Below are positions 1-64,000 of a stretch of DNA of 64,000 nucleotides, in pieces (position 1 is the stretch's first letter; every line of letters starts with the position of its first letter). The position numbers and the translations under genes are program-made. Origin of the DNA: a bacterium HR40 (GTDB lineage: Bacteria > Pseudomonadota > Alphaproteobacteria > Geminicoccales > Geminicoccaceae); the NCBI GenBank assembly GCA_002898275.1, contig BEIQ01000003.1:248001-312000 (forward strand), given 5' to 3'. Under the pieces are notes generated by a model, which did not search any database, was not told where the DNA came from, and worked only from the letters and a program-made list of their open reading frames with translations.

Positions 1-1
1 G

Positions 2-970
2 CGCGAGCGGGGCATGCTCGCCAAGATGGCATCCGAGCTCGAGTTCTACGTCTTCGACGATGACTACCGAACCTGCCGCGACAAGGAATATCGCAACCTG
101 CGCACCGCCGGTTGGTACATCGAGGACTACCACGTCTTCGAGACCACCAAGCGCGAGTCCCTCATGCGGGCCATCCGCAACGGCATGGACAATGCCGGCG
201 TGCCGGTCGAGTTCTCCAAGGGCGAGTGGGGCCCGGGCCAGGAAGAACTCAATCTCGTCTATGCCGAGGCCTTGGAGATGGCCGATCGCCACGTGATCTA
301 CAAAAACGGCGTCAAAGAGATCGCCCACCAGCAGGGCAAGGCCATCACTTTCATGGCCAAGTGGCGGAAAGATCTCGCCGGCAGTTCATGCCACATCCAT
401 ACGAGCCTGTGGTACGCCGACGGCGACAAGCCCGCCTTCACCGACGAACATGGCCACGAGACGGATCTCTTTCGCTGGTTCCTCGGTGGCAATCTGGCTC
501 TCGCCCGCGAGTACTGCGTCTTCCTCGCTCCCTACATCAATTCCTACAAGCGTTTCCAGGCTGGCTCCTTCGCTCCGACCCATATCGTTTGGAGCCGCGA
601 CAACCGCACCGCCGGCTTCCGGATCGTCGGGCATGGGCCCTCGACGCGCATCGAGTGCCGAATGCCCGGTGCCGACGTCAATCCCTATCTCGCCTATGCC
701 GCCCTCATCGCGTCGGGGCTCTATGGCGTCGACCACCGCCTCGACCCAGGTCCGGAGTTCCGCGGCGACGCCTATCGTTCGGGCGAGGTACCCTCTCTGC
801 CCCACACGCTGCGCGAGGCAGCGGAACTGCTCGATCGCTCGCAAGCGATGCGCGAGGCCCTCGGGGATCTCGTGGTCGATCATTACGTTCACGCCGCGCG
901 CTGGGAAGTCTCGGTCTTCGATCAGGTGGTCACCGACTGGGAACTCGTCCGTTATTTCGAGCGTGCCTGA
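2..970 (+). CDS. Glutamine synthetase family protein, 3' part (type III / GlnT-like)
   Basis: The gene enters from the left edge, so its N-terminal part is missing; the frame is open from base 2. The remaining 320 or so residues are the catalytic C-terminal domain of the glutamine synthetase fold. Visible are the EFSKGEWGPGQEE block, the GSSCHIHTSLW segment with metal/ATP-site histidines, and the downstream RIECRMPGADVNPYLA block. The closest families by eye are the alphaproteobacterial type III (GlnT-like) enzymes and gamma-glutamylmethylamide synthetases, which join ammonia or methylamine to glutamate using ATP. Which amine is used cannot be decided from sequence alone. The tenA gene follows after 12 bases and is probably cotranscribed. 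Family assignment is firm, substrate is open. Confidence 0.85.
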   Translation, partial: RERGMLAKMASELEFYVFDDDYRTCRDKEYRNLRTAGWYIEDYHVFETTKRESLMRAIRNGMDNAGVPVEFSKGEWGPGQEELNLVYAEALEMADRHVIYKNGVKEIAHQQGKAITFMAKWRKDLAGSSCHIHTSLWYADGDKPAFTDEHGHETDLFRWFLGGNLALAREYCVFLAPYINSYKRFQAGSFAPTHIVWSRDNRTAGFRIVGHGPSTRIECRMPGADVNPYLAYAALIASGLYGVDHRLDPGPEFRGDAYRSGEVPSLPHTLREAAELLDRSQAMREALGDLVVDHYVHAARWEVSVFDQVVTDWELVRYFERA

Positions 971-982
971 GGGAATGCGGCC

Positions 983-1645
983 GTGTCGTTCGCGCAGCGA
1001 ATGTGGGAGCAGGTGGGCGACATCTATGCCCGCATCATCGACCACCCGTTCAACTGCGAACTGGCAGCTGGCGTCCTCGCGCGCGAACGATTCATCCACT
1101 ATCTGATCCAGGATGCCCACTATCTCGGCTTTTTCGCCCGGGCGCTGGCAGCCGCTGCCGCCCGGGCGCCCACAGCGCCCGGTCAGGTGCTCCTTTCCCA
1201 CTGCGCGCACGATGCCATCGTCGTCGAACGGTCGCTGCACGAGGGCTTCTTTGCCGACTACGGCATCGGCGAGACCGAGTGGCAGGCGACAGCGCCCTCG
1301 CCCACCTGCTTCGCCTATGGCCACTGGCTCGTGTCGGTCGCCCATATCGAAGCCTGGTGCGTCGGTCTCGGGGCGCTGCTCCCCTGCTTTTGGATCTATC
1401 ACGAGGTGGGACGGCATCTCTATCGGATAGCGGTCACGCCCAACCGCTACCAGAAATGGATCGACACCTACGCCGACGAGGCTTTTGCGCGCATCGTGCG
1501 CGAAGTGGCGAGCCTCACCGATGCCGCTTACGAGGGCGCATCCAAGGACGAACAACGCGCGATGCGCGAGGCCTATGTCATGGCCACGCGCCTCGAGTGG
1601 ATGTTTTGGGACGCGGCCTGGCGGCTCGAACGGTGGCCCCTGTGA
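983..1645 (+). CDS. tenA: TenA/thiaminase II family aminopyrimidine aminohydrolase
   Basis: A 220-residue all-helical TenA-family protein. TenA hydrolyses 4-amino-5-aminomethyl-2-methylpyrimidine in thiamin salvage. The residues used by Bacillus TenA are present at the same numbers: Asp44 (in QDAHYL), Cys135 (in LLPCFWIY) and Glu205 (in RLEWMFWD), so the protein is probably catalytically competent. The start is GTG at 983, twelve bases after the glutamine-synthetase-like stop; no ATG lies in frame nearby. No other thiamin gene is in the window, so its pairing with a glutamine synthetase homologue may mean a different amine substrate. That last point is inference. Confidence 0.88.
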   Translation: MSFAQRMWEQVGDIYARIIDHPFNCELAAGVLARERFIHYLIQDAHYLGFFARALAAAAARAPTAPGQVLLSHCAHDAIVVERSLHEGFFADYGIGETEWQATAPSPTCFAYGHWLVSVAHIEAWCVGLGALLPCFWIYHEVGRHLYRIAVTPNRYQKWIDTYADEAFARIVREVASLTDAAYEGASKDEQRAMREAYVMATRLEWMFWDAAWRLERWPL

Positions 1646-1654
1646 GGGCCGGCC

Positions 1655-1900
1655 TCAGGCCATGCCGATGGCCGCCTTGTAGAGCTCGAGCAGTTCCTCC
1701 TGCTCGCCCCGCTCGTGCGGCTTCATGCGTCTCAAGCGGATGAGCTGGCGCATCACCCGCACGTCGAAACCCTCGCTGCGCGCTTCGGCATAGACTTCGC
1801 GAATCTGCTCGAGCAGTTCCCGTTTTTCGTCCTCGAGTCGCTCGATGCGTTCGACAAAGCTCCTGAGCCGGTCACCGGCGATGCCGCCGACATCCGCCAT
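1655..1900 (-). CDS. gapR: GapR family (DUF2312) DNA-binding protein
   Basis: An 81-residue protein matching the DUF2312/GapR family almost from end to end. It has a long charged N-terminal helix (RLRSFVERIERLEDEKREL) followed by the conserved EARSEGFDVRVMRQLIRLRRM block. GapR is an essential alphaproteobacterial nucleoid protein that forms a ring around overtwisted DNA ahead of replication forks and RNA polymerase; that role is known from Caulobacter and is transferred here by homology. The ATG at 1900 has a GGAGAG sequence 8 bases upstream. It converges on tenA, whose stop is 9 bases from its own. A TTGACC box lies upstream in the 1901-1988 spacer, but I see no convincing -10. Confidence 0.9.
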   Translation of the reverse strand: MADVGGIAGDRLRSFVERIERLEDEKRELLEQIREVYAEARSEGFDVRVMRQLIRLRRMKPHERGEQEELLELYKAAIGMA

Positions 1901-1988
1901 CGCTCGTGCTCTCCACGACAGATCCGATCACCCCTTGCACCGGCTCGGACCACCGGGAGTCGGGTCAAGGGTTGGCGCGACAACGACC

Positions 1989-2570
1989 TCAGCCGTCGAG
2001 GCGATCGTACCGCCACACGTAGGCCGGGGGCACGTTCCAGGGCACCGTGCGCACGATCCGGGCCCGGATGCCGAGTTGTCGCGCTGGTACCGGGCAGATG
2101 GGCGAATAGCTGTACTGCAGCATGTGCCCTTGGCCGGCGAGGGCCCGGAAGCCCTGCTCGACGATGGCGCGCTTGAAGGCTTCCGGCATGCCGATCATGG
2201 GAAGGCCCGAGACCACCGTCGACACTTCGCGCACGCCAAGCCGCTCGAGGATCTCGTCGAGGCGGGTGGCATCGCCCTGCACCACCAGCACGCCCGTGAG
2301 GCGCTCGCGCAGATACTCGTAGAGGGCCCGATCGAGCTCCAAAACGACCAGCCGCTCGCGGGGGATGCCGGCCTCGATGAGACCGCTCGTGATCGCTCCG
2401 GTGCCACCGCCGAGCTCGACCACGTACCAGCCGGGCTGCCAAGCTACCTCTTTCGCCACGGAACGCGCGAGCGCGCGCGAGGACGGAATGATCGACCCCA
2501 TCGACCGCGGCGAGCGTAGCCACTGGCGGAAAAAGAGTTCGCTTTCCCTGACCGCCTTGGCGTGTTCCAT
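1989..2570 (-). CDS. pmtA: SAM-dependent methyltransferase, Sinorhizobium-type phospholipid N-methyltransferase (PmtA-like)
   Basis: A 193-residue class I methyltransferase. The opening RQWLRSPRSMGSIIPSS, the SAM motif ELGGGTGAITSGLI, the acidic strand end VVLELD and the VVSGLPMIGMP block match Sinorhizobium-type PmtA enzymes. These methylate phosphatidylethanolamine stepwise to phosphatidylcholine at the membrane. The same fold is shared with KsgA/Erm-like rRNA methyltransferases, but length and the PRSMGSIIPSS signature favour PmtA. The ATG at 2570 has GGAGG five bases upstream, which settles the start although the frame stays open further upstream. A link to phosphatidylcholine or choline metabolism would suit the betaine-type genes near 30 kb, but the loci are far apart. 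Confidence 0.72.
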   Translation of the reverse strand: MEHAKAVRESELFFRQWLRSPRSMGSIIPSSRALARSVAKEVAWQPGWYVVELGGGTGAITSGLIEAGIPRERLVVLELDRALYEYLRERLTGVLVVQGDATRLDEILERLGVREVSTVVSGLPMIGMPEAFKRAIVEQGFRALAGQGHMLQYSYSPICPVPARQLGIRARIVRTVPWNVPPAYVWRYDRLDG

Positions 2571-3292
2571 GCGAACCTCCTCGGCCGCGCTACCTGCCCA
2601 CCGGCAGGGGTTACGACCACACTTCCGGCAGAGCGCCCCCGCGCCCCGGCGGGCGCAACATAGAGGCGAAGCGACCCGGGAGCAAATCCCTGACATCGCG
2701 ATTGTTGCGTTTCCGTTGCGACAGAAGCACGCGCGAAGCGGTTGCCGGGCGAGCGTCGATCGCTCCCGTCCCGACCGGCCAGTGACACCGCCCCCCGGAT
2801 ATCCGGAAAATCGGTCATCCTTCGTGGGTCCGCACCGGGCCCAGGCGACGTGGCGAGCTGCGCCGGCGCCCGCTCGAGAGCATCCCCGCGCGCCCAGCTC
2901 CTCGTCGCACTCGGCAGGGACCGTCGGCCGCGGCTCTGCCGCAAGCGCTGCGACGGCTGCCTTTCCCTCGCGGTCGATCCCGCCACCTGTTGCGCTGCCG
3001 CGCTCGCGCTGCGGGCACGACATCCTCTGGCCGGACTTGGCAAGCCGGAGGTGACGATGTCCAGCGATCGCTCGGGTTCGTCCCATGCCCGGTCATGGCA
3101 CCCGTCGGTGCGGGCGGTCCACCGCTACCGCTGGTTCGGGCTCCATGGCAGGCGTTCGGATCGTACGGAAGCCCGTTCCCGGAGCCCGCGCGCAGCATCG
3201 CTCGCGCCGCACGGTCCAGCGGTGTCGACCGGATCCTGCGGCCGGTTCGCGGCGAATTTCCCGGAACATGGATCCGGTCGCAAAAGCGAGCA
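2571..3292. other. Gene-poor 0.7 kb interval
   Basis: No convincing gene is seen on either strand between the pmtA-like start and the stop of the shikimate-dehydrogenase-like gene. Open frames here are low-complexity, rich in Arg, Ser and Pro, and look like chance frames in GC-rich DNA. A perfect 12-base palindrome, CCGGATATCCGG, sits at 2795-2806. I find no tRNA, RNase P, tmRNA or 6S RNA hallmark. The interval could hold the pmtA-like promoter, a small RNA or a decayed gene; none of these can be shown by reading alone. Confidence 0.5.
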
Positions 3293-4222
3293 TCACGTCA
3301 CCGCTTTCTCGATCTCCGCCGCGGCGACCGCCTCGAGCCGAGCGAATATTTGGGCCATGCGGGCTGCATCGGCCTCTCTCTCGGTAAACAGCCGGAAGGC
3401 TTCGACGGCCTGGAAAATCGCCATGCCCGACCCGTCGATGGCCGGGAGACCGCGGCGGCGCGCCTCCCGCAGGAGAGCCGTCTCGCGGGGAACATAGACG
3501 ATGTCGACCACCCGCAGCGACCCGCGCAAGAGCGCGGGGTCGATCGGTATGCCGGGATGGCCGAGCATGCCCACGGGTGTGGCGTTGATCAGGAGATCGG
3601 CCGAGGCCATGGCCGCTCCTAGGTCGGACACCACCGTCACACGGCCATGCCCGCATCCCGAGAGCCGTTCGGCGAGCGCTGCGGCGCGCGGTTGCACGAT
3701 ATCGAAGAGCCGCAACTCGGCGATACCGAGGCCGAGCAGGGCGTAGGCCACGGCGCAGCCCGCGCCTCCCGCACCGAGCTGCACTGCCTCGAGTCCGGCG
3801 AGATCGCCGAACTCTTCCCGGATCGCGCGCGCGAACCCCGGCGCATCGGTATTGTGCCCGAGCCTCCGTCCGCCTTCGAAAATCACCGTGTTGACGCTGC
3901 CCACCGCGGCCGCCGTCGGCGACAGTTCGTCGAGATGAGGGAGGATAGCCTCCTTGTAGGGATGGGTCACATTGAGCCCGCGAAAGCCGGCCCGCTCCAG
4001 GCAAGCGAGGAAGGTGCCGATCTCCGCCTCGGCCAGCGGTGCGTGCGCGCGATCGAACAGCCGGTAGCACAGCCTCAGGCCTTGCGCCTCTGCCTCCTGC
4101 TCGTGCAGGGCCGGCGTGCGCGACAGGCCGATGTGGCAGCCGAGGAGGCCGAGCAGGATGCACGGCCGATTGCCAAGGGCGGTGCCCGGTGCCAGGCGAT
4201 GGGACGAGGGATCGAGGCTCAT
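3293..4222 (-). CDS. Shikimate/quinate dehydrogenase-like protein (AroE family)
   Basis: About 309 residues of the AroE fold. The substrate domain opens with GCHIGLSRTPALHEQE, followed by the catalytic-lysine motif NVTHPYKE, the paired GHNTDAPGF motif and the Rossmann turn GAGGAGCAVA. The family reduces 3-dehydroshikimate or oxidises quinate/shikimate with NAD(P). The SRTPALHEQE opening resembles the AroE-like/quinate subgroup rather than housekeeping AroE (usual SRSP..HN), and the usual neighbours coaE and dnaQ are absent, so a catabolic or specialised role is likely. I chose the ATG at 4222; an in-frame ATG at 4264 is possible. Neither has a strong ribosome site. The SDR gene upstream is 93 bases away on the same strand. 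Confidence 0.8.
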   Translation of the reverse strand: MSLDPSSHRLAPGTALGNRPCILLGLLGCHIGLSRTPALHEQEAEAQGLRLCYRLFDRAHAPLAEAEIGTFLACLERAGFRGLNVTHPYKEAILPHLDELSPTAAAVGSVNTVIFEGGRRLGHNTDAPGFARAIREEFGDLAGLEAVQLGAGGAGCAVAYALLGLGIAELRLFDIVQPRAAALAERLSGCGHGRVTVVSDLGAAMASADLLINATPVGMLGHPGIPIDPALLRGSLRVVDIVYVPRETALLREARRRGLPAIDGSGMAIFQAVEAFRLFTEREADAARMAQIFARLEAVAAAEIEKAVT

Positions 4223-4315
4223 GGTTGCGAAGGGGAGCGGTGCCCTATGGTCCCCTCGATCCATCGCGAGGATCGCGATCCGAGAGGGTTCGCTCGCGAG
4301 CTCGACGCGTGCCCA

Positions 4316-5017
4316 TCAGAAGGGCTCGAGCCAGGGTCGCAGCACGATCTCGTCGGTCCAGGCGCTGCGATCCTGGGTCGCGAGCTGCCAATAGACCTCG
4401 GCGACTGCCGCGGGATCGAGCAGCGAATCGGACGCGGCTTCGCGCTCCCCGTGGGCGGGCGTGCGGATCGCTCCGTCGAGCACGACATGGACCACATGGA
4501 TTCCCTCGGGGTGGAGTTCGCGGGCCATGCTCTGGCAAAGGCCGCGCAAGGCGAACTTGCCCATGGCGAAAGCAGCCGATCGAGGGAAACCCTTGAGACT
4601 GGCGGTAGCCCCGGTGAACAGGAGGCAGCCGCGACGGCGGGGCAGCATGCGGCGAGCCGCTGCCTGGCCGACGAGGAAACCGCCGAGCGCGCAGATCTCG
4701 ATCGCCCGCCTCGCCCCGGCGTGGTCGAGATCGACGAGCCGGCCCTGCAACCGCAACCCCGCGTTGTAGATGCAGAGATCGAGCTCGCCGAGACGCTCGT
4801 CGACGGTGCGGAAGAGCACCTCCACCATCGCCGGGTCGCTGGCGTCGCAGCTCACCGCCTCGGCTCCGGTCTCGGCGCACAGCGCCTCGAGCTTGCCGAT
4901 GTCGCGGGCCGCGAGAATCAGCCGTACGCCGGCACGGGCCAGACGGCGCGCGAGCGCTGCTCCGAGCCCGGAACCGACGCCGACCACGAGCGCGGTGCGC
5001 GGCAAAAACGGCTGCAC
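4316..5017 (-). CDS. Short-chain dehydrogenase/reductase (SDR)
   Basis: A 233-residue SDR. It shows a nucleotide-binding turn GVGSGLGAALA near residue 13, the NAG motif (IYNAGLRLQG), a catalytic-type Ser segment FTGATAS and a region where the usual YxxxK reads FAMGK. The tyrosine is therefore replaced by phenylalanine (SAAFAMGKFALRG), so classical SDR catalysis is doubtful. The start is GTG at 5017 with GGAGGA six bases upstream. It lies just ahead of the shikimate-dehydrogenase-like gene and probably shares its transcript. It is divergent from the gcv operon. Substrate unknown. Confidence 0.75.
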   Translation of the reverse strand: MQPFLPRTALVVGVGSGLGAALARRLARAGVRLILAARDIGKLEALCAETGAEAVSCDASDPAMVEVLFRTVDERLGELDLCIYNAGLRLQGRLVDLDHAGARRAIEICALGGFLVGQAAARRMLPRRRGCLLFTGATASLKGFPRSAAFAMGKFALRGLCQSMARELHPEGIHVVHVVLDGAIRTPAHGEREAASDSLLDPAAVAEVYWQLATQDRSAWTDEIVLRPWLEPF

Positions 5018-5107
5018 GCTTCCTCCTTCGCCGCCGATCTCGCCCGGCCATGGTGAACGGGTGTCGCCCTGGCTGCAAGCGGTCGTTGCGCCGCAGCGGC
5101 GACCCGG

Positions 5108-5135
5108 TTGACCGCGATGTCGGAATGTGTAGTTT
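5108..5135 (+). promoter_or_regulatory. Predicted sigma-70 promoter of the gcv operon
   Basis: A TTGACC -35 box (5108-5113) and a TAGTTT -10 box (5130-5135) are separated by 16 bases. Transcription would begin about 5142, just before the first riboswitch aptamer. The same TTGACC-16-TAGnTT arrangement precedes the cold-shock gene near 49.5 kb, which supports both calls. Confidence 0.6.
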
Positions 5136-5151
5136 CGGTGGCGGCCGCAAA

Positions 5152-5339
5152 GCGCGCGGGGGAGAGACCGGCGAGCCCACGGAGGCCGCGGCCGGCGCCG
5201 AAGGAGCAACCGCCCCGGAAACTCTCAGGCAGAAGGACCCCGCGCGCGTTGGCCCTCTGGAGAGCGGGTGCTTCGGCACCCCACCGAAGGGGACGGGGGG
5301 GGTTCGCCCCCCGGAATCTCTCAGGTCCGGGACAGAGGG
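5152..5339 (+). promoter_or_regulatory. Tandem glycine riboswitch
   Basis: Two consecutive glycine aptamers precede gcvT. Aptamer 1 spans 5152-5247 and is closed by a perfect 10-bp P1 (5152-5161 with 5238-5247). It holds the conserved GGAGAG, GCCGAAGGAGCAA and AACTCTCAGGCAGAAGGACC segments. A 5-base linker follows. Aptamer 2 spans 5253-5339 with P1 formed by 5253-5258 and 5334-5339; it holds CTGGAGAG, CACCGAAGGGG and AATCTCTCAGGTCCGGGACAG. Glycine-binding tandem riboswitches normally turn gcv genes on when glycine is abundant. No intrinsic terminator is obvious between aptamer 2 and gcvT, so control of translation start is likely. Confidence 0.95.
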
Positions 5340-5389
5340 GGCGTGACGGGTCGATGGGGGCCCGTACGTCTCGAGGAGAAGTCCCGACC

Positions 5390-6508
5390 GTGGCGGATCT
5401 GCTGCGTACTCCGCTGTTCGAGCTGCATCGCGAGCTCGGCGCCCGCATGGCGCCCTTCGCCGGCTTCGAGCTGCCGCTTCACTATGCCTCGGGCATCCTC
5501 GCCGAGCACCGTTTTTGCCGCGAGAGTGCTGCCCTGTTCGATGTCTCCCACATGGGCCAGATCCGCCTCCGCGGGCCGGATGCCGAGGCGGCGCTCGAAC
5601 GTCTCGTGCCCACCGACCTGCGTGGACTGGCTGTGGGCCGCTCGCGCTACACCGTCTTGACCCATGAGCGCGGCGGCATCCTCGACGATCTCATCGTCGG
5701 CCGCGACCCCGATGGTCTCTTCCTCGTCGTCAATGCCGCGAGGCGTGGCTTCGATCTCGCGCACCTGCGCACCCATCTGGAACCCGGCGCGAGGGTCGAA
5801 GAGCTCGCCGAACGCGCGCTTCTCGCGCTGCAAGGACCGAAGGCGGCCGAGGTCCTCGGCCGCCTCGTGCCGCAGGCCATTCGCCTCGTGTTCATGGAGG
5901 CTGGCTGGTTCGATCTCGAGGGCATGCGACTGCGCATCTCCCGGACCGGCTATACCGGCGAGGACGGCTTCGAGATTTCGCTGCCGGCGGAGCAGGCCGT
6001 CGGCTTCGCCCGTCGCCTGCTCGCCCATCCCGAGGTGCGGCCAGCGGGTCTCGGCGCCCGCGATACGCTCAGGTTGGAGGCGGGACTCTGCCTCTACGGC
6101 CACGACATCGACGAGGACACGAGTCCGGTCGAAGCCGGCCTCGCTTGGGTGATCTCCCGACGACGGCGCGAGGCCGGAGACTTCCCCGGAGCATCGGTGA
6201 TCCTGGCCCAGCTGCGCGACGGGCCGCCGCGCCGGCTCGTCGGACTCCTCGTCGAGGATCGCCAACCGGTACGCGAGGGAGCCGCCCTCTACCAGCCCGG
6301 AGCCGGGCCGGTCGGGCGGGTGACGAGCGGGGCTTTCGGGCCGACGGTCGGCCGTCCGATCGCCCTCGCTCTCGTCGCCGCTGCCCACAGCGCTCCCGGT
6401 ACCCGCCTCGAGGCCGAGGTGCGCGGCCGGCGGGTGGCGCTCGTCGTGACCCCTCTACCCTTCGTCCCCCACCGCTACGTCCGAGCCAGGCCAGGAGAGA
6501 ACCGATGA
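5390..6508 (+). CDS. gcvT: Aminomethyltransferase, glycine cleavage T protein
   Basis: T protein of the glycine cleavage system. It releases ammonia from the aminomethyl-lipoyl arm of GcvH and passes the methylene group to tetrahydrofolate. The 372-residue length fits the family, with [22 protein letters not shown] at the N-terminus split into conserved blocks, FDVSHMGQ, the folate-site region [13 protein letters not shown] and the C-terminal [19 protein letters not shown] segment. I chose GTG at 5390, which gives the family's usual N-terminus and has AGGAG 11 bases upstream; an ATG at 5354 would add 12 unlike residues. It is the first gene after the glycine riboswitch and overlaps gcvH by four bases (ATGA). 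Confidence 0.95.
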
Positions 6509-6879
6509 CCGTGCGCTACACCGAGGAACACGAATGGATCCTCGCCGAGGGAACCACCGGCACCGTCGGGATCACCCATCACGCCCAGCAACAGCTCGGC
6601 GATATCGTCTATGTCGAGCTGCCGGAGGTGGGTCGACGGGTCGCCAAGGGCGAGGCGGTGGCGGTGGTCGAGAGTGTCAAAGCGGCAAGCGAGGTCTATG
6701 CTCCGGCGAGCGGCCGGGTGATCGCGGTCAATGGCGAGCTCGCCGAGCATCCCGAGCTCGTCAACCGCGATCCCGAGGGGGCAGGCTGGTTCTTCCGGCT
6801 CGAACTCGCGGATCCCTCGGAGCTCGAGGGCCTCATGGATGCCGATGCCTATCGCGCCTTTCTCGCCACCCTCGCCTGA
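6505..6879 (+). CDS. gcvH: Glycine cleavage system H protein
   Basis: A 124-residue lipoyl carrier that shuttles the aminomethyl group between GcvP, GcvT and the L protein (dihydrolipoyl dehydrogenase). The lipoylation lysine is Lys59 in the conserved [13 protein letters not shown] segment, and the [12 protein letters not shown] strand pattern is typical. The ATG overlaps the gcvT stop (ATGA), with a GGAGAG ribosome site inside the end of gcvT, so translation is coupled. No L-protein gene is in the window; the cell would use the lipoamide dehydrogenase of another complex. Confidence 0.97.
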
Positions 6880-6898
6880 GCCGGCGGAGGATCGCAAC

Positions 6899-9775
<2,877 letters not shown>

Positions 9776-9811
9776 GCGGCTTCCTGCCGGCGGCTTTGGC
9801 GGGATCCGGTC

Positions 9812-10144
9812 CTAGCTGCGCGGCGGATGACCGTGGGTGCGGGCGAAGGCCTCGGAGAAGGCGGCCTGTTGTTCGGGGCTCGCCTCTTTCTGGTAGCGCG
9901 CCTTCCACTCGGCATAGGGCATGCCATAGACGATCTCCCGCGCAGCCTCGTCGTCGAGCGCGATCCCCCGCTCTCGCGCCGCCGCTGCGTACCATTTGGC
10001 GAGGCAGTTGCGGCAGAAGCCCGCGAGGTTCATGAGGTCGATGTTCTGGACATCGGTGCGCTGCCGCAGGTGCGCGATCAGCGCCCGAAAGGCCGCAGCC
10101 TCGAGTTCGGTGCGGGTACGTTCGTCGAGTTCGGGAACCGTCAT
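9812..10144 (-). CDS. DUF1244 family protein
   Basis: A 110-residue protein of the DUF1244 family, recognised from the TDVQNIDLMNLAGFCRNCLAKWY block with two cysteines spaced CxxC, and from the following VYGMPYAEWKARYQKEA segment. The family is common in alpha- and gammaproteobacteria and has no established function; the CxxC suggests metal or redox chemistry (inference). It lies 18 bases downstream of thrS on the same strand and is probably cotranscribed with it. Confidence 0.85.
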   Translation of the reverse strand: MTVPELDERTRTELEAAAFRALIAHLRQRTDVQNIDLMNLAGFCRNCLAKWYAAAARERGIALDDEAAREIVYGMPYAEWKARYQKEASPEQQAAFSEAFARTHGHPPRS

Positions 10145-10162
10145 GGCTTCCCTCCGCAGACA

Positions 10163-12163
10163 TCATTGAGCGGCCGGCGGACGCGTGGCGCCGCCGCGCG
10201 CGAGATCCGGCGGGGTGGCCTCGCCGGCCAGTCGCGCCGCTGCCGTCTCGAGATCGAGCTGTTCTTGGGCTTGCTCGCCGAGCCGTCGCAGCACGAGCCG
10301 CCGCTCCTCCGCCTCCCGCCGGCCGACCACGGCGATCACCGGGACCTTGGCGAGGGAGTGCTGGCGCACCTTGTAGGAGATCTTGTCGGCGGAGATGTCG
10401 AGCTCCACCCGAAGCCCTTGCCGCGCGAGAAGATCGGCGACCTCCCGGGCGTAACTGTCGGCATCGTTGGTGACGGTGGCCACCACCACCTGCACCGGCG
10501 CCAGCCACAGCGGCAGCCTGCCGGCATACTGCTCGATCAGGATGCCGATGAAACGCTCGAGCGAGCCCAGGATCGCTCGGTGGAGCATCACCGGCCGGTG
10601 CTTGCCGCCATCGGCACCGATGTAGCTCGCATCGAGCCGCTCGGGCAGCACGAAGTCGACCTGCAGGGTGCCACATTGCCAATCGCGGCCGATGGCGTCC
10701 TGGAGCACGAACTCGAGCTTGGGACCGTAGAAGGCCCCCTCGCCGGGGTTCAACGTCACTTCCAGTCCGGTCTCCCGCACCGCCTGCCAGAGCGCGCTCT
10801 CGGCTTGGTCCCAGACGGCATCATCGCCTGCTCGCACCGCCGGCCGATCGGCGAAGCGGATCCGCACCTGCTCGAAGCCGAAGTCGCGGTAGACCGACAT
10901 GAGCAGCGCGCAGAACGCCGCCGTCTCGGCGGTGATCTGGTCCGGGGTGCAGAAGATGTGGGCGTCGTCCTGGGTGAAGGCGCGTACCCGCATGAGGCCG
11001 TGCAGCGCTCCCGAGGGTTCCTTGCGGTGGCAGGAACCGAACTCGGCAATCCGCAGCGGGAGTTCGCGATAGGAGCGCAGCCGAGTGTTGAAGATCTGCA
11101 CGTGACCCGGACAGTTCATCGGCTTGATGGCGAGCGCTCGATCCTCGAACTCGAGGGTGAACATGTGCTCGCGGAATTTCTCCCAATGTCCCGAGCGCTC
11201 CCACAGGCTGCGGTCGATGAGCTGCGGGGTCTTGACTTCCACGTAACCTGCGGCGGCGAGACGACGACGCATATAGGATTCGATTTCGCGCCACAGCGTC
11301 CAGCCCCGCGGATGCCAGAAGGCCGAGCCGGCCGCCTCTTCCTGGAAGTGGAAAAGGTCCATCTCGCGGCCGAGACGACGATGGTCGCGGCGCTCGGCCT
11401 CGGCGAGCTGATGCAGATAGCGGTCGAGCTCCTCCTTCGTGGGGAAGGCCGTGCCGTAGATGCGCTGGAGCATCGGCCGCTTCGGATCGCCCCGCCAGTA
11501 GGCGCCCGCCACCTTGAGCAATTTGAAGGCGCCGATGCGGCCGGTCGAAGGCCCGTGCGGCCCACGGCAGAGGTCGAACCAGTCCCCCTGACGGTAGATG
11601 GTGATGCGCTCGCCCTCGGGGATGCTGTCGAGGATCTCGAGCTTGTACGTCTCGCCGAGCGCAGCGAAGCGCCGGCGCGCCTCCTCGCGGCTCACTTCCT
11701 CGCGCACGAAGGGCTTGTCGGCGCGCACGATCTCGGCCATCGCCTGTTCGATCTTCGCGAGATCCTCGGGGGTGAACGGCTCGTCGCGCGCGAAGTCGTA
11801 GTAAAAACCGTTCTCGATCGCCGGGCCGATGGTCACCTGGGTGCCGGGATAGAGCTTCTGCACCGCCTCGGCCATCACATGCGCGGCATCGTGGCGAATG
11901 AGAGGCAACGCCTCCGGGTCCTCCGGCGTGACGATCCGGACGGTGGCATCGGTCGTGATCGGTTCGCTCAGATCCCGCAACTCGCCATCGACCATCACGG
12001 CGAGGGCCCGCTCGGCGAGTTCCCTGGAGATGGCGGCGGCGATCTCGGCACCGGTCGGTGGATGGTCGAAGTCGCGCCGCGTGCCGTCCGGGAAGGTGAT
12101 GGTCGGACCGCGCACCGCGGCCTCGGGAGCCTCCGTTTGCGCACTCGCCTCACTCGCCGTCAT
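10163..12163 (-). CDS. thrS: Threonyl-tRNA synthetase
   Basis: A full-length 666-residue class II synthetase that charges tRNA-Thr and edits mischarged serine. The order is an N-terminal TGS domain (about residues 20-85), the editing domain with [13 protein letters not shown], then the catalytic core and an anticodon-binding C-terminal domain. Zinc-site segments are visible ([33 protein letters not shown]), as is motif 2, [19 protein letters not shown]. About 20 residues rich in Ala and Glu precede the TGS domain. The start is ATG at 12163. It diverges from pccB across a 183-base spacer. Confidence 0.97.
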
Positions 12164-12216
12164 CGCTCGCGCCGTTCAATCGGTCCCAAGCAGAGCCATT
12201 GGCCTGTGCCTCGCGC

Positions 12217-12245
12217 AAGCTGTGGCCCAACCCGAAGGGTGTCAA
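12217..12245 (-). promoter_or_regulatory. Possible sigma-70 promoter of thrS
   Basis: Read on the minus strand, TTGACA (12245-12240) is followed after 17 bases by CAGCTT (12222-12217). This would give a leader of about 45 bases for thrS. The -10 is weak, so this is a suggestion only. Confidence 0.4.
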
Positions 12246-12346
12246 GGCGAGCTGTGGCCGCGGCGTCGCCGATGCTTTCGCGCTGCACAATAGCGTGTTA
12301 GGCGAGGCGGTGACAAAACGGCGACGGTGCGGCGACGGAGGCAGCC

Positions 12347-13879
12347 TTGCAGGAGGTACTCGAGAAGCTCGAAGCGGCGCGCCGGGCAGCGCGCCTCGGC
12401 GGTGGCGAGAAGCGCATCGCCGCCCAGCACGGACGGGGCAAGCTCTCGGCGCGAGAACGCCTCGAACTGCTGCTCGACCCGGGTTCGTTCGAAGAGGTCG
12501 ACATGTTCGTGGAACATCGCTGCGTGGATTTCGGTATGGATGCGCAGCGGATCCCGGGCGATGGCGTGGTCACCGGCCAGGGAACGATCAACGGCCGGCC
12601 GGTGTTCGTCTTCAGCCAGGATTTCACTGTCTTCGGCGGCTCGCTGTCGGAGGCACACGCCGAGAAGATCTGCAAGATCATGGACCGCGCGATGCGCGTC
12701 GGCGCGCCGGTGATCGGCATCAACGATTCGGGCGGCGCACGCATCCAGGAAGGGGTGGCGAGCCTTGCCGGCTATGCCGAAGTGTTCCAGCGCAACGTGC
12801 TGGCTTCCGGAGTGATCCCGCAGATCAGTCTCGTCATGGGACCGTGCGCCGGCGGTGCCGTCTACAGCCCGGCCATGACCGACTTCATCTTCATGGTGCG
12901 CGATAGCTCCTACATGTTCGTCACCGGTCCAGACGTCGTCCGAACGGTGACCAACGAGGTGGTGACCCACGAGGAGCTCGGCGGTGCCGCCACCCATACC
13001 CAGCGCTCCGGGGTGGCCGATCTCGCCTTCGACAACGACGTCCAGGCGCTCCACGAAGTCCGGCGGTTCTTCGATTTCCTGCCGCTCCACAATCGCTCGG
13101 GCCCACCGGAGCGGCCGAGCTACGATGACCCGGAGCGCGAATGTCCCGCCCTCGATCGGCTGGTTCCGTCCAACCCCAACAAGCCCTACGACATGATGGA
13201 AGTGATCCTCGAGGTGGTCGACGAGGGTGACTTCTTCGAACTGCAGAAGGACTATGCGAAGAACATCATCGTCGGATTCGGCAGGATCGAGGGCCGCACC
13301 GTCGGCGTGGTCGCCAACCAGCCGATGGTCCTCGCCGGCTGCCTCGATATCGCCGCCTCCGTCAAAGCCGCCCGCTTTGTCCGCTTTTGCGACTGCTTCA
13401 ACATCCCCATCCTGACCTTCGTCGATGTGCCCGGCTTTCTCCCCGGCACCGCTCAGGAATATGGCGGCATCATCAAGCACGGAGCCAAGCTGCTCTTCGC
13501 CTATGCCGAGGCCACGGTGCCCAAGGTCACGGTGATCACCCGCAAGGCCTACGGCGGCGCCTACGATGTCATGAGCAGCAAGCACCTCCGGGGAGACGTC
13601 AACTACGCCTGGCCAACCGCCGAGATCGCGGTGATGGGACCCAAGGGAGCCGTCGAGATCATCTTCCGCAGCGAGAAGGACGATCCCGAGCGGCTCGCCG
13701 CGCGCGAGCAGGAATATCGCGAGCGGTTTGCCAATCCCTTCGTCGCCGCTCGGCGCGGTTTCGTCGACGACATCATCATGCCGCGCGGTACCCGCCGCCG
13801 CATCGTCCACAGCCTCAGGTGGCTCCGCACGAAGCGGCTCGAGAACCCGTGGAAGAAGCACGACAACATCCCGCTCTAG
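12347..13879 (+). CDS. pccB: Propionyl-CoA carboxylase beta (carboxyltransferase) subunit
   Basis: A 510-residue carboxyltransferase subunit of a biotin-dependent acyl-CoA carboxylase. It moves CO2 from carboxybiotin onto propionyl-CoA to give methylmalonyl-CoA. The N-terminal [19 protein letters not shown] block, the two crotonase-like halves, the [12 protein letters not shown] oxyanion-hole loop and the [22 protein letters not shown] block (in parts) identify the PCC branch. The start is a TTG at 12347 with GGAGG five bases upstream, and the resulting N-terminus matches the family. The biotinylated alpha subunit gene is not in the window. Confidence 0.93.
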
Positions 13880-13954
13880 AGCGCGGGCTCGAGGACCGAG
13901 CACGCCACGCCACGGCGATCGCGGAAAGGCCGTGCGCCGGCGCGAGGCGGCTCC

Positions 13955-13979
13955 GGCGAGGGCGAGCGTGGCCCTCGCC
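13955..13979. terminator. Candidate bidirectional terminator hairpin
   Basis: A perfect 9-bp stem (13955-13963 with 13971-13979) with a 7-base loop lies between the convergent pccB and metallo-hydrolase genes. There is no T-run on either side, so it may pause or protect transcripts rather than terminate them on its own. Confidence 0.4.
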
Positions 13980-13990
13980 GCCGGTCCGCT

Positions 13991-14944
13991 TCATCCGCCG
14001 GCGAGCTGCCGCCACATCTCGAGGTCGCGCTCGTGGGTCCAGATGCGCGGCCAGTCCATGCCCGAGGCCTCGTCGAAAGCGCGGCTCACATCGAACGGCA
14101 TGCAGTGGTGGAAGATCGCCCACCCCCCGTAGGTCGGCTCCATCCGCGCCATCGCCTGATCGTAGACCTGCTTCAGGCTCCAGCCCCTCGCCACTCCCTC
14201 GGATGCGATGGCATAGAGATCGGCGAGAAAGGCGCGGGTGCCGGCGATCGCTTCCTGCACCTCCTTGGCCGTACGGGCCGCCGCACCGCGGCCAGGAACC
14301 AGCTTTTCGGCCCCGAGCGCCGAGACCGCATCGAGGGTTTGGGGCCATTCGCGCAAATGGGCGTCGCCGGTATAGGGGGTCGCCCCGTATTCCACGAGAT
14401 CGCCGGCAAAGAGCACCTTCTCGTCGGGCATCCAGGCGACGATGTCGCCCGCCGTATGACCCCGGCCGAGGAACAGGAGCTCCACTTTCCGCCGGCCGAG
14501 CCAGAGCACGAGGCGCCTTTCGAACGCCATGGTCGGGTACGTCAAGCCGGGAACGCTGGCCACGTCCTCGAACAGACGCGGGAAACGCCCGACTTCGCTC
14601 TCGAAGTCCTGCTGGCCACGCTCGCAGATGAGCTCGTAGGTGCCGAGCGAGCAGATGATTTCGGCGGCGGCGTAGGCCGAGGCGCCCATGACGCGGACCG
14701 CGTGATAGTGGGAGAGCACCAGATGGGTGATGGGCTTGTCGGTGACCTGCCGCACCCGCTCGATCACTCGGCGCGCCTGCTTGGGTGTGGCCTGGGCGTC
14801 GAACACCAGCACCGATTGGTCGCCGATCACCACCCCGGAATTGGGGTCGCCCTCAGCGGTGAAAGCGAAGATCCCGGGAGCGAGCTCGTCGAAGCTGACC
14901 TTCTTTTCGGAGAGATCGCCCGTCGACGCGAATCCCTTGACCAT
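13991..14944 (-). CDS. MBL-fold metallo-hydrolase, variant metal motif
   Basis: A 317-residue metallo-beta-lactamase-fold protein. The beta-lactamase strands and the GRGHTAGDIVAWMP and LFAGDLVEYGATPY segments, which supply the second metal His and bridging Asp, are clear. However the usual HxHxDH signature reads SHYHAVRVMGA: the first two histidines remain but the Asp-His pair is replaced by Arg and Met. A one-metal or altered metal site is likely (inference). It lies 11 bases after the HerA-like gene and is the last gene of the cupin-ATPase-MBL operon. The substrate is unknown. Confidence 0.75.
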   Translation of the reverse strand: MVKGFASTGDLSEKKVSFDELAPGIFAFTAEGDPNSGVVIGDQSVLVFDAQATPKQARRVIERVRQVTDKPITHLVLSHYHAVRVMGASAYAAAEIICSLGTYELICERGQQDFESEVGRFPRLFEDVASVPGLTYPTMAFERRLVLWLGRRKVELLFLGRGHTAGDIVAWMPDEKVLFAGDLVEYGATPYTGDAHLREWPQTLDAVSALGAEKLVPGRGAAARTAKEVQEAIAGTRAFLADLYAIASEGVARGWSLKQVYDQAMARMEPTYGGWAIFHHCMPFDVSRAFDEASGMDWPRIWTHERDLEMWRQLAGG

Positions 14945-14955
14945 GGCGTTTGACC

Positions 14956-16560
14956 TCAGCGCTTGAGGATCGAACCGAGGACCCCGCGTACCACCGCACG
15001 ACCGATCCGGCTACCGATGCTGCGGGCGACCGATTTCGCCAGGGCCTCGGCCAAGCCCTCGCGTCGGCCGCGACCGAGGAGGAGCTCGGACACGAACTCC
15101 CCGACCCCGGAGGTCTCGTTCCCCGCCTCGTCGAGACTGCGGCGTCGCCTGCGCAGCTCTTCAGCCACGGTCGTGACGTCGCGCGGGCCCGGTCTCGGCG
15201 GATCGCCCCAGGGAGCGGGCGAAGGCTTTCCGCTCGCCCCTTGCGGGCGGCGCGGCACGGGATCGACGGCGACCGTGCGCGCCCGCAGCGACAACAGTTC
15301 GTAGGCCGATTCGCGATCGATGGCGGTATCGTATTTCCCAGCGAGCGGGCTTTGCGCCAGCAGCTGGGCCCGCTCGGCCGCGGTGATGGGACCGACGCGC
15401 GAGCGCGGCGGCGCGATCCGCACCCGCTCGACCATGGTCGGCACGCCTCCTGGACCCAAGGTCGAAACCAGCGCCTCGCCCACGCCGAGCTCCATTATCG
15501 CCCGCGCGGTATCGAAGGCGGGATTGGGACGGAACGTCTCGGCCGCGGCGCGCACCGCCCGCTGCTCGAGGGGCGTATAGGCACGCAGCGCGTGCTGGAT
15601 GCGGTTGCCGAGCTGACCCAATATGGCGGGTGGGATGTCGAGCGGGTTCTGGGTGACGAAATACACTCCGACACCCTTGGAACGGATGAGCCGCACCACC
15701 TGCTCCACCTTCTCGATCAGGGCTTTGGGTGCGTCGCGGAAAAGCAGATGCGCCTCGTCGAAGAAAAAAACGAGTCGCGGTTTCTCGGGATCGCCGATCT
15801 CGGGCAGTTCCTCGAAGAGCTCGCCCAGCAGCCAGAGAAGGAAGGTGGCATAGACACGGGGACTGGCGAGTAGCCGGTCGGCCATCAGCAGGTTCACCGC
15901 ACCGCGGCCGTCGGGGGCCAAAAGCATGAGGTCCTCGAACTCGAGAGCCGGCTCGCCAAAGAACAGATCCCCTCCTTGCTCCTCGAGGGCGAGCAGACCC
16001 CTCTGAATGGCGCCGATGGAGCTGCGGCTGACATGACCGTAGAGGGTGGCGAGTTCGCCCGCGCGTTCCGCCACGTACTGCAGCATCGCCCGCAAATCCC
16101 GGAGATCCAAAAGCAGGATCCCCTGGTCGTCGGCGAGCCGGAAGGCGAGCTGCAGCACACCCTCCTGGGTGTCATTGAGCTCGAGCAGCCGGGCGAGCAA
16201 AAGCGGCCCCATTTCGGAGATGGTGGTGCGCAGCGGATGCCCCTGGGTCTGGAAGACGTCCCAAAGAATGACGGGCATCGCCTCGGGCCTGTAGTCGGCG
16301 ATCCCGAGTTCGCGGGCGCGGGTCGCGAACCGGGGATCGCCGGTACCGGGCTGGGAAATCCCCGAGAGATCGCCCTTCACATCGGCACAGAACACCGGCA
16401 CCCCGGCGCGCGAGAACCCTTCGGCCAAGAGCTGCAAGGTCACGGTCTTACCGGTCCCGGTGGCACCGCTCACCAGCCCATGGCGGTTCGCATATGGGAG
16501 GAGCAGCTCCGCCGTCCCGCTGCCCCGGCCGAGAAAGATACGCCCCTCTTGTTCCCTCAT
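14956..16560 (-). CDS. HerA-like ATPase (DUF853 family)
   Basis: A 534-residue P-loop ATPase of the DUF853/HerA-like (YjgR) family. Walker A is GATGTGKT at residues 32-39, the acidic Walker B is VFFFDEAH with Asp268 and Glu269, and the YFVTQNPLDIP sensor segment follows. HerA relatives are hexameric DNA translocases; the cellular role of the DUF853 branch is not established. The C-terminal 100 or so residues are Arg-, Gly- and Pro-rich. The ATG overlaps the cupin stop by three bases, so the two are translationally coupled. Confidence 0.85.
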   Translation of the reverse strand: MREQEGRIFLGRGSGTAELLLPYANRHGLVSGATGTGKTVTLQLLAEGFSRAGVPVFCADVKGDLSGISQPGTGDPRFATRARELGIADYRPEAMPVILWDVFQTQGHPLRTTISEMGPLLLARLLELNDTQEGVLQLAFRLADDQGILLLDLRDLRAMLQYVAERAGELATLYGHVSRSSIGAIQRGLLALEEQGGDLFFGEPALEFEDLMLLAPDGRGAVNLLMADRLLASPRVYATFLLWLLGELFEELPEIGDPEKPRLVFFFDEAHLLFRDAPKALIEKVEQVVRLIRSKGVGVYFVTQNPLDIPPAILGQLGNRIQHALRAYTPLEQRAVRAAAETFRPNPAFDTARAIMELGVGEALVSTLGPGGVPTMVERVRIAPPRSRVGPITAAERAQLLAQSPLAGKYDTAIDRESAYELLSLRARTVAVDPVPRRPQGASGKPSPAPWGDPPRPGPRDVTTVAEELRRRRRSLDEAGNETSGVGEFVSELLLGRGRREGLAEALAKSVARSIGSRIGRAVVRGVLGSILKR

Positions 16561-16982
16561 CTGTCTCCTCCCTCGCTAGGCCTCCCAGTCGGCCAGTGGT
16601 CGTCGACACGAACCGCCTCGTCGCTTCCTGGCCAGGGAGGCATGGTGACGATCACCATGTCGAGCGGCTCGCTGCCGGTGTTGCGGAACTGGAAATGAGT
16701 GCCGACGGGGATGGTATGGGCGGTTCCCGGCAGGAGCGGCACGGTCGCCTCCTGTGCCCCCTGCCGCCGCCACAGCTCGCCGCGGCCGCGCAGCACGAAC
16801 CAGAATTCTTCGACCGATCGGTGTCGGACGGCGAGGCTCGTCTGTCCCGGCTGCAGCCGGCAGTGGACGAGGCTGCCGCTGCGCAGCACCGGCAGCAGTC
16901 GGATTTCCGAGCCGTCCGGCGCGATGACATCGGCCTTCTCGGGCACCGCACGACTCTCGAAGATCGGGTTCGATCCCGTCAT
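16557..16982 (-). CDS. Cupin domain protein
   Basis: A 141-residue single-domain cupin. The metal-binding pattern is visible: RHRSVEEFWFVLRGRGELW for motif 1 and PLLPGTAHTIPVGTHFQFRN for motif 2. The small beta-barrel family includes isomerases, dioxygenases and ligand sensors, so no reaction can be named. The ATG at 16982 has a GGGAG sequence 5 bases upstream. It leads the three-gene operon with the HerA-like and MBL genes. Confidence 0.8.
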   Translation of the reverse strand: MTGSNPIFESRAVPEKADVIAPDGSEIRLLPVLRSGSLVHCRLQPGQTSLAVRHRSVEEFWFVLRGRGELWRRQGAQEATVPLLPGTAHTIPVGTHFQFRNTGSEPLDMVIVTMPPWPGSDEAVRVDDHWPTGRPSEGGDR

Positions 16983-17083
16983 GTTCACTCCCGCTCGGGT
17001 CCCCCAATTCGGCACGAGAACTTTACAGGCTGACACCCGACCGGCATAAGGACGGTACCTCGGGCATGGAGAGGGGCTCCGGG

Positions 17084-18043
17084 ATGACGGAGGTCGACAC
17101 GGCACGCCGCGAGCGTATTTTCGACAGCATCTGTTCGACCATCGGCAACACACCCCTCGTCCGTCTCCGGCGGATGCCGCTGCGGCACGGTTGCCGCGCC
17201 GAGATCCTCGTCAAACTCGAGTTCTTCAACCCCCTCTCTTCGGTCAAGGATCGCATCGCTTGGAGCATGGTGGAGGCGGCGGAGCGCGAGGGTCGAATCG
17301 GGCCCGACACGCTCCTCGTCGAGCCGACCTCCGGCAATACCGGAATCGCGCTCGCCTTCGTCTGCGCCGCCAAGGGCTATCGCCTCGTGCTCACCATGCC
17401 CGAGAGCATGTCCATCGAGCGGCGGCGCATGCTGCGCTTCCTCGGCGCGGAGCTCGAGCTCACGCCAGCGCGGCTCGGCATGCGCGGCGCCATCGAGGCG
17501 GCGGAGCGGATCCTGCGCGAGCGGCCGGACGCGGTGATGTTGCAGCAGTTCGAGAACCCGGCCAATCCGGAGATCCATCGTCGCACGACGGCGGAGGAGA
17601 TCTGGCGGGACACGGGACACGCGCTCGACGTGCTGGTGGTCGGTGTCGGCACGGGCGGCACGATCACGGGTTGCGGACAGGTGTTGAAGTCGCGGCTGCC
17701 GCATCTTCGCGTGGTGGCCGTCGAACCGGAGGATAGCCCGGTGCTATCGGGCGGCCGTCCGGGACCCCACAAGATCCAGGGAATCGGCGCCGGGTTCATC
17801 CCGAAGGTGCTCGACCTCTCGGTGATCGACGAGGTGGTGCGGATCGGCAACGAGACGGCCTTCGTCACCGCCCGCGAAGTGGCCGCCCTCGAGGGGATCC
17901 CTGTGGGCATCTCCTCGGGCGCGACCATCGCCGCCGCCATCGAAATCGGCCAGCGCCGGGAAATGGCGGGCAAACGCATCGTGACCTTCGCCGCTTCGGC
18001 GGCCGAGCGCTACGTCTCGACCGAGCTGTTCAGCGAGATCTGA
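17084..18043 (+). CDS. cysK: Cysteine synthase (O-acetylserine sulfhydrylase)
   Basis: A 319-residue PLP enzyme that makes cysteine from O-acetylserine and sulfide. The PLP lysine is Lys55 in PLSSVKDRIA, the phosphate loop is PTSGNTG (81-87), and the GTGGTITG glycine loop follows near residue 185. I chose ATG 17084, which has a purine-rich GGAGAGGGG upstream; an in-frame ATG at 17066 adds six residues. The 3' end overlaps the convergent NAD-glutamate dehydrogenase gene by 34 bases, so the last 11 codons of each gene are constrained by the other. Confidence 0.92.
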   Translation: MTEVDTARRERIFDSICSTIGNTPLVRLRRMPLRHGCRAEILVKLEFFNPLSSVKDRIAWSMVEAAEREGRIGPDTLLVEPTSGNTGIALAFVCAAKGYRLVLTMPESMSIERRRMLRFLGAELELTPARLGMRGAIEAAERILRERPDAVMLQQFENPANPEIHRRTTAEEIWRDTGHALDVLVVGVGTGGTITGCGQVLKSRLPHLRVVAVEPEDSPVLSGGRPGPHKIQGIGAGFIPKVLDLSVIDEVVRIGNETAFVTAREVAALEGIPVGISSGATIAAAIEIGQRREMAGKRIVTFAASAAERYVSTELFSEI

Positions 18044-21000
18044 GCGACGCCGCTCCCGCCCACGGGCTCGAGGGCGGAAAGGGCTCGTACGGCCACCGCG
18101 AGCCTCGCGAGGTCGGCACCCGCATCCGTCTCGAGCTCGTCGAGCACCCGGCGGAAACGGGCGAACCCGTGTACCTGCGAGGTCAGCCAGGCGCGCAGAC
18201 TCGACACGAGCTCGTTCGACTCGACCGCTTTCGGCAGACTGCGGGCAGCCGCGAGCACCAGCCGCCGCAACAGGTTCGACAGCTCGTCCTCCAGACCCGA
18301 GACGGCGAGGCGCTCCCAGCGCCCCGAGAGCGGGATGGCGCGCAGCCGGTTCCTGAGCCGGGCGATCTCCAGTTCGGCGGAAAGGGCGAAATGGATTCGG
18401 GCGAGCGCGACGAGCTGTGCTTCGCTCGCCGGGCCGTCCGCCGCCAGGCGGGCCGCGGCGACGATGTCACAGGCGTCGAGCCGGCAGGACAGGGTGGCAG
18501 CGGCCCGCGCGAGCGCGGGATCGAGGCCAGCGCTCCGCCATTCCGCCACCGTCTGGGCGACGGCCTCGGCCTGGTCCAGGGTCAGCACCTCCTCGAGCCG
18601 GCCGACGATGGCCCGAATCCCCGGTCGCCAGAGACCGACCACCTCGCGGATCACGAGCGGCCGCGGCCCGTGGGCGAGAAACCAGCGGGTGGCATGCACG
18701 AAGGTGCGACGCAGCTCGTCGAGGAGCCGCAACTGCTGCGCCGCATCGACCTCGCGGCCGAGCTCGCAACCGGCCTGCCACAGGCATTCGAGCTCGAGGG
18801 CATCGCGTGCCACCACGAAGGCAAGGGCGATGTCGGCGAGCTCGGCGCCGGTATCGTCCTCGAGCTCGCTCGCGAACTCCTCCAGACCGTAGTTCACCAT
18901 GCCATTGGCCAGGCCGGTGGCGACGATCTCGCGCCGCAGGGGATGCCGCGCGATCGCCTCGCGATAGCGCTCGACGAGCGGTTTCGGGAAATAACGGCAA
19001 AGATCGTTCTCGAAATAGGGACGCCCCGGAACTTCGGTCGCCATCAGGCCATCGAACAGGGCCATCTTGGCATGGGCGAGCAGCACAGCGGCTTCGGGTC
19101 GGGTAAGACCGCGGCCGTTTCGGCGGCGCTCGAGCAAGGTATCGTCGTCGGGCAAGAATTCGAGCCTGCGGTCCAACCGGCCACTCGTTTCGAGTTTGCG
19201 CAATAGCCGCAACTGGGCGTCGAGCCGTTCGGCTGCCCGCAGCTGGCCGACGCTCAATGCGAGATTCTGCAGCACGTTGTCGCGCAGGACGAGCTCCGCC
19301 ACCTCGTCGGTCATGGCGGCGAGCAGACGGTCGCGCTGGATGCGAGTGAGCTCGCCCGCCTCCATCACATCGCGCAGAAGGATCTTGATGTTGACTTCAT
19401 GGTCGGAGCAATCGACACCGGCGGAGTTGTCGATGAAGTCGGTGTTGAGGCGTCCACCGCGCAGCGCGAAGACGATCCGCGCGCGTTGGGTCAAGCCGAG
19501 ATTTCCGCCTTCGGCGATCACCCGGCAGCGCAGATCTTCGGCATCGACCCGCACCGCGTCGTTGCTGCGGTCCTGGGCGTCCGCGTGGCTTTCGGCACGC
19601 GCCTTGACGAAGGTGCCGATCCCGCCGTTCCACAAGAGGTCGACAGGAGCCCGGAGAATAGCGCTCACGAGTTCGTTCGGGGTGAGCACCGTATCCTCGA
19701 TGGCGAGCGCACGGCGGACTTCCGGCGAAAGCACGACGCGCTTGGCACGACGCGACCACACCCCCCCTCCCGGGCTGATCTTCGTCCGGTCGTAGTCATC
19801 CCAGCTGGAGCGCGGCAGCTCGAACAAACGGCGCCGCTCGGCAAAGGCGACTTTGGGATCCGGGTCAGGATCGAGGAAGATGTGACGGTGATCGAAGGCC
19901 GCAACGAGCCGTATACGGTCGGAGAGTAGCATACCGTTGCCAAAGACATCTCCAGACATGTCTCCGATCCCGACTGCGGTGAACGTATCGCGTTCGGGAT
20001 CTATGCCAATCTCTCGGAAATGGCGTTTGACGGATTCCCACACGCCGCGGGCAGTGATGCCCATTTTCTTATGATCGTAACCGGCGGAACCGCCCGATGC
20101 GAAGGCGTCGTCGAGCCAAAAGCCGTAGGCGCGGCTGATCTCGTTGGCGATATCCGAGAACGTCGCCGTCCCCTTGTCGGCTGCCACGACGAGATAGGGA
20201 TCGTCGTCGTCGTAACGCACCACCCGCGGGGGTGGCACGACGCCCGCGCGCGTCTGATTGTCGGTGAGGTCGAGCAGGCCGCAGAGAAAAGTCCGATAAC
20301 AGCGTATTCCCTCCTCGAGCAACGCCTGCCGCTCGCTCGGCGTGCGCTTGACGACGAACCCCCCTTTGGCCCCGACCGGCACGATCACCGCGTTCTTGAC
20401 CATTTGGGCTTTCATCAGGCCGAGGATTTCGGTGCGATAGTCCTCTCGCCGGTCCGACCAGCGAATGCCGCCGCGCGCCACCTTCCCGCCGCGCAGATGC
20501 ACCCCTTCGACGAAAGGGGCATAGACGAAGATCTCGAACGCGGGCTTGGGGAGTGGCATGCCGGGCACCGCTTTGGGATCGAATTTGAACGAGAGATGGT
20601 CTTTGGGCCGGCCGTCTGGCTTGGTTTGGAAGAAATTGGTGCGCAGCGTGGCCAGAACGAGGCCGAGATAGGTCCGCAGAATGCGATCCTCGTCGAGGCT
20701 CTGAACCCGCTCGAGACCATCGAGAATGCGCGCCCGCAGCCGTTCCGTGTCCTCTTGCCGGCGATCGGCCTCGCGGTCGGGATCGAAACGAGCTCGGAAC
20801 AGGGCCACGAGGTCCCGGGCGAGCGCGGGATTGCGGAAGAGGGTCTCCTCCATATAGGCTTGACTGAACGGCGTGCCGAGCTGCAGCAGATATTTGCAGT
20901 AAGCGCGCAGCACCACGATGTCGCGCCAGCCGAGCCCGGCCGCCAGCACGAGCCGGCCGAAGCCGTCGTTCTCGGCGGCCCCGGTCCACACGGCGAGAAA

Positions 21001-22917
21001 GGCCTCGTCGAAGAGGTCGCGGATCCCATCGACCTCGATCGCCGCACCCTGGGGATGGCGCAGCGTGAAGTCGTGGATCCAGAACACCCGACCGTCGGCG
21101 CGGATCTCGAACGGCTGCTCGCTCAATACTTCGAGGCCGAGACGCTCGAGGATCGGGAGGGCGGCCGAGAGGGTCACCTGGCTCTGGGGCTGGATCAGGC
21201 GGAAGTGGAGAAGATCGACCGGCTCCTCCAGGACCCGGTAGAGCCGCAGGGCGAGCGGTCCCGCTTCGCCCCGCTCGAGGGCGTCGAGGGCCACCACATC
21301 GGCCACCGCGACCCGGGGCGACACCCGATCGCGATAGACCACGGGAAAGTGGCGCCCGAACGCGCGGAACAGCCGATTGCCGGTTTCCTCGCCATGGGCC
21401 TCGAGCAGCGCCTCGTAGAGGCGATCGCTCCAGTCGCGCGCCGCTTCCGCGAGCCGAAGTTCGAGCGCTCGCGCATCGAGGTCCTGGGGAATACCGCGCG
21501 GCGTGTGCACGACGAAGAGGATGCGAGCCAGCAAGGCCTCGGTGAGTTGCACCTGGTATTCGATGTCGTGGCTCTCGAGGGCCTCGCTCAGGATCGCCTG
21601 GAAGCGTTCCCGCAAGTTCGTATTGTAGCGGTCGCGGGGCACATAGACCAAGAAGGTCACGAAGCGGCCCCAGGGATCCCTTCGCGGGAAGAGCCGGATG
21701 CGCAGCCGATCCTGGAGCTGGAGGATCTCGACGGCAGTGGCGTAGAGCTCGTCCTCGCTCGCCTGGAAAAGCTCGTCGCGGGGATAGGTCTCGAGGATGT
21801 TCGCGAGCGCCTTGCCGGCGTGACCGCGCCGGTCCAGACCGGAGCGCTCGAGAACGCGCTCGAGCTTGCGGCGCAGAAGCGGAATGGAGAGCGGGCTGCG
21901 GTTATAGGCCGCCGAGGTGAAGAGGCCGAGGAAGCGGTTCTCGCCGATGACCCGACCATCGGAGGCGTAGCGCTTGACACCGATGTAGTCGAGATAGGCG
22001 TCGCGGTGCACCGTGCTCTTCGTGTTCGCTTTGGTCACGATGAGGAGGGGCAGGGGCTCGGCGGCCCGCCTGCGCACGTCCGCGGGCAGGGCCTCGAAGC
22101 TGCGCGAATAGGGAGAATCCGACACTCCCCTCAGGATGCCGAGCTCGCTCGTCTCCTCCCGCCGCAACCGGAGTCCCCGCGAGACGTCCTCCTCGAGCCG
22201 GTAGGAGGCGAAGCCGAGAAAGGTGAAGTGGTCGTCGGCGAGCCAGCGCAGGAAGGCCTCGATCTCCGCGAACTCGGCCTCCTCGAGGAACCGGCGACCA
22301 GGTGCGGCCTCGGCGAGGGCTTGGTCGATGCGCCCGCGCATCGCCTGCCAGTCCTCGACCGCGCGGCGGACGTCGGCCAGCACCTGGGCGAGCCTTTGCT
22401 CGAGGCGAGCCAAGAAGGCGTGGTCGGTGTGCCGATCGATCTCGAGGTGCATCCAGCTCTCGGCGAAGGTGCCCTCGCCCGGCCCGTCGGCAATGTCGAC
22501 GAGCCTCCCCGCGGCATCGCGGCGGACGTGCAGCACCGGATGCACGATCAGGTGGATCGCGACCCCTTCGCGGTTGAGGGCGATACTCGTGCTGTCCACC
22601 AAAAACGGCATGTCGTCGTTGACGGTCTCGACGATCGTGTGGGTCGACTGCCACCCGTGCTGCTCGATCCTCGGGTTGTAGACGCGCAGCCGCAGGCTCT
22701 GCGGGGGTCGGATCTGGCCAAAACGAAAGTGGGCGAGGGCTGCACCATAGAGGTCATCGAGCGTGCGCTCGGCGAGATCGTAAGGAGCGACGTGGGCGTA
22801 GACGAGGCGAAGGAAGCGGCAAAGGAGGTCGACTTCCCCGCTCGGCACGCGCTCGCGCACGAGCGCTTCCAGCCGATCGAGGATCTCGGCCTTGCCGGGC
22901 TCGCCGCGTGGAGTCAT
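18010..22917 (-). CDS. gdhB: NAD-specific glutamate dehydrogenase, large (GDH160/180) type
   Basis: A 1635-residue protein of the large bacterial NAD-glutamate dehydrogenase family (Bac_GDH), which oxidises glutamate to 2-oxoglutarate and ammonia for catabolism. The N-terminal third holds ACT-like regulatory segments, and the catalytic core about residues 720-1250 includes the KVARGGIRWSDR and VPVGAKGGFVVKR blocks. The C-terminal helical region is regulatory. ATG 22917 has GGAGG seven bases upstream; the frame stays open further up but without family sequence. The symbol follows the Pseudomonas name for this class. It fits with the amine-catabolic genes downstream as an ammonia-releasing step. 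Confidence 0.93.
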   Translation of the reverse strand: MTPRGEPGKAEILDRLEALVRERVPSGEVDLLCRFLRLVYAHVAPYDLAERTLDDLYGAALAHFRFGQIRPPQSLRLRVYNPRIEQHGWQSTHTIVETVNDDMPFLVDSTSIALNREGVAIHLIVHPVLHVRRDAAGRLVDIADGPGEGTFAESWMHLEIDRHTDHAFLARLEQRLAQVLADVRRAVEDWQAMRGRIDQALAEAAPGRRFLEEAEFAEIEAFLRWLADDHFTFLGFASYRLEEDVSRGLRLRREETSELGILRGVSDSPYSRSFEALPADVRRRAAEPLPLLIVTKANTKSTVHRDAYLDYIGVKRYASDGRVIGENRFLGLFTSAAYNRSPLSIPLLRRKLERVLERSGLDRRGHAGKALANILETYPRDELFQASEDELYATAVEILQLQDRLRIRLFPRRDPWGRFVTFLVYVPRDRYNTNLRERFQAILSEALESHDIEYQVQLTEALLARILFVVHTPRGIPQDLDARALELRLAEAARDWSDRLYEALLEAHGEETGNRLFRAFGRHFPVVYRDRVSPRVAVADVVALDALERGEAGPLALRLYRVLEEPVDLLHFRLIQPQSQVTLSAALPILERLGLEVLSEQPFEIRADGRVFWIHDFTLRHPQGAAIEVDGIRDLFDEAFLAVWTGAAENDGFGRLVLAAGLGWRDIVVLRAYCKYLLQLGTPFSQAYMEETLFRNPALARDLVALFRARFDPDREADRRQEDTERLRARILDGLERVQSLDEDRILRTYLGLVLATLRTNFFQTKPDGRPKDHLSFKFDPKAVPGMPLPKPAFEIFVYAPFVEGVHLRGGKVARGGIRWSDRREDYRTEILGLMKAQMVKNAVIVPVGAKGGFVVKRTPSERQALLEEGIRCYRTFLCGLLDLTDNQTRAGVVPPPRVVRYDDDDPYLVVAADKGTATFSDIANEISRAYGFWLDDAFASGGSAGYDHKKMGITARGVWESVKRHFREIGIDPERDTFTAVGIGDMSGDVFGNGMLLSDRIRLVAAFDHRHIFLDPDPDPKVAFAERRRLFELPRSSWDDYDRTKISPGGGVWSRRAKRVVLSPEVRRALAIEDTVLTPNELVSAILRAPVDLLWNGGIGTFVKARAESHADAQDRSNDAVRVDAEDLRCRVIAEGGNLGLTQRARIVFALRGGRLNTDFIDNSAGVDCSDHEVNIKILLRDVMEAGELTRIQRDRLLAAMTDEVAELVLRDNVLQNLALSVGQLRAAERLDAQLRLLRKLETSGRLDRRLEFLPDDDTLLERRRNGRGLTRPEAAVLLAHAKMALFDGLMATEVPGRPYFENDLCRYFPKPLVERYREAIARHPLRREIVATGLANGMVNYGLEEFASELEDDTGAELADIALAFVVARDALELECLWQAGCELGREVDAAQQLRLLDELRRTFVHATRWFLAHGPRPLVIREVVGLWRPGIRAIVGRLEEVLTLDQAEAVAQTVAEWRSAGLDPALARAAATLSCRLDACDIVAAARLAADGPASEAQLVALARIHFALSAELEIARLRNRLRAIPLSGRWERLAVSGLEDELSNLLRRLVLAAARSLPKAVESNELVSSLRAWLTSQVHGFARFRRVLDELETDAGADLARLAVAVRALSALEPVGGSGVAQISLNSSVET

Positions 22918-23082
22918 GCCCGCACCTCCGACAACACATGGTTGTGCGAGAAAGAACCACATCCGCCGAAAAAGGGAAAGCCGTCCACGGCCATGGGTGG
23001 CGGCGCCGCACATCGGCGGATGCCGGCGGCGCGGACGGTAGCTCCCTCTTGACCGACGGCGCCCCTCCCACCACACCTGAGC

Positions 23083-23101
23083 GCGGGCGTTTCTCGCCCG
23101 C
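23083..23101 (+). promoter_or_regulatory. Hairpin in the infA leader
   Basis: A perfect 7-bp stem (GCGGGCG with CGCCCGC, 5-base loop) lies 27 bases before the infA start. It may be part of the infA leader. No clear promoter boxes were found in the 211-base divergent spacer, although a TTGACC occurs at 23049-23054. Confidence 0.35.
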
Positions 23102-23128
23102 ACCCTCGGGTCGGACAAGGATGGAGGA

Positions 23129-23347
23129 ATGGCGAAAGAGGATTTGATCGAGTTCCAGGGCACCGTGACGGAAGTTCTGCCGAACGCGATGTTCCGCGTG
23201 AAGCTCGACAACGACCACGAAATCCTGGCCCATACCTCGGGTCGCATGCGCAAGAACCGGATCCGCGTGCTGGTGGGCGATCGCGTGCTCGTCGAGATGA
23301 CGCCCTACGATCTCAAGCGCGGCCGGATCACTTACCGCTTCAAGTGA
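23129..23347 (+). CDS. infA: Translation initiation factor IF-1
   Basis: A 72-residue OB-fold protein that binds the ribosomal A site during initiation. The sequence is the standard alphaproteobacterial form, opening [20 protein letters not shown] and ending [13 protein letters not shown]. The start ATG follows AAGGATGGAGGA. It leads the infA-maf-RNase G/E-yacG operon, where each gene overlaps the next by four bases. Confidence 0.98.
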
Positions 23348-23937
23348 GCAGCCGGCCGGCGCTGCTGGTGCTGGCTTCGTCCTCGCCGCGCCGCCGCGAG
23401 CTTCTCGCGCGCATCGGCATCGAGCCGCACCGCATCGAGTCTCCGCAAGTGGACGAGACACCGACCCGCGGCGAGCTGCCGGGCCCCCATGCGGCGCGCC
23501 TCGCCCGTGCCAAGGCCGAGGCGGTGGCGGCGCGGCTGTCCGGCGACGACTGGATTCTGCTCGCCGCCGACACGGTGGTGGCCTGCGGCCGGCGCATCCT
23601 GCCCAAGCCGGAAGACGAGGCCACGGCTCGGAGCTGTCTCGAACGGCTCTCTGGCCGCCGCCATCGGGTCTATGGCGGGGTGTGCGTGATCCGCGCCGAT
23701 GGTCGCCGCAGCGAACGGCTGGTCGTCACCCGCGTCCGCTTCAAGCGCCTCGAGCCGCGCGAGATCGACGCCTATCTCGCGAGTGGCGAATGGCGCGGCA
23801 AGGCCGGAGGCTATGCCATCCAGGGTCTGGCTGCTGCCTTCGTGCCGGAGATCTATGGCTCCTACACCAACATCGTCGGCCTCCCGCTCGCCGAGACGGT
23901 GGCGATGCTGAGGGGCCTCGGCTGGCGCTGGCCATGA
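23344..23937 (+). CDS. maf: Maf-family nucleoside triphosphate pyrophosphatase
   Basis: A 197-residue Maf protein. The N-terminal [11 protein letters not shown] motif, the AADTVV motif with its acidic residue, and the [10 protein letters not shown] loop are all present. Maf proteins hydrolyse dTTP, UTP or modified nucleotides to limit misincorporation. The start is GTG overlapping the infA stop (GTGA), so it is translationally coupled. Exact substrate preference cannot be read from the sequence. Confidence 0.93.
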
Positions 23938-25316
23938 CTCGTCGCGCGGTCATCGAACCCGGAGCCTTCGGGCCGCGCGCGGCCATCCTGGAGGAGGGGC
24001 GACTCCTCGTCTGCCTCGAGCCGCCTCTCCCCGAGGGAGGGATCAGCGATCGCGTGTTCCTCGCCCGCGTGGTCCGCGTCGAGCCGCGGATGAACGCCGC
24101 CTTCCTCGATCTCGGCCACGGCCGCGAGGCCTTCCTGACCGCCAAGGATGCCCGCTTGCCCGGAGAGGGAGCGACAGCGCTTCCGCTCGCGCGGCGCATG
24201 CGCGAGGGCGAGATGGTGGTGGTTCAGGGCCTGAGGGAGCCGGATTGGGACAAGCGGGCGCGGGTCACGACCGATCTGCGTCTGTTCGGCCTCTTCCTCG
24301 TCTACCGGCCGCACGCACCGCAAAGCGAGGCCTCGGGCCGGGCCCGCGGACGCCTGCGGGAAGAGCTCGCCGAGCGGGCGCGCCGGCTTTTCCCCGAAGG
24401 CGGCTTCGTCCTCCGTCGCTTCGCAGCCGGCGTCGACGATGCGCAGCTCTTGGCCGAGGCCGAGGAGCTTCGCCGCCGCCACCAGAGGCTCGTGGCGTTG
24501 GCACGCAGCAAGCGCGCCCCCGGCCCGCTCGACGAGGCGGATGACCCGCTCGATGGGGTGCTTCGTTTCGTGCTCGAGGAAGGAGCGGAGCAGCTCGTGG
24601 TCGCCGATGCGGCGCTCGCCTCCGCCCTGCGCGGCCGCCTCGCTCGCCTGCCGCCCGCCCTGCAGCCGACGATCGAGAAGCTCCCCGATGGACGCGACGC
24701 CTTCGCTGAGACAGGGGTGCACACCCAGATCGAGGAGGCGCTGTCGCCCCTCGTCCCCCTGCCAGGCGGTGGCCGCCTCGTCATCGAACCCACGCTCGCC
24801 TGTGTCGCCATCGACGTCGACGGCGCGGGCCGGCCGGCGCTCGAGCTCGATCTCGAGGCGGCAGAGGAAATCGGTCGCCAGCTTCGGTTGCGGAACCTCG
24901 GCGGCAGCATCGTCGTCGATTTCATCGATCTCACTCGGCCCGCCGACCGCCGCCGGCTCGAGGAAGCGCTCAAACGGGCATTGCGGGACGATCCCGCTCA
25001 GGCCCAGGTACACCCGATGTCGGCCCTCGGCATCGTCCAGATCTCGCGCGCTCGCCGCGGCGAGCCGCTGGCCGCCCGATGGCGCCGACCGTGCCACTGC
25101 TGCGGGGCGCCCGGTCGCGAACCCAGCCTGGAAGCACGCATCGAGCAGCTCTACCGCGAGCTGCGCCAGCGCCGCCCGGGATGCCATCGCGTCCGCGCTG
25201 GCGGCGAGCTGGAGCAGCGGCTGCGCGCGCTGCGGCTGGCCTGGCTCGAAGGCCATGTCGTCATGGCCGATGCGACGCTGGCTGGCGATGCGTTCGTCGT
25301 CGAGGAGGCAGGATGA
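23934..25316 (+). CDS. rng: Ribonuclease E/G family protein
   Basis: A 460-residue RNase G/E-family endonuclease, short like RNase G and lacking the long scaffold arm of RNase E. An S1-like segment lies in residues 35-120. The catalytic acid pair corresponds to Asp294 (in AIDVDGAGR) and Asp329 (in VVDFIDLTRP), flanking the conserved LEAAEEIGRQLRLRNLGG block. The stretch after the first acid is shorter than in RNase E, and the usual DVNxG reads DVDGA. A CHCC cluster near residue 386 may be the Zn-link. The ATG overlaps the maf stop (ATGA). Confidence 0.87.
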   Translation: MTRRAVIEPGAFGPRAAILEEGRLLVCLEPPLPEGGISDRVFLARVVRVEPRMNAAFLDLGHGREAFLTAKDARLPGEGATALPLARRMREGEMVVVQGLREPDWDKRARVTTDLRLFGLFLVYRPHAPQSEASGRARGRLREELAERARRLFPEGGFVLRRFAAGVDDAQLLAEAEELRRRHQRLVALARSKRAPGPLDEADDPLDGVLRFVLEEGAEQLVVADAALASALRGRLARLPPALQPTIEKLPDGRDAFAETGVHTQIEEALSPLVPLPGGGRLVIEPTLACVAIDVDGAGRPALELDLEAAEEIGRQLRLRNLGGSIVVDFIDLTRPADRRRLEEALKRALRDDPAQAQVHPMSALGIVQISRARRGEPLAARWRRPCHCCGAPGREPSLEARIEQLYRELRQRRPGCHRVRAGGELEQRLRALRLAWLEGHVVMADATLAGDAFVVEEAG

Positions 25317-25549
25317 GCGGGGTCCAGTCCGCACCACCGGCCGCGCGGCCCGCGGCCCATCGTCGCGACCGCTGTCCCCTTTGCGGTCGTCCCCGCGTCC
25401 ATCGCTACCGGCCGTTCTGCTCGGCTGCCTGTCGCGATCGCGACCTCGTCCACTGGCTCGAGGGGCGCTATCGGCTTCCCGCCGTCGAGGACGAGAGCGA
25501 GGAGGAGCCCCAGGCCGACAGCGAGCCCGAGGAGGCACCGCGCACTTAG
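25313..25549 (+). CDS. yacG: DNA gyrase inhibitor YacG (zinc-binding)
   Basis: A 78-residue protein with the YacG zinc ribbon: Cys21, Cys24, Cys36 and Cys40 in CPLC...FCSAAC. YacG binds the GyrB C-terminal region and blocks DNA binding by gyrase in E. coli. The tail is strongly acidic (DESEEEPQADSEPEEA). It overlaps the RNase G/E stop (ATGA) and ends the operon. Its TAG stop shares bases with the TAA stop of the convergent kinase-like gene (TTAG at 25546-25549). Confidence 0.92.
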   Translation: MSGVQSAPPAARPAAHRRDRCPLCGRPRVHRYRPFCSAACRDRDLVHWLEGRYRLPAVEDESEEEPQADSEPEEAPRT

Positions 25550-26481
25550 GGCCGTCCGCCGTGCGGGCCGGCCCGCACCGCTTCGAGATGCTCGGCGAAG
25601 TCGGCGCGCGCCACCCGCTGGCGATAGCGGGCGAAGCGGTTTGCCGCATAGGTCTTGAAGTCATCGGCAGGATTGCCGTCGGCGTCCTGGATCAGGCCCC
25701 AGAGTGTCCACAAAAGGTCGCACATGGCCATGAAGATCGCCATCCGGCCGCGATCGAACGGATCGGGCGGCTGCCCGAAATAGCCGACCAGGAGCTCGCC
25801 TTGCAGCGCTTCCGAGAAGGCTCCTTCGACCGCCAGATCGCCGAGGTCCCACATGGGATCGTTCATGCCGGCGTATTCCCAGTCGACGATCCACATGCGG
25901 CTACCGTCATCGAGGAAGTTCTCGCACAGCGGATCGCAGTGGCACGGAACCCACGGTACCGGGTGAGCGGCGAGCGCCTCGCGCACCACCTCGGCCTGTC
26001 GCATCGCCTCCCGGTAGCCTTCGGGCAGAGCCGCGTTCCTCCGGGCGAGGGCCGCGAGATAGCCGTCGATCATGGCAAAGAGGTCGAAGCGGTTGGCGAA
26101 CCTCTCGCCGCTCGTATGCAGGCGGCGGAGAACCGCACCGGCGCGTGCGGCGGCACCCGGTCGTCGACGGAAGAGGTCCGGGCTCATGGTCACGGCACCG
26201 GCGAGGAAGGGCGTGAGCATGAGTCCGTCGGTGGGATCGAAGTAGAGCACCTCGGGCGACACCCCGGCACGGGCCGCAGCTCGAGCATTCGTTTCCTCGG
26301 CGCGGCGGTCGATGTAGTCGGCCGTGCCGTGGCCCGGGATGCGCAGACAGAAGCTGCGACCGCCGAAGTCGAGGCGCCAGACACGGTTGGTGAGCCCGCC
26401 CAGGCGGGTCGCCCGGATCTGCGCCCGATCGACGCCAGCAAAAAGCGGGATGCGGGCGAGCGCGGCGTGGACCTCCTCCAT
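25546..26481 (-). CDS. Choline-kinase/APH-fold phosphotransferase (copy 1)
   Basis: A 311-residue protein-kinase-like phosphotransferase of the choline/ethanolamine kinase-APH group. The GGLTNRVWRL nucleotide loop lies near residue 30, the catalytic loop HCDPLCEN has Asp183 and Asn188, and the metal-binding VDWEY has Asp200. Family members phosphorylate amino alcohols, sugars or antibiotics; here an amine substrate is implied by the betaine-type transporter and demethylating FAD genes in the same operon (inference). ATG 26481 has AGGAGG six bases upstream. It is the last gene of the seven-gene operon and is paralogous to the gene at 30154-31035. Confidence 0.82.
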   Translation of the reverse strand: MEEVHAALARIPLFAGVDRAQIRATRLGGLTNRVWRLDFGGRSFCLRIPGHGTADYIDRRAEETNARAAARAGVSPEVLYFDPTDGLMLTPFLAGAVTMSPDLFRRRPGAAARAGAVLRRLHTSGERFANRFDLFAMIDGYLAALARRNAALPEGYREAMRQAEVVREALAAHPVPWVPCHCDPLCENFLDDGSRMWIVDWEYAGMNDPMWDLGDLAVEGAFSEALQGELLVGYFGQPPDPFDRGRMAIFMAMCDLLWTLWGLIQDADGNPADDFKTYAANRFARYRQRVARADFAEHLEAVRAGPHGGRP

Positions 26482-26492
26482 CCCCGACCTCC

Positions 26493-27716
26493 TCAGTGGC
26501 CGATGGCGTAATAGGTCTCGTAGACCCGGCGCGCAGCTTCTTCGGCTTCGGGCCAGCGGAAGCTCCCACTCGGGAAGCGGTCCGGCGAGAGGCTCCGCAC
26601 ATAGGGCGAGGGATCGGGGTCCAGGAGCGCTTCGACGAGATGGCGGCCGATGCCGGCTGAGCCCGACACGCCGTGGGCGTTGCAGCCCACGGCGCAGACA
26701 AAGCCAGGGACACGGGAGCTCTCGCCGACGATGAAGCGGCCGTCGGGGGTGAAGGTCGGCCAGCCGGTGAACACGCGCCGCACCGGCAGATCGCATAGGT
26801 CCCTGCCGAAGGGACGAAAGGCCTCGACAAAGCCCGACAGCACCGGCCAGTCCTCGGCGATCGGCGGCGGTGGCGCATCGAGGGCGAAGGAGTGGGGCGC
26901 GAGGGAGAGGGCCCGGGGTTCCCAGCCGCCGAGGAGGAGGGCGCGCAGTTCGGCCCGCGCATAGAGACCGGCATCCGGAAGGCGCAGGCACGGGAACTCG
27001 GGGCGAATCCCGTCGGCCGCGACCGTCACCACATAGTGATGGCGCACCGGCACGACCGGCAGGTCGAGGCCGACAAGACGGGCGAGGTGCCAGCCGTGGG
27101 CTCCGGCGGCATTGACCACGTATTCGCAGGGTATCGCGCCCTCCGCGGTCACCACGGCGGCGACCCGCCCGCGCCGCAGCTGGATCCCCGTGACCGCGAC
27201 ACCGGTGCGGAAACGCACGCCACGGCGGCGGGCCTCGTGCCGGTAGGCGGCGACCAGATCGGCCGGCTGGAGGTAACCGTCGCTCGGGCACCACAACACC
27301 GCCCGAGCCTCGCGCCAGTCGAGGACTGGCCACAAACGTGCCGCCTCCTCGCGGTCGATCAACTCGACCCCGAGTCCGGCCGCACGGGCGATCCCGCACA
27401 ACCGCTGGAACTCCTCGACTCGCTCGGCGGTCTGCGCCACCCTCAGGCTTCCGACCTGCCGCCAGCCAGGCTTGACCTCGCCCTCCCGCTCGAGGCGGGA
27501 GAAGGTCGCCACCGATTCCATGGCGAGGCGAGTGCGCTCGACGCTCGACCGCAGCTGACCGACGAGTCCGGCGGCTTGGGCGCTCGTCCCTCGACAGAGC
27601 CCCGCCTCGCGTTCGAGGACGAGCACGTCGCGCTCCCCCGCCAGGGCGAGCTGGAAGGCGATCCCGCAGCCGATGGCGCCGCCCCCCACCACCACGATCC
27701 GCGCCGCGTCGCTCAC
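26493..27716 (-). CDS. FAD-dependent amine oxidoreductase (DAO family), no covalent-FAD histidine
   Basis: A 407-residue glycine/sarcosine-oxidase-like flavoprotein. The N-terminal dinucleotide motif is VVVGGGAIGCG, and the C-terminal GCNAHGVSGSAGIG segment closes the FAD site. Compared with its operon neighbour, the flavin-attachment block reads GTSAQAAGLVGQLRSS: Gln stands where that protein has the FAD-linking His, so FAD should be bound non-covalently. The start is GTG 27716 overlapping the neighbour's stop (GTGA). Likely oxidises an N-methylated or secondary amine; substrate unknown. Confidence 0.8.
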   Translation of the reverse strand: MSDAARIVVVGGGAIGCGIAFQLALAGERDVLVLEREAGLCRGTSAQAAGLVGQLRSSVERTRLAMESVATFSRLEREGEVKPGWRQVGSLRVAQTAERVEEFQRLCGIARAAGLGVELIDREEAARLWPVLDWREARAVLWCPSDGYLQPADLVAAYRHEARRRGVRFRTGVAVTGIQLRRGRVAAVVTAEGAIPCEYVVNAAGAHGWHLARLVGLDLPVVPVRHHYVVTVAADGIRPEFPCLRLPDAGLYARAELRALLLGGWEPRALSLAPHSFALDAPPPPIAEDWPVLSGFVEAFRPFGRDLCDLPVRRVFTGWPTFTPDGRFIVGESSRVPGFVCAVGCNAHGVSGSAGIGRHLVEALLDPDPSPYVRSLSPDRFPSGSFRWPEAEEAARRVYETYYAIGH

Positions 27717-30157
27717 GCCCGGATCCTCCGATTCTGCGGATCGTAGGGCGGCTCGAGGAAAATCCGCGCCGGCACGCGCTCTCCCGCGACCTCGAGCTCG
27801 TAGGTCCCGGAAAGCAGGAAGTCGCGATCGACCCCGGCCTCGTGACGCACATAGCCATAGCCGAGGGATCGAGCGACGGTGTGGCCGAACCCGGCGGACG
27901 TCAGCCAGCCGACCCGCTCGCCATTGCGATAGACGGTCTCCCGGCCCCACAGCCTCACCTCCGGATCGTCGACCATGAAGCCGGCGAAACGGCGGGTCAG
28001 CGGCTTTCGCCGTTCTTCCTCGAGCGCTTCGCGACCGAGGAAGGGCAAATCCGTTGCCAGCTTGACGGCGAAGCCGAGGCCAGCTGCGAGGGGCGAGTGG
28101 TCGGGGCCGATGTCGGCGCCCCAGGCGCGATAGCCCTTCTCCAACCGCAGCGTCTCGATCGCCCGGTAGCCGGCGAGGGTCAGGCCGAAGGCTTCGCCCG
28201 CCTCCATCAGGGCATCGAAGACGGTCAGCGCGAATTCGGTGGGCACGTGCAGCTCGTAGCCGAGCTCGCCGACATAGGTGACGCGCAGCGCGTCTACCGG
28301 TGCGCCGGCCACATGGAGCCGCCGCCAATGGGAGAAGGGGAAGGCTTCGTTGGAGACGTCCTCGCGCACGAGCTCGGCCAGCAGCTCGCGCGAGCGGGGA
28401 CCCATGAGAGAGAGGACGGAGACGGCGCCGGTGACGTCGACCAGCGTGCAATGCGCCTGCTCGGGAATGTGGCGACGGATCCAGTCGGCATCGCGGGTGG
28501 CGAAACCCGTGCCTGTCACGATGTAGAAGCGGTCCGAGGCGAGCCGCGCGACCGTGACATCGCACTCGATGCCGCCGCGCGGATTGAGCATCTGCGTATA
28601 GATGACACGCCCGACGGGGCGGCGGATGTCGTTGGCGCACAGCCAAGACAGCACGGCCTCGGCATCCCGGCCGACGAGGAGGAATTTGCCAAAGGAACTC
28701 TGGTCGAAGAGAGCGACACGTTCGCGGCAGGCACGATGCTCGCGGGCCACCGCCTCGAACCAATTCGGCCGTTCGAAGCTCGGCCGCTCCTCGCGCGGCT
28801 CGCCGGGAAGGGCGAACCAGTTCGGACGTTCGAAGCCGAGCTTCTCGCCGAAGACCGCGCCATGTTCCGCCAGTCGATCGTAGAGCGGCGAGCGCCTGAG
28901 CGGTCGACCGCTCGTCATCTCCTCCTGCGGGAAGGCAATGGCATAATGACGAGCGTAGGCCTCGAGGGTGCGCGTGCGGACCCACCGGATGTCCTCGGCA
29001 TGGCGCCCGAAGCGGCGAATGTCGACCGGCCAGAGGTCGAAGGGTGGCGCCCCGTGGGCGATCCATTCGGCAAGCGCCATGCCGGCGCCCCCACCGGCAG
29101 CGATCCCGAAGGCATTGAAGCCGGCGGCGACGAAGAGGCCGCGGACTTCCGGGGCCTCGCCGAGAATGAAGTTGCCATCGGGGGTGAAACTCTCGGGTCC
29201 GTTGACGAGCCGCTTGATGCCAACGGTCTCGAGCGCCGGCACGCGTCCGAGGGCGAGGCGCATGAGCGGCTCGAAATGATCGAAGTCGCCATCGAGCAAC
29301 TGGAAGGAGAAATCCGCCGGAACGCTGTCGGACGGAAAAGGAAGCGGGTCGGGCTCGTAGCCGCCCATGACCAGTCCGCCCACTTCCTCTTTGTAGTAGG
29401 TGAGCCGGTCCGGATCGCGCAATGTCGGTAGACCTGGAGCGACCCCAGGGATGGGCTCGCTGATCACATATTGGTGTTGCAACGACACGAGCGGAACATT
29501 GACCCCGGCACGGGCCGCGAGGTCGCGCGTCCACTGGCCAGCGCACAGGACGACCGTCTCGCAGCGCACCCGTCCCCGATCGGTGAGAACGCCGCGTACC
29601 CGCCCGTGCTCGATCACGAAGTCGACGACCCGGACTCCTTCGCCGAACGCGACACCTGCCGCTCGCGCACCCTTGGCGAGGGCGAGGGTGACATCGCTCG
29701 GGTTCACCTGGCCGTCGGTCGGCAGAAAGGCAGCGCCCACCACGTCCTCGACGGTCATGAGAGGCCACAGCTCTTGCGCCTCGCGCGGCGTCAAAAGGTG
29801 CATCTCGAGACCGAAGGATCGGGCGGTCGTCGCCTGGCGTCGCAGTTCCGTCCAGCGCTCGCGGCTGCAAGCGAGCCGCAGGCCGCCGTTCTGGCGGAAA
29901 CCGGTGGCCTGTCCCGTTTCAGCCTCGAGCCGCGCATAGAGCTCCACCGAATAGCCGAGCAGGCGAGTGATGCTGGCATGGCTGCGCAGCTGACCCACGA
30001 GCCCCGCGGCATGCCAGGTGGACCCCGAGGTGAGGCGGTCGCGCTCCACCACCAGCACCTCGCTCCATCCCATCCTGCCGAGGTGATAGGCGACCGAACA
30101 GCCGACGATGCCACCGCCGACGATCACCACCTTCGCGGATTCCGGAAGCTCGGTCAT
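27713..30157 (-). CDS. Dimethylglycine/sarcosine dehydrogenase-like FAD + GcvT-domain protein
   Basis: An 814-residue two-part enzyme. Residues 1-400 are a DAO-type FAD domain with GGGIVG at 14-19 and STWHAAGL, where His49 corresponds to the covalent-FAD histidine of dimethylglycine and sarcosine dehydrogenases. Residues 420-814 are a GcvT-like folate domain (FDQSSFGKFLL, GELGYELHVPTEFA, GLGFAVKL). Such proteins remove an N-methyl group and pass it to tetrahydrofolate as methylene-THF, avoiding free formaldehyde. ATG 30157 overlaps the upstream kinase stop. The methyl donor could be dimethylglycine, sarcosine or an analogue carried by the linked transporter. Confidence 0.87.
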   Translation of the reverse strand: MTELPESAKVVIVGGGIVGCSVAYHLGRMGWSEVLVVERDRLTSGSTWHAAGLVGQLRSHASITRLLGYSVELYARLEAETGQATGFRQNGGLRLACSRERWTELRRQATTARSFGLEMHLLTPREAQELWPLMTVEDVVGAAFLPTDGQVNPSDVTLALAKGARAAGVAFGEGVRVVDFVIEHGRVRGVLTDRGRVRCETVVLCAGQWTRDLAARAGVNVPLVSLQHQYVISEPIPGVAPGLPTLRDPDRLTYYKEEVGGLVMGGYEPDPLPFPSDSVPADFSFQLLDGDFDHFEPLMRLALGRVPALETVGIKRLVNGPESFTPDGNFILGEAPEVRGLFVAAGFNAFGIAAGGGAGMALAEWIAHGAPPFDLWPVDIRRFGRHAEDIRWVRTRTLEAYARHYAIAFPQEEMTSGRPLRRSPLYDRLAEHGAVFGEKLGFERPNWFALPGEPREERPSFERPNWFEAVAREHRACRERVALFDQSSFGKFLLVGRDAEAVLSWLCANDIRRPVGRVIYTQMLNPRGGIECDVTVARLASDRFYIVTGTGFATRDADWIRRHIPEQAHCTLVDVTGAVSVLSLMGPRSRELLAELVREDVSNEAFPFSHWRRLHVAGAPVDALRVTYVGELGYELHVPTEFALTVFDALMEAGEAFGLTLAGYRAIETLRLEKGYRAWGADIGPDHSPLAAGLGFAVKLATDLPFLGREALEEERRKPLTRRFAGFMVDDPEVRLWGRETVYRNGERVGWLTSAGFGHTVARSLGYGYVRHEAGVDRDFLLSGTYELEVAGERVPARIFLEPPYDPQNRRIRA

Positions 30158-31035
30158 GCCTTCTCCATCTCCTCGAAGGCGGCAAGCGCCTGCTGGAAGC
30201 GGCGCAAGTTCTCCTCGGTATAGGCGCGGAAATCGAAGTCGATACGCGAGTGGACTTCCGACACCATGCTCCACATCGCCTCGCGCAGCAGCGAGGCGGC
30301 GAGCATGGCCTGGGCCTCGAGTCTCAGCCCGTCGTCGACCGGACGGTCGAAATAGAGTTCGAGCATCCGGTCTCGTTCGGCTTCGTCGAGTCCATTGTTC
30401 GAGGCGAGTCCACCCAGATCGAAAAGTGGCGAGTTGAAACCGGCGTAGTCCCAGTCGACGAGCCAGAGACGCCTGCCGTCGTCTATGAAGTTGGCGGCAA
30501 GCAGATCGTTGTGACCGAACACCAGCGCGATCGGCCCGACGGCTCGCTCGAGCCGCTCGGCGATGGCGAGATAACGCGGGATCTCGTGGGCGAGCCGGAA
30601 GTTCGCTGCCTGGAGGGTGTGGGCATAGTCCCGCAGCACGTGGAAAACCCAGAAGACGAGCACCGGACCCCGCAGGTGCTTCGGAATCTCGCGATCAGCG
30701 CGGCGAACGAGCGCCACCACCCGTTCCAGATCGGAGCGAACGTCCTGGGGCGTGAGGGCGCGTCCATCGATGTACTCGAGCACGAGGATTCCGGGCTCGG
30801 CGTGGACGACCGCCGGCGAGATGCCGGCGGCGTGTGCGGCACGGCTGGCCGCGAGCTCGTTGAAGCGGAGTACCCCGTGGACCGGGATGTCCTCGCCCAC
30901 GCGCACCACGTACCGGCGGCCGCGATCCTCGACGAGGAAATTGGTGTTCGTGATCCCGCCACCGAGTGGCAGAGGGTTCGTCGGTCCGCTCCAGATGGCG
31001 AGGTGAGCGGCGCGACGCCGCGCAGTTTCGTTCAT
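30154..31035 (-). CDS. Choline-kinase/APH-fold phosphotransferase (copy 2)
   Basis: A 293-residue homologue of choline/ethanolamine and LicA-type kinases. The nucleotide loop GGGITNTNFLV is near residue 25, the catalytic segment GHNDLLAANF gives Asp177 and Asn182, and VDWDYAGFNSPLFDLG gives the metal Asp194. The Brenner motif and DW(D/E)Y pattern match copy 1, yet the two proteins differ in their substrate half, suggesting different substrates or a two-step scheme. The ATG overlaps the permease stop, and its own stop overlaps the FAD/THF gene start (both ATGA). Confidence 0.84.
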   Translation of the reverse strand: MNETARRRAAHLAIWSGPTNPLPLGGGITNTNFLVEDRGRRYVVRVGEDIPVHGVLRFNELAASRAAHAAGISPAVVHAEPGILVLEYIDGRALTPQDVRSDLERVVALVRRADREIPKHLRGPVLVFWVFHVLRDYAHTLQAANFRLAHEIPRYLAIAERLERAVGPIALVFGHNDLLAANFIDDGRRLWLVDWDYAGFNSPLFDLGGLASNNGLDEAERDRMLELYFDRPVDDGLRLEAQAMLAASLLREAMWSMVSEVHSRIDFDFRAYTEENLRRFQQALAAFEEMEKA

Positions 31036-33044
31036 GGCACGAGCCCGAGCCGCCGGCGGGTGTGCGCCGCCGCGGCACTGACGAGCCGGTCGGCGATCAT
31101 GGCGATACAGGCGACGCACAGGCCTGCCACCAACCCCTTGCCGACATCCGCCTTGGTGAGGGCGATGTAGACCTCCTGGCCGAGGTCGCGCGTGCCGACG
31201 AGAGCGGTGATCACCAGCATGGAGAGCGCCAGCATGATGGTCTGGTTCACGCCGAGCAGGATGTCCGGCAGCGCGAGCGGCAAGCGGATGTGGCGCAGGA
31301 TCTGGACGCGGGTGCAGCCGGCGGCGCAGCCCGCCTCGAGGAGTGGTGGCGGGGTACGGCGAATGCCGTGCGCCGTGTAGCGGATCGCAGGTGCCAGGGC
31401 GTAGAGGACGACGGCGATCATGGCCGAGAACTCGCCCACCCGAAACAGCATGACGACGGGGATGAGGTAGACAAAGGACGGCAGCGTCTGCAGCGTGTCC
31501 ACGACCACCTCGACCACCCGCCACAGACGGTCCGAGAGGCCGCACGCGATGCCGATGGGAATCCCGATGGCCGTTGCCACGAGTGCCGACAGACCCACGA
31601 GATAGACACTGACGAGAGCCTTCTCGAAATAGCCCGTGGCCACGACGAAGGCGGCGAGAGCGAAGACGGTAAGAGCGAGCCGGCGGCCACCCAGACGGTG
31701 GCCGGCGACCACGAGCAAAACCAGCACCCAGGGCCAAGGCTGGGCGAGCAGGAAGCGTCTCACCGGCGCGAGCAGGTTCAGCACGAGCGCCGACTTCAGG
31801 GTCTCGAGCTGATCGAAGAAGTGGACGTTGATCCAGGCGACGAGCTCGTTCCACAGCGGGCCGGTGGAGACCTGCAGGCTTTCCGGATAGGCGGCCAGAA
31901 ACGGGAACGCGCGGCCGAGCTCGGTGGTGGCGAGCGCCGCGAGGCCCAAGGCGAGCCAGACCGTTGGCCGGTCGAGAAGCCCGTCGGCGCTCTGCTGACG
32001 CGTCCGTTCGCCGCGACTTGCCGCTTTTTGACCCAATCGGTCGAGGGCGATCGCCAGCACCGTGATCGCCAGCCCCGCCTCGAGGCCGCGGCCGATATCG
32101 AGGCGGCGCAACGCCGTGAGCACGTCGTAGCCGAGCCCGCCCGCACCGATCATCGAGGCGATGATCACCATGTTGAGGGAGAGCATGATGACCTGGTTGA
32201 CCCCGACCACCAGTGTCGGCCGCGCCGCGGGGACCAGCACCCGCCACAGGCTCTGCCGAGAGGTGCAACCGGCCATCGCGGCGAAATCGCGGATCTCCGA
32301 CGGCACCTGGCGCAGGGCCAAGGCCGTGACCCGGACCATGGGCGGCATGGCGTAGAGGATGGTCGCGAGGATCGCCGACACCGGGCCGAAGCCGAAAAGA
32401 AAGAGCATCGGCAGGAGATAGGCGAACACCGGAACGGTCTGCATGACGTCGAGCAGCGGCACGAGCAGCCGCTCGAAACGCGCCGAGCGGAACGCAGCGA
32501 TGCCAAGGAGCATGCCGATCGCCACCCCGAAGGGCACGGCGATGAGGATCGAGGACAGAGTGACCATGGCGCTCGGCCACTGGCCGAAGAGGGCGAGATA
32601 GGCCAAGGAGCCGGTGACCAGCAGCACGAGGCTGCGGTCCCCCGAGCGGGCGGCGAGGAGCCCCGCGAGCAGGATCACCGCGAGCCAGGAAACGGGGGCG
32701 GCGAACGGCCCGGCGCCGGGGCTGCCGCTGCCGGCAAAACCCTCGACGAGCAAGGCGCGGACGAGCGCGAGCGGCCATTCCACGAAGGCAGCGAGGGCGC
32801 GCGTGAGATCGCGGAAACGCAGAGGCCCGATCGCCGCCTCTTCGACGAGCCAGGCCATGGAGGCCGAGAGCCAAGTCTCGAGAGGCAGCCGCCAGTCGCG
32901 CGGCAGTTCGTAAAGAAAGGCCGGAAGGGTGCGCGGCGGCAGCAGGGAGAAGAGCAGCGAGAGACCGGCCGCGGCCAGCCAACCGACCGCTGCCGGCCCG
33001 AAGAGCCGTCCTCCGTGCGCCTCCCGGAGAGCGAGACTGGCCAC
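31032..33044 (-). CDS. Betaine-type ABC transporter permease with two fused permease domains
   Basis: A 670-residue inner-membrane protein carrying two complete binding-protein-dependent permease domains in one chain, about residues 150-345 and 450-660. Each has the EAA-like loop (AAMAGCTSRQSLWRVLVP and EAGCAAGCTRVQILRHIRLP) and a GVNQ(V/T)IML segment typical of ProW/OpuA permeases. Normally ProW is one domain acting as a dimer. The start is GTG 33044, with AAGAGGTGA upstream and the ATPase stop four bases before. It would import a quaternary amine such as a betaine, driven by the adjacent ATPase. Confidence 0.87.
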   Translation of the reverse strand: MASLALREAHGGRLFGPAAVGWLAAAGLSLLFSLLPPRTLPAFLYELPRDWRLPLETWLSASMAWLVEEAAIGPLRFRDLTRALAAFVEWPLALVRALLVEGFAGSGSPGAGPFAAPVSWLAVILLAGLLAARSGDRSLVLLVTGSLAYLALFGQWPSAMVTLSSILIAVPFGVAIGMLLGIAAFRSARFERLLVPLLDVMQTVPVFAYLLPMLFLFGFGPVSAILATILYAMPPMVRVTALALRQVPSEIRDFAAMAGCTSRQSLWRVLVPAARPTLVVGVNQVIMLSLNMVIIASMIGAGGLGYDVLTALRRLDIGRGLEAGLAITVLAIALDRLGQKAASRGERTRQQSADGLLDRPTVWLALGLAALATTELGRAFPFLAAYPESLQVSTGPLWNELVAWINVHFFDQLETLKSALVLNLLAPVRRFLLAQPWPWVLVLLVVAGHRLGGRRLALTVFALAAFVVATGYFEKALVSVYLVGLSALVATAIGIPIGIACGLSDRLWRVVEVVVDTLQTLPSFVYLIPVVMLFRVGEFSAMIAVVLYALAPAIRYTAHGIRRTPPPLLEAGCAAGCTRVQILRHIRLPLALPDILLGVNQTIMLALSMLVITALVGTRDLGQEVYIALTKADVGKGLVAGLCVACIAMIADRLVSAAAAHTRRRLGLVP

Positions 33045-33048
33045 GCCC

Positions 33049-34068
33049 TCACCTCTTCCCGACGAGGACGTCGATCACCGCCTGGCGATCGACCATCCCG
33101 AGCAGCCGTCCGTTCTCGACCACGGCGAAGGGCCGCTCCGCCTCGAGGACAGCGGCGGCGAGATCGGCCACGCGGGTGGTCGGATCGAGGGTGCCGGCGA
33201 ATTCGCAGCTTCCGTCGACGGGACGCATGATGGCGCGAGCCGAAAGGATGCGCGCCCGGGGCGCGCCGGCCGTGAAGGCGGCGACATAATCGGTCGCCGG
33301 AGCGAGGAGCAGCTCTTCCGGCGTTCCGGTCTGGACGATGCGACCGTTCTGCATGATGGCGATGCGGTCGGCGAGCCGGATCGCTTCCTCGAAGTCGTGG
33401 GTGATGAAGACGATGGTCTTGGCGAGCAGGGCCTGCAGACGCAAGAACTCGTTCTGCATCTCTCGCCGGATGAGCGGATCGAGGGCGGAGAAGGGCTCGT
33501 CGAGGAACCACAGCTCCGGCTCGACCGCGAGCGAACGGGCGATGCCGACCCGCTGCTGCTGACCGCCCGACAGTTCGCGCGGGAAATGATGTTCCCGCCC
33601 CTCGAGACCGACCAGCCGGATCATGGCCCGCGCCCGCATCTCCCGCTCGGCTCGCGGTACGCCCTGGATGGCGAGCGGAAAGGCGACGTTCTCGAGCACC
33701 GTGAGATGCGGCAGCAGAGCGAAATGCTGGAACACCATCCCCATGCGGTGACGGCGGATCTCGATCATCTCGCGTTCGCTGGCGCGCAGAAGGTCGCGTC
33801 CATCGAAGATCACCTCGCCCGCCGTGGGCTCGACGAGCCGCGCCAGACAGCGCACGAGGGTCGATTTCCCCGAGCCCGACAGCCCCATGATGACGAAGAT
33901 CTCTCCGGCATGAACGACGAGCTCGGCATTGGCCACCGCGACGATCAGTCCAGCGCGCTCGAGCTCCGCCGGATCCGGATCGGGTCCGAGGCGCCGCAGC
34001 ACCCGCTTCGCCTCGGGCCCGAAGACTTTCCACAGATGGCGGCAGGCCAGCTTGACGGGACGGCTCAA
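33049..34068 (-). CDS. ProV-type ABC transporter ATPase with C-terminal CBS region
   Basis: A 339-residue glycine betaine-type ATPase. It opens KLACRHLWKVFGPEA, has Walker A GLSGSGKST, Q-loop VFQHFALLPH, signature LSGGQQQRVGIARSL and Walker B LWFLDEPFSALDP. About 110 residues after the ATPase resemble tandem CBS segments, which sense ionic strength in OpuA. The second CBS half is clearer (ERPFAVVENGRLLGMVDR). The start I prefer is TTG 34068 with CGGAG 8 bases upstream; it gives the family N-terminus. It sits between the binding-protein and permease genes. Confidence 0.88.
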   Translation of the reverse strand: MSRPVKLACRHLWKVFGPEAKRVLRRLGPDPDPAELERAGLIVAVANAELVVHAGEIFVIMGLSGSGKSTLVRCLARLVEPTAGEVIFDGRDLLRASEREMIEIRRHRMGMVFQHFALLPHLTVLENVAFPLAIQGVPRAEREMRARAMIRLVGLEGREHHFPRELSGGQQQRVGIARSLAVEPELWFLDEPFSALDPLIRREMQNEFLRLQALLAKTIVFITHDFEEAIRLADRIAIMQNGRIVQTGTPEELLLAPATDYVAAFTAGAPRARILSARAIMRPVDGSCEFAGTLDPTTRVADLAAAVLEAERPFAVVENGRLLGMVDRQAVIDVLVGKR

Positions 34069-34088
34069 TGCCGGTGCTCCGAGCCGCC

Positions 34089-35063
34089 CTATTGCCCGAT
34101 CCAGCTCCTCCAGCGCGCCTCGTTGCGCGACAGCCAATCGGCGACCACGGCTTCCACGCTCCGACCCTCGAGGTCGACCTGAGCGATCATCTCGCCCATT
34201 TCCTCGTTCGTGACCCGGAAGGCTTGGATCGCGGCGCGCGCCCCTGGCCATTTCTTTCCGAGCCCGGCCCAGGCCACCTTCCAGATCGGGCCGCGCGGCT
34301 TGCCGCAGTCGTAGGCGAGAGCAGGATTGACGCCCCAGGCCGGGTCCTCGTAGCAGGCAGGCTCGTAGGGAGGGAACTGCACCCATTCCCCGGCGTAGCG
34401 GATGGGTGCCCAGTGCGGCGCATATACCCAGGCGATGATGGGTGCCTTGCGCTGCACGGCGCTCTCGATCTCGGCGAAGAGCGCCGCGTCGGTGCCAGCG
34501 TGAACCACCTCGAAGTCGAGCCCGAGGGCCTCGACACGCTCCTCGTCATGCCCACCCCACGTCACCGGACCACCGAGATAGCGGCCCCTCGGCGCCGTTT
34601 CCGGTGTCGCGAAGAGTGGCGCGCAGTTGGCGAGCGCCCGCCAGTCGGGCAGCCCTGGACACTGCTCCTTGAGGTAGAGGGGATACCACCATTCCTCGAT
34701 GGCGAGCATGCCGGTCTCGCCGAGGTTCTCCACGAGCCCCGTCGCCACCGCCTCGTCCATCGCCTGGCGACCGGTGGTCTCCCAGATCTCCATGGCCACG
34801 TGCAGGTCGCCGGTCTTGAGCCCAGCGAACTGGGCGAGATAGTCGGCCGGCACGTATTCGACATTGTAGCCCGCCCGCTTCAGCACTTCGCCCATGATGC
34901 GGGTGGTGACGAGCTGGCCGGTCCAGTCGTGCAGCGTGAGCCGGATGGGATCGGCCGACTCCGGCCCTGCCTGGGCGCCGGCCGCCGAAAGCGCCAAGGC
35001 GAAACCGGCCGCGATCCACGGCCGTCTTTTCGAGCCTGCCTCCCGCATGATCGCTTCCCTCAT
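34089..35063 (-). CDS. Betaine-type ABC transporter substrate-binding protein (ProX/OpuAC family)
   Basis: A 324-residue periplasmic binding protein with a Sec signal peptide cleaved after AAGAQA near residue 32. The mature part is rich in tryptophans in ligand-loop positions (HDWTGQ, EIWETTG, EEWWYP, VTWGGHDE, WVYAPHW), as expected for an aromatic cage around a trimethylammonium group (inference). It opens the seven-gene operon. ATG 35063 and ATG 35048 are both possible starts. Its promoter region holds one copy of a 15-base site that recurs inverted in front of the divergent DeoR gene. Confidence 0.87.
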   Translation of the reverse strand: MREAIMREAGSKRRPWIAAGFALALSAAGAQAGPESADPIRLTLHDWTGQLVTTRIMGEVLKRAGYNVEYVPADYLAQFAGLKTGDLHVAMEIWETTGRQAMDEAVATGLVENLGETGMLAIEEWWYPLYLKEQCPGLPDWRALANCAPLFATPETAPRGRYLGGPVTWGGHDEERVEALGLDFEVVHAGTDAALFAEIESAVQRKAPIIAWVYAPHWAPIRYAGEWVQFPPYEPACYEDPAWGVNPALAYDCGKPRGPIWKVAWAGLGKKWPGARAAIQAFRVTNEEMGEMIAQVDLEGRSVEAVVADWLSRNEARWRSWIGQ

Positions 35064-35081
35064 GTTCCCGTCCTGCGCCCT

Positions 35082-35096
35082 GTGGGGTTGTGTGGA
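35082..35096 (+). promoter_or_regulatory. Putative DeoR-regulator operator, site 1
   Basis: GTGGGGTTGTGTGGA. It matches 14 of 15 bases of site 2 (35165-35179) read on the other strand. TGTGG is repeated at a 10-base step inside the site, one helical turn. It sits just downstream of a possible operon promoter (minus-strand TTGACT at 35125-35120, 17 bases, TGAAAC at 35102-35097), a good place for repression. Confidence 0.6.
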
Positions 35097-35102
35097 GTTT
35101 CA

Positions 35103-35116
35103 GCCGGATTTCCGGC
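35103..35116. repeat. 14-base palindrome in the divergent control region
   Basis: GCCGGATTTCCGGC: 6-base arms that are exact inverted repeats around two central bases. It lies inside the spacer of the suggested transporter-operon promoter, between the two 15-base sites. It could be a further regulator site or chance. Confidence 0.4.
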
Positions 35117-35164
35117 ATGAGTCAACAGGAAATCCTCGACAAACCCAGGAGGCACGACAAGATT

Positions 35165-35179
35165 TCCACAGAACCCCAC
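35165..35179 (-). promoter_or_regulatory. Putative DeoR-regulator operator, site 2
   Basis: On the minus strand this reads GTGGGGTTCTGTGGA, identical to site 1 except for the ninth base. It lies 12 bases before the DeoR gene start, close to the ribosome site, where bound protein would block its own expression. The 68-base gap between the inverted sites suits a looped complex. Confidence 0.6.
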
Positions 35180-35191
35180 GGAGGTGGAGCC

Positions 35192-35989
35192 GTGCGCCAC
35201 GTCCGCAACTCGTGCGAACAGGCCATCCTCGATACCGTGCGCCGCGACGGCCGCGCGCGGATCGCCGCGCTGGCACGCGCTCTCTCTGTCTCTGACGAAA
35301 CCGTGCGCCGACACGTACGGGCGCTCGTCGCCGACGGTCTCGTGCGCCGCGAGCATGGCGCGGTCGTGTGGGTGGGAGGCAGCGAACCGCCGTTCGAACG
35401 GCGGCTGTCGGTCAATGCTGCGGCGAAGCGGGCGATCGCCCGGGCGGTAGCCGAGCGGGTGGAAGACGGGGCCACGGTGATGCTCGATACCGGCTCGACC
35501 ACCGCCTATGTCGCCGAGGCGCTGGCCGCGCGTCGCGAGCTCACGGTGATCACCAATGGCATCGAGATCGCCCGTTCCCTGGTCGGCCGCAACGGCCATC
35601 GCGTCTATCTCGCGGGGGGTGCCCTCGATGCCCGGCTCGCCGCCGCCCTCGGGCCCGAGGCCTTGGCCTTCCTCGATCAGTTCCACGCCGATCTCGCCAT
35701 TCTCTCGATCGCTGCCATCGATGCCGAGCAGGGCCTCATGGACTTCGAGCTCGACGAGGCGCGAATGGCCCGCGCGATGATGCGCCGCGCTCGCCGCGTG
35801 CTGGTGGCCGCCGACCACAGCAAGTTCGGGCGGCGGGCGGCAGTGCGGGTGGCGGATCTCGGAGCGGTGGATTTGCTCGTGACCGAGGCCCCGCCGCCCG
35901 AGCCCTTCGAAGCTCAGCTGGCGGCCGCCGGCGTCGAGCTCGTGGTGGCGATGCCAGCGGCGGGCGCGAGACAGTCGGTGAGCGTGTAG
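35192..35989 (+). CDS. DeoR-family transcriptional regulator
   Basis: A 265-residue DeoR/GlpR-type regulator. The N-terminal winged helix is RIAALARALSVSDETVRRHV near residues 21-40. The C-terminal DeoRC sensor domain has MLDTGSTTAYVAEAL, VITNGIEIARSL, YLAGG and LVAADHSKFGRRA. The family usually responds to phosphorylated metabolites, which fits an operon holding two kinases (inference). The start is GTG 35192 preceded by GGAGG; the frame is open further upstream, but that DNA holds the operator sites. Its 3' end overlaps the convergent cyclase gene by 76 bases. Confidence 0.88.
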   Translation: MRHVRNSCEQAILDTVRRDGRARIAALARALSVSDETVRRHVRALVADGLVRREHGAVVWVGGSEPPFERRLSVNAAAKRAIARAVAERVEDGATVMLDTGSTTAYVAEALAARRELTVITNGIEIARSLVGRNGHRVYLAGGALDARLAAALGPEALAFLDQFHADLAILSIAAIDAEQGLMDFELDEARMARAMMRRARRVLVAADHSKFGRRAAVRVADLGAVDLLVTEAPPPEPFEAQLAAAGVELVVAMPAAGARQSVSV

Positions 35990-37167
35990 ACCGCGATCGA
36001 GCCCGCGATATCCCGCAGGACATAGGTGCCGAGCCTGTGCAGCCGGGCGGAGCGCGCGTCGCAGCCAGCCGCAAAGGCCTCCGACACCAAAATCTCGTAG
36101 CCGAGGCGCTTGGCCAGCTCTTCCAGCCGATGGGCGACATTGACCGCCGGCCCCACCACCGTGAAGTCGAGCCGGGTGGCGGTGCCGATGTTGCCCCACA
36201 GCACATCGCCCAGATGCAGCGCCGAACCTATGCCGACCGGCGGCTCGCCCGCGGCCTGCCGCTCCTCGTTCCACCGGCGAATGGCGGCGCAAGCTGCCAG
36301 CGCCGCCGCCAGCGCCCGACCGCAGGCATCGCCGGATTCCAACGGAAAGACCGCGAGCACGCCGTCGCCGACGAACTTGAGGATCTCGCCTCCATGGGCG
36401 CGCACCGCCTCGCCGACGATGTCGAAGTAGCGATCGAGGAGGGCCAGCAGTCGGTCCAAGGACATCTTTTGGGCGAGCTGGGTGAACCCGCGAAGGTCGG
36501 TGAAGCAGATGGCGGCATGGACGACCTCGCCACTGCCGCGGGCGATCGCCCCTTCCAGGATCCGCAGGCCGGCCCGCTCGCCGACATAGGTCTCGAGCAG
36601 GATGCGGGCGATCCGCCGGTTGAGCCGGATCTCGACGGCCATGGCCAAGAGCGGCAGCAGTTCTTCGAGCTCCGCCAGTTCCTCGTCGCGGAACCCGCCC
36701 GGCCGGCGGGTCGCCCAACTGGTGGCGTAGCGCTTGCCATCGGAGAACCGCATCGGCAGGGCCACATAGTCCGAGAAACCCTCGGCCCTGAGGTCGGCGA
36801 CGATGCCATAGCGCCCCTCGGCGCCTCCGGACACCTCGAGACGCTCGCGGATCCGCTCCGCTCCCTCGAAAATCTCCCGCACGGGGCTGGCGAGATAGGC
36901 GGGAGTCGCCAGGCTTTCCCGATCGTAGAGACGGATCTCGGCGCGTGCCATCCCGGGACGCCATTCCACGCTGGCGCCGACGAACTGCGGGTGCAAGGTG
37001 TGGAGGGAGAGGACGGCCCGGTCGAGCGGCAGCCCGTCGGCGCACAGCCGTTCGCAGACCCGCGGGAACAGATCGTCCACGAAGCGCAGCTGCACGCTCT
37101 CGTGGACGAGCCAGTCGATGGCGCGGCTCCGCCGCCTCGGCCAACGGCCGCTGTCCGCGATCGGCAT
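35914..37167 (-). CDS. Class III adenylate cyclase, cytoplasmic
   Basis: A 417-residue cyclase. Residues 1-190 form a sensor-like domain with no clear family match, possibly GAF-like. The catalytic domain starts near residue 210: metal aspartates are in FTDLRGFTQ and KFVGDGVLAVF, the adenine-selecting Lys is in EILKFVGDG, the matching Asp in RLDFTVVG, and the transition-state Asn and Arg in VNVAHRLEELA. All residues needed to make cAMP are present. No membrane segment is seen. Its start shares one base with the stop of the cyclic-nucleotide-binding gene (TGATG), so the two are coupled. It converges on and overlaps the DeoR gene. Confidence 0.88.
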   Translation of the reverse strand: MPIADSGRWPRRRSRAIDWLVHESVQLRFVDDLFPRVCERLCADGLPLDRAVLSLHTLHPQFVGASVEWRPGMARAEIRLYDRESLATPAYLASPVREIFEGAERIRERLEVSGGAEGRYGIVADLRAEGFSDYVALPMRFSDGKRYATSWATRRPGGFRDEELAELEELLPLLAMAVEIRLNRRIARILLETYVGERAGLRILEGAIARGSGEVVHAAICFTDLRGFTQLAQKMSLDRLLALLDRYFDIVGEAVRAHGGEILKFVGDGVLAVFPLESGDACGRALAAALAACAAIRRWNEERQAAGEPPVGIGSALHLGDVLWGNIGTATRLDFTVVGPAVNVAHRLEELAKRLGYEILVSEAFAAGCDARSARLHRLGTYVLRDIAGSIAVYTLTDCLAPAAGIATTSSTPAAAS

Positions 37168-37640
37168 CAGTGCCGCGCCTCCTCGAGCTTCTGCAGCCGC
37201 GATGTGACCTCTTTGAGTTGTTGGGTGGTCCGGTGCAGCCGCCGCGCGAGCTCGCTCATCATCTCCACGGCGATCTGGGGAAATTGGCTCACCAGATGCA
37301 GGAAGCCATCCTTCGAGATGCGCAGGACGGTGACCGGGGTTGCCGCCTCCACGGTGGCAGTGCGCGGCACATTGCAGAGGATCGCGATCTCGCCGACGAT
37401 GGCGTGCTCGCCGAGCCGCGCCACCTCGAGTTCCCCCTCGGGGGTACGCACCAGGACCCGAGCCGTCCCTTCGAGGATGATGAAGGCCGCGTCGCCCGGC
37501 TCGCCCTCGCTGCAGAGCCTCTCCCCTGGCTCGAAATGCAGTCGGTCGCTCGTGAAAGCGAGGAGCTTGAGGCGCGCCGGGTCGATCCGGGCGAAGAGGG
37601 GGATACGCCGCAGGGCTTCGACGTCCTTGTGGATGGTCAC
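37167..37640 (-). CDS. Stand-alone cyclic-nucleotide-binding domain protein
   Basis: A 157-residue protein made almost wholly of one CRP-like cyclic-nucleotide-binding domain. The phosphate-binding cassette reads GEIAILCNVPRTATVEA, with the key Glu and Arg. The C-terminal 40 residues (SELARRLHRTTQQLKEVTSR) form a likely coiled coil; there is no DNA-binding domain, so it is not a transcription factor. It is placed between the ABC-like gene (30 bases upstream) and an adenylate cyclase, suggesting that it relays cAMP to the membrane protein. That link is inference from position. Confidence 0.88.
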   Translation of the reverse strand: MTIHKDVEALRRIPLFARIDPARLKLLAFTSDRLHFEPGERLCSEGEPGDAAFIILEGTARVLVRTPEGELEVARLGEHAIVGEIAILCNVPRTATVEAATPVTVLRISKDGFLHLVSQFPQIAVEMMSELARRLHRTTQQLKEVTSRLQKLEEARH

Positions 37641-37670
37641 GGTTCTCTCCCGCTCCGTCTCGCTCTTCCG

Positions 37671-40307
37671 CTAGTCGGCATGCACCACCACCGCCCCGGC
37701 ACCGCCTGGCGGGCCGAGCTGGTCGAAGCGGCCGATGGCGGCGATCCGCCCGTGCTCCATCACGATCACCCGGTCGAAATGAGGCGACCATTCGGGGCTC
37801 GCGAGGATCCACAGCAGGCTTCGGCCGTCGAACTCCGCGAAAAGCGCCTCGCGGATCGCCTCCTGGTCGGCAGGATCGAGCGCCGCGAGCGCGTTGTCGA
37901 GCACGAGCAGCGCTGGCCGTTTCATGACTTCGCGGGCGAGCGCGAGTTTCTGCCGTTGGGCGAGAGCGAGCCGGCTGCCGCCGACCCCGCACTCGAAGCC
38001 GAGCCCCACGCGCAGGACCTGGTCGTGCAGCCCCATTTCCTCGAGCAGCTCGCGCACGAGCGCGGTGACCCGTTCCAGCGCCTGTCCTTGACCCCAGGCG
38101 ACCTTGCCGAAGAGCACGTTCTCCTGCAACGGCAAGGCGTCGTTGTAAGCATGCGGATCGAAGAAGGTGACGGCACCCTGCAAATCGGCAGGCAGATGCT
38201 CGCGCAACCAGCGCCGCGCGGCCACGACGTCGTCCTGGATCGGCCCGTCGATCAGCCCCAGACGATGGCGCGCCGCCACCAGCCGGAGGGCGAGGGCGAG
38301 CAGCCGGTCCTGGTCCGCACGCGGCAGCCGCGGCAGGGCAGCGGGGTCGATGCGCTGCAAGAGGGCGCGGTATTCCGGCAGCCGTTCCGGATCGATGAAA
38401 CTGAACTGGCGGAAATACTCGTGGTCGGGCGGCAGCTCCGAAAACAGCTCGAGCATGGTCTCGGCGAGCCGCCGGCCGACGTCGAGCAAGGGCTTGAGCA
38501 GCCCGGTTCGCTCGAGCACTTCGCGCACATAGGGATGTTCGGCGAGCCGGTCGAGATCGATTCGGCCGTCCGCTGGGGTACCGAAGAGCAAGTTCTCGGC
38601 CACCGTGGCGTTGCTGTTGTAGCGTGCCGGGTCGAAGGGCTCGACGAGGCGCGCGAGCGCCGGATCCCGGGCGAGCCGGCGGAGCATCGACTGGCGCGCC
38701 TCGAGCAAGGCACGGGCGAGCTGCGGTTCAGCTTGCGCGGCGATGCGGCCGCGCAGACCGAAGCCGTAGACATCCTCCTCGAGCCGGACGAGCGCCAGGA
38801 CCCGTCTGACGCGAGCGAAGCGCGCCTGCGGGTCGGGGATACCCGCCTGGGCATCGTCGACCCAGTCGGCCGCCGGATCGAGGGGAAGATTGCCCGAACG
38901 CCGCGCCTCCCGGAGATAGCGCTCGAGTTCGGGATCGGGCGGACGGGAGCGCACCGGCCGATGCAGCAGCCCGTAGAGCAGATTGGCCTCGATCGTGCCG
39001 CGGAAGATGTGGCTGGGATTGCCGACATAGCCGATGCGGCGACCGAGAACGGATTCCGGCAGTTCGTGCAGGTTGCGGCCGTCCATCAACAGCCGCCCCG
39101 AGGTCGGCGGCAGCAGTCCGGCGGCCACGAGGCCGAGAGCGTGCCGGCCGCTTCCGGCCCCGCCGAGCACGGCGACGCGAAGGGGAAGGTCGAGGGCGAA
39201 TTCCACTCCGTCCAGCAGCATCGTCCCCTCGTCCTCGAGGACGAGCTGGATGGCGCGCAGCTCGCGCGAGAATTCGGGCGCGTCCTCCGGCGGGTCGGCG
39301 TCGAGGAGCCGCAGGTCCTTGAGACCGGGAGGGACGAACTGCGCCACCACTTGTTCGTATTTGATCTTGACATCGTACATCGTTTGGTACCAGGTCAGCA
39401 ATTCCTTCCACGGCGCTGACAGGTCCTTGTGAGCGTTGAGTACCGCCACCAAGGCACCGAGAGTGAGTTCGCCCTGTATGACGAAATACCCACCGATCGT
39501 GAAGAAGAAAAAAGGCCCGAGTTGAGCCATGAAGTTGTTGATAAACTTGATGAGAAATTTCTTTTTGTAGATTTGGAATCGGATAGAGAAAACCGCAGCG
39601 AGCTGGTCGCTGAAACGCGCCCGTTCGAACAGGGAAGTATCGTTGGCGTGGACGTCGACGATACCGCTCGCGGTCTCGCCGATCTTCTCGGCGTTGCGAC
39701 GGACCTGCTGCACTCGCTGCTTGCCGAGCTCGTTCACCTGACGCTGCAGCTTCGGGATGATATAGGCTTGCAGCGGATAGAGGGCGATCGCCGCCAGTCC
39801 CAGCAGCCAATCCTGCACGAATACGAAGGCCAGGATGGTGAGCAGCGTCCCTCCCTGAAAAGCAGGCGTCGCAAAGGCTTCGCCGACGAAGCCACCCAGT
39901 GGCTCGACCTCGGCATTGATCATCTGGACGAGCTCGCCCTGACTGAGCTTGCGGAAATACGGCAGGGGAAAGCGCAGGATCTGGCTGTAGAGCTGGTAGC
40001 GCAGCCGCCGCAGCATGCGCTCGGCGACGATGCCGGCATAGACGTTGAGCAGGTATTTGAGGGCGCCGGCGACCGACACGAGCAGCAAGAAGGCGCCGCA
40101 AAGCACGAAGAGATAGCCCGTTTGGTCGAGCGCCACGCCATAGAGCTCGTACACGTCGACTCCGCCAGCGAGCGCCCGGTTGACGATGAGCTTGGGCAGC
40201 TCGAGCGTGGCGTAGAGGACGGGAAAGGTGCCGACGGTGAGCCCCAGGATGACCAGTTGCTGGCGCCAGCTGTACTTCCAGACGAAACGGAAGATCGTGG
40301 GTTCCAC
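37671..40307 (-). CDS. ABC-exporter-like membrane protein with degenerate, expanded ATPase domain
   Basis: An 878-residue protein with an exporter-type transmembrane domain (about 1-320) and an NBD-like half (350-878) in which every catalytic motif departs from consensus. Walker A is GGAGSGRH (382-389), lacking the Lys. The Q-loop Gln is Asn430. The signature is RLALAQ (779-784) instead of LSGGQ. Walker B ends LLVLDN (Asn805 for Glu). The H-loop His is Ser837. About 280 extra residues separate Q-loop and signature and hold two further copies of a (T/P)(I/V/L)xxN(L/V)L(Y/F)G motif (437-446, 567-576, 724-734). The GTG start has GGGAG six bases upstream. It leads a three-gene unit with the cyclic-nucleotide-binding and cyclase genes. 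ATP-driven transport is doubtful. Confidence 0.85.
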
Positions 40308-40472
40308 GCCCGCTCCCAGGGCCAGTCCGCGCCGGAGAGCTATCCTACCGTCGCTGTCACCCTTTGGCAAAGCCGCGATGTTGAACGCTCGCAGGCTCGG
40401 CAGCAGGCTTGCCGGCGAGATCTTTCATGTGTAAAGTTTTGCCGCGGCTGGGGCTTCGAGAGGAGGCGGTCG

Positions 40473-42797
40473 ATGCGCATCGCGGTGGTCGGCGGCGGAC
40501 CTGGCGGGCTCTATTTCGCGCTGCTCGCGGCCCGCGACATCCCCGGGGCCGAGATCGACGTCTTCGAGCGCAACGCGCCCGACGACACCTTCGGGTTCGG
40601 CGTGGTGTTCTCCGATAGCACCCTCGACAGCTTCGAGGCCACCGACCGCCCCAGCTACGAGGCGATCCGCGACAATTTCGCCTATTGGGACGACATCGAG
40701 GTGCACTTCAAGGGTACGGTGCACCGGATCGGCGGCAATGGCTTTTGCGGTTGCTCGCGCGTCAGCCTGCTCGCCATCCTCCACGAACGCTGTCGGCAGC
40801 TGGGCGTGCGGCTGCATTTCCGGCGGGAGATCGAAAGCCTCGACGCGCTTTCCGACTATCACCTCGTGGTCGCAGCGGATGGCGTGAACAGCCGCTTTCG
40901 CGAGACTTTCCGCGACCACTTCCGCCCGGAGGTCGACCTCCGGCCCAACCGCTTCGCTTGGATGGGCTCGACCCGCCCGCTCGATGCTTTCACCTTCTTC
41001 TTCCGCGAGACCCCTTGGGGCCTCTTCATCGCCCATTGCTACCAGTACGAGAAGGGCCGCAGCACCTGGGTACTCGAGACCGATCCCGAGACCTTTGCCC
41101 GCGCCGGCCTCGAGGGGAAGAGCGAAGAGGAGAGCGCGCGCTTTCTCGAGGGCGTGTTCGCCGACGAGCTCGGCGGCCATCGCCTGCTCACCAACCGGTC
41201 GCATTGGCGACGCTTTCCCATGATCCGTTGCCGCACCTGGGTCAGGGATCGGCTGGTGCTCATCGGCGACGCCAAAGGGACCGCGCATTTCTCGATCGGC
41301 TCGGGCACCAAGCTGGCGATGGAGGATGCGATCGCGCTCCACGACGCGCTGCTGCGCCATCCCGACATTCCAGCCGCGCTCGCCGCCTTCGACCAGGAGC
41401 GTCGCGAGGAGGTCGAGAAGACCCAGCATGCCGCCGACGTGTCGCTCGTCTGGTTCGAGCACGTGCGCCGCTATTGGCACATGACGCCGGTGCAGTTCTG
41501 TTTCGGTCTCATGAGTCGCGCCAAGGCGGTCACCTACGACAATCTCAGGCTGCGGGATGCCTCCTTCGTCGATCTCGTCGACCGCGACGCGGCGGAAAAG
41601 GCGCGCGCCCTCGGCTTCGACGTGCCCGATCCGCCACCGCCTCCCATGTTCCTGCCGTTTCGGCTGCGGGAGATGGTGCTGGACAATCGCGTCGTGGTCT
41701 CGCCGATGTGCATGTATTCGGCCGAGGACGGGGTGCCCAACGACTGGCACCTCGTGCATCTCGGCTCGCGGGCGATCGGCGGGGCGGGCCTGGTCTACAC
41801 CGAGATGACGGATGTGGCGCCCGAGGCCCGCATTTCCCCGGGCTGCACCGGTCTCTGGAACGACGCCCAGGAACGAGCCTGGAAGCGCATCGTCGATTTC
41901 TGTCATGCCCACAGCCGCGCCAGGATCTGCCTGCAGCTCGGCCACGCCGGCCGCAAGGGCGCGACCCGGCGGATGTGGGAGGGCATCGACGAGCCGCTGG
42001 CGGAGGGAGCCTGGCCCATCCTCTCGGCCTCGCCCCTCCCCTATTACCCCCACAGTCAGGTGCCGCGCGAGATGACTCGCGAGGACATGGACCGAGTCAT
42101 CGCCCAGTTCGTCGAGGCGACCCAACGGGCGGCGCGTGCCGGCTTCGATATGGTGGAATTGCACTGCGCCCACGGTTATTTGCTCGCCTCCTTCATCTCG
42201 CCCCTCACCAACCGCCGCACCGATGGCTATGGCGGTAGCCTCAACAACCGTCTGCGGTTCCCCCTCGAGGTGTTCGAGGCGATGCGCGCCGTATGGCCCG
42301 AGGAACGGCCGATGTCGGTGCGGATTTCGGCCACCGACTGGGCACCGGGCGGGCTCGAGGAGGACGAGGCGGTGGAAGTGGCGCGCGCCTTCGTCGCCGC
42401 CGGTTGCGATCTGATCGATGTGTCGACGGGTCAGACGGTGCCCTGGCAAAAGCCGAAGTACGGCCGCATGTTCCAGGTGCCCTTCGCCGATCGCATCCGC
42501 AACGAGATCGGGTGCGCCACCATGGCGGTGGGCAACATCACCACGGCCGATCAAGTCAACACCATCGTCGCCGCCGGCCGGGCCGACCTCGTGGCCCTCG
42601 CCCGCCCGCATCTCTCGGATCCCTATTTCACGCTGCGGGCGGCCGCCTTCTATGGTTGGCAGGGGGTCCAGTGGCCAGTGCAGTATGCGCCCGGAGCCGA
42701 TCAGCTCTACCGCACCCTGGCGCGGGAACGGGAGGAGCTGACCCAGCTCCGCCTCGCAGCCAGACCGAAAAGCCACCGTCCGGTCGAGCGGCGCTAG
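40473..42797 (+). CDS. Fused FAD monooxygenase / Old Yellow Enzyme (anthraniloyl-CoA or salicylyl-CoA hydroxylase type)
   Basis: A 774-residue bifunctional flavoenzyme. Residues 1-385 are a group A FAD monooxygenase ([13 protein letters not shown] motif [26 protein letters not shown]). Residues 390-774 are an Old Yellow Enzyme domain ([43 protein letters not shown]). Length and order match salicylyl-CoA 5-hydroxylase and 2-aminobenzoyl-CoA monooxygenase/reductase, which hydroxylate and then reduce an aromatic CoA thioester. The ATG follows AGAGGAGG. No aryl-CoA ligase or ring-cleavage gene is nearby, so the exact substrate stays open. Confidence 0.88.
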
Positions 42798-42810
42798 CGT
42801 CGCCCGACGC

Positions 42811-43383
42811 TCAGAGGAGCTCCGCCCTTTTGGCGAGCTTCCTCACCTCCTGCTCGACGATCCGCTCGACGATCTGCGGCAGATGGGCGTCGAGCCACTC
42901 CTTGAGCATGGGGCGCAGGAGTTCCGCTACGAACTGTTCCACCGAGCGACCACTGTCGGGGATGGATGCCGCGCTCTCCTTCTGGCCGACGGAACGGGCG
43001 AGCCGGGCAAAGGCAGTGGTTGCCGCCTGCGCCGTGGCCTCCGAGACGAGCCCTGCAGGCTCGGGGACGGCAGCGCGCGGTGCGGCTGCCGCCTCGACCA
43101 CCTCGATCCGCCGCTCGGTCTCCGCGAGTTGCGCCTTCGCTTCGGCTTCGAGCATCTCCACCGGTTTCCCCTTCTCCGGCTGACGCCCGGCCTCCTCGGC
43201 CACGACTTCGGTGAGCTCCAGCACGTCCTCCCCCTCCTCGGACTGCGCCACCGCCGGTTTCGCGGCGGTCCGGCTGCCAGCCTCTTCCTCGTCGGAGGCG
43301 ATGATCCTGCGGATCGAACTCAGGATTTCTTCCATCGAGGGCTCGCGTTCTTCGGCCCTGGCTCCCGGCTTGCCTTCGCTCAT
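42811..43383 (-). CDS. popZ: PopZ-family pole-organising protein (DUF2497)
   Basis: A 190-residue DUF2497 protein. It starts with the hallmark N-terminal helix EPSMEEILSSIRRIIASDE, followed by a long acidic, Ala-, Glu- and Pro-rich disordered middle, and ends with the oligomerisation helices VEQFVAELLRPMLKEWLDAH and LPQIVERIVEQEVRKLAKR. PopZ forms a polar mesh that anchors ParB and signalling proteins in Caulobacter. It lies downstream of tolC on the same strand. Usually valS follows in alphaproteobacteria; here it does not. Confidence 0.9.
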   Translation of the reverse strand: MSEGKPGARAEEREPSMEEILSSIRRIIASDEEEAGSRTAAKPAVAQSEEGEDVLELTEVVAEEAGRQPEKGKPVEMLEAEAKAQLAETERRIEVVEAAAAPRAAVPEPAGLVSEATAQAATTAFARLARSVGQKESAASIPDSGRSVEQFVAELLRPMLKEWLDAHLPQIVERIVEQEVRKLAKRAELL

Positions 43384-43455
43384 GGTGCAGGCTCTCCACG
43401 TTTCGCGCCCGGCGTGTGCGGGCAGGAGGATCGCGAACGAATGGTTGAAACCTTC

Positions 43456-44838
43456 TTATCCCTTCTGTTCCGGTCCGTCGAGCGGCGGTTCGTCCGCTCC
43501 GCTCCGCGGGGGTTCGCTGCCGTACCAGGCGTCCCGCACGGCGCGGGTGTAGGCCGCGGGATCGTAGGTCGCGACCGACAAGCCGAGCCGCTCGGGCAGC
43601 AAGCCCCCGATGGCGGCGAGTAGCCGCCAACCGGCGACCACCTCGGCATGGCGCGCCTCGATCATTGCCCGCTGGGCAGCGAACAAATCGCGTTCGGCGT
43701 CCAGCAGATCCATGACGGTGCGGGTACCGGCGCGGAGCTCTTCGCGCACACCCTCGACCGCCAGTTCTGCCGCCCGAAGCTGCACGTGGACAGCTGCCGA
43801 GGCGTCGCGCGCCGCGCTCAGGGCCTCGAACGCGGCGGTGATCTCCTCGCGCAGCTGCCGCTCCACTTCGGCCAGCCGCAACCGCGCCGCGCTCTCGAGC
43901 TGGTGGCTGCGGCGAATACGTGCATATTCGCCTCCGCCTTGATAGAGCGGCCAGGTCAGGACCGCGCCCACCGCGGCCTCGCCGCGGAAGCCTTCCCCGG
44001 CCTCGGCCTCGCGGGCGAGGCCGTAGCTACCGGAGAACTCCACCCGCGGCCGCAGGCCCGCGCGAGTCGCGCGCACTTCCTGGCGCGCCGCTTCGACCGC
44101 CTCGCTGGCGGCGAGATAGGCCGGATGCTCGGGCACGGCAGCCAGGGCGGCAGCGAGATCCGAGGGGAGGCCGGGCGGCAGCTCGGGAGGGGCGAGGGCA
44201 CCCGGCGGATCGCCGATCACCCGCCGGAAGGCGGCACCCGAGATCTCGAGCTGGCCCTCGGCCTGGCGGCGCAGGGCACGCGCTTCCGCCCAGCGCGTCT
44301 CCGCCTGCGCCACATCGGTGCGCGAGGCGGCGCCGAGACGGTAGCGCTGCTTCGCCCCGGTCAACACCTCCTGCAACCGCTGTTCGTTGGCGAGCGCCCG
44401 CTCGAGCAGCTGCTGATCGCGCACCACCGCCGCATAGGCGGCGACGGCCTCGAGCAGCACCTCTTGGGTCAGTCGCACGAGCTCCGCCCGCCCGCTGCGC
44501 ACCTCCGCCTCGGCCCCGGCCACGCGCGCAGCGGTGAGGCCTCCGTCGAACACCGTCTGGGAGAGGCTCAGGCGGTCGTCGAGAGTGACGAGGGACCGGC
44601 TCCCCGAGCCGGTATCCACCTCGCGCAGGAACATGCCGGAGCGGGCCACGACATGGGGTCGCATGCCAGCGCGCGCCTCGGGGATCCGCTCGTCGGTGGC
44701 CCGGAGTTCGGCCCGTGCCGCTAAGAGGCGCGGGTTCTCGGCATAGGTCTTGGCGAGCACCAGCGCGAGATCGACCTCCGCCAAGGCCACGCGGGCGACG
44801 ACGAGAAGGGCGCTGGCGAGAATGGCAGCCGCACGCAT
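43456..44838 (-). CDS. tolC: TolC-family outer membrane efflux/secretion protein
   Basis: A 460-residue outer-membrane channel precursor. The signal peptide is residues 1-20 (cleavage after VALA). Two repeated helical-barrel halves carry typical segments such as LSQTVFDGGLTAARV, LTWPLYQGGGEYARIR and LRAGTRTVMDLLDAERDLF. TolC joins inner-membrane exporters to the outside in multidrug efflux or type I secretion. The ABC-like protein upstream of 40.3 kb is a different type and is not evidently its partner. It lies between the PCMT-like gene and popZ, a conserved alphaproteobacterial neighbourhood. Confidence 0.92.
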   Translation of the reverse strand: MRAAAILASALLVVARVALAEVDLALVLAKTYAENPRLLAARAELRATDERIPEARAGMRPHVVARSGMFLREVDTGSGSRSLVTLDDRLSLSQTVFDGGLTAARVAGAEAEVRSGRAELVRLTQEVLLEAVAAYAAVVRDQQLLERALANEQRLQEVLTGAKQRYRLGAASRTDVAQAETRWAEARALRRQAEGQLEISGAAFRRVIGDPPGALAPPELPPGLPSDLAAALAAVPEHPAYLAASEAVEAARQEVRATRAGLRPRVEFSGSYGLAREAEAGEGFRGEAAVGAVLTWPLYQGGGEYARIRRSHQLESAARLRLAEVERQLREEITAAFEALSAARDASAAVHVQLRAAELAVEGVREELRAGTRTVMDLLDAERDLFAAQRAMIEARHAEVVAGWRLLAAIGGLLPERLGLSVATYDPAAYTRAVRDAWYGSEPPRSGADEPPLDGPEQKG

Positions 44839-44913
44839 GCCCCCGATCCTAACAGCCTGTCGCGCATATGGCGAGAGCTTTCGGAATATGCAATTGCGAG
44901 TTGAAACGGGCGC

Positions 44914-45564
44914 CTAGAAGACGAAGCTCGGCTCGGGGAGCAGGGCCGAAAGCGGCGGGATCGCGGCATCGAAGGGGGAAGTGGCGCCGATCGCCTCGCC
45001 GACCCGCTTCCACACCGTGATCCGGCCGGCGAGTCCGCGCATCATCACCGCCACCAGTCGGCCGCCGTCGGCGAGCTGCTCGAGCAAATGGCGGGGCTCG
45101 ACGACGATCGAGCCGGCAAGCAGGATCACGTCGAAGGGTGCGAGCTGCGGCAGACCGACGCGCGGTTCGCCGATGTGCACCACGACATTGTCGTAGCCCG
45201 CCTCGGTCAGCAGGCGGTCGATGGCTTCGGTCCGGGCGGCGTCGGGAGCGAGCAGGAACACGGTGCTCGCGAGCCGTGACAGCACGGCCGCGCAATAGCC
45301 GGTGTCGTCACCCACCACCAGCGCACTGTCCTGAGGCCGCACCTCCGCCGCCTGCACCATGCGGGCCAACACGAGCGGCTCGATCAACCGGCGGCCATCG
45401 CCGAGATCGAGGTCCTCGTCGCTATAGGCGACGCCGCGCAGATGGCGGGGCACGAACAGCTCCCGCGGCACCTCCCCCATGGCGGCGAGCACGCGTGGAT
45501 CGTCGACGCGGTTAGGGCGCAGCTGGCGATCGACCATGTTGGCGCGCGCCCGGGCGTAGGTCAT
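44914..45564 (-). CDS. Protein-L-isoaspartate O-methyltransferase-like protein, degenerate SAM motif
   Basis: A 216-residue PCMT-family protein. The N-terminal RANMVDRQLRPNRVDDPRVL and PRELFVPRHLRGVAYSDEDL segments match the family. SAM motif I reads LVVGDDTGYCAAVLS, where true repair enzymes have a GxGxGY pattern, so methyltransferase activity is uncertain. The ATG at 45564 has GGAGAG upstream. Homologues of this divergent type commonly precede tolC in alphaproteobacteria, suggesting a role in envelope function rather than isoaspartate repair (inference). Confidence 0.82.
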   Translation of the reverse strand: MTYARARANMVDRQLRPNRVDDPRVLAAMGEVPRELFVPRHLRGVAYSDEDLDLGDGRRLIEPLVLARMVQAAEVRPQDSALVVGDDTGYCAAVLSRLASTVFLLAPDAARTEAIDRLLTEAGYDNVVVHIGEPRVGLPQLAPFDVILLAGSIVVEPRHLLEQLADGGRLVAVMMRGLAGRITVWKRVGEAIGATSPFDAAIPPLSALLPEPSFVF

Positions 45565-45710
45565 GCGGCTCTCCGTGCTACCATCCGCGTCGCCCGCGGT
45601 TTTAGAGAGCGCCATGCCCAGCGACAAGCCGGCCGCCGGTCGCAGCCAGCGCCCCGCTTGCGTGCAACGCCTCGTTCTCTAGACTGGCCGCACCCCTCGA
45701 AGGCTCGCCG

Positions 45711-46460
45711 ATGCGCTGGCTGCTCTCCTTGATCCTCTTGCTCGCCTCCCTGCCGCCGCCGAGGTCGCTGCAGGCCCAGCCCATCATTGCCGATCTCTCC
45801 GACCACCTCATCGCCATCACCACCGCCTTCACCGGCACGGACGTGCTGCTCTTCGGCGCCATGGAACGGCCGGGCGGCGACATCGTCGTCATGGTCTCCG
45901 GCCCCGGCGAGGAGGTGCGGGTGCGCCGGCGGTCGCGGGTGCTGCTCTTCTGGCTCAACACCGACGAGCTCGTCTTTCGCGACGTGCCCGGCTTCTACGC
46001 CGTGGCGGCGAGCCGTCCGCTCGCCGAGATCGCCTCGGAGGAGGTGCTCGCGCGACACCACCTGGGCGCGAGCCGCCTGCCGCTCGAGCCCGTCAATCCC
46101 GCTGGCTACGAGGCGCTGGAGATCGGGCGCTTCCGCCGGGCGCTCGTGCGCAACAAGGTGCGCGAAGGACTCTGGGTGGAAAAACCGGGGACGGTCACCG
46201 TGCTCGCGGACCGTTTGTTCCGCACCCGTCTCAGCTTTCCAGCCAATGTCCCGCCCGGATCCTATTTCGTGCAGACCCTCTATTTCCGAGATGGACGACT
46301 GGAACACGCGCAAAGCAACGTCCTCGTCATCTCCAAGGTCGGCCTCGAGGCGGATCTCTACGATCTTTCGAAACGGCGTCCCGGCCTCTATGGTGTGGGA
46401 GCGATCCTGCTCGCGGTGGGTGCGGGGTGGATCGCCAATGTCGTCTTCGCGAGGCGCTGA
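45711..46460 (+). CDS. TIGR02186 family alphaproteobacterial membrane protein
   Basis: A 249-residue protein with a signal peptide (about 1-22), a periplasmic beta-rich domain (ITTAFTGTDVLLFGAMERPG is typical of the family) and a single C-terminal transmembrane segment (YGVGAILLAVGAGWIANVVF). It matches the TIGR02186 family, usually found near sulfite-exporter TauE-like genes in alphaproteobacteria. No function is established. The next gene, a Usp protein, starts three bases after its stop. Confidence 0.87.
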   Translation: MRWLLSLILLLASLPPPRSLQAQPIIADLSDHLIAITTAFTGTDVLLFGAMERPGGDIVVMVSGPGEEVRVRRRSRVLLFWLNTDELVFRDVPGFYAVAASRPLAEIASEEVLARHHLGASRLPLEPVNPAGYEALEIGRFRRALVRNKVREGLWVEKPGTVTVLADRLFRTRLSFPANVPPGSYFVQTLYFRDGRLEHAQSNVLVISKVGLEADLYDLSKRRPGLYGVGAILLAVGAGWIANVVFARR

Positions 46461-46463
46461 GCG

Positions 46464-46970
46464 ATGGCGGAGGAGGAGGGAGCGACACAGACGCCGGCGA
46501 GCGGCGGGCGACGCGAGCGCATCTTCCTCGTGGTGGTGGACGAGAGCGAGGAGATGCGCAACGCCCTGCGTTTCGCCTGCCGGCGGGCTCGCCATACCGG
46601 TGGACGGGTCGCACTCCTGCACGTCATCGAGCCGGTCGAGTACCAGCACTGGCTCGGGGTCGGTCGGGTCATCGAGGAAGAGGCGCGGGCCGAGGCGGAA
46701 CGCCGCCTGCAGTCCCTCGCCGCCGAAGTTTTCACCCAGACCGGCTCCATGCCGATCCTCTACATTCGCGAGGGCCGGCGGGAAGAAGAGGTGCTCCGTC
46801 TGATCGGCGAGGATCCAGCGATTTCGCTGCTCGTGCTGGCAACCGCCCCAACCGCGAGCAACCCGGGGCCGATCGTGAGCCATCTGTTGCGCCATCTGGG
46901 CGAGCTCAGGATTCCGGTGACCCTCGTCCCCGGCCAGCTCACCTGCGAGGAAATCGACGCCTTGAGCTGA
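46464..46970 (+). CDS. Universal stress protein (UspA family)
   Basis: A 168-residue Usp-fold protein. It has an N-terminal strand IFLVVVDESEEMRNALRFAC and a C-terminal LLVLATAPTASNPGP loop where ATP-binding Usps have a GxxGxxxxG(S/T) pattern; that pattern is not intact, so ATP binding is doubtful. About 18 disordered residues precede the fold. It is probably cotranscribed with the TIGR02186 gene. Usp proteins support survival under stress; a more exact role is unknown. Confidence 0.82.
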   Translation: MAEEEGATQTPASGGRRERIFLVVVDESEEMRNALRFACRRARHTGGRVALLHVIEPVEYQHWLGVGRVIEEEARAEAERRLQSLAAEVFTQTGSMPILYIREGRREEEVLRLIGEDPAISLLVLATAPTASNPGPIVSHLLRHLGELRIPVTLVPGQLTCEEIDALS

Positions 46971-46981
46971 TGGCGCCGGGC

Positions 46982-47860
46982 TCAGGCGGACTGGAGCGAG
47001 CCGTCGAGGCTCAACAGCGGCACATAGAGCTCCGGCCGGCGGTCGCGGAAGAGCCCCCAGGCGGCGCGCTCCCGCTCCAGCCGCTCGAGATCGAAGCGAG
47101 CCAGGAGCACCGCCTCGCTCGCGCGGTCGGCCTCTGCCACCACCGCCCCACGCGCGTCGGCGATGAACGACCGACCGTAAAAGGTGAGGGTGCAGTCTCG
47201 CCCGCTCTCGCGGCCGATGCGATTGGAGGCCACGACGGGCACCATATTGGCGGCAGCGTGGCCGCGCATCACCGTCTGCCAGTGGTCGGAGCTGTCGTAG
47301 TCGGGGTCCTGCGGTTCCGAGCCGATAGCGGTCGGGTAGAGCAGGATTTCCGCCCCCGCGAGAACCATCACCCGGGCCGCCTCCGGGAACCACTGGTCCC
47401 AGCAGATGCCGACACCGATCCGGCCGGCGCGGGTGCGCCAGACGCGGAACCCGGTGTCGCCCGGACTGAAATAGTACTTCTCTTGATAGCCCGGGCCGTC
47501 GGGGATGTGGCTCTTGCGGTAAACGCCGAGCAGGCTGCCGTCGGCATCGATCACCGCCACCGAGTTGAAGTAGGCGTTGTTCGCCCGCTCGAAAAAGCTC
47601 ACTGGCAGCACCACCCCGAGCTCGGCAGCGAGCCGCCGCATACGGCGCAGGAGCGGGGAGGCGTCGACCGGAGTGGCGAGAGCGAAATGGGCCGGATCCT
47701 CGTCCTTGCAAAAATAGAGATGAGCGAAGAGCTCCTGCAACAGCACGAGGTTCGCCCCCTCGCCCGCGGCGCGGCGCACGAGCCGCTCGGCCCGCGCGAT
47801 GTTCTCCTCAGCGTCGGGCCCGCAGGCCATCTGCGTGGCTGCGACTGTCACTTGCCGCAT
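46982..47860 (-). CDS. aguB: N-carbamoylputrescine amidase (nitrilase superfamily)
   Basis: A 292-residue carbon-nitrogen hydrolase. The Glu-Lys-Cys triad is Glu43 (LLQELFAH), Lys116 (YRKSHIPD) and Cys153 (GICWDQWFPE). The HIPDGPGYQEKYYF and GICWDQWFPEAARVM segments mark the AguB/CPA branch, which releases putrescine, CO2 and ammonia from N-carbamoylputrescine in arginine-agmatine catabolism. The ATG is at 47860; GTG 47875 is also in frame. The agmatine deiminase partner is not in the window. Its 5' end lies inside the 3' end of the upstream methyltransferase gene. Confidence 0.9.
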   Translation of the reverse strand: MRQVTVAATQMACGPDAEENIARAERLVRRAAGEGANLVLLQELFAHLYFCKDEDPAHFALATPVDASPLLRRMRRLAAELGVVLPVSFFERANNAYFNSVAVIDADGSLLGVYRKSHIPDGPGYQEKYYFSPGDTGFRVWRTRAGRIGVGICWDQWFPEAARVMVLAGAEILLYPTAIGSEPQDPDYDSSDHWQTVMRGHAAANMVPVVASNRIGRESGRDCTLTFYGRSFIADARGAVVAEADRASEAVLLARFDLERLERERAAWGLFRDRRPELYVPLLSLDGSLQSA

Positions 47861-48530
47861 CCGGATGCACTCCACGAGCGTTTCCCCCGCCGGCTCGTCC
47901 GCTCCCGGCTTCTCGTGCCGGAACGGCGCGCCCGGTCCAGTGGTAGGTGAAGAGGCGGGGTCCGGGAAGCAGGTATCCGCTCTCCACTTCCTGCAGCTGC
48001 AGCCCGCTCTCGGCCAGAAGCTCCGGCACCGGCCGATCGAGATGGCAACCGCCGGCGATGCGCCGCCAGAACGGGGTGAGCCAGCGCTGGGCACAGGCGA
48101 CCCGAGGATCGGGCGCTAGGCCGTGCTCGACGAACAGGAACGCGCCGCCCGGCCGCAGCACGCGGACGATCTCGGCGAGCGCCCGCCGCACGTCCGGGAT
48201 CGAGCACAGGGTCCAAGAGCTCACCACACAGTCGACGCTTCGATCGGCAAGCGGGAGCTCCTCCGCCGAGCCGGTGAGCAGACGGACTGGAAACCCCACC
48301 CAGCGAGCGCGCTCCGCGGCGCGCGCGAGCAGCTCTGGCGACGGATCGATGCCCGTCAGATGCTCGACACTGCGACCGTAGAAGGGCAGATTGAGGCCGG
48401 AGCCGATGCCGATCTCGAGCACGCATCCCCGCGCTTCTCCGGCGATCCGCCGGCGCAGCTCGGCGAGTCGCCGGTTCTGCATGACGCGGTCGAGCAGCAC
48501 GGGGAAGATGCGACGCTGCCAGAGACCCAA
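47808..48530 (-). CDS. Class I SAM-dependent methyltransferase (type 11)
   Basis: A 240-residue methyltransferase with motif I VLEIGIGSGLNLPFYG, motif II LTGIDPSPELLARA and VDCVVSSWTLCSIPD. I chose TTG 48530 with GTAGGAG upstream, because it gives the usual LGLWQRRIFPVLLDRVMQ opening. The family core ends near YHWTGRA; about 40 low-complexity residues beyond it overlap aguB by 53 bases and may be poorly conserved. The substrate is unknown. It is divergent from the SMP-30 gene across 76 bases. Confidence 0.75.
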   Translation of the reverse strand: MGLWQRRIFPVLLDRVMQNRRLAELRRRIAGEARGCVLEIGIGSGLNLPFYGRSVEHLTGIDPSPELLARAAERARWVGFPVRLLTGSAEELPLADRSVDCVVSSWTLCSIPDVRRALAEIVRVLRPGGAFLFVEHGLAPDPRVACAQRWLTPFWRRIAGGCHLDRPVPELLAESGLQLQEVESGYLLPGPRLFTYHWTGRAVPAREAGSGRAGGGNARGVHPDAASDSRSHADGLRARR

Positions 48531-48606
48531 GGCTTCGGCTCCTACGACGGGGGATGGGGAAGACGCGGACGGTATCGAGCATGGTCGTGTCGCGGGAGGC
48601 AGACAA

Positions 48607-49491
48607 GTGCGGGTGACGGTGCCGGACCTCGTGGCGGTGACGGCGGCCTGTGCGGTTCTCGGCGAAGGTCCCCTGTGGCATCCGCTGGAGCAGGCCCTTT
48701 TCTTCGTCGACATCGAACGACGGCAACTGTTCCGGCTGGTACCGGCGAGCGGGGAGGCGCGGAGCTGGCGGTTGCCGAGCCGCATCGGCTGCTTCGCCTT
48801 TCGCCGCGACGGTTCGCTGGTCGTGGCGCTCGAGGATGGCTTCTGGTTCTTCGAGCCGGCGACGGGCGGCTTGCGGCCGATCGTCGATCCGGAGCCCGGC
48901 TTGGCGGGCAACCGCTTCAACGACGGGCGGGTGGATCCTCGCGGGCGGTTCTTCGCCGGTACCATGGACATGGCCGAAAAGGCCCCGACGGGCAGCCTGT
49001 GGCGACTGGACCCCGATCTCTCGGTGCACGCCGTCGAGCGCGGGATCGGCATCTCGAACGGCATCGACTGGAGCCCCGACGGCCGCCGGATGTACCACAC
49101 CGACAGCCTCGCTCGCTCGATCTACGTCTACGACTACGACCCGGCGAGCGGCGAAGCGCGCGGTCGCCGCCTGTTCGCCCAGCTCGCTGCGGGAGAGGGG
49201 TTCCCGGACGGCCTCTGCGTGGATGCGGAGGGTTTCGTCTGGTCGGCGATCTGGGATGGCGCCCGGCTCCTGCGCTTCGATCCGGAGGGTCGGGTCGAAC
49301 GGGAGATCCGGCTGCCGGTACCGCGACCGACCGCCTGTGGTTTTGGCGGCCCGGCCCTCGATACCCTCTACGTGACGAGCGCACGCATCGGTCTCTCCGC
49401 CGAGGCGCTCGCCCAGGCTCCGCTTTCGGGCGCAGTGCTGGCGTTCCAGCCAGGGGTGCGCGGTCGTCCGACGACCATGTTCGCGGGCTAA
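48607..49491 (+). CDS. SMP-30/gluconolactonase family protein
   Basis: A 294-residue six-bladed propeller of the SMP-30/regucalcin family, which hydrolyses sugar lactones using a divalent metal. The metal-site segments are LGEGPLWHP, GNRFNDGRVDPRGRFFAGTM, GISNGIDWSPDG and GFPDGLCVDAEG. The start is GTG 48607 with GGGAGG seven bases upstream. No sugar-acid operon surrounds it, so the lactone is unknown. Confidence 0.88.
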   Translation: MRVTVPDLVAVTAACAVLGEGPLWHPLEQALFFVDIERRQLFRLVPASGEARSWRLPSRIGCFAFRRDGSLVVALEDGFWFFEPATGGLRPIVDPEPGLAGNRFNDGRVDPRGRFFAGTMDMAEKAPTGSLWRLDPDLSVHAVERGIGISNGIDWSPDGRRMYHTDSLARSIYVYDYDPASGEARGRRLFAQLAAGEGFPDGLCVDAEGFVWSAIWDGARLLRFDPEGRVEREIRLPVPRPTACGFGGPALDTLYVTSARIGLSAEALAQAPLSGAVLAFQPGVRGRPTTMFAG

Positions 49492-49525
49492 GACCGTTTT
49501 TTGCCCGCGCCGCGACGTTTCGGGC

Positions 49526-49553
49526 TTGACCAGGGGGATTTGCGGCGTAGCTT
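49526..49553 (+). promoter_or_regulatory. Predicted sigma-70 promoter of the cold-shock gene
   Basis: TTGACC (49526-49531), a 16-base spacer, then TAGCTT (49548-49553). Transcription from about 49560 gives a 5' leader near 120 bases. The arrangement matches the gcv promoter. Confidence 0.6.
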
Positions 49554-49633
49554 GGCCGCAGGTGCTTCTGCTCGCCTTCACGGTCCTGCGGCGACTGCCG
49601 CGGTGTTCTCCCGAACAGTGCAGACAGGCCTCG

Positions 49634-49654
49634 CTCCGGGCACGTTGCCCGGAG
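49634..49654 (+). promoter_or_regulatory. Perfect 9-bp hairpin in the cold-shock mRNA leader
   Basis: CTCCGGGCA pairs with TGCCCGGAG around a 3-base loop. It ends 25 bases before the TTG start and has no T-run, so it is not a terminator. Structured leaders are known to control csp translation in other bacteria. Confidence 0.55.
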
Positions 49655-49679
49655 TGACACTCCTCGTGAGGTAACCGAC

Positions 49680-49889
49680 TTGAATACCGGTGTCGTGAAG
49701 TGGTTCAATGCGGCCAAGGGTTACGGCTTCATCCAGCCGGACCAGGGTGGCCCGGATGCCTTCGTCCATATCTCGGCCGTCGAGCGCTCGGGTCTCGAGA
49801 CGCTGCGTGAAGGCGAGCGTGTCCGCTACGAGCTCGTGCGGGGCCGCAACGGCAAGACCGCTGCCGAGAACCTGAGCCGCGTCGACTGA
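49680..49889 (+). CDS. Cold-shock domain protein (CspA family)
   Basis: A 69-residue single cold-shock domain. RNA-binding motifs are KGYGFI (RNP1) and DAFVHI (RNP2). It binds single-stranded nucleic acid and acts as an RNA chaperone. The start is TTG 49680, with GAGGT seven bases upstream; this gives the family N-terminus NTGVVKWFN. A strong terminator follows and the gene has its own promoter, so it is a single-gene unit. Confidence 0.93.
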   Translation: MNTGVVKWFNAAKGYGFIQPDQGGPDAFVHISAVERSGLETLREGERVRYELVRGRNGKTAAENLSRVD

Positions 49890-49910
49890 CGCGGAAGGGA
49901 CCGGCAAGGA

Positions 49911-49946
49911 CACACCCCCGGAGCGATCCGGGGGTGTGCGTTTGTT
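49911..49946 (+). terminator. Intrinsic terminator after the cold-shock gene
   Basis: A perfect 12-bp stem (49911-49922 with 49927-49938) with a GCGA tetraloop is followed by CGTTTGTT. It lies 21 bases after the stop. It could also serve the convergent tctA gene. Confidence 0.85.
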
Positions 49947-49961
49947 CGGGGGGTGGTGCGC

Positions 49962-51461
49962 TCAACCAGCCGACACGGCGATTTGCGGCTCCGGCCGCAG
50001 CGCCCTTCGCACCGTCATCGCCCATACGAGAATGGTCAAAATCCCCAGCCCCGCCGCGATCGGTCGCTCGAAGAAGGCGAGGACATGGCCCTCGGCCTTG
50101 ATCATCGAGGTGATGAAGTTCTCCTCGACCAGCGGGCCGAGAACGATGCCGAGGATCGCGGGTGCCACCGGAAAGCCGCTTTCCTCCATGAAGAAGGCCA
50201 ACACACCCAGCACCAGCATGATGCCCACGCCGAACACCGTGTTGTTGATGGCGAAGGCGCCCACCATGCACAGGAGCAAGATCGCCGGCATCAGCACCTC
50301 GCGTGGCACGTGGAGCACGCGGCGAAAGCATTTGATCGCCAGCCAACCGAAGGGAAGCATGAGCAAGTTGGCGAGGAAGAAGGTGCTGAAGACGGCGTAG
50401 AGAAGTTCCGGCCGCTCCAGCATGACCGTCGGCCCCGGGTCCATCCCCTTCATATAGAGCACGCCGATGACGATGGCGGTGACGGAATCGCCCGGGATCC
50501 CGAACACCAGAGCCGGTACCCAGGCACCGCCGAGGGCGCCATTGTTGGCGGCACCCGCCTCGACGATGCCTTCGACATGTCCAGTCCCGAACTTTTCCGG
50601 CTCGCGCGAAAAGCGCTTGGAGACCGCGTAAGAGACCCAGGCGGCGACATCGGCGCCGGCTCCCGGCAAGATCCCGATGGCGGTACCGAGCAGGCTGCCG
50701 CGTATCAACCCCAGCGGATATCGTCGCAGCAGTCCGAGCTGGCCGCGGAAAATGTTCCCGATCCGCTGCTGGACCAGGACGCCGGCCCGCCGGTGGCCGA
50801 CCGCCCAGCGCAGCACCTCCGACAGAGCGAACATCCCGATCATCGCGGGAATGAAGCTCACACCCCCCATGAGTTCGGTGATGCCGAAGGTGAAGCGTGG
50901 ATAGCCGGCCGCCACGTCGATGCCGATCGTCGAGATGAAGAGGCCGAGCAGCAGGGAGACGGCGCCCTTGACCGGCTTGCCGGTGGCCACGAACACGGCA
51001 CAGGAAAGGCCGAGCAGGGAGAGCCAGAAGTACTCGAAGGAACTGAACGACAGCGCGATCTCGGCGAGGAGCGGAGCGGCGATGACCAGCACCAGGGCTC
51101 CCACGAGGCCGCCGATCACCGAGAACACCAGCCCTGCCCCGAGGGCGAGCTCGGCCTGGCCCTTGAGGGTCAGGCGATAGGCGTCATCGACATAGGCGGC
51201 CGAAGCCGGGGTGCCCGGGATGCGCAACAGCGCCCCCGGCAAATCGCCGGCGAAGATCGCCATCGCCGTGGCGCTGACAATGGCGGCGAGCGCCGGAACT
51301 GGCTCCATGAAGAAGGTGACCGGGACGAGCAGGGCCGTGGCGAGGGTCGCGGTCAGACCGGGCATCGCCCCGACGAACAACCCGAATAGGCTGGCGAAGA
51401 ACACGACCACCAGCGTCGAGGGTGCCAGGGCGTAGGAAAGGGCGGTGAGGATGGTGTCCAC
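49962..51461 (-). CDS. tctA: Tripartite tricarboxylate transporter, large permease TctA
   Basis: A 499-residue membrane protein with about 11-12 helices, the large subunit of a TTT-family secondary transporter. The family signature segments GLFVGAMPGLTATLA, RIPGTPASAAYVDDAY and VFGIPGDSVTAIVIG are present. It imports citrate or other carboxylates together with TctB and a periplasmic TctC. The start is GTG 51461, six bases after the tctB stop; the ribosome site is weak, so translation may depend on tctB. Confidence 0.93.
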   Translation of the reverse strand: MDTILTALSYALAPSTLVVVFFASLFGLFVGAMPGLTATLATALLVPVTFFMEPVPALAAIVSATAMAIFAGDLPGALLRIPGTPASAAYVDDAYRLTLKGQAELALGAGLVFSVIGGLVGALVLVIAAPLLAEIALSFSSFEYFWLSLLGLSCAVFVATGKPVKGAVSLLLGLFISTIGIDVAAGYPRFTFGITELMGGVSFIPAMIGMFALSEVLRWAVGHRRAGVLVQQRIGNIFRGQLGLLRRYPLGLIRGSLLGTAIGILPGAGADVAAWVSYAVSKRFSREPEKFGTGHVEGIVEAGAANNGALGGAWVPALVFGIPGDSVTAIVIGVLYMKGMDPGPTVMLERPELLYAVFSTFFLANLLMLPFGWLAIKCFRRVLHVPREVLMPAILLLCMVGAFAINNTVFGVGIMLVLGVLAFFMEESGFPVAPAILGIVLGPLVEENFITSMIKAEGHVLAFFERPIAAGLGILTILVWAMTVRRALRPEPQIAVSAG

Positions 51462-51467
51462 GGGATT

Positions 51468-51944
51468 CTAGCCGAGCCAAGACGAAAGAAGGCCGAGGGG
51501 CAATGGCACCAAAAGCAGGTGTCGGAACAGCCAGTCGGTGAAAAGAGCGAAGGTCACGGCCGTGATCAAGGCCGATAGCGGGCGGCCACGGCGGAAGCGC
51601 CATATGAGGCCGCCGACCACGAGAGTGGCGACCGGGACGAAACCCAGCGGATGGAGCAGCAGGATGAAGGCGAGGACGGCAGCCGGGACCGAGAGGACGT
51701 CGAGGAGGCGGCTCGGCGAGCCCGCTTCCGGATCGAGATGGAAGACCGGCGGTCGCGGCGAGCGTCTCAGATCCCCGACGATGAGGATGGTGCCGCAGAG
51801 GAGAAAGCCGACGCCGATGAGGGTGGGCACCAGGGCGGAACCATAGGCCTGCCCGGGAATGACGGGAAAACTGCGCGCTGCGAAGATGATCGCGAGCCCG
51901 CCGAGCAAAGCGAGCACACCCCACACGCGGTCGGCGAACACCAT
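51468..51944 (-). CDS. tctB: Tripartite tricarboxylate transporter, small subunit TctB
   Basis: A 158-residue protein with four predicted transmembrane segments (near residues 9-24, 40-56, 83-115 and 122-150). Size and hydropathy match TctB/DUF1468, the small membrane subunit of TTT transporters. It lies 25 bases downstream of tctC and six bases ahead of tctA. Confidence 0.85.
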   Translation of the reverse strand: MVFADRVWGVLALLGGLAIIFAARSFPVIPGQAYGSALVPTLIGVGFLLCGTILIVGDLRRSPRPPVFHLDPEAGSPSRLLDVLSVPAAVLAFILLLHPLGFVPVATLVVGGLIWRFRRGRPLSALITAVTFALFTDWLFRHLLLVPLPLGLLSSWLG

Positions 51945-51969
51945 CTGTCGCGGCCCCGGCTGCCTGCCT

Positions 51970-52947
51970 TCAAGCCTTGGCGAGACCGAGCTTCTTCATC
52001 ACTTCACCGAGCGAGGCGTCGCGCTGCGCCATGAATTCGGCGAACTCGGCCGGTCCCTTCCAAATTACGCCAAAGCCCCGCTGCGCCATGAAATCGCGGA
52101 ACTCCTGGCTGTCGTGGATCTTTTTCAGCAGAGGTACGAGGCGATCCACCACCTCCTGGGGCAATCCCTTGGGTCCGGCGACACCTCGCCAGGCACCGAG
52201 CGTCCACTTGACTCCGGTCGCCTCCTCGAGCGTCGGCACGTTGGGGAACACGGGATTGCGCTCCGAGGCCATCACCGCCAGGCTTTTGACCTTGCCGGCA
52301 TCGATCAGCCCCTTGGCCTCGGGCACCGAGCAGGTGACGATATCGACACCCCCGGCCACCAGGTCCTGGAGCCCGGGCGCGGCACCCTGACTGGGCACCC
52401 AAGGCACGCGATCCGGCTCCATGCCGGCCGCGGCGAGCATGCCGGCGAGAGCGAGATGCCAGATGCCGCCCTGACCCGTGCCGGATGCCTTGAAGGTGCC
52501 GGGCGGATTGCTGCGGATCGCGTCGAGGAGCTCCTTGGCCGTATTCCAAGGTGCATCCGCGCGCACTTGGACGCCCGCCGGGTCCTCGTTGTACAGCGCA
52601 AGCGGTGTATAGGCCCGCCAATCGAGATCGGTGAGGCCGGCCCAGTGCATCATGCCGATCTCGACCGTCACGATGCCCAGGGTGTAGCCATCTGGCGTCG
52701 CCGTGGCGATGGCGGAATGGCCCACCACGCCCGAGCCCCCGGTGCGGTTGACGACATTGACCGGCACGCCGAGTTCCCGCTCCATGAGGGAGGCGAGGAT
52801 GCGCGCTGTGGCATCGGTGCCGCCACCCGCACCCCAGGGGACGATGATGGTGATGGGCCTCTCCGGCCAGGCCGCATGGGCCTTCGTGGCGGTGAGAGCG
52901 ACGATGGCGGATGCGCTCGCCGCGGCGAGCAATTGCCGTCTGCGCAC
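51970..52947 (-). CDS. tctC: Tripartite tricarboxylate transporter substrate-binding protein (TctC/Bug family)
   Basis: A 325-residue periplasmic receptor. The signal peptide begins RRRQLLAAASASAIVAL, with cleavage near AHA-AWPERPITII; the arginines resemble a Tat motif but a full SRRxFLK is absent. Bug-fold segments IIVPWGAGGGTD, NRTGGSGVVGHSAIA and FPNVPTLEEATG form the carboxylate pocket. GTG 52947 has GGGAGGTA eight bases upstream. It opens the TTT operon and is divergent from the 4Fe-4S gene. Confidence 0.92.
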   Translation of the reverse strand: MRRRQLLAAASASAIVALTATKAHAAWPERPITIIVPWGAGGGTDATARILASLMERELGVPVNVVNRTGGSGVVGHSAIATATPDGYTLGIVTVEIGMMHWAGLTDLDWRAYTPLALYNEDPAGVQVRADAPWNTAKELLDAIRSNPPGTFKASGTGQGGIWHLALAGMLAAAGMEPDRVPWVPSQGAAPGLQDLVAGGVDIVTCSVPEAKGLIDAGKVKSLAVMASERNPVFPNVPTLEEATGVKWTLGAWRGVAGPKGLPQEVVDRLVPLLKKIHDSQEFRDFMAQRGFGVIWKGPAEFAEFMAQRDASLGEVMKKLGLAKA

Positions 52948-53091
52948 GGTCGTACCTCCCCTGTTCGCGGCCCGGGCCCGATCCCGCAGCCGACCGCGGC
53001 GGTGTGATACGATGCATCCGCGCAACCGGCAAGTCGCGCCGTTCCGGTGGGCCGGTGTTGGCGCTCCTGGCAAGGGGAAACGCGTTTGACC

Positions 53092-53820
53092 ATGCGTTCG
53101 AGTCCGCCGCTTGCCGCCCTCGGACGCGCGTTGCGAGCGGCCGGTTTCCGCGTCTGTGGCGCCTTTCATCCCGAGCCGGAGGATGCGGTCCCGCCCCTCG
53201 CCCACGGCTCCGCCCAGACCCTCGTTCTGGTCGGCAACGCTGGCCCGACACTCTGGCGCCGGATCCGGACCTCGCCCGAAGCCACCGATCCCCATCCCTT
53301 CGACGCCTATACCCGACGTGTCGTCGGCGAACTCGCCCACGCCTTCGGGGCCGTCCCCGTCTACCCTTGGGACGGCCCGCCCTGGCATCCCTTTCAGCGC
53401 TGGGCGAAGCGCGCCGAGCCGGGACTCGGCTCTTCACCTCTCGGTATGCTCGTCCATCCCCGCTTCGGGCTCTGGCACGCCTATCGGGCGGCCCTCCTCT
53501 TTCCGCAGCGGCTCGACCTCCCGCCACCGCGCCGACTGGCCCATCCCTGTGCCAGCTGCGACAGCCGGCCGTGTCTCGCGGCCTGCCCGGCATCGGCCCT
53601 GCGCGCCGACGGCTACGACGTCCCTGCCTGCCGCCGCTTTCTCCGCGGCTCCCGCGACCGCCCCTGCCTCGCGATCGGCTGCCTCGCCCGTCATGCCTGT
53701 CCCGTCGGCCGCCGTTTCGCCTACGATCCCGCTCAAGCCGCCCATCACATGCGGGCCTTCGCCGAAGCCGGCCCCCCGCGCGAGGCCGACGCCGCCGTCC
53801 CGAGGATGGTTTCCGACTAG
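53092..53820 (+). CDS. 4Fe-4S cluster-binding protein, QueG-like C-terminal motif
   Basis: A 242-residue protein with a cysteine block CASCDSRPCLAACPASAL (Cx2Cx4Cx3CP) near residues 151-170 and further cysteines in CRRFL and CLAIGCLARHACPVG, enough for one or two iron-sulfur clusters. The N-terminal half resembles part of the epoxyqueuosine reductase-like family, but the cobalamin motifs are not evident. The function is unknown. I give ATG 53092; TTG 53086 has a better-spaced AGGGGA. It is divergent from tctC. Confidence 0.7.
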   Translation: MRSSPPLAALGRALRAAGFRVCGAFHPEPEDAVPPLAHGSAQTLVLVGNAGPTLWRRIRTSPEATDPHPFDAYTRRVVGELAHAFGAVPVYPWDGPPWHPFQRWAKRAEPGLGSSPLGMLVHPRFGLWHAYRAALLFPQRLDLPPPRRLAHPCASCDSRPCLAACPASALRADGYDVPACRRFLRGSRDRPCLAIGCLARHACPVGRRFAYDPAQAAHHMRAFAEAGPPREADAAVPRMVSD

Positions 53821-53927
53821 CCCTCGAGCTGGGTCGGGACGTCCGTCGAACGGGGCGCGAGAGGCTGGTCGCCGTGCTGCCGTCGGATAGGATGGCGGAC
53901 AGCGGCGAACGGATGGAGGAGCGAGCG

Positions 53928-54899
53928 TTGGTGGCGATGCCGATCTGGGATGCCCATTCCTGCGTGCCCCTGCACCCGGACTTCGATCTTAGGGCGCTGA
54001 TGCGCCATTACCGCAACGGGGCCCGCTTCGTGTCCATCAACGTCGGCATGGACATGAACCCCCTCGACCAGATCCTCACGGTGATCGCGAGCTTCCGCCG
54101 CCAGCTCGCCGCCCATCCCGAGCTGTTCGTACCGGTAGCGAGCGCCGCCGACGTCGCACGTGCCCTGTGCGAGGACAAGCTCGCCGTCGCGTTCGATCTC
54201 GAGGGCGGGATCCCGCTTTGCGGCCGCCCCGAAATGGTTTTCCTCTTCCGCGATCTGGGCGTACGCCAGATCCACCTCGCCTACAATCGCAACAACGCCT
54301 TGGGTGGCGGCTGTTACGACGAGGATGTGCCGTTGACCCCGCTCGGGCGGAGGATCGTGCAGGCGATCTACGCCGCCGGCCTGTTCATGGACCTTTCCCA
54401 CACGGGCCAGCGGACGAGCCTCGACATCGTCGAGCTCGGTCTCGGTCCCGTGATCTTCAGTCACGCCAACCCGCGCGCCCTGGCTCCCGACCGGCGCTGT
54501 ATCACCGAAGAGCAGATCCGTGCCTGTGCCGCGACGGGCGGCGTCGTCTGTGTGACCGGCGTCGGTCGTTTCCTTCCCGATCCCCAGGCGCGCACACCCG
54601 CCATTCTCGCCTGTATCGACCATCTCGTCGAGCGCGTCGGGCCCCGCCACGTGGGTCTTTCCCTCGATTTCGAATATCCCGCGGAGGGGCTCGACGACGC
54701 TCCGGCCGGTCTCGACCGGCGCTATTGGTGGCCGCCCGAGTTCGGTTACGACGGCACGCCGCGCGGCCTGCGGATCGCCACTCCCGAACAGCTGCCGGAA
54801 ATCGCCGAAGGCCTCGCCGCCCGCGGCTATGACGACGACGCGATCGCCGCCATCCTGTTCGGCAATATGTTCGCGCTCGCGCGCCGAGTGTGGCGCTGA
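53928..54899 (+). CDS. Membrane dipeptidase-like protein (peptidase M19), variant first metal motif
   Basis: About 323 residues of the renal-dipeptidase (M19) fold, a zinc-dependent TIM barrel. The bridging Glu is in AFDLEGGIPL, the metal histidines are in FMDLSHTGQ and FSHANPRAL, and GLSLDFEYP carries the catalytic-site Asp. The first motif, usually DxHxD, reads WDAHSC, so the second acid is lost. Activity on dipeptides is therefore uncertain; some M19 proteins act on D-amino-acid or lactone substrates. The start is unclear: TTG 53928 has GGAGGA seven bases upstream, with GTG 53931, ATG 53913 and ATG 53937 also in frame. Confidence 0.8.
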   Translation: MVAMPIWDAHSCVPLHPDFDLRALMRHYRNGARFVSINVGMDMNPLDQILTVIASFRRQLAAHPELFVPVASAADVARALCEDKLAVAFDLEGGIPLCGRPEMVFLFRDLGVRQIHLAYNRNNALGGGCYDEDVPLTPLGRRIVQAIYAAGLFMDLSHTGQRTSLDIVELGLGPVIFSHANPRALAPDRRCITEEQIRACAATGGVVCVTGVGRFLPDPQARTPAILACIDHLVERVGPRHVGLSLDFEYPAEGLDDAPAGLDRRYWWPPEFGYDGTPRGLRIATPEQLPEIAEGLAARGYDDDAIAAILFGNMFALARRVWR

Positions 54900-54904
54900 C
54901 GCGC

Positions 54905-56263
54905 TCAGGCGAGTCGGCCGAGTTCGTCCTCGAGGATAGCGAGGGCCGCCTCCAGTTCGGCTCGCGCGATCGTCAGCGGCGGTCCCAGGACCAGCGTACT
55001 GCCGGCTCCGATCTTGAACGACAGACCCCGGGCGAGGCAGCCGTAAAGGACCTCCTCCGCCTCCGCAACCGCCGGCGCACCGTCGGGACGACGGAGCTCG
55101 AGGGCCCACTGCATCCCGATCCCGCGCACCTCGGCGACGAGCGGGTGACCGCGAAGCCGCTCGCGCAGTCGGCCGAGGACGAGCTCCCCGAGGCGCCGCA
55201 CCCGCCCGCAGAGGTCCTCCTCCTCGATCACCGCCAGGGTCGCCAAGGCCGCGGCACAGCCGACGCTGCTCTTCTCGTGCGTCACGTGACCGATCGCGAA
55301 CGCGGGGAACCGGTCGAAAGCGGCCTTGGCCAGCATCGCGGCGAGCGGAAAGAGACCGCCGCCCAGCCCCTTGCCGAGGAGCAGGATGTCCGGGACCGCC
55401 TGCATCTGCTCGTAGACGAAGAGGCTGCCGCTGCGGCCGAGACAAGAGGGGATCTCGTCGAAGACCAGGAGCACGCCGTGGCGGTCGCAGATCTCGCGCA
55501 CCGCCCGCCAGAAGCCGGGCGGCGGCAGCTCGACGGTGGTCCAGCGCACCGGTTCGGCGAAGAGAGCGGCGAAATCGCCCTCCGCCGCCAACACCCTGTC
55601 GATCCGCTCGAGGCAGCCGCTGTGGGCGTCGTCGGTACAACCGTGCGGGCACCGCCCGCGAGTGGGTGGCGGCAGATGTTCGGTGGCCGGGAGGAGCGGC
55701 CCGACCTCGCGCCGGAAGAGCGCTTCGCCACCGACCGAGGCGGCATCGAGCCCGACGCCGTGGAAGCTGCCCCAAAAGGAGAGGATCTTGTGGCGGCCGG
55801 TGAGATGACGCACGAGGCGGAGCGCCATACCGACGGCCACCGTGCCAGCTGGAGCCAAGAGCAGCTTCCACGGCCCGCCCGGTGCCGCCGCGCACAGCCT
55901 CTCGGCCAGCTCGACCGCATAGGGGTTGGTGAAGCGGCGCGGACAGAAGGGCAGCTCGTCGAGGGCCCGTTTGACCGCCGCCACCACCCGCGGGTGACCG
56001 AAGCCCAGTTGGTGCACGCTGTTGCCGTGGAAGTCGAGGAGCTCGCGGCCATCCGCCGTGCGCAATCGGGCACCGTGGGCGGCGAGGATGGCATCGAGAC
56101 AGGGCGTGGAGAGCGCCTGACGGAAGAAGACCGCCTCGTCGCGCGCGACGAGCTCCCGCCCACGCGGGCCGAGATGGCGGGCGAGATGGGCGTCGCGCCG
56201 CGGCGACAGGTTGACATCGCCCTCGCTGCGATCGACCGCACCCCCGGACTCGCCCTCGGACAT
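54905..56263 (-). CDS. Class III PLP enzyme resembling (R)-1-hydroxy-2-aminoethylphosphonate ammonia-lyase (PbfA)
   Basis: A 452-residue aminotransferase-fold PLP enzyme. The PLP lysine is Lys298 (LLLGKGLGGG) and the pyridine Asp is Asp269 (VFDEIPS). The blocks LLDFHGNSVHQLGFGHPRVV, LPFCPRRFTNPYA, FWGSFHGVGLDAASVGGEAL and GPLLPATEHLPPP are those I associate with PbfA, which eliminates ammonia from hydroxylated aminoethylphosphonate. No phnW, phnX, phnY or phnA gene is visible in the window, so an amino-alcohol-type lyase or transaminase with another substrate is possible. It is the last gene of a seven-gene leftward operon. Confidence 0.75.
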   Translation of the reverse strand: MSEGESGGAVDRSEGDVNLSPRRDAHLARHLGPRGRELVARDEAVFFRQALSTPCLDAILAAHGARLRTADGRELLDFHGNSVHQLGFGHPRVVAAVKRALDELPFCPRRFTNPYAVELAERLCAAAPGGPWKLLLAPAGTVAVGMALRLVRHLTGRHKILSFWGSFHGVGLDAASVGGEALFRREVGPLLPATEHLPPPTRGRCPHGCTDDAHSGCLERIDRVLAAEGDFAALFAEPVRWTTVELPPPGFWRAVREICDRHGVLLVFDEIPSCLGRSGSLFVYEQMQAVPDILLLGKGLGGGLFPLAAMLAKAAFDRFPAFAIGHVTHEKSSVGCAAALATLAVIEEEDLCGRVRRLGELVLGRLRERLRGHPLVAEVRGIGMQWALELRRPDGAPAVAEAEEVLYGCLARGLSFKIGAGSTLVLGPPLTIARAELEAALAILEDELGRLA

Positions 56264-56286
56264 CGCACCCCCGCACGCGGGAGGGT

Positions 56287-57054
56287 CTACACCCAGCCGC
56301 CGTCGACGATGTAGGTCTGGTTGGTGATCGCCGCCGCGTCATCGGAGCAAAGGAACAGCACCACCCGTGCGATGTCCTCGGGGTAGAGCTTGCGCTTGAG
56401 GCACTGGCGGCGCAGCAGCTCCTCTTCGCCCTCGGGTGTCAGCCACAGCTCGATCTGGCGCTTGGTCATGATCCAGCCCGGAGCGAGGGAGAGGACGCGA
56501 ATGTTATCGGCGCCGAGATCGCGGGCGAGACCGCGGGTGAGGCCGACCACCGCCGCCTTGGCCGCCGTGTAGCCGGGCATGCCACCCTGGCCCACCATCC
56601 AACTCGTCGACCCCATATTGAGGATGACACCGCCGCCAGCCGCCCGCATCATCGGGATCACCGCCTGGGCAGCGAAGAACTGATGCTTGAGATTGAGGGC
56701 GAAGCGCTCGTCCCAGTATTCCGGGGTTACCTCCTCGATGCGATGACGGTCGTCGCGGGCGGCATTGTTGACGAGCACGGTGATGGGCCCGTGGACCTCG
56801 GCCGCCCGTGCCACCGATCGGCGCAGCCAGTCGATGTCCCGCAGGTCGCACTCGAGGAACAGCGGGGCCGGATGGCCTTTCTCGGCAATGTCGGCGACCA
56901 GCCGCTGGCTCGATTCGACGTCGATATCGACAAAGGCGACCTTCGATTTCTGGGCACAGAAATGCTCGACGATCGAGGCGCCGATACCCGAACCGCCGCC
57001 GGTCACCAGCACCGATCGGCCTTCGAGACTGGGATAGATCGCCCATTTCGCCAT
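56287..57054 (-). CDS. Short-chain dehydrogenase/reductase (classical SDR)
   Basis: A 255-residue classical SDR with all catalytic elements: VTGGGSGIGASIVEH for cofactor binding, NNAARDD, catalytic Ser in NMGSTSWM, and YTAAKAAVV for the Tyr-Lys pair. It ends YIVDGGWV as usual. Asp in FVDIDVESS near the second strand suggests NAD rather than NADP. ATG 57054 has GGGAGG upstream. It lies between the aminopeptidase and PbfA-like genes; the substrate is probably a hydroxyl intermediate of that pathway (inference). Confidence 0.87.
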   Translation of the reverse strand: MAKWAIYPSLEGRSVLVTGGGSGIGASIVEHFCAQKSKVAFVDIDVESSQRLVADIAEKGHPAPLFLECDLRDIDWLRRSVARAAEVHGPITVLVNNAARDDRHRIEEVTPEYWDERFALNLKHQFFAAQAVIPMMRAAGGGVILNMGSTSWMVGQGGMPGYTAAKAAVVGLTRGLARDLGADNIRVLSLAPGWIMTKRQIELWLTPEGEEELLRRQCLKRKLYPEDIARVVLFLCSDDAAAITNQTYIVDGGWV

Positions 57055-57098
57055 GTTCGCCTCCCTGCGCGGGCAACCGCCCGCTTGGTATCGGATCG

Positions 57099-57983
57099 TC
57101 ACTTCGCCAGCGTGCCGCATTCGAGTCCGGCAAGCAGCTCTTCGAGATCCTGCGGACCGTCGTAGGGCGGCCGGTGCCAACCCCGCGGTGAGAGGGTGAA
57201 GACCTCGCAGCCCTCCGCGTTGACGCCCACCATGTGCTCGAACTGGGCCGATAGCGAGCGGTCGCGGGTCACGGCCGTCCAGCCGTCGTTGAGGATTTTC
57301 ACATCGGGGCGGCCGGCATTGATCATCGGCTCGATGGTGAAGACCATGCCGGGCCGGAGTTCGAGGCCGGTGCCCGGTCGGCCGTAGTGACGCACCTCGG
57401 GGGAGTCGTGGAATTTGCGGCCGATCCCGTGGCCGACGAATTCGCGCACCACCGAGAAGCGGTGCGCTTCCGCATGGCTCTGGATGGCGTGGCCGACATC
57501 GCCCAGGGTGGCCCCTGGACGGACCGCGCGGATCCCCCGCCACATGCAGGCGAAGGTGACCTCGACGAGCCGTCGTCCCTTGACCGGCACCTCGTCCGGG
57601 TCGCCGGCATAGTACATGCGACTCGTGTCGCCATACCATCCATCGAGGATCACGGTGACATCGATGTTGAGGATGTCGCCTTTCTCGAGCCGCTTGCGAT
57701 CGTCGGGGATACCGTGGTTGACCACGTGATTGACCGAGATGCAGCAGCTCTTGGGGTAACCGCGGTAGCCCAGCGTGGCCGGCACCGCTCCATGGTCGCG
57801 GATGAAGGCCTCGATGCGCCGGTCGAGTTCGCCCGTGCTCACCCCGGGCTTCACGAACGGGGTGATGAAATCGAGGGTCTCGGCGGCGAGTCGGCCGGCC
57901 CGGCGCAGAGCCGCGAACTCGTCGGAACTGTAGAGGCTCACCGGGAGGCCGGTGCCGTCCCGGTCGACGATGGCCTTGTGCAT
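57099..57983 (-). CDS. map: Type I methionine aminopeptidase
   Basis: A 294-residue metallopeptidase that removes N-terminal methionine. All ligands are present: His90, Asp108, Asp119, His185, Glu218 and Glu249. About 35 residues extend beyond the usual C-terminus (after Glu249). It lies seven bases after the 2-hydroxyacid dehydrogenase stop inside a catabolic operon rather than near ribosomal genes, so it may be an additional copy with a special job. That is inference. Confidence 0.93.
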   Translation of the reverse strand: MHKAIVDRDGTGLPVSLYSSDEFAALRRAGRLAAETLDFITPFVKPGVSTGELDRRIEAFIRDHGAVPATLGYRGYPKSCCISVNHVVNHGIPDDRKRLEKGDILNIDVTVILDGWYGDTSRMYYAGDPDEVPVKGRRLVEVTFACMWRGIRAVRPGATLGDVGHAIQSHAEAHRFSVVREFVGHGIGRKFHDSPEVRHYGRPGTGLELRPGMVFTIEPMINAGRPDVKILNDGWTAVTRDRSLSAQFEHMVGVNAEGCEVFTLSPRGWHRPPYDGPQDLEELLAGLECGTLAK

Positions 57984-57990
57984 GGCGGTC

Positions 57991-59301
57991 CTACGCATGG
58001 AGGCTGAGAGTCTCGGGATTGAGCACACGTCCTTCCCCCGGGTCCTCACCGCGCAGCACGTGCAGGATATTGTCCACGCACATCGCCGCCATGCGCCGGA
58101 TGGCATCGTCGCTCAGCCCGGCCACGTGCGGCGACAATACCACGTTGTCGAGCCCGAGCAGCGGAGAGTCCCGAAGCGGTTCGCTCGCGAACACGTCGAG
58201 CCCGGCGCCGGCGATCCGCCGCTCGCGCAGCGCCTCCACGAGCGCCGCTTCGTCGACGAGTTCGCCCCGCGCCGTGTTCACGAGATAGGCATCGGGCCGC
58301 ATCAGGGAAAGCCGGGAGGCGTCGATCAGATGGCGGGTGGCGGGAGAGGCCGGACAGTGGAGCGATACGAAGTCGGCGGTGCGCAAGAGCTCCTCGAGCC
58401 CCACTGGCTCGCAGCCCAGATGCCGCACCGTCTCGGCCTCGACCAGTGGATCGTGCACGAGGATGCGCGCGGCGAAACCGCGGCAACGCCGCGCCAGTGC
58501 CCGACCGATGCGACCAAAACCGACGATCCCCACCACCGCCCCGTGGAGGCCACGATGGCGCAGCGTACCCCATTCGCCGCTGCGTACCCGCCGATCGTAG
58601 TGAAGGATGCGGTGAGCGAGCGCCGCCATGAGGGCCAGCGCATGGTCGGCCACCGCTTCATGGTTGCTGCCGAATGCCATCACCACCGTCACGCCGTAGC
58701 GCCGTGCCGCCGCCAGGTCGATGCGGTCGTAGCCGACACCGAAACGGGCTATGCAGCGCAGTTCGGGGGCCGAGCGGAACACCCGCTCGCTGTAAGGCTC
58801 GATGCTGGCGATCGTCGCCACGACCCCGGAAAGCCGTTCGATCAGTTCGTCCTCCGAGAGGGTGCGACCGAGATCGTTGAAACGCAGCTCGAACCCCGCG
58901 CGCTCGAGCCCGGCGAGCAGTTCCGGTTGGTCGGCGAGCAGGGGCACCGCGACGAGGATCCGCGCCCGCGGTCGAGGGCGGCGCGTGGCGAACACGCGGC
59001 CGTGGCGCGCCTGCAAGAGACCGGCGAGCTTGGCTTCCAGTTGGCGCTCGATGCCCGATGCCAGCGCCGCAGCCTCGACCTCGCCGGACACCAGTTCGAC
59101 ATAAATGCGGACCACGCCCGCCTCCGACGGGTCGCGCAGCTGATCCCAGCGCCGCACACCGGCAACGGCGGCACGCATCGCCTCGCGCAGCTCGTTCAGG
59201 CGCGCTTCCGCTTCGTCGAGCCGGTCGGGATGGACCCGCAATTCCTCGACCACGAGGGACGATGCATCCGTTCCGAGCCGCGCGGTATCCATGTCAGTCA
59301 T
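57991..59301 (-). CDS. D-2-hydroxyacid dehydrogenase with an N-terminal extra domain
   Basis: A 436-residue NAD-linked dehydrogenase. Residues 113-436 are a normal D-2-hydroxyacid dehydrogenase (GFGRIG 261-266; catalytic Arg345, Glu374 and His392), close to phosphoglycerate dehydrogenase-like enzymes. Residues 15-105 are an added alpha/beta segment (strands LVVEELRVHP and GVVRIYVELVSG, long helices between) unlike the usual PGDH N-terminus, perhaps a ferredoxin-like domain. The ATG at 59301 overlaps the EamA stop by four bases; ATG 59292 is an alternative. Confidence 0.86.
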   Translation of the reverse strand: MTDMDTARLGTDASSLVVEELRVHPDRLDEAEARLNELREAMRAAVAGVRRWDQLRDPSEAGVVRIYVELVSGEVEAAALASGIERQLEAKLAGLLQARHGRVFATRRPRPRARILVAVPLLADQPELLAGLERAGFELRFNDLGRTLSEDELIERLSGVVATIASIEPYSERVFRSAPELRCIARFGVGYDRIDLAAARRYGVTVVMAFGSNHEAVADHALALMAALAHRILHYDRRVRSGEWGTLRHRGLHGAVVGIVGFGRIGRALARRCRGFAARILVHDPLVEAETVRHLGCEPVGLEELLRTADFVSLHCPASPATRHLIDASRLSLMRPDAYLVNTARGELVDEAALVEALRERRIAGAGLDVFASEPLRDSPLLGLDNVVLSPHVAGLSDDAIRRMAAMCVDNILHVLRGEDPGEGRVLNPETLSLHA

Positions 59302-60209
59302 GGGAATCGGTCCGTTGCCCGCAACCGCTGTTCCCGCCAAGCCGCGAACAGGCCGGCGCCGACGATGAGCGCCGCACCGGCGATGGTGAAGGCGTCGGGG
59401 ACCTCGCCGAACAGCACAAAGCCCCAGAATGCCGCCCACACGATCATCATGTAGAAGATGGGCTGCACCACCACAGCTGGCACGAGGGTCAGGGCGCGCA
59501 CGAGCAAATAGTGGCCGAGCGCTCCCATGAGTCCGAGAGCGACGAAGAGCGGCCAATGCGCGGGCTCGACGGCCGTCGCGAACCACGGACCGAGAAGCGA
59601 GAGGAGGACCGCCGACCAGATCGTCTGCCAGAGGAAGCTGGTCGCCGGCGGGTCGCTGCGGGCGGCGAGCCGGGTCAGGATATTGTAGAGCGCGAAGAGG
59701 AAGGCGCACACCACGGCGAGCAGCGCTCCGGGCTGGACCACGCCAAGGCCCGGGCGCACGATCAGCAGCACACCGGCAAAGCCCACGCTCACGGCAAGCC
59801 AGCGGCGCCAGCCGACGCGTTCCCCCAACGTCGGCACCGACAGGGCGGTGACGACGAGCGGCGTGGCCGCGACGATGGCGTGCACGGCGGCAAGCGGCAT
59901 GATGCGGAAGGCGAGCATGACGAGGGTCATCTCCACCACCAACACCGCTGTGCGCGCGATCTGGAGGAGCGGACGCGCCGCCTGCAGGGGCGGCCGGCCG
60001 CGGCTGGCGAACAGCATGGCGAGCACGAGGGGCACGGCGATGAGATGCCGCACCCACAGCACGAAGCTCGCGGAATAGTTGAGGACGAGGTATTTGCTGA
60101 TGCCGTCCATCGCCCCGAAGAGCGCGGTGGCCGCGAGCATCAAGAGAATGCCCCGCACCTCCGGCGCCAGTGCGAAGCCCCCGCTCCGGGGAAGATCCTC
60201 GCGCCTCAC
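59298..60209 (-). CDS. EamA/DMT-family membrane transporter
   Basis: A 303-residue protein with ten predicted transmembrane helices in two EamA repeats (MLAATALFGAMDGISKYLV opens repeat one; ALLAVVCAFLFALYNILTRL repeat two). Drug/metabolite-superfamily proteins mostly export amino acids or metabolites, or import small organics. The start is GTG 60209 overlapping the amidase stop (GTGA), so it is coupled to the amidase and probably moves its substrate or product. Confidence 0.88.
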   Translation of the reverse strand: MRREDLPRSGGFALAPEVRGILLMLAATALFGAMDGISKYLVLNYSASFVLWVRHLIAVPLVLAMLFASRGRPPLQAARPLLQIARTAVLVVEMTLVMLAFRIMPLAAVHAIVAATPLVVTALSVPTLGERVGWRRWLAVSVGFAGVLLIVRPGLGVVQPGALLAVVCAFLFALYNILTRLAARSDPPATSFLWQTIWSAVLLSLLGPWFATAVEPAHWPLFVALGLMGALGHYLLVRALTLVPAVVVQPIFYMMIVWAAFWGFVLFGEVPDAFTIAGAALIVGAGLFAAWREQRLRATDRFP

Positions 60210-61621
60210 GCCGGCGGTTCCGCCCGCGAATATCCGGTCGCCTGCTCGAGGGCGTGGGCGGCGCGCAGCATGGTGGCCTCGGCGAAGGGCCGGCCGACGA
60301 TCTGCAGGCCCAAGGGCAGGCCCGTCGGATCGAAACCCATGGGCACACTCATGGCCGGAAGCCCCGTGTAGTTGAACGGGCCGACATAGGCCCCGACCCG
60401 ATTGGCGAGCGCGACGAAGGCGCTTTCCTCGCGCACTTGCGGATCCTCGATCGGCGGGGCGGTACAGGGAGCCGTCGGCAGCAGCACGAGATCGGCATCG
60501 GCGAAAAGATCCCGCACGAGATGGGCACACACCGAAGCGCGGGCACTGGCCGCGCGCAAATAGGCCGTGGCGGGAAGGGCGAAACCGGGAAGCAATCGGG
60601 CGAGAGTCTGCGGGTTCCATTCCTGTTCGCGGCCGAAGACGCGGGGTCCGTGGAGGGCTGCCGCCTCGGCCATCATCACCGTCCGCCGCATCGCATTGAC
60701 GTCGCCGAAGTCCGGCGCCCGCCGCCGCACGACCTGCGCTCCCAGTCGGGCGAAAACCTCGAGCGCCGCGGCGAAGGCCGCCGCGACATCGGGGTCGGGC
60801 TCGGGTTCGAGCCCCTCGACCAGTGCGACCATCCGCATGCCCCGCAGCTCTCCGTCGAGGGCCCGGCGGTAGTCGGGCACCGGCCGCAGCGACGTGGTGG
60901 GATCGCGCGGATCGTGTCCGGCGATCACCGACAGGAGGAGTGCCGCATCCTCGGTCGAACGGCAGAGCGGGCCGATGTGATCGAGGGAAGGCGAGAGGGG
61001 CATACAGCCGGCGCGACTGACCCGCCCGTAGGTGGGCTTGATGCCCACGAGACCGCAGAAGGCGGACGGCACGCGGATGGAGCCGCCGGTGTCCGACCCG
61101 AGAGTCGCCGGGATCAGCCGAGCGGCGACGGCGGCCGCCCCGCCACTCGTCGAGCCGCCGGTCACCCGTTCGGCGTTCCAGGGATTGCGGGGCGTGCCGA
61201 CGTGGTCGTTGTGGCCGGTGATGCCGAGGGCGACCTCGACCATGGCCAGCCGGCCGATGTCGATCGCCCCCGCGGCATCGAGGCGTTCGAGCACGCTCGC
61301 CGTGGTGTCGGGGCGGAAACCGGCATAGACCCGGGAGCCGAAGTCGAGGGTCTCGCCAGCCCGGTAGAACATGTCCTTGTGGGCCAAAGGCACACCGTGC
61401 AGCGGCCCACGGATCTGCCCTCGTGCCCGCTCGCGATCCCGCGCTTGCGCCTCCGCCAGGGCACGCTCCGGCCACAGGCGCGCGACCGCGCGCAGCTCTC
61501 GACCCCGGCCATCGAGAGCCTCGAGGAAGGTGCGGGTGGCGTCGACGGCGCTCACCTCGCCCGCGGCGATCGCCCGGGCGAGACCGGAAAGTCCCAGGGG
61601 CGCGAGGTCCTCGAGCTTCAT
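60206..61621 (-). CDS. Amidase-signature family hydrolase
   Basis: A 471-residue amidase. The Ser-cisSer-Lys triad is Lys82 (LAHKDMF), Ser157 (GGSTSGG) and Ser181 (GSDTGGSIR). The family hydrolyses amides or ureas, including GatA and allophanate hydrolase relatives; no GatB/C partner is near, so this is a catabolic amidase. ATG 61621 overlaps the stop of the preceding 60-residue gene. It probably starts the pathway in this operon by freeing an acid and ammonia. Confidence 0.9.
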   Translation of the reverse strand: MKLEDLAPLGLSGLARAIAAGEVSAVDATRTFLEALDGRGRELRAVARLWPERALAEAQARDRERARGQIRGPLHGVPLAHKDMFYRAGETLDFGSRVYAGFRPDTTASVLERLDAAGAIDIGRLAMVEVALGITGHNDHVGTPRNPWNAERVTGGSTSGGAAAVAARLIPATLGSDTGGSIRVPSAFCGLVGIKPTYGRVSRAGCMPLSPSLDHIGPLCRSTEDAALLLSVIAGHDPRDPTTSLRPVPDYRRALDGELRGMRMVALVEGLEPEPDPDVAAAFAAALEVFARLGAQVVRRRAPDFGDVNAMRRTVMMAEAAALHGPRVFGREQEWNPQTLARLLPGFALPATAYLRAASARASVCAHLVRDLFADADLVLLPTAPCTAPPIEDPQVREESAFVALANRVGAYVGPFNYTGLPAMSVPMGFDPTGLPLGLQIVGRPFAEATMLRAAHALEQATGYSRAEPPA

Positions 61622-61800
61622 GCGCGGCACTCCCCTTCCTCGGCGGTCGCCGCAAGCTGCTCGAGGACCTCGAGGACGTTCGCCGGTTCGGCCCCGAAAG
61701 GCAGAAAACGCGTCGCCTCGGCGACGCGCTGCACGAGCTCCTCCGCCTGCCGCTGCGCACTCGCTGGAACTTCGCCAGGCACCGTCGCTCGCTTTTCCAT
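61618..61800 (-). CDS. Small protein coupled to the amidase
   Basis: A 60-residue protein I do not recognise with certainty. It is charged and mostly helical (ASAQRQAEELVQRVAEATRF), followed by FGAEPANVLEVLEQLA. ATG 61800 has GGGGGAGAG about six bases upstream, and the stop overlaps the amidase start (ATGA). Size and position recall the small AtzG-type partners of some amidases, but I cannot show homology by eye. It is the first gene of the operon. Confidence 0.6.
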   Translation of the reverse strand: MEKRATVPGEVPASAQRQAEELVQRVAEATRFLPFGAEPANVLEVLEQLAATAEEGECRA

Positions 61801-61883
61801 GGCCGCTCTCCCCCTTTGCCAGCCGCCCCATATCACGCGCTGGCGCGGCAGCGAAGGGCCGCGGGATCCCTCGCTGCCTGCCG

Positions 61884-61911
61884 TTGAGCGGGGATGACGA
61901 ACGCATTAGAA
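61884..61911 (+). promoter_or_regulatory. Possible dcd promoter
   Basis: TTGAGC (61884-61889) and TTAGAA (61906-61911) are spaced by 16 bases, 38 bases ahead of the dcd start. Weak match, so a suggestion only. Confidence 0.35.
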
Positions 61912-61948
61912 GAGCGCGAGCGTTGCAGCTTTCCCGAGGATAGGCCCC

Positions 61949-62503
61949 ATGCCCGTCATGCCCGATCGCTGGATCCGGGAAATGGCCATGCGTCACGGCA
62001 TGATCGAGCCGTTCGTCGATCGTCAGCAGCGCGAAGGCTGCATTTCCTACGGCCTTTCATCCTACGGCTATGACGCGCGTCTCGCGAACGAGTTCCGCAT
62101 CTTCACCAATGTCGATGGCGCCATCGTCGACCCGAAGAACTTCTCGGAGCGGAGCTTCGTCGAGCGCACGGCCGAGGTGTGCACGATCCCGCCCAATAGC
62201 TTTGCCCTGGCCCGCACCGTGGAATACTTTCGTGTCCCGCGCGACGTGCTGGTGATCTGCCTCGGCAAGAGCACCTACGCGCGGTGCGGGATCATCGTCA
62301 ATGTCACCCCGCTCGAGCCCGAATGGGAGGGCCATGTGACCCTCGAGATCTCGAACACGACGCCGCTTCCCGCCCGCGTCTACGCCAACGAGGGCATCTG
62401 CCAGTTCGTCTTCCTCAAAGGGGCGGAACCCCCCGAGGTCTCCTATGCCGATCGCCGCGGCAAGTACATGCGCCAGACCGGCGTGACCCTGCCGCGCCTG
62501 TGA
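61949..62503 (+). CDS. dcd: dCTP deaminase
   Basis: A 184-residue homotrimeric enzyme that deaminates dCTP to dUTP for thymidylate synthesis. The active-site GKSTYAR motif (106-112) and catalytic Glu133 in HVTLEISN are present, and length is standard. ATG 61949 has CGAGGA upstream. It lies 18 bases ahead of murA and is probably cotranscribed with it. It is divergent from the amidase operon. Confidence 0.96.
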
Positions 62504-62521
62504 AGTCGCGAGGAGAAGACC

Positions 62522-63787
62522 GTGGACCGCATCCTCATCCAGGGCGGTGTACCCCTTCGCGGCCGCATCGAGATCAGCGGTGCCAAGAACGCCGCGCTGC
62601 CGGCGATGGCCGCGGCGCTGCTCACCGAGGAGCCGCTCGAGCTCGACGACGTGCCCGACGTGGCCGATGTAGGCACCATGCGGCGGCTGTTGCAGATGCT
62701 CGGGGTGGAGACCCGCCACCCCGCCGGTCACCCGCACCGTCTCGTGCTGCACTGCCCGCAGGTGATCGACACCACGGCGCCCTGGGACCAGGTGAGGCGG
62801 ATGCGGGCGTCGGTGCTCGTGCTCGGCCCCTTGCTCGCCCGCGCTGGCGAGGCCAAGGTGTCGCTGCCGGGCGGCTGCGCCATCGGGCCGCGGCCCATCG
62901 ATCTCCATCTCGAGGGGCTGCGCCGCATGGGGGCGGAAATCGAGCTCTTCGGCGGCTATGTCCATGCTCGCGCCCCCTCTGGCCTGCGCGGGGCGGTGAT
63001 CCGCTTCCCGAAACCCTCTGTGGGTGCCACCGAGAATCTCATGATGGCCGCCACGCTGGCGCGCGGCGAGACGGTCATCGAGGAGGCGGCACAGGAGCCG
63101 GAAATCGTCGATCTCGCCCGCTGTCTCGTCGCCATGGGGGCAGCGATCGAGGGAGCTGGCACCTCGACCATCCGCATCGAGGGCCAGCAGCGGCTTCGCG
63201 GCGCGCGTCACCGCATCCTGCCCGATCGCATCGAGACCGGCACCTATGTCATGGCGGCGGCGATCACCGGCGGCGAACTCGAACTCGTGGGCGGCCGCCT
63301 CGAGCTTCTGGGGGCGGCGGCCGACCGGCTCGCCGAGGCAGGCGTGCGGCTCGAGCCTACGCCCGAGGGGCTGCGCGCCTCGCGGGCTGACGGCGGGCTT
63401 GTCGGCACCGATGTCATGACCATGCCCTTCCCCGGGTTCGCGACCGACTTGCAGGCGCAGTTCATGGCTCTCATGTGTATTGCCGAGGGTGCGGCGATGA
63501 TCACCGAAACCATCTTCGAGAATCGCTTCATGCACGTCCCGGAACTCGCGCGCATGGGAGCACGGATCACCGTTCACGGGGCTACGGCCCTCGTGCGCGG
63601 CGTGCCGAAGCTGCACGGTGCGCCCGTGATGGCGACGGATCTGCGGGCCTCGGTATCGCTCGTGCTGGCCGGGCTCGCGGCCGAGGGCGAGACCGAGATC
63701 CATCGCATCTACCATCTCGATCGCGGCTACGAGCGGCTCGACCAGAAGCTCGCTGCGGTCGGCGCGCGGATCGAACGGCGGGGTTGA
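62522..63787 (+). CDS. murA: UDP-N-acetylglucosamine 1-carboxyvinyltransferase
   Basis: A 421-residue MurA that adds enolpyruvate to UDP-GlcNAc in the first committed step of peptidoglycan synthesis. The fosfomycin-target cysteine is Cys119 in [11 protein letters not shown], so the enzyme should be fosfomycin-sensitive unless other factors intervene. [10 protein letters not shown] gives the lysine-asparagine site near residue 22. The start is GTG 62522 with GAGGAGA upstream. A DUF2948 gene follows six bases after the stop, the common alphaproteobacterial order. Confidence 0.97.
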
Positions 63788-63793
63788 GAGGCC

Positions 63794-64000
63794 ATGCGCG
63801 AACGGCGGAAACTGCGGCTACGGGCCGAGGACAGCGAGGATCTGGCGGTGGTGGCCGCGCTCCTGCAGGATGCCCGCGCCCCGCTCTCGGAAATGGCTTT
63901 CGATCCCACAGGCGGCAGGTTCATGGCTTCGTTCGTGCGCTACATGCGCGAATGCCAGCCCGATCCCCGTATCCGCGAGGGTCTGTGCGAGATCGCCTCG
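63794..64000 (+). CDS. DUF2948 family protein, 5' part
   Basis: The first 69 residues of a protein cut by the window's right edge. EDLAVVAALLQDARAPLSEM and the following phenylalanine-rich strand match the DUF2948 family, which typically lies between murA and hisD in alphaproteobacteria. No function is known. ATG 63794 is six bases after the murA stop. Confidence 0.8.
   Translation, partial: MRERRKLRLRAEDSEDLAVVAALLQDARAPLSEMAFDPTGGRFMASFVRYMRECQPDPRIREGLCEIAS

Follow-up and report, generated by a model that had tools for sequence, protein, structure and literature searches.

An ABC-exporter-like protein family of Alphaproteobacteria with degenerate ATPase motifs, a cyclic-nucleotide-binding partner and glycosyltransferase company

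The Pycsar plan combines a cyclase, a cyclic-nucleotide-binding (CNB) protein and a membrane protein, and class III adenylate cyclases are recognised by two metal-binding aspartates, a lysine and an aspartate that specify adenine, an asparagine and an arginine. Among ABC exporters, PglK is described in part of PMC5395944 as a flippase for lipid-linked oligosaccharides, and passages of PMC7756269 state that the degenerate sites of known exporters still bind ATP. HetC of Nostoc is an ABC exporter whose CNB domain, according to sections of PMC10986499, binds ppGpp and not cAMP, and whose ATPase and peptidase residues are essential. We found no description in the open-licence full-text literature of a system that joins an ABC protein, a CNB protein and glycosyltransferases.

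The window, which is the whole stretch of 64,000 nucleotides analysed here, carries on its minus strand an ABC-exporter-like protein that we call pseudo-ABC, followed by a CNB protein and a cyclase (Table 1), and the ORF coordinates of these genes agree with the original prediction. Pseudo-ABC starts with GTG at 40307, 30 nt separate its stop from the CNB start, and the CNB stop overlaps the ATG of the cyclase by one base (TGATG).

Table 1. Features of the locus, with positions in the window.
Feature	Position	Strand	Basis or remark
Pseudo-ABC exporter half-transporter, 878 aa, transmembrane domain (TMD) and degenerate nucleotide-binding domain (NBD)	37671..40307	-	PF00664 and PF00005; AF2 model fits ABC exporters in structural alignment
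TMD, about residues 1-325	39333..40307	-	PF00664 at 68-290; helices; sole part kept in L134
Degenerate Walker A GGAGSGRH, residues 382-389	39141..39164	-	Lys388Arg, Ser/Thr389His
Q-loop Gln430 to Asn, in GYVGNPSH from residue 426	39018..39020	-	motif reading
Helical-subdomain unit 1, about residues 425-520, ANLLYG	38748..39035	-	hhalign to units 2 and 3
Helical-subdomain unit 2, about 555-700, ENLLFG, extra copy	38208..38645	-	hhalign against unit 3: probability 98.4, E 3.4e-14
Helical-subdomain unit 3, about 713-778, ENVLFG, runs into signature	37974..38171	-	hhalign
Degenerate signature SRLALAQRQ, residues 778-786 (LSGGQ to LALAQ)	37950..37976	-	motif reading
Walker B LLVLDN, residues 800-805 (LLVLDNA from 800)	37893..37910	-	Asp804 kept, Glu805 to Asn
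H-loop His837 to Ser, in ILASPEW from residue 834	37797..37799	-	motif reading
CNB protein, stand-alone, 157 aa	37167..37640	-	PF00027
Phosphate-binding cassette VGEIAILCNVPRTATV, CNB residues 82-97	37350..37397	-	conservation over 69 CNBs
Class III adenylate cyclase, 417 aa	35914..37167	-	PF00211
Cyclase catalytic residues D224, K264, D268, D334, N343, R347	36127..36507	-	alignment; all six intact in window protein

Both Pfam and structural alignment of the AF2 model give pseudo-ABC the fold of an ABC exporter TMD and NBD. The model also aligns to MsbA, TmrAB and TM287/288, the NBD (344-873) aligns structurally to that of ComA with Z 27.8 and an rmsd of 2.3 over 233, and the best NCBIfam profile is MsbA, with 168 bits against a cut-off of 602. 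It had been claimed that every catalytic ATPase motif is lost or changed; all five substitutions listed are indeed present, but Walker B Asp804 and the last signature residue, Gln784, are retained, so that the window protein keeps 2 of the 10 canonical positions. The replacement of Ser/Thr389 by His in Walker A is a further loss that the original prediction did not mention. The losses recur across homologues, and a homologue with intact motifs was not found among the 95 aligned family members: the best of them retains 6/10 canonical positions, and a canonical Walker A Ser/Thr together with the H-loop His occurs in none. The motif census finds Gln430 in 14/95, signature Gly782 in 8/95 and Gly783 in 12/95, Asp804 in 21/95 and His837 in 2/95. 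Judged from these aligned sequences, the loss of the catalytic ATPase motifs is family-wide.

Since the census also finds Lys or Arg retained in Walker A in 85/95 members and Glu805 in 49/95, residual ATP binding is possible, and the NBD might bind a nucleotide, ATP or another, with no useful hydrolysis, in the manner of SUR and CFTR or of a heterodimer and possibly with an unlinked half-exporter, while the CNB protein only modulates. The channel regulator SUR2A tops the structural list (Z 30.0, next row 28.2), the window's own genome has other exporter-like ORFs, and the change from Lys to Arg is also reported for the degenerate site of ABCG5/G8 (part of PMC7756269). This explanation has to accommodate an acidic residue at position 389 in 68/95 members (Ser/Thr in 8/95), and a Walker A and a signature that are both degenerate in one chain, so that both sites of a dimer would be spoiled; furthermore, the neighbour clusters seen show no recurring second half-exporter, and TMD-only members exist. 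We regard it as unlikely; in our reading pseudo-ABC would work independently of ATP.

The segment of the NBD that comprises the Q-loop and the helical subdomain is, by profile alignment, present in three copies, a feature missed by the original prediction. The insert in the NBD gave no Foldseek match of its own at E<=0.001. With VIA-align its best 14 rows were all ABC proteins, matched at the Q-loop-to-signature segment, with Z of 3.7-4.6; these values lie below the noise mark of the tool, and the rows therefore support three copies only together with the hhalign result.

The genome searches covered the window's own phylum, and in the genomes sampled the family is nearly confined to Alphaproteobacteria, where a match at E<=1e-60 is seen in 131 of the 385 genomes. 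Most of these matches are full-length, with 34-67% identity, and a few are contig-end fragments or TMD only. The motif losses of the window protein could be taken for those of a decaying pseudogene or an assembly artefact, and in S. meliloti 1021 pseudo-ABC and the cyclase are each split over two frames, while 8 further listed S. meliloti rows have their match in two pieces. Most of the 131 genomes have full-length open frames, however, the same kinds of substitution are found across families, and there are invariant positions in the TMD as well as at Asn442, Asn572 and Asn730. This conservation refutes decay for the family as a whole, which makes that explanation exceedingly improbable, even if some lineages may be decaying. 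A family member without NBD, which had also been missed, is found in one reduced genome (L134), where a gene for a TMD-only form lies in divergent orientation to the glycosyltransferases, with no NBD within the fetched stretch and no CNB protein at E<=1e-15. An apparent split of TMD and NBD into two genes (G139) was dropped, as both pieces stop at contig ends and represent an assembly break.

The stand-alone CNB protein after pseudo-ABC turned out to be part of a general pairing: in 72 loci the CNB is adjacent in 61 and fused in 8, that is in 69/72, and there is none in 3; in the genomes G108 and G324 a CNB is absent at E<=1e-15. The CNB of the window matches PF00027 and has a cassette with Glu and Arg, and its best solved relatives are regulatory subunits of PKA. 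The cassette is intact throughout, with Gly83 and the phosphate-binding Arg93 in 69/69 and position 84 as Glu in 66 and Asp in 3 of the 69. Position 94 is Thr in 59/69, which we take to be the cGMP-type residue. A cyclic nucleotide would be the ligand, and gating, originally suggested to be by cAMP, would go through the CNB; the Thr counts against this, as does the CNB of HetC with its ppGpp in place of cAMP. Several independent fusions of ABC and CNB had been expected, but the tree needs a single change, with a branch support of 77, and fusion is therefore not counted as repeated evidence.

The cyclase is another matter. The catalytic residues, which we take to be Asp224, Lys264, Asp268, Asp334, Asn343 and Arg347 with Lys264 and Asp334 specifying adenine, are intact in the window protein as had been stated. 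The three-gene order was proposed to be one unit, and of this the ABC-CNB pair recurs, but the cyclase is local: a cyclase of the window type lies directly after the CNB gene in 9/72 loci, all of one clade, so that the three genes are rarely found together as far as the cyclase is concerned, and commonly so for ABC and CNB. A class III cyclase lies close in 7 other loci and further off in 2, and the fetched stretches of 54/72 loci, some of which are short, hold none. Within the clade of nine, four (the window, L009, L013 and L050) have all six residues in a single open frame; L051 keeps the six spread over two frames, L052 keeps them with the first 88 residues out of frame, L011 and L012 are without the catalytic Asn, and L010 is cut by a contig end. 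Outside the clade, all six residues align in none of the 7 nearby cyclases, and neither do they in that of Rhizobium etli. The state of having a cyclase nearby requires 6 changes on the tree. In the window, the cyclase of the same operon could provide the nucleotide locally, whereas most other genomes would depend for it on cyclases elsewhere. Close to the CNB in L014-L018 is an RNase Z-like protein of the metallo-beta-lactamase fold, which might be a cyclic-nucleotide phosphodiesterase; for the protein of L015 RNase Z profiles score best, and the score with the phosphodiesterase model is 40 bits, where the cut-off is 400.

A cyclase, a CNB and a membrane protein side by side might also be a Pycsar-like anti-phage system or some other local signalling island, and both do have PADLOC matches, the cyclase to a PycC model (E 6.5e-27), the CNB to PycTIR/effector models (E about 4e-16). 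These are profile matches only, and we set defence aside as very improbable on the gene context and the cyclase residues: the ABC-CNB pair is widespread, syntenic and tied to glycosyltransferases with no sign of an island, the cyclase is missing at most loci, and that of the window retains the adenine-type Lys264 and Asp334.

The original prediction did not notice a pathway of glycosyltransferases and an SBP5 binding protein. As raw genome counts uncorrected for phylogeny, a GT28-type glycosyltransferase and pseudo-ABC are both found in 126 of the 385 genomes, pseudo-ABC only in 5, GT28 only in 4 and neither in 250; with SBP5 included, all three are present in 120, none in 250 and a mixture in 15 (370/385 concordant). 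In terms of gene content and order, the coupling to the CNB is thus near-constant and the co-occurrence with GT28 and SBP5 near-perfect. Near pseudo-ABC there is a GT28 in 43/72 loci and a GT4 in 42/72, and the GT28 and SBP5 genes usually come with further GT28 and GT4 genes, often beside pseudo-ABC. The window's own genome has four glycosyltransferases and an SBP5 protein with its ATPase on another contig. On p42e of R. etli CFN 42 a single run of ten genes holds the cyclase, at its far end, an SBP5 importer, three glycosyltransferases, pseudo-ABC and the CNB, and the gene order of S. meliloti is the same. By the gene numbering, SMb20813 may be the pseudo-ABC gene of S. meliloti. Part of PMC10945364 calls it an msbA homologue; SMb20804 and SMb20805, known here by locus tag alone, are named alongside capsule (KPS) genes in a section of PMC5539429, and according to a passage of PMC6180224, SMb20811, likewise known by its tag alone, bore a spontaneous variant while the symbiosis of the strain was normal.

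Such company could mean that the pseudo-exporter translocates nothing and is a CNB-regulated membrane anchor that assembles glycosyltransferases, which would fit the close co-occurrence with GT28, the two extra helical units carried by the rebuilt NBD, and the TMD-only form adjoining glycosyltransferases. However, alignment A1 has 112 invariant columns, of which 84 fall within the TMD (residues 1-325), beyond the needs of a mere anchor, and the importer-type SBP5 partner points to a membrane-crossing substrate. We therefore find a pure scaffold distinctly unlikely.

A dead engine, the pairing with a CNB and the company of glycosyltransferases together lead us to think that pseudo-ABC may be a signal-controlled gate in a pathway for cell-surface sugars. 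In general terms, it would be an ABC exporter fold that is dead as an ATPase and has become the membrane part of an envelope-glycan system, under the control of a cyclic nucleotide, a reading that we hold tentatively and give slightly less than an even chance. The glycosyltransferases would make a product, probably lipid-linked or an oligosaccharide, at the cytoplasmic side, and a dimer of the pseudo-exporter would translocate it, or dock the enzymes that synthesise it, without a cycle of ATP hydrolysis. The rebuilt NBD would be a regulatory and docking platform that carries the CNB protein, and a cyclic nucleotide bound there would open, close or recruit the complex. The narrower version, a gate for glycan or glycolipid that is opened by cyclic nucleotide and, with no ATP turnover, three helical-subdomain copies and a dedicated CNB subunit, passes the product of dedicated glycosyltransferases across the inner membrane, is possible but doubtful. 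As the whole system sits in one run in R. etli CFN 42, the predictions are testable there.

If true, roughly one in three of the alphaproteobacterial genomes sampled (131/385) has an undescribed gate, and an ATP-driven pump has been turned into a ligand-gated membrane device, as with SUR and CFTR in animals, but in free-living bacteria where mutants come easily. A widespread glycosyltransferase cluster would also gain a membrane step and control by a second messenger.

The locus resembles several known systems without coinciding with any of those compared here. The combination of cyclase, CNB protein and membrane protein side by side is shared with Pycsar, but here with adenine-type cyclase residues, a glycan context and no island character. 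HetC and the cyc_nuc_ocin/NHLP exporters (TIGR03896) also have an ABC exporter with a fused or associated CNB domain; pseudo-ABC differs from HetC in its lost ATPase motifs and its glycosyltransferase context, and no peptidase domain was found in it. In TmrAB, CFTR, SUR and ABCG5/G8, according to passages of PMC7756269, Walker A, Walker B, signature and H-loop are likewise substituted under selection, but in those exporters the degeneration is confined to one of the two sites and the other hydrolyses, whereas pseudo-ABC is degenerate within one chain. The channels MloK1 and SthK are bacterial membrane proteins controlled by a CNB with an intact cassette, which the CNB here matches, as we propose for pseudo-ABC, whose membrane part is however the TMD of an ABC exporter and not a channel, and whose CNB is usually a separate protein. 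The type IV exporters of the MsbA/PglK kind share the fold of both TMD and NBD, and PglK, as a flippase beside glycosyltransferases, is also a functional parallel; what sets pseudo-ABC apart from them is the lost motifs, the three copies of the helical subdomain and the CNB partner.

The ABC-exporter-like protein of the window is, judging from the sequences, a member of a family-wide pseudo-enzyme and no lone decayed copy. Its Walker A reads GGAGSGRH, with Arg for Lys388 and His for Ser/Thr389, the Q-loop Gln430 is replaced by Asn, the signature is LALAQ, and the catalytic Glu805 and the H-loop His837 have become Asn and Ser. The original observation that every catalytic motif is lost or changed holds for most positions but is slightly too strong, since Asp804 and Gln784 are retained, two of ten canonical ATPase positions. 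The losses recur among homologues as anticipated, and no protein of 95 aligned (71, and 24 added later) exceeds the top score of 6/10. Lys388 is found in 48 of them and Arg in 37, Ser/Thr389 in 8 and an acidic residue in 68, Gln430 in 14, the signature residues Ser781, Gly782, Gly783 and Gln/Glu784 in 50, 8, 12 and 85, Walker B Asp804 and Glu805 in 21 and 49, and His837 in 2; Ser/Thr389 and His837 occur together in none of the 95. The protein is matched in 131 of 385 genomes of the class (E<=1e-60). In a phylum sample 28 of 398 genomes match, 27 of them in the window's class (its own genome included), and the sole match from outside covers residues 11-318 only.

The nucleotide-binding domain (NBD) has also been rebuilt. 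An AlphaFold2 model from 12 sequences (mean pLDDT 80.9, pTM 0.76; ten-residue blocks mostly 77-96 in the NBD and below 60 in parts of the transmembrane domain, TMD) superposes on ABC exporters, and residues 344-873 align with the ComA NBD (Z 27.8, rmsd 2.3, 233 residues), which they exceed by about 290 residues. This surplus is repetitive and lies between Q-loop and signature, with the pattern NLLYG/NLLFG/NVLFG at 442, 572 and 730, where the Asn is conserved in 91, 92 and 91 of the 95 proteins. Profile comparison of sub-alignments relates unit 2 to unit 3 (probability 98.4, E 3.4e-14), unit 1 to unit 2 (77.7, E 2.2e-6) and unit 1 to unit 3 (75.3, E 3e-6). The insert modelled separately (pLDDT 88) gave no Foldseek match at E<=0.001; in VIA-align, residues 114-260 of the insert (roughly 559-705 in protein numbering) fell on the segment between Q-loop and signature in MRP2, TAP, IrtAB, P-glycoprotein and MsbA, and ABC proteins filled all of the top 14 rows, at a low Z of 3.7-4.6. 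We read this as one NBD with three copies of the Q-loop/helical-subdomain segment, for which the sequence comparison is stronger evidence than the structural alignment.

A cyclic-nucleotide-binding (CNB) protein recurs with the pseudo-ABC across genomes, as had been proposed, and from its gene neighbourhood is the general partner of it. Among 72 loci (the window, 11 of 12 from a first batch and 60 further, the short contig L020 being excluded) it is adjacent or fused in 69: directly downstream in 61, once at 619 bases, and joined to the ABC C-terminus in 8, which form a single group (FastTree tree, support 77). It is absent from L081, L086 and L095; the genomes of L081 (G087) and L095 (G157; contig 4987 bases) encode a close CNB on a different contig, and the genome of L086, G108, has none at E<=1e-15. 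In the phosphate-binding cassette Gly83 and Arg93 are present in 69/69 CNBs, position 84 is Glu in 66 of them and Asp in 3, and the closest solved structures are PKA regulatory subunits.

In the window the ABC, CNB and cyclase genes lie head to tail; the first two are 30 nt apart and the CNB stop and cyclase ATG share one base, spacing that a single transcript would be expected to show. The closest named relatives are from MAGs of Geminicoccaceae and other alphaproteobacteria, and the genome is accordingly assigned to the class Alphaproteobacteria. The flanking genes look unrelated to the trio; a choline/betaine ABC locus lies past a DeoR-family regulator, and its fused double permease adjoins its ATPase and binding protein.

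Coordinates of the features discussed
Feature	Sequence	Position	Strand	Remarks
ABC-exporter-like protein, 878 residues	window	37671-40307	minus	Pfam ABC_membrane + ABC_tran
CNB protein, 157 residues	window	37167-37640	minus	Pfam cNMP_binding
Class III cyclase, 417 residues	window	35914-37167	minus	Pfam Guanylate_cyc
DeoR-family regulator	window	35090-35989		convergent to trio
Bifunctional salicylyl-CoA 5-hydroxylase/oxidoreductase (flavoprotein)	window	40473-42797	plus	NCBIfam 1147.8 bits, cut-off 1078; divergent from ABC gene
Fused double permease, choline/betaine-type ABC importer, 670 residues	window	31032-33044	minus	two BPD_transp_1 stretches
Its ATPase	window	33049-34386
OpuAC binding protein	window	34089-35063
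Glycine riboswitch aptamer RF00504	window	5149-5250	plus	55.8 bits
Cyclase with frame switch	L051	10001-11180	plus	genome G131, one contig
TMD-only ABC, 345 residues	L134	2194-3231	minus	genome G324
TMD-only paralogue	L135	7868-9094	plus	genome G379; open frame
Pseudo-ABC	L122, S. meliloti 1021 pSymB	15724-18433		two frames
Cyclase	L122, S. meliloti 1021 pSymB	2468-3813		two frames
UDP-sugar-dehydrogenase-type gene	L123, R. etli p42e	28026-29363		beside glycosyltransferase operon
UDP-sugar-dehydrogenase-type gene	L122, S. meliloti	686-2020		beside glycosyltransferase operon
UDP-sugar-dehydrogenase-type gene	L115, genome G022	14736-15986		beside glycosyltransferase operon; 35% identity

The window cyclase does have its catalytic residues intact, all six in one open frame. 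The three-gene order expected across genomes was not found to be general; a cyclase of the window type comes directly after the CNB gene at 9 of the 72 loci, all of one clade (support 99), and a single frame with all six residues is seen in four of these (window, L009, L013, L050). Of the other five, L010 is cut at the contig end, L011 and L012 have no Asn, and the in-frame part of L052 is missing its first 88 residues. The fifth, L051, passes into a different frame after residue 119 while the match continues unbroken from residue 120, which is a broken gene, a sequence error or recoding. Outside the clade a class III cyclase is nearby in seven loci (L014-L017, L063, L066, L108) and farther away in L082 and L094, and 54 of the 72 have none within the stretch fetched; by alignment, neither the seven nearby cyclases nor that of the R. 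etli operon has the complete set of six. Along the tree the cyclase changes between present and absent 6 times, as would be expected if it had been paired or lost repeatedly. The suggested local making of cAMP thus suits this locus without holding for the family in general. Near the CNB gene of L014-L018 there is an RNase Z-like metallo-beta-lactamase-fold protein (about 280-297 aa); that of L015, the only one scanned, has weak similarity to a cyclic-nucleotide-degrading phosphodiesterase model.

An unexpected association is with glycosyltransferases, which points to a glycan pathway. Clustering of neighbouring ORFs at the 72 loci gave GT28-type (PF04101) in 43 and GT4 (PF00534) in 42, almost always on the strand opposite the ABC. 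On a different contig of the window's genome GT28, GT4, GT4 and GT28 stand in a row, followed by an oligopeptide-type ATPase and an SBP5 binding protein; the two permeases had no match in this stretch. The annotated run on R. etli p42e is cyclase, ATPase, SBP, two permeases, three glycosyltransferases, pseudo-ABC and CNB, and S. meliloti pSymB has the identical order. We counted co-occurrence in the 385 genomes with one GT28 and one SBP5 protein (cut-offs: ABC 1e-60, GT28 1e-20, SBP5 1e-70, cyclase 1e-30); these are raw counts that ignore relatedness. ABC and GT28 are both present in 126 and both absent in 250 (ABC alone 5, GT28 alone 4), ABC and SBP5 in 121 and 251 (10 and 3 alone), and, by comparison, ABC and cyclase in 117 and 235 (14 and 19 alone); all of ABC, GT28 and SBP5 occur in 120, none in 250, and 15 are mixed. 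GT28 and SBP5 are missing too from 16 of the 19 genomes with cyclase and no ABC. Since some of these measure 5 to 8 Mb, the pattern cannot be put down to genome size alone. The four genomes with GT28 and no ABC are G025, G064 and G137 (68-86% complete) and the complete G070, where the match is weak. The UDP-sugar-dehydrogenase-type neighbour is a hint that the glycan possibly contains uronic acid.

The TMD is able to exist without an attached ATPase, as TMD-only members exist. In G324 (1.6 Mb, 91% complete) the ABC is reduced to a TMD divergent from four glycosyltransferases, with no NBD in the surrounding stretch and no CNB in the genome at E<=1e-15; the ORFs directly downstream are unrelated (by eye, a ZapA-like protein). 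G379, G107, G705 and G708 also have TMD-only paralogues, with no glycosyltransferase match in the surrounding 16-18 kb; their frames (L135 in G379, and L136, L137 and L141) are open over 404-425 aa. By eye, the neighbours at L135 resemble MerR regulators, a cation-diffusion facilitator and a CcdA-like protein, possibly a metal-resistance island. Among the S. meliloti matches listed, the ABC is in one piece in three (H3, H11, H30) and in two pieces in nine (H18, H20-H27); the two-frame ABC and cyclase of strain 1021 point to decay within a single lineage, or to something else.

The sequence comparisons thus establish a pseudo-enzyme with a rebuilt NBD, coupled to a CNB protein and linked to GT28 and SBP5. 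We infer that the glycosyltransferases would assemble their product at the inner membrane, that the pseudo-exporter would pass it, or organise its synthesis, without ATP turnover, and that the CNB subunit would relay a cyclic-nucleotide signal to the NBD as a platform. The chief rival to this mechanism is a nucleotide-binding gate or a heterodimer; degenerate sites of known exporters still bind ATP (PMC7756269). In the open full-text literature we found no description of the combination of ABC, CNB and glycan pathway or of the three-copy helical segment, and NCBI annotates the R. etli pseudo-ABC simply as 'ABC transporter ATP-binding protein'. By analogy, the chief doubt about a cyclic nucleotide as the CNB ligand comes from the ABC exporter HetC, whose CNB, according to PMC10986499, binds ppGpp and not cAMP. 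The parts are of known kinds: MsbA-like exporters, degenerate sites and CNB domains on exporters.
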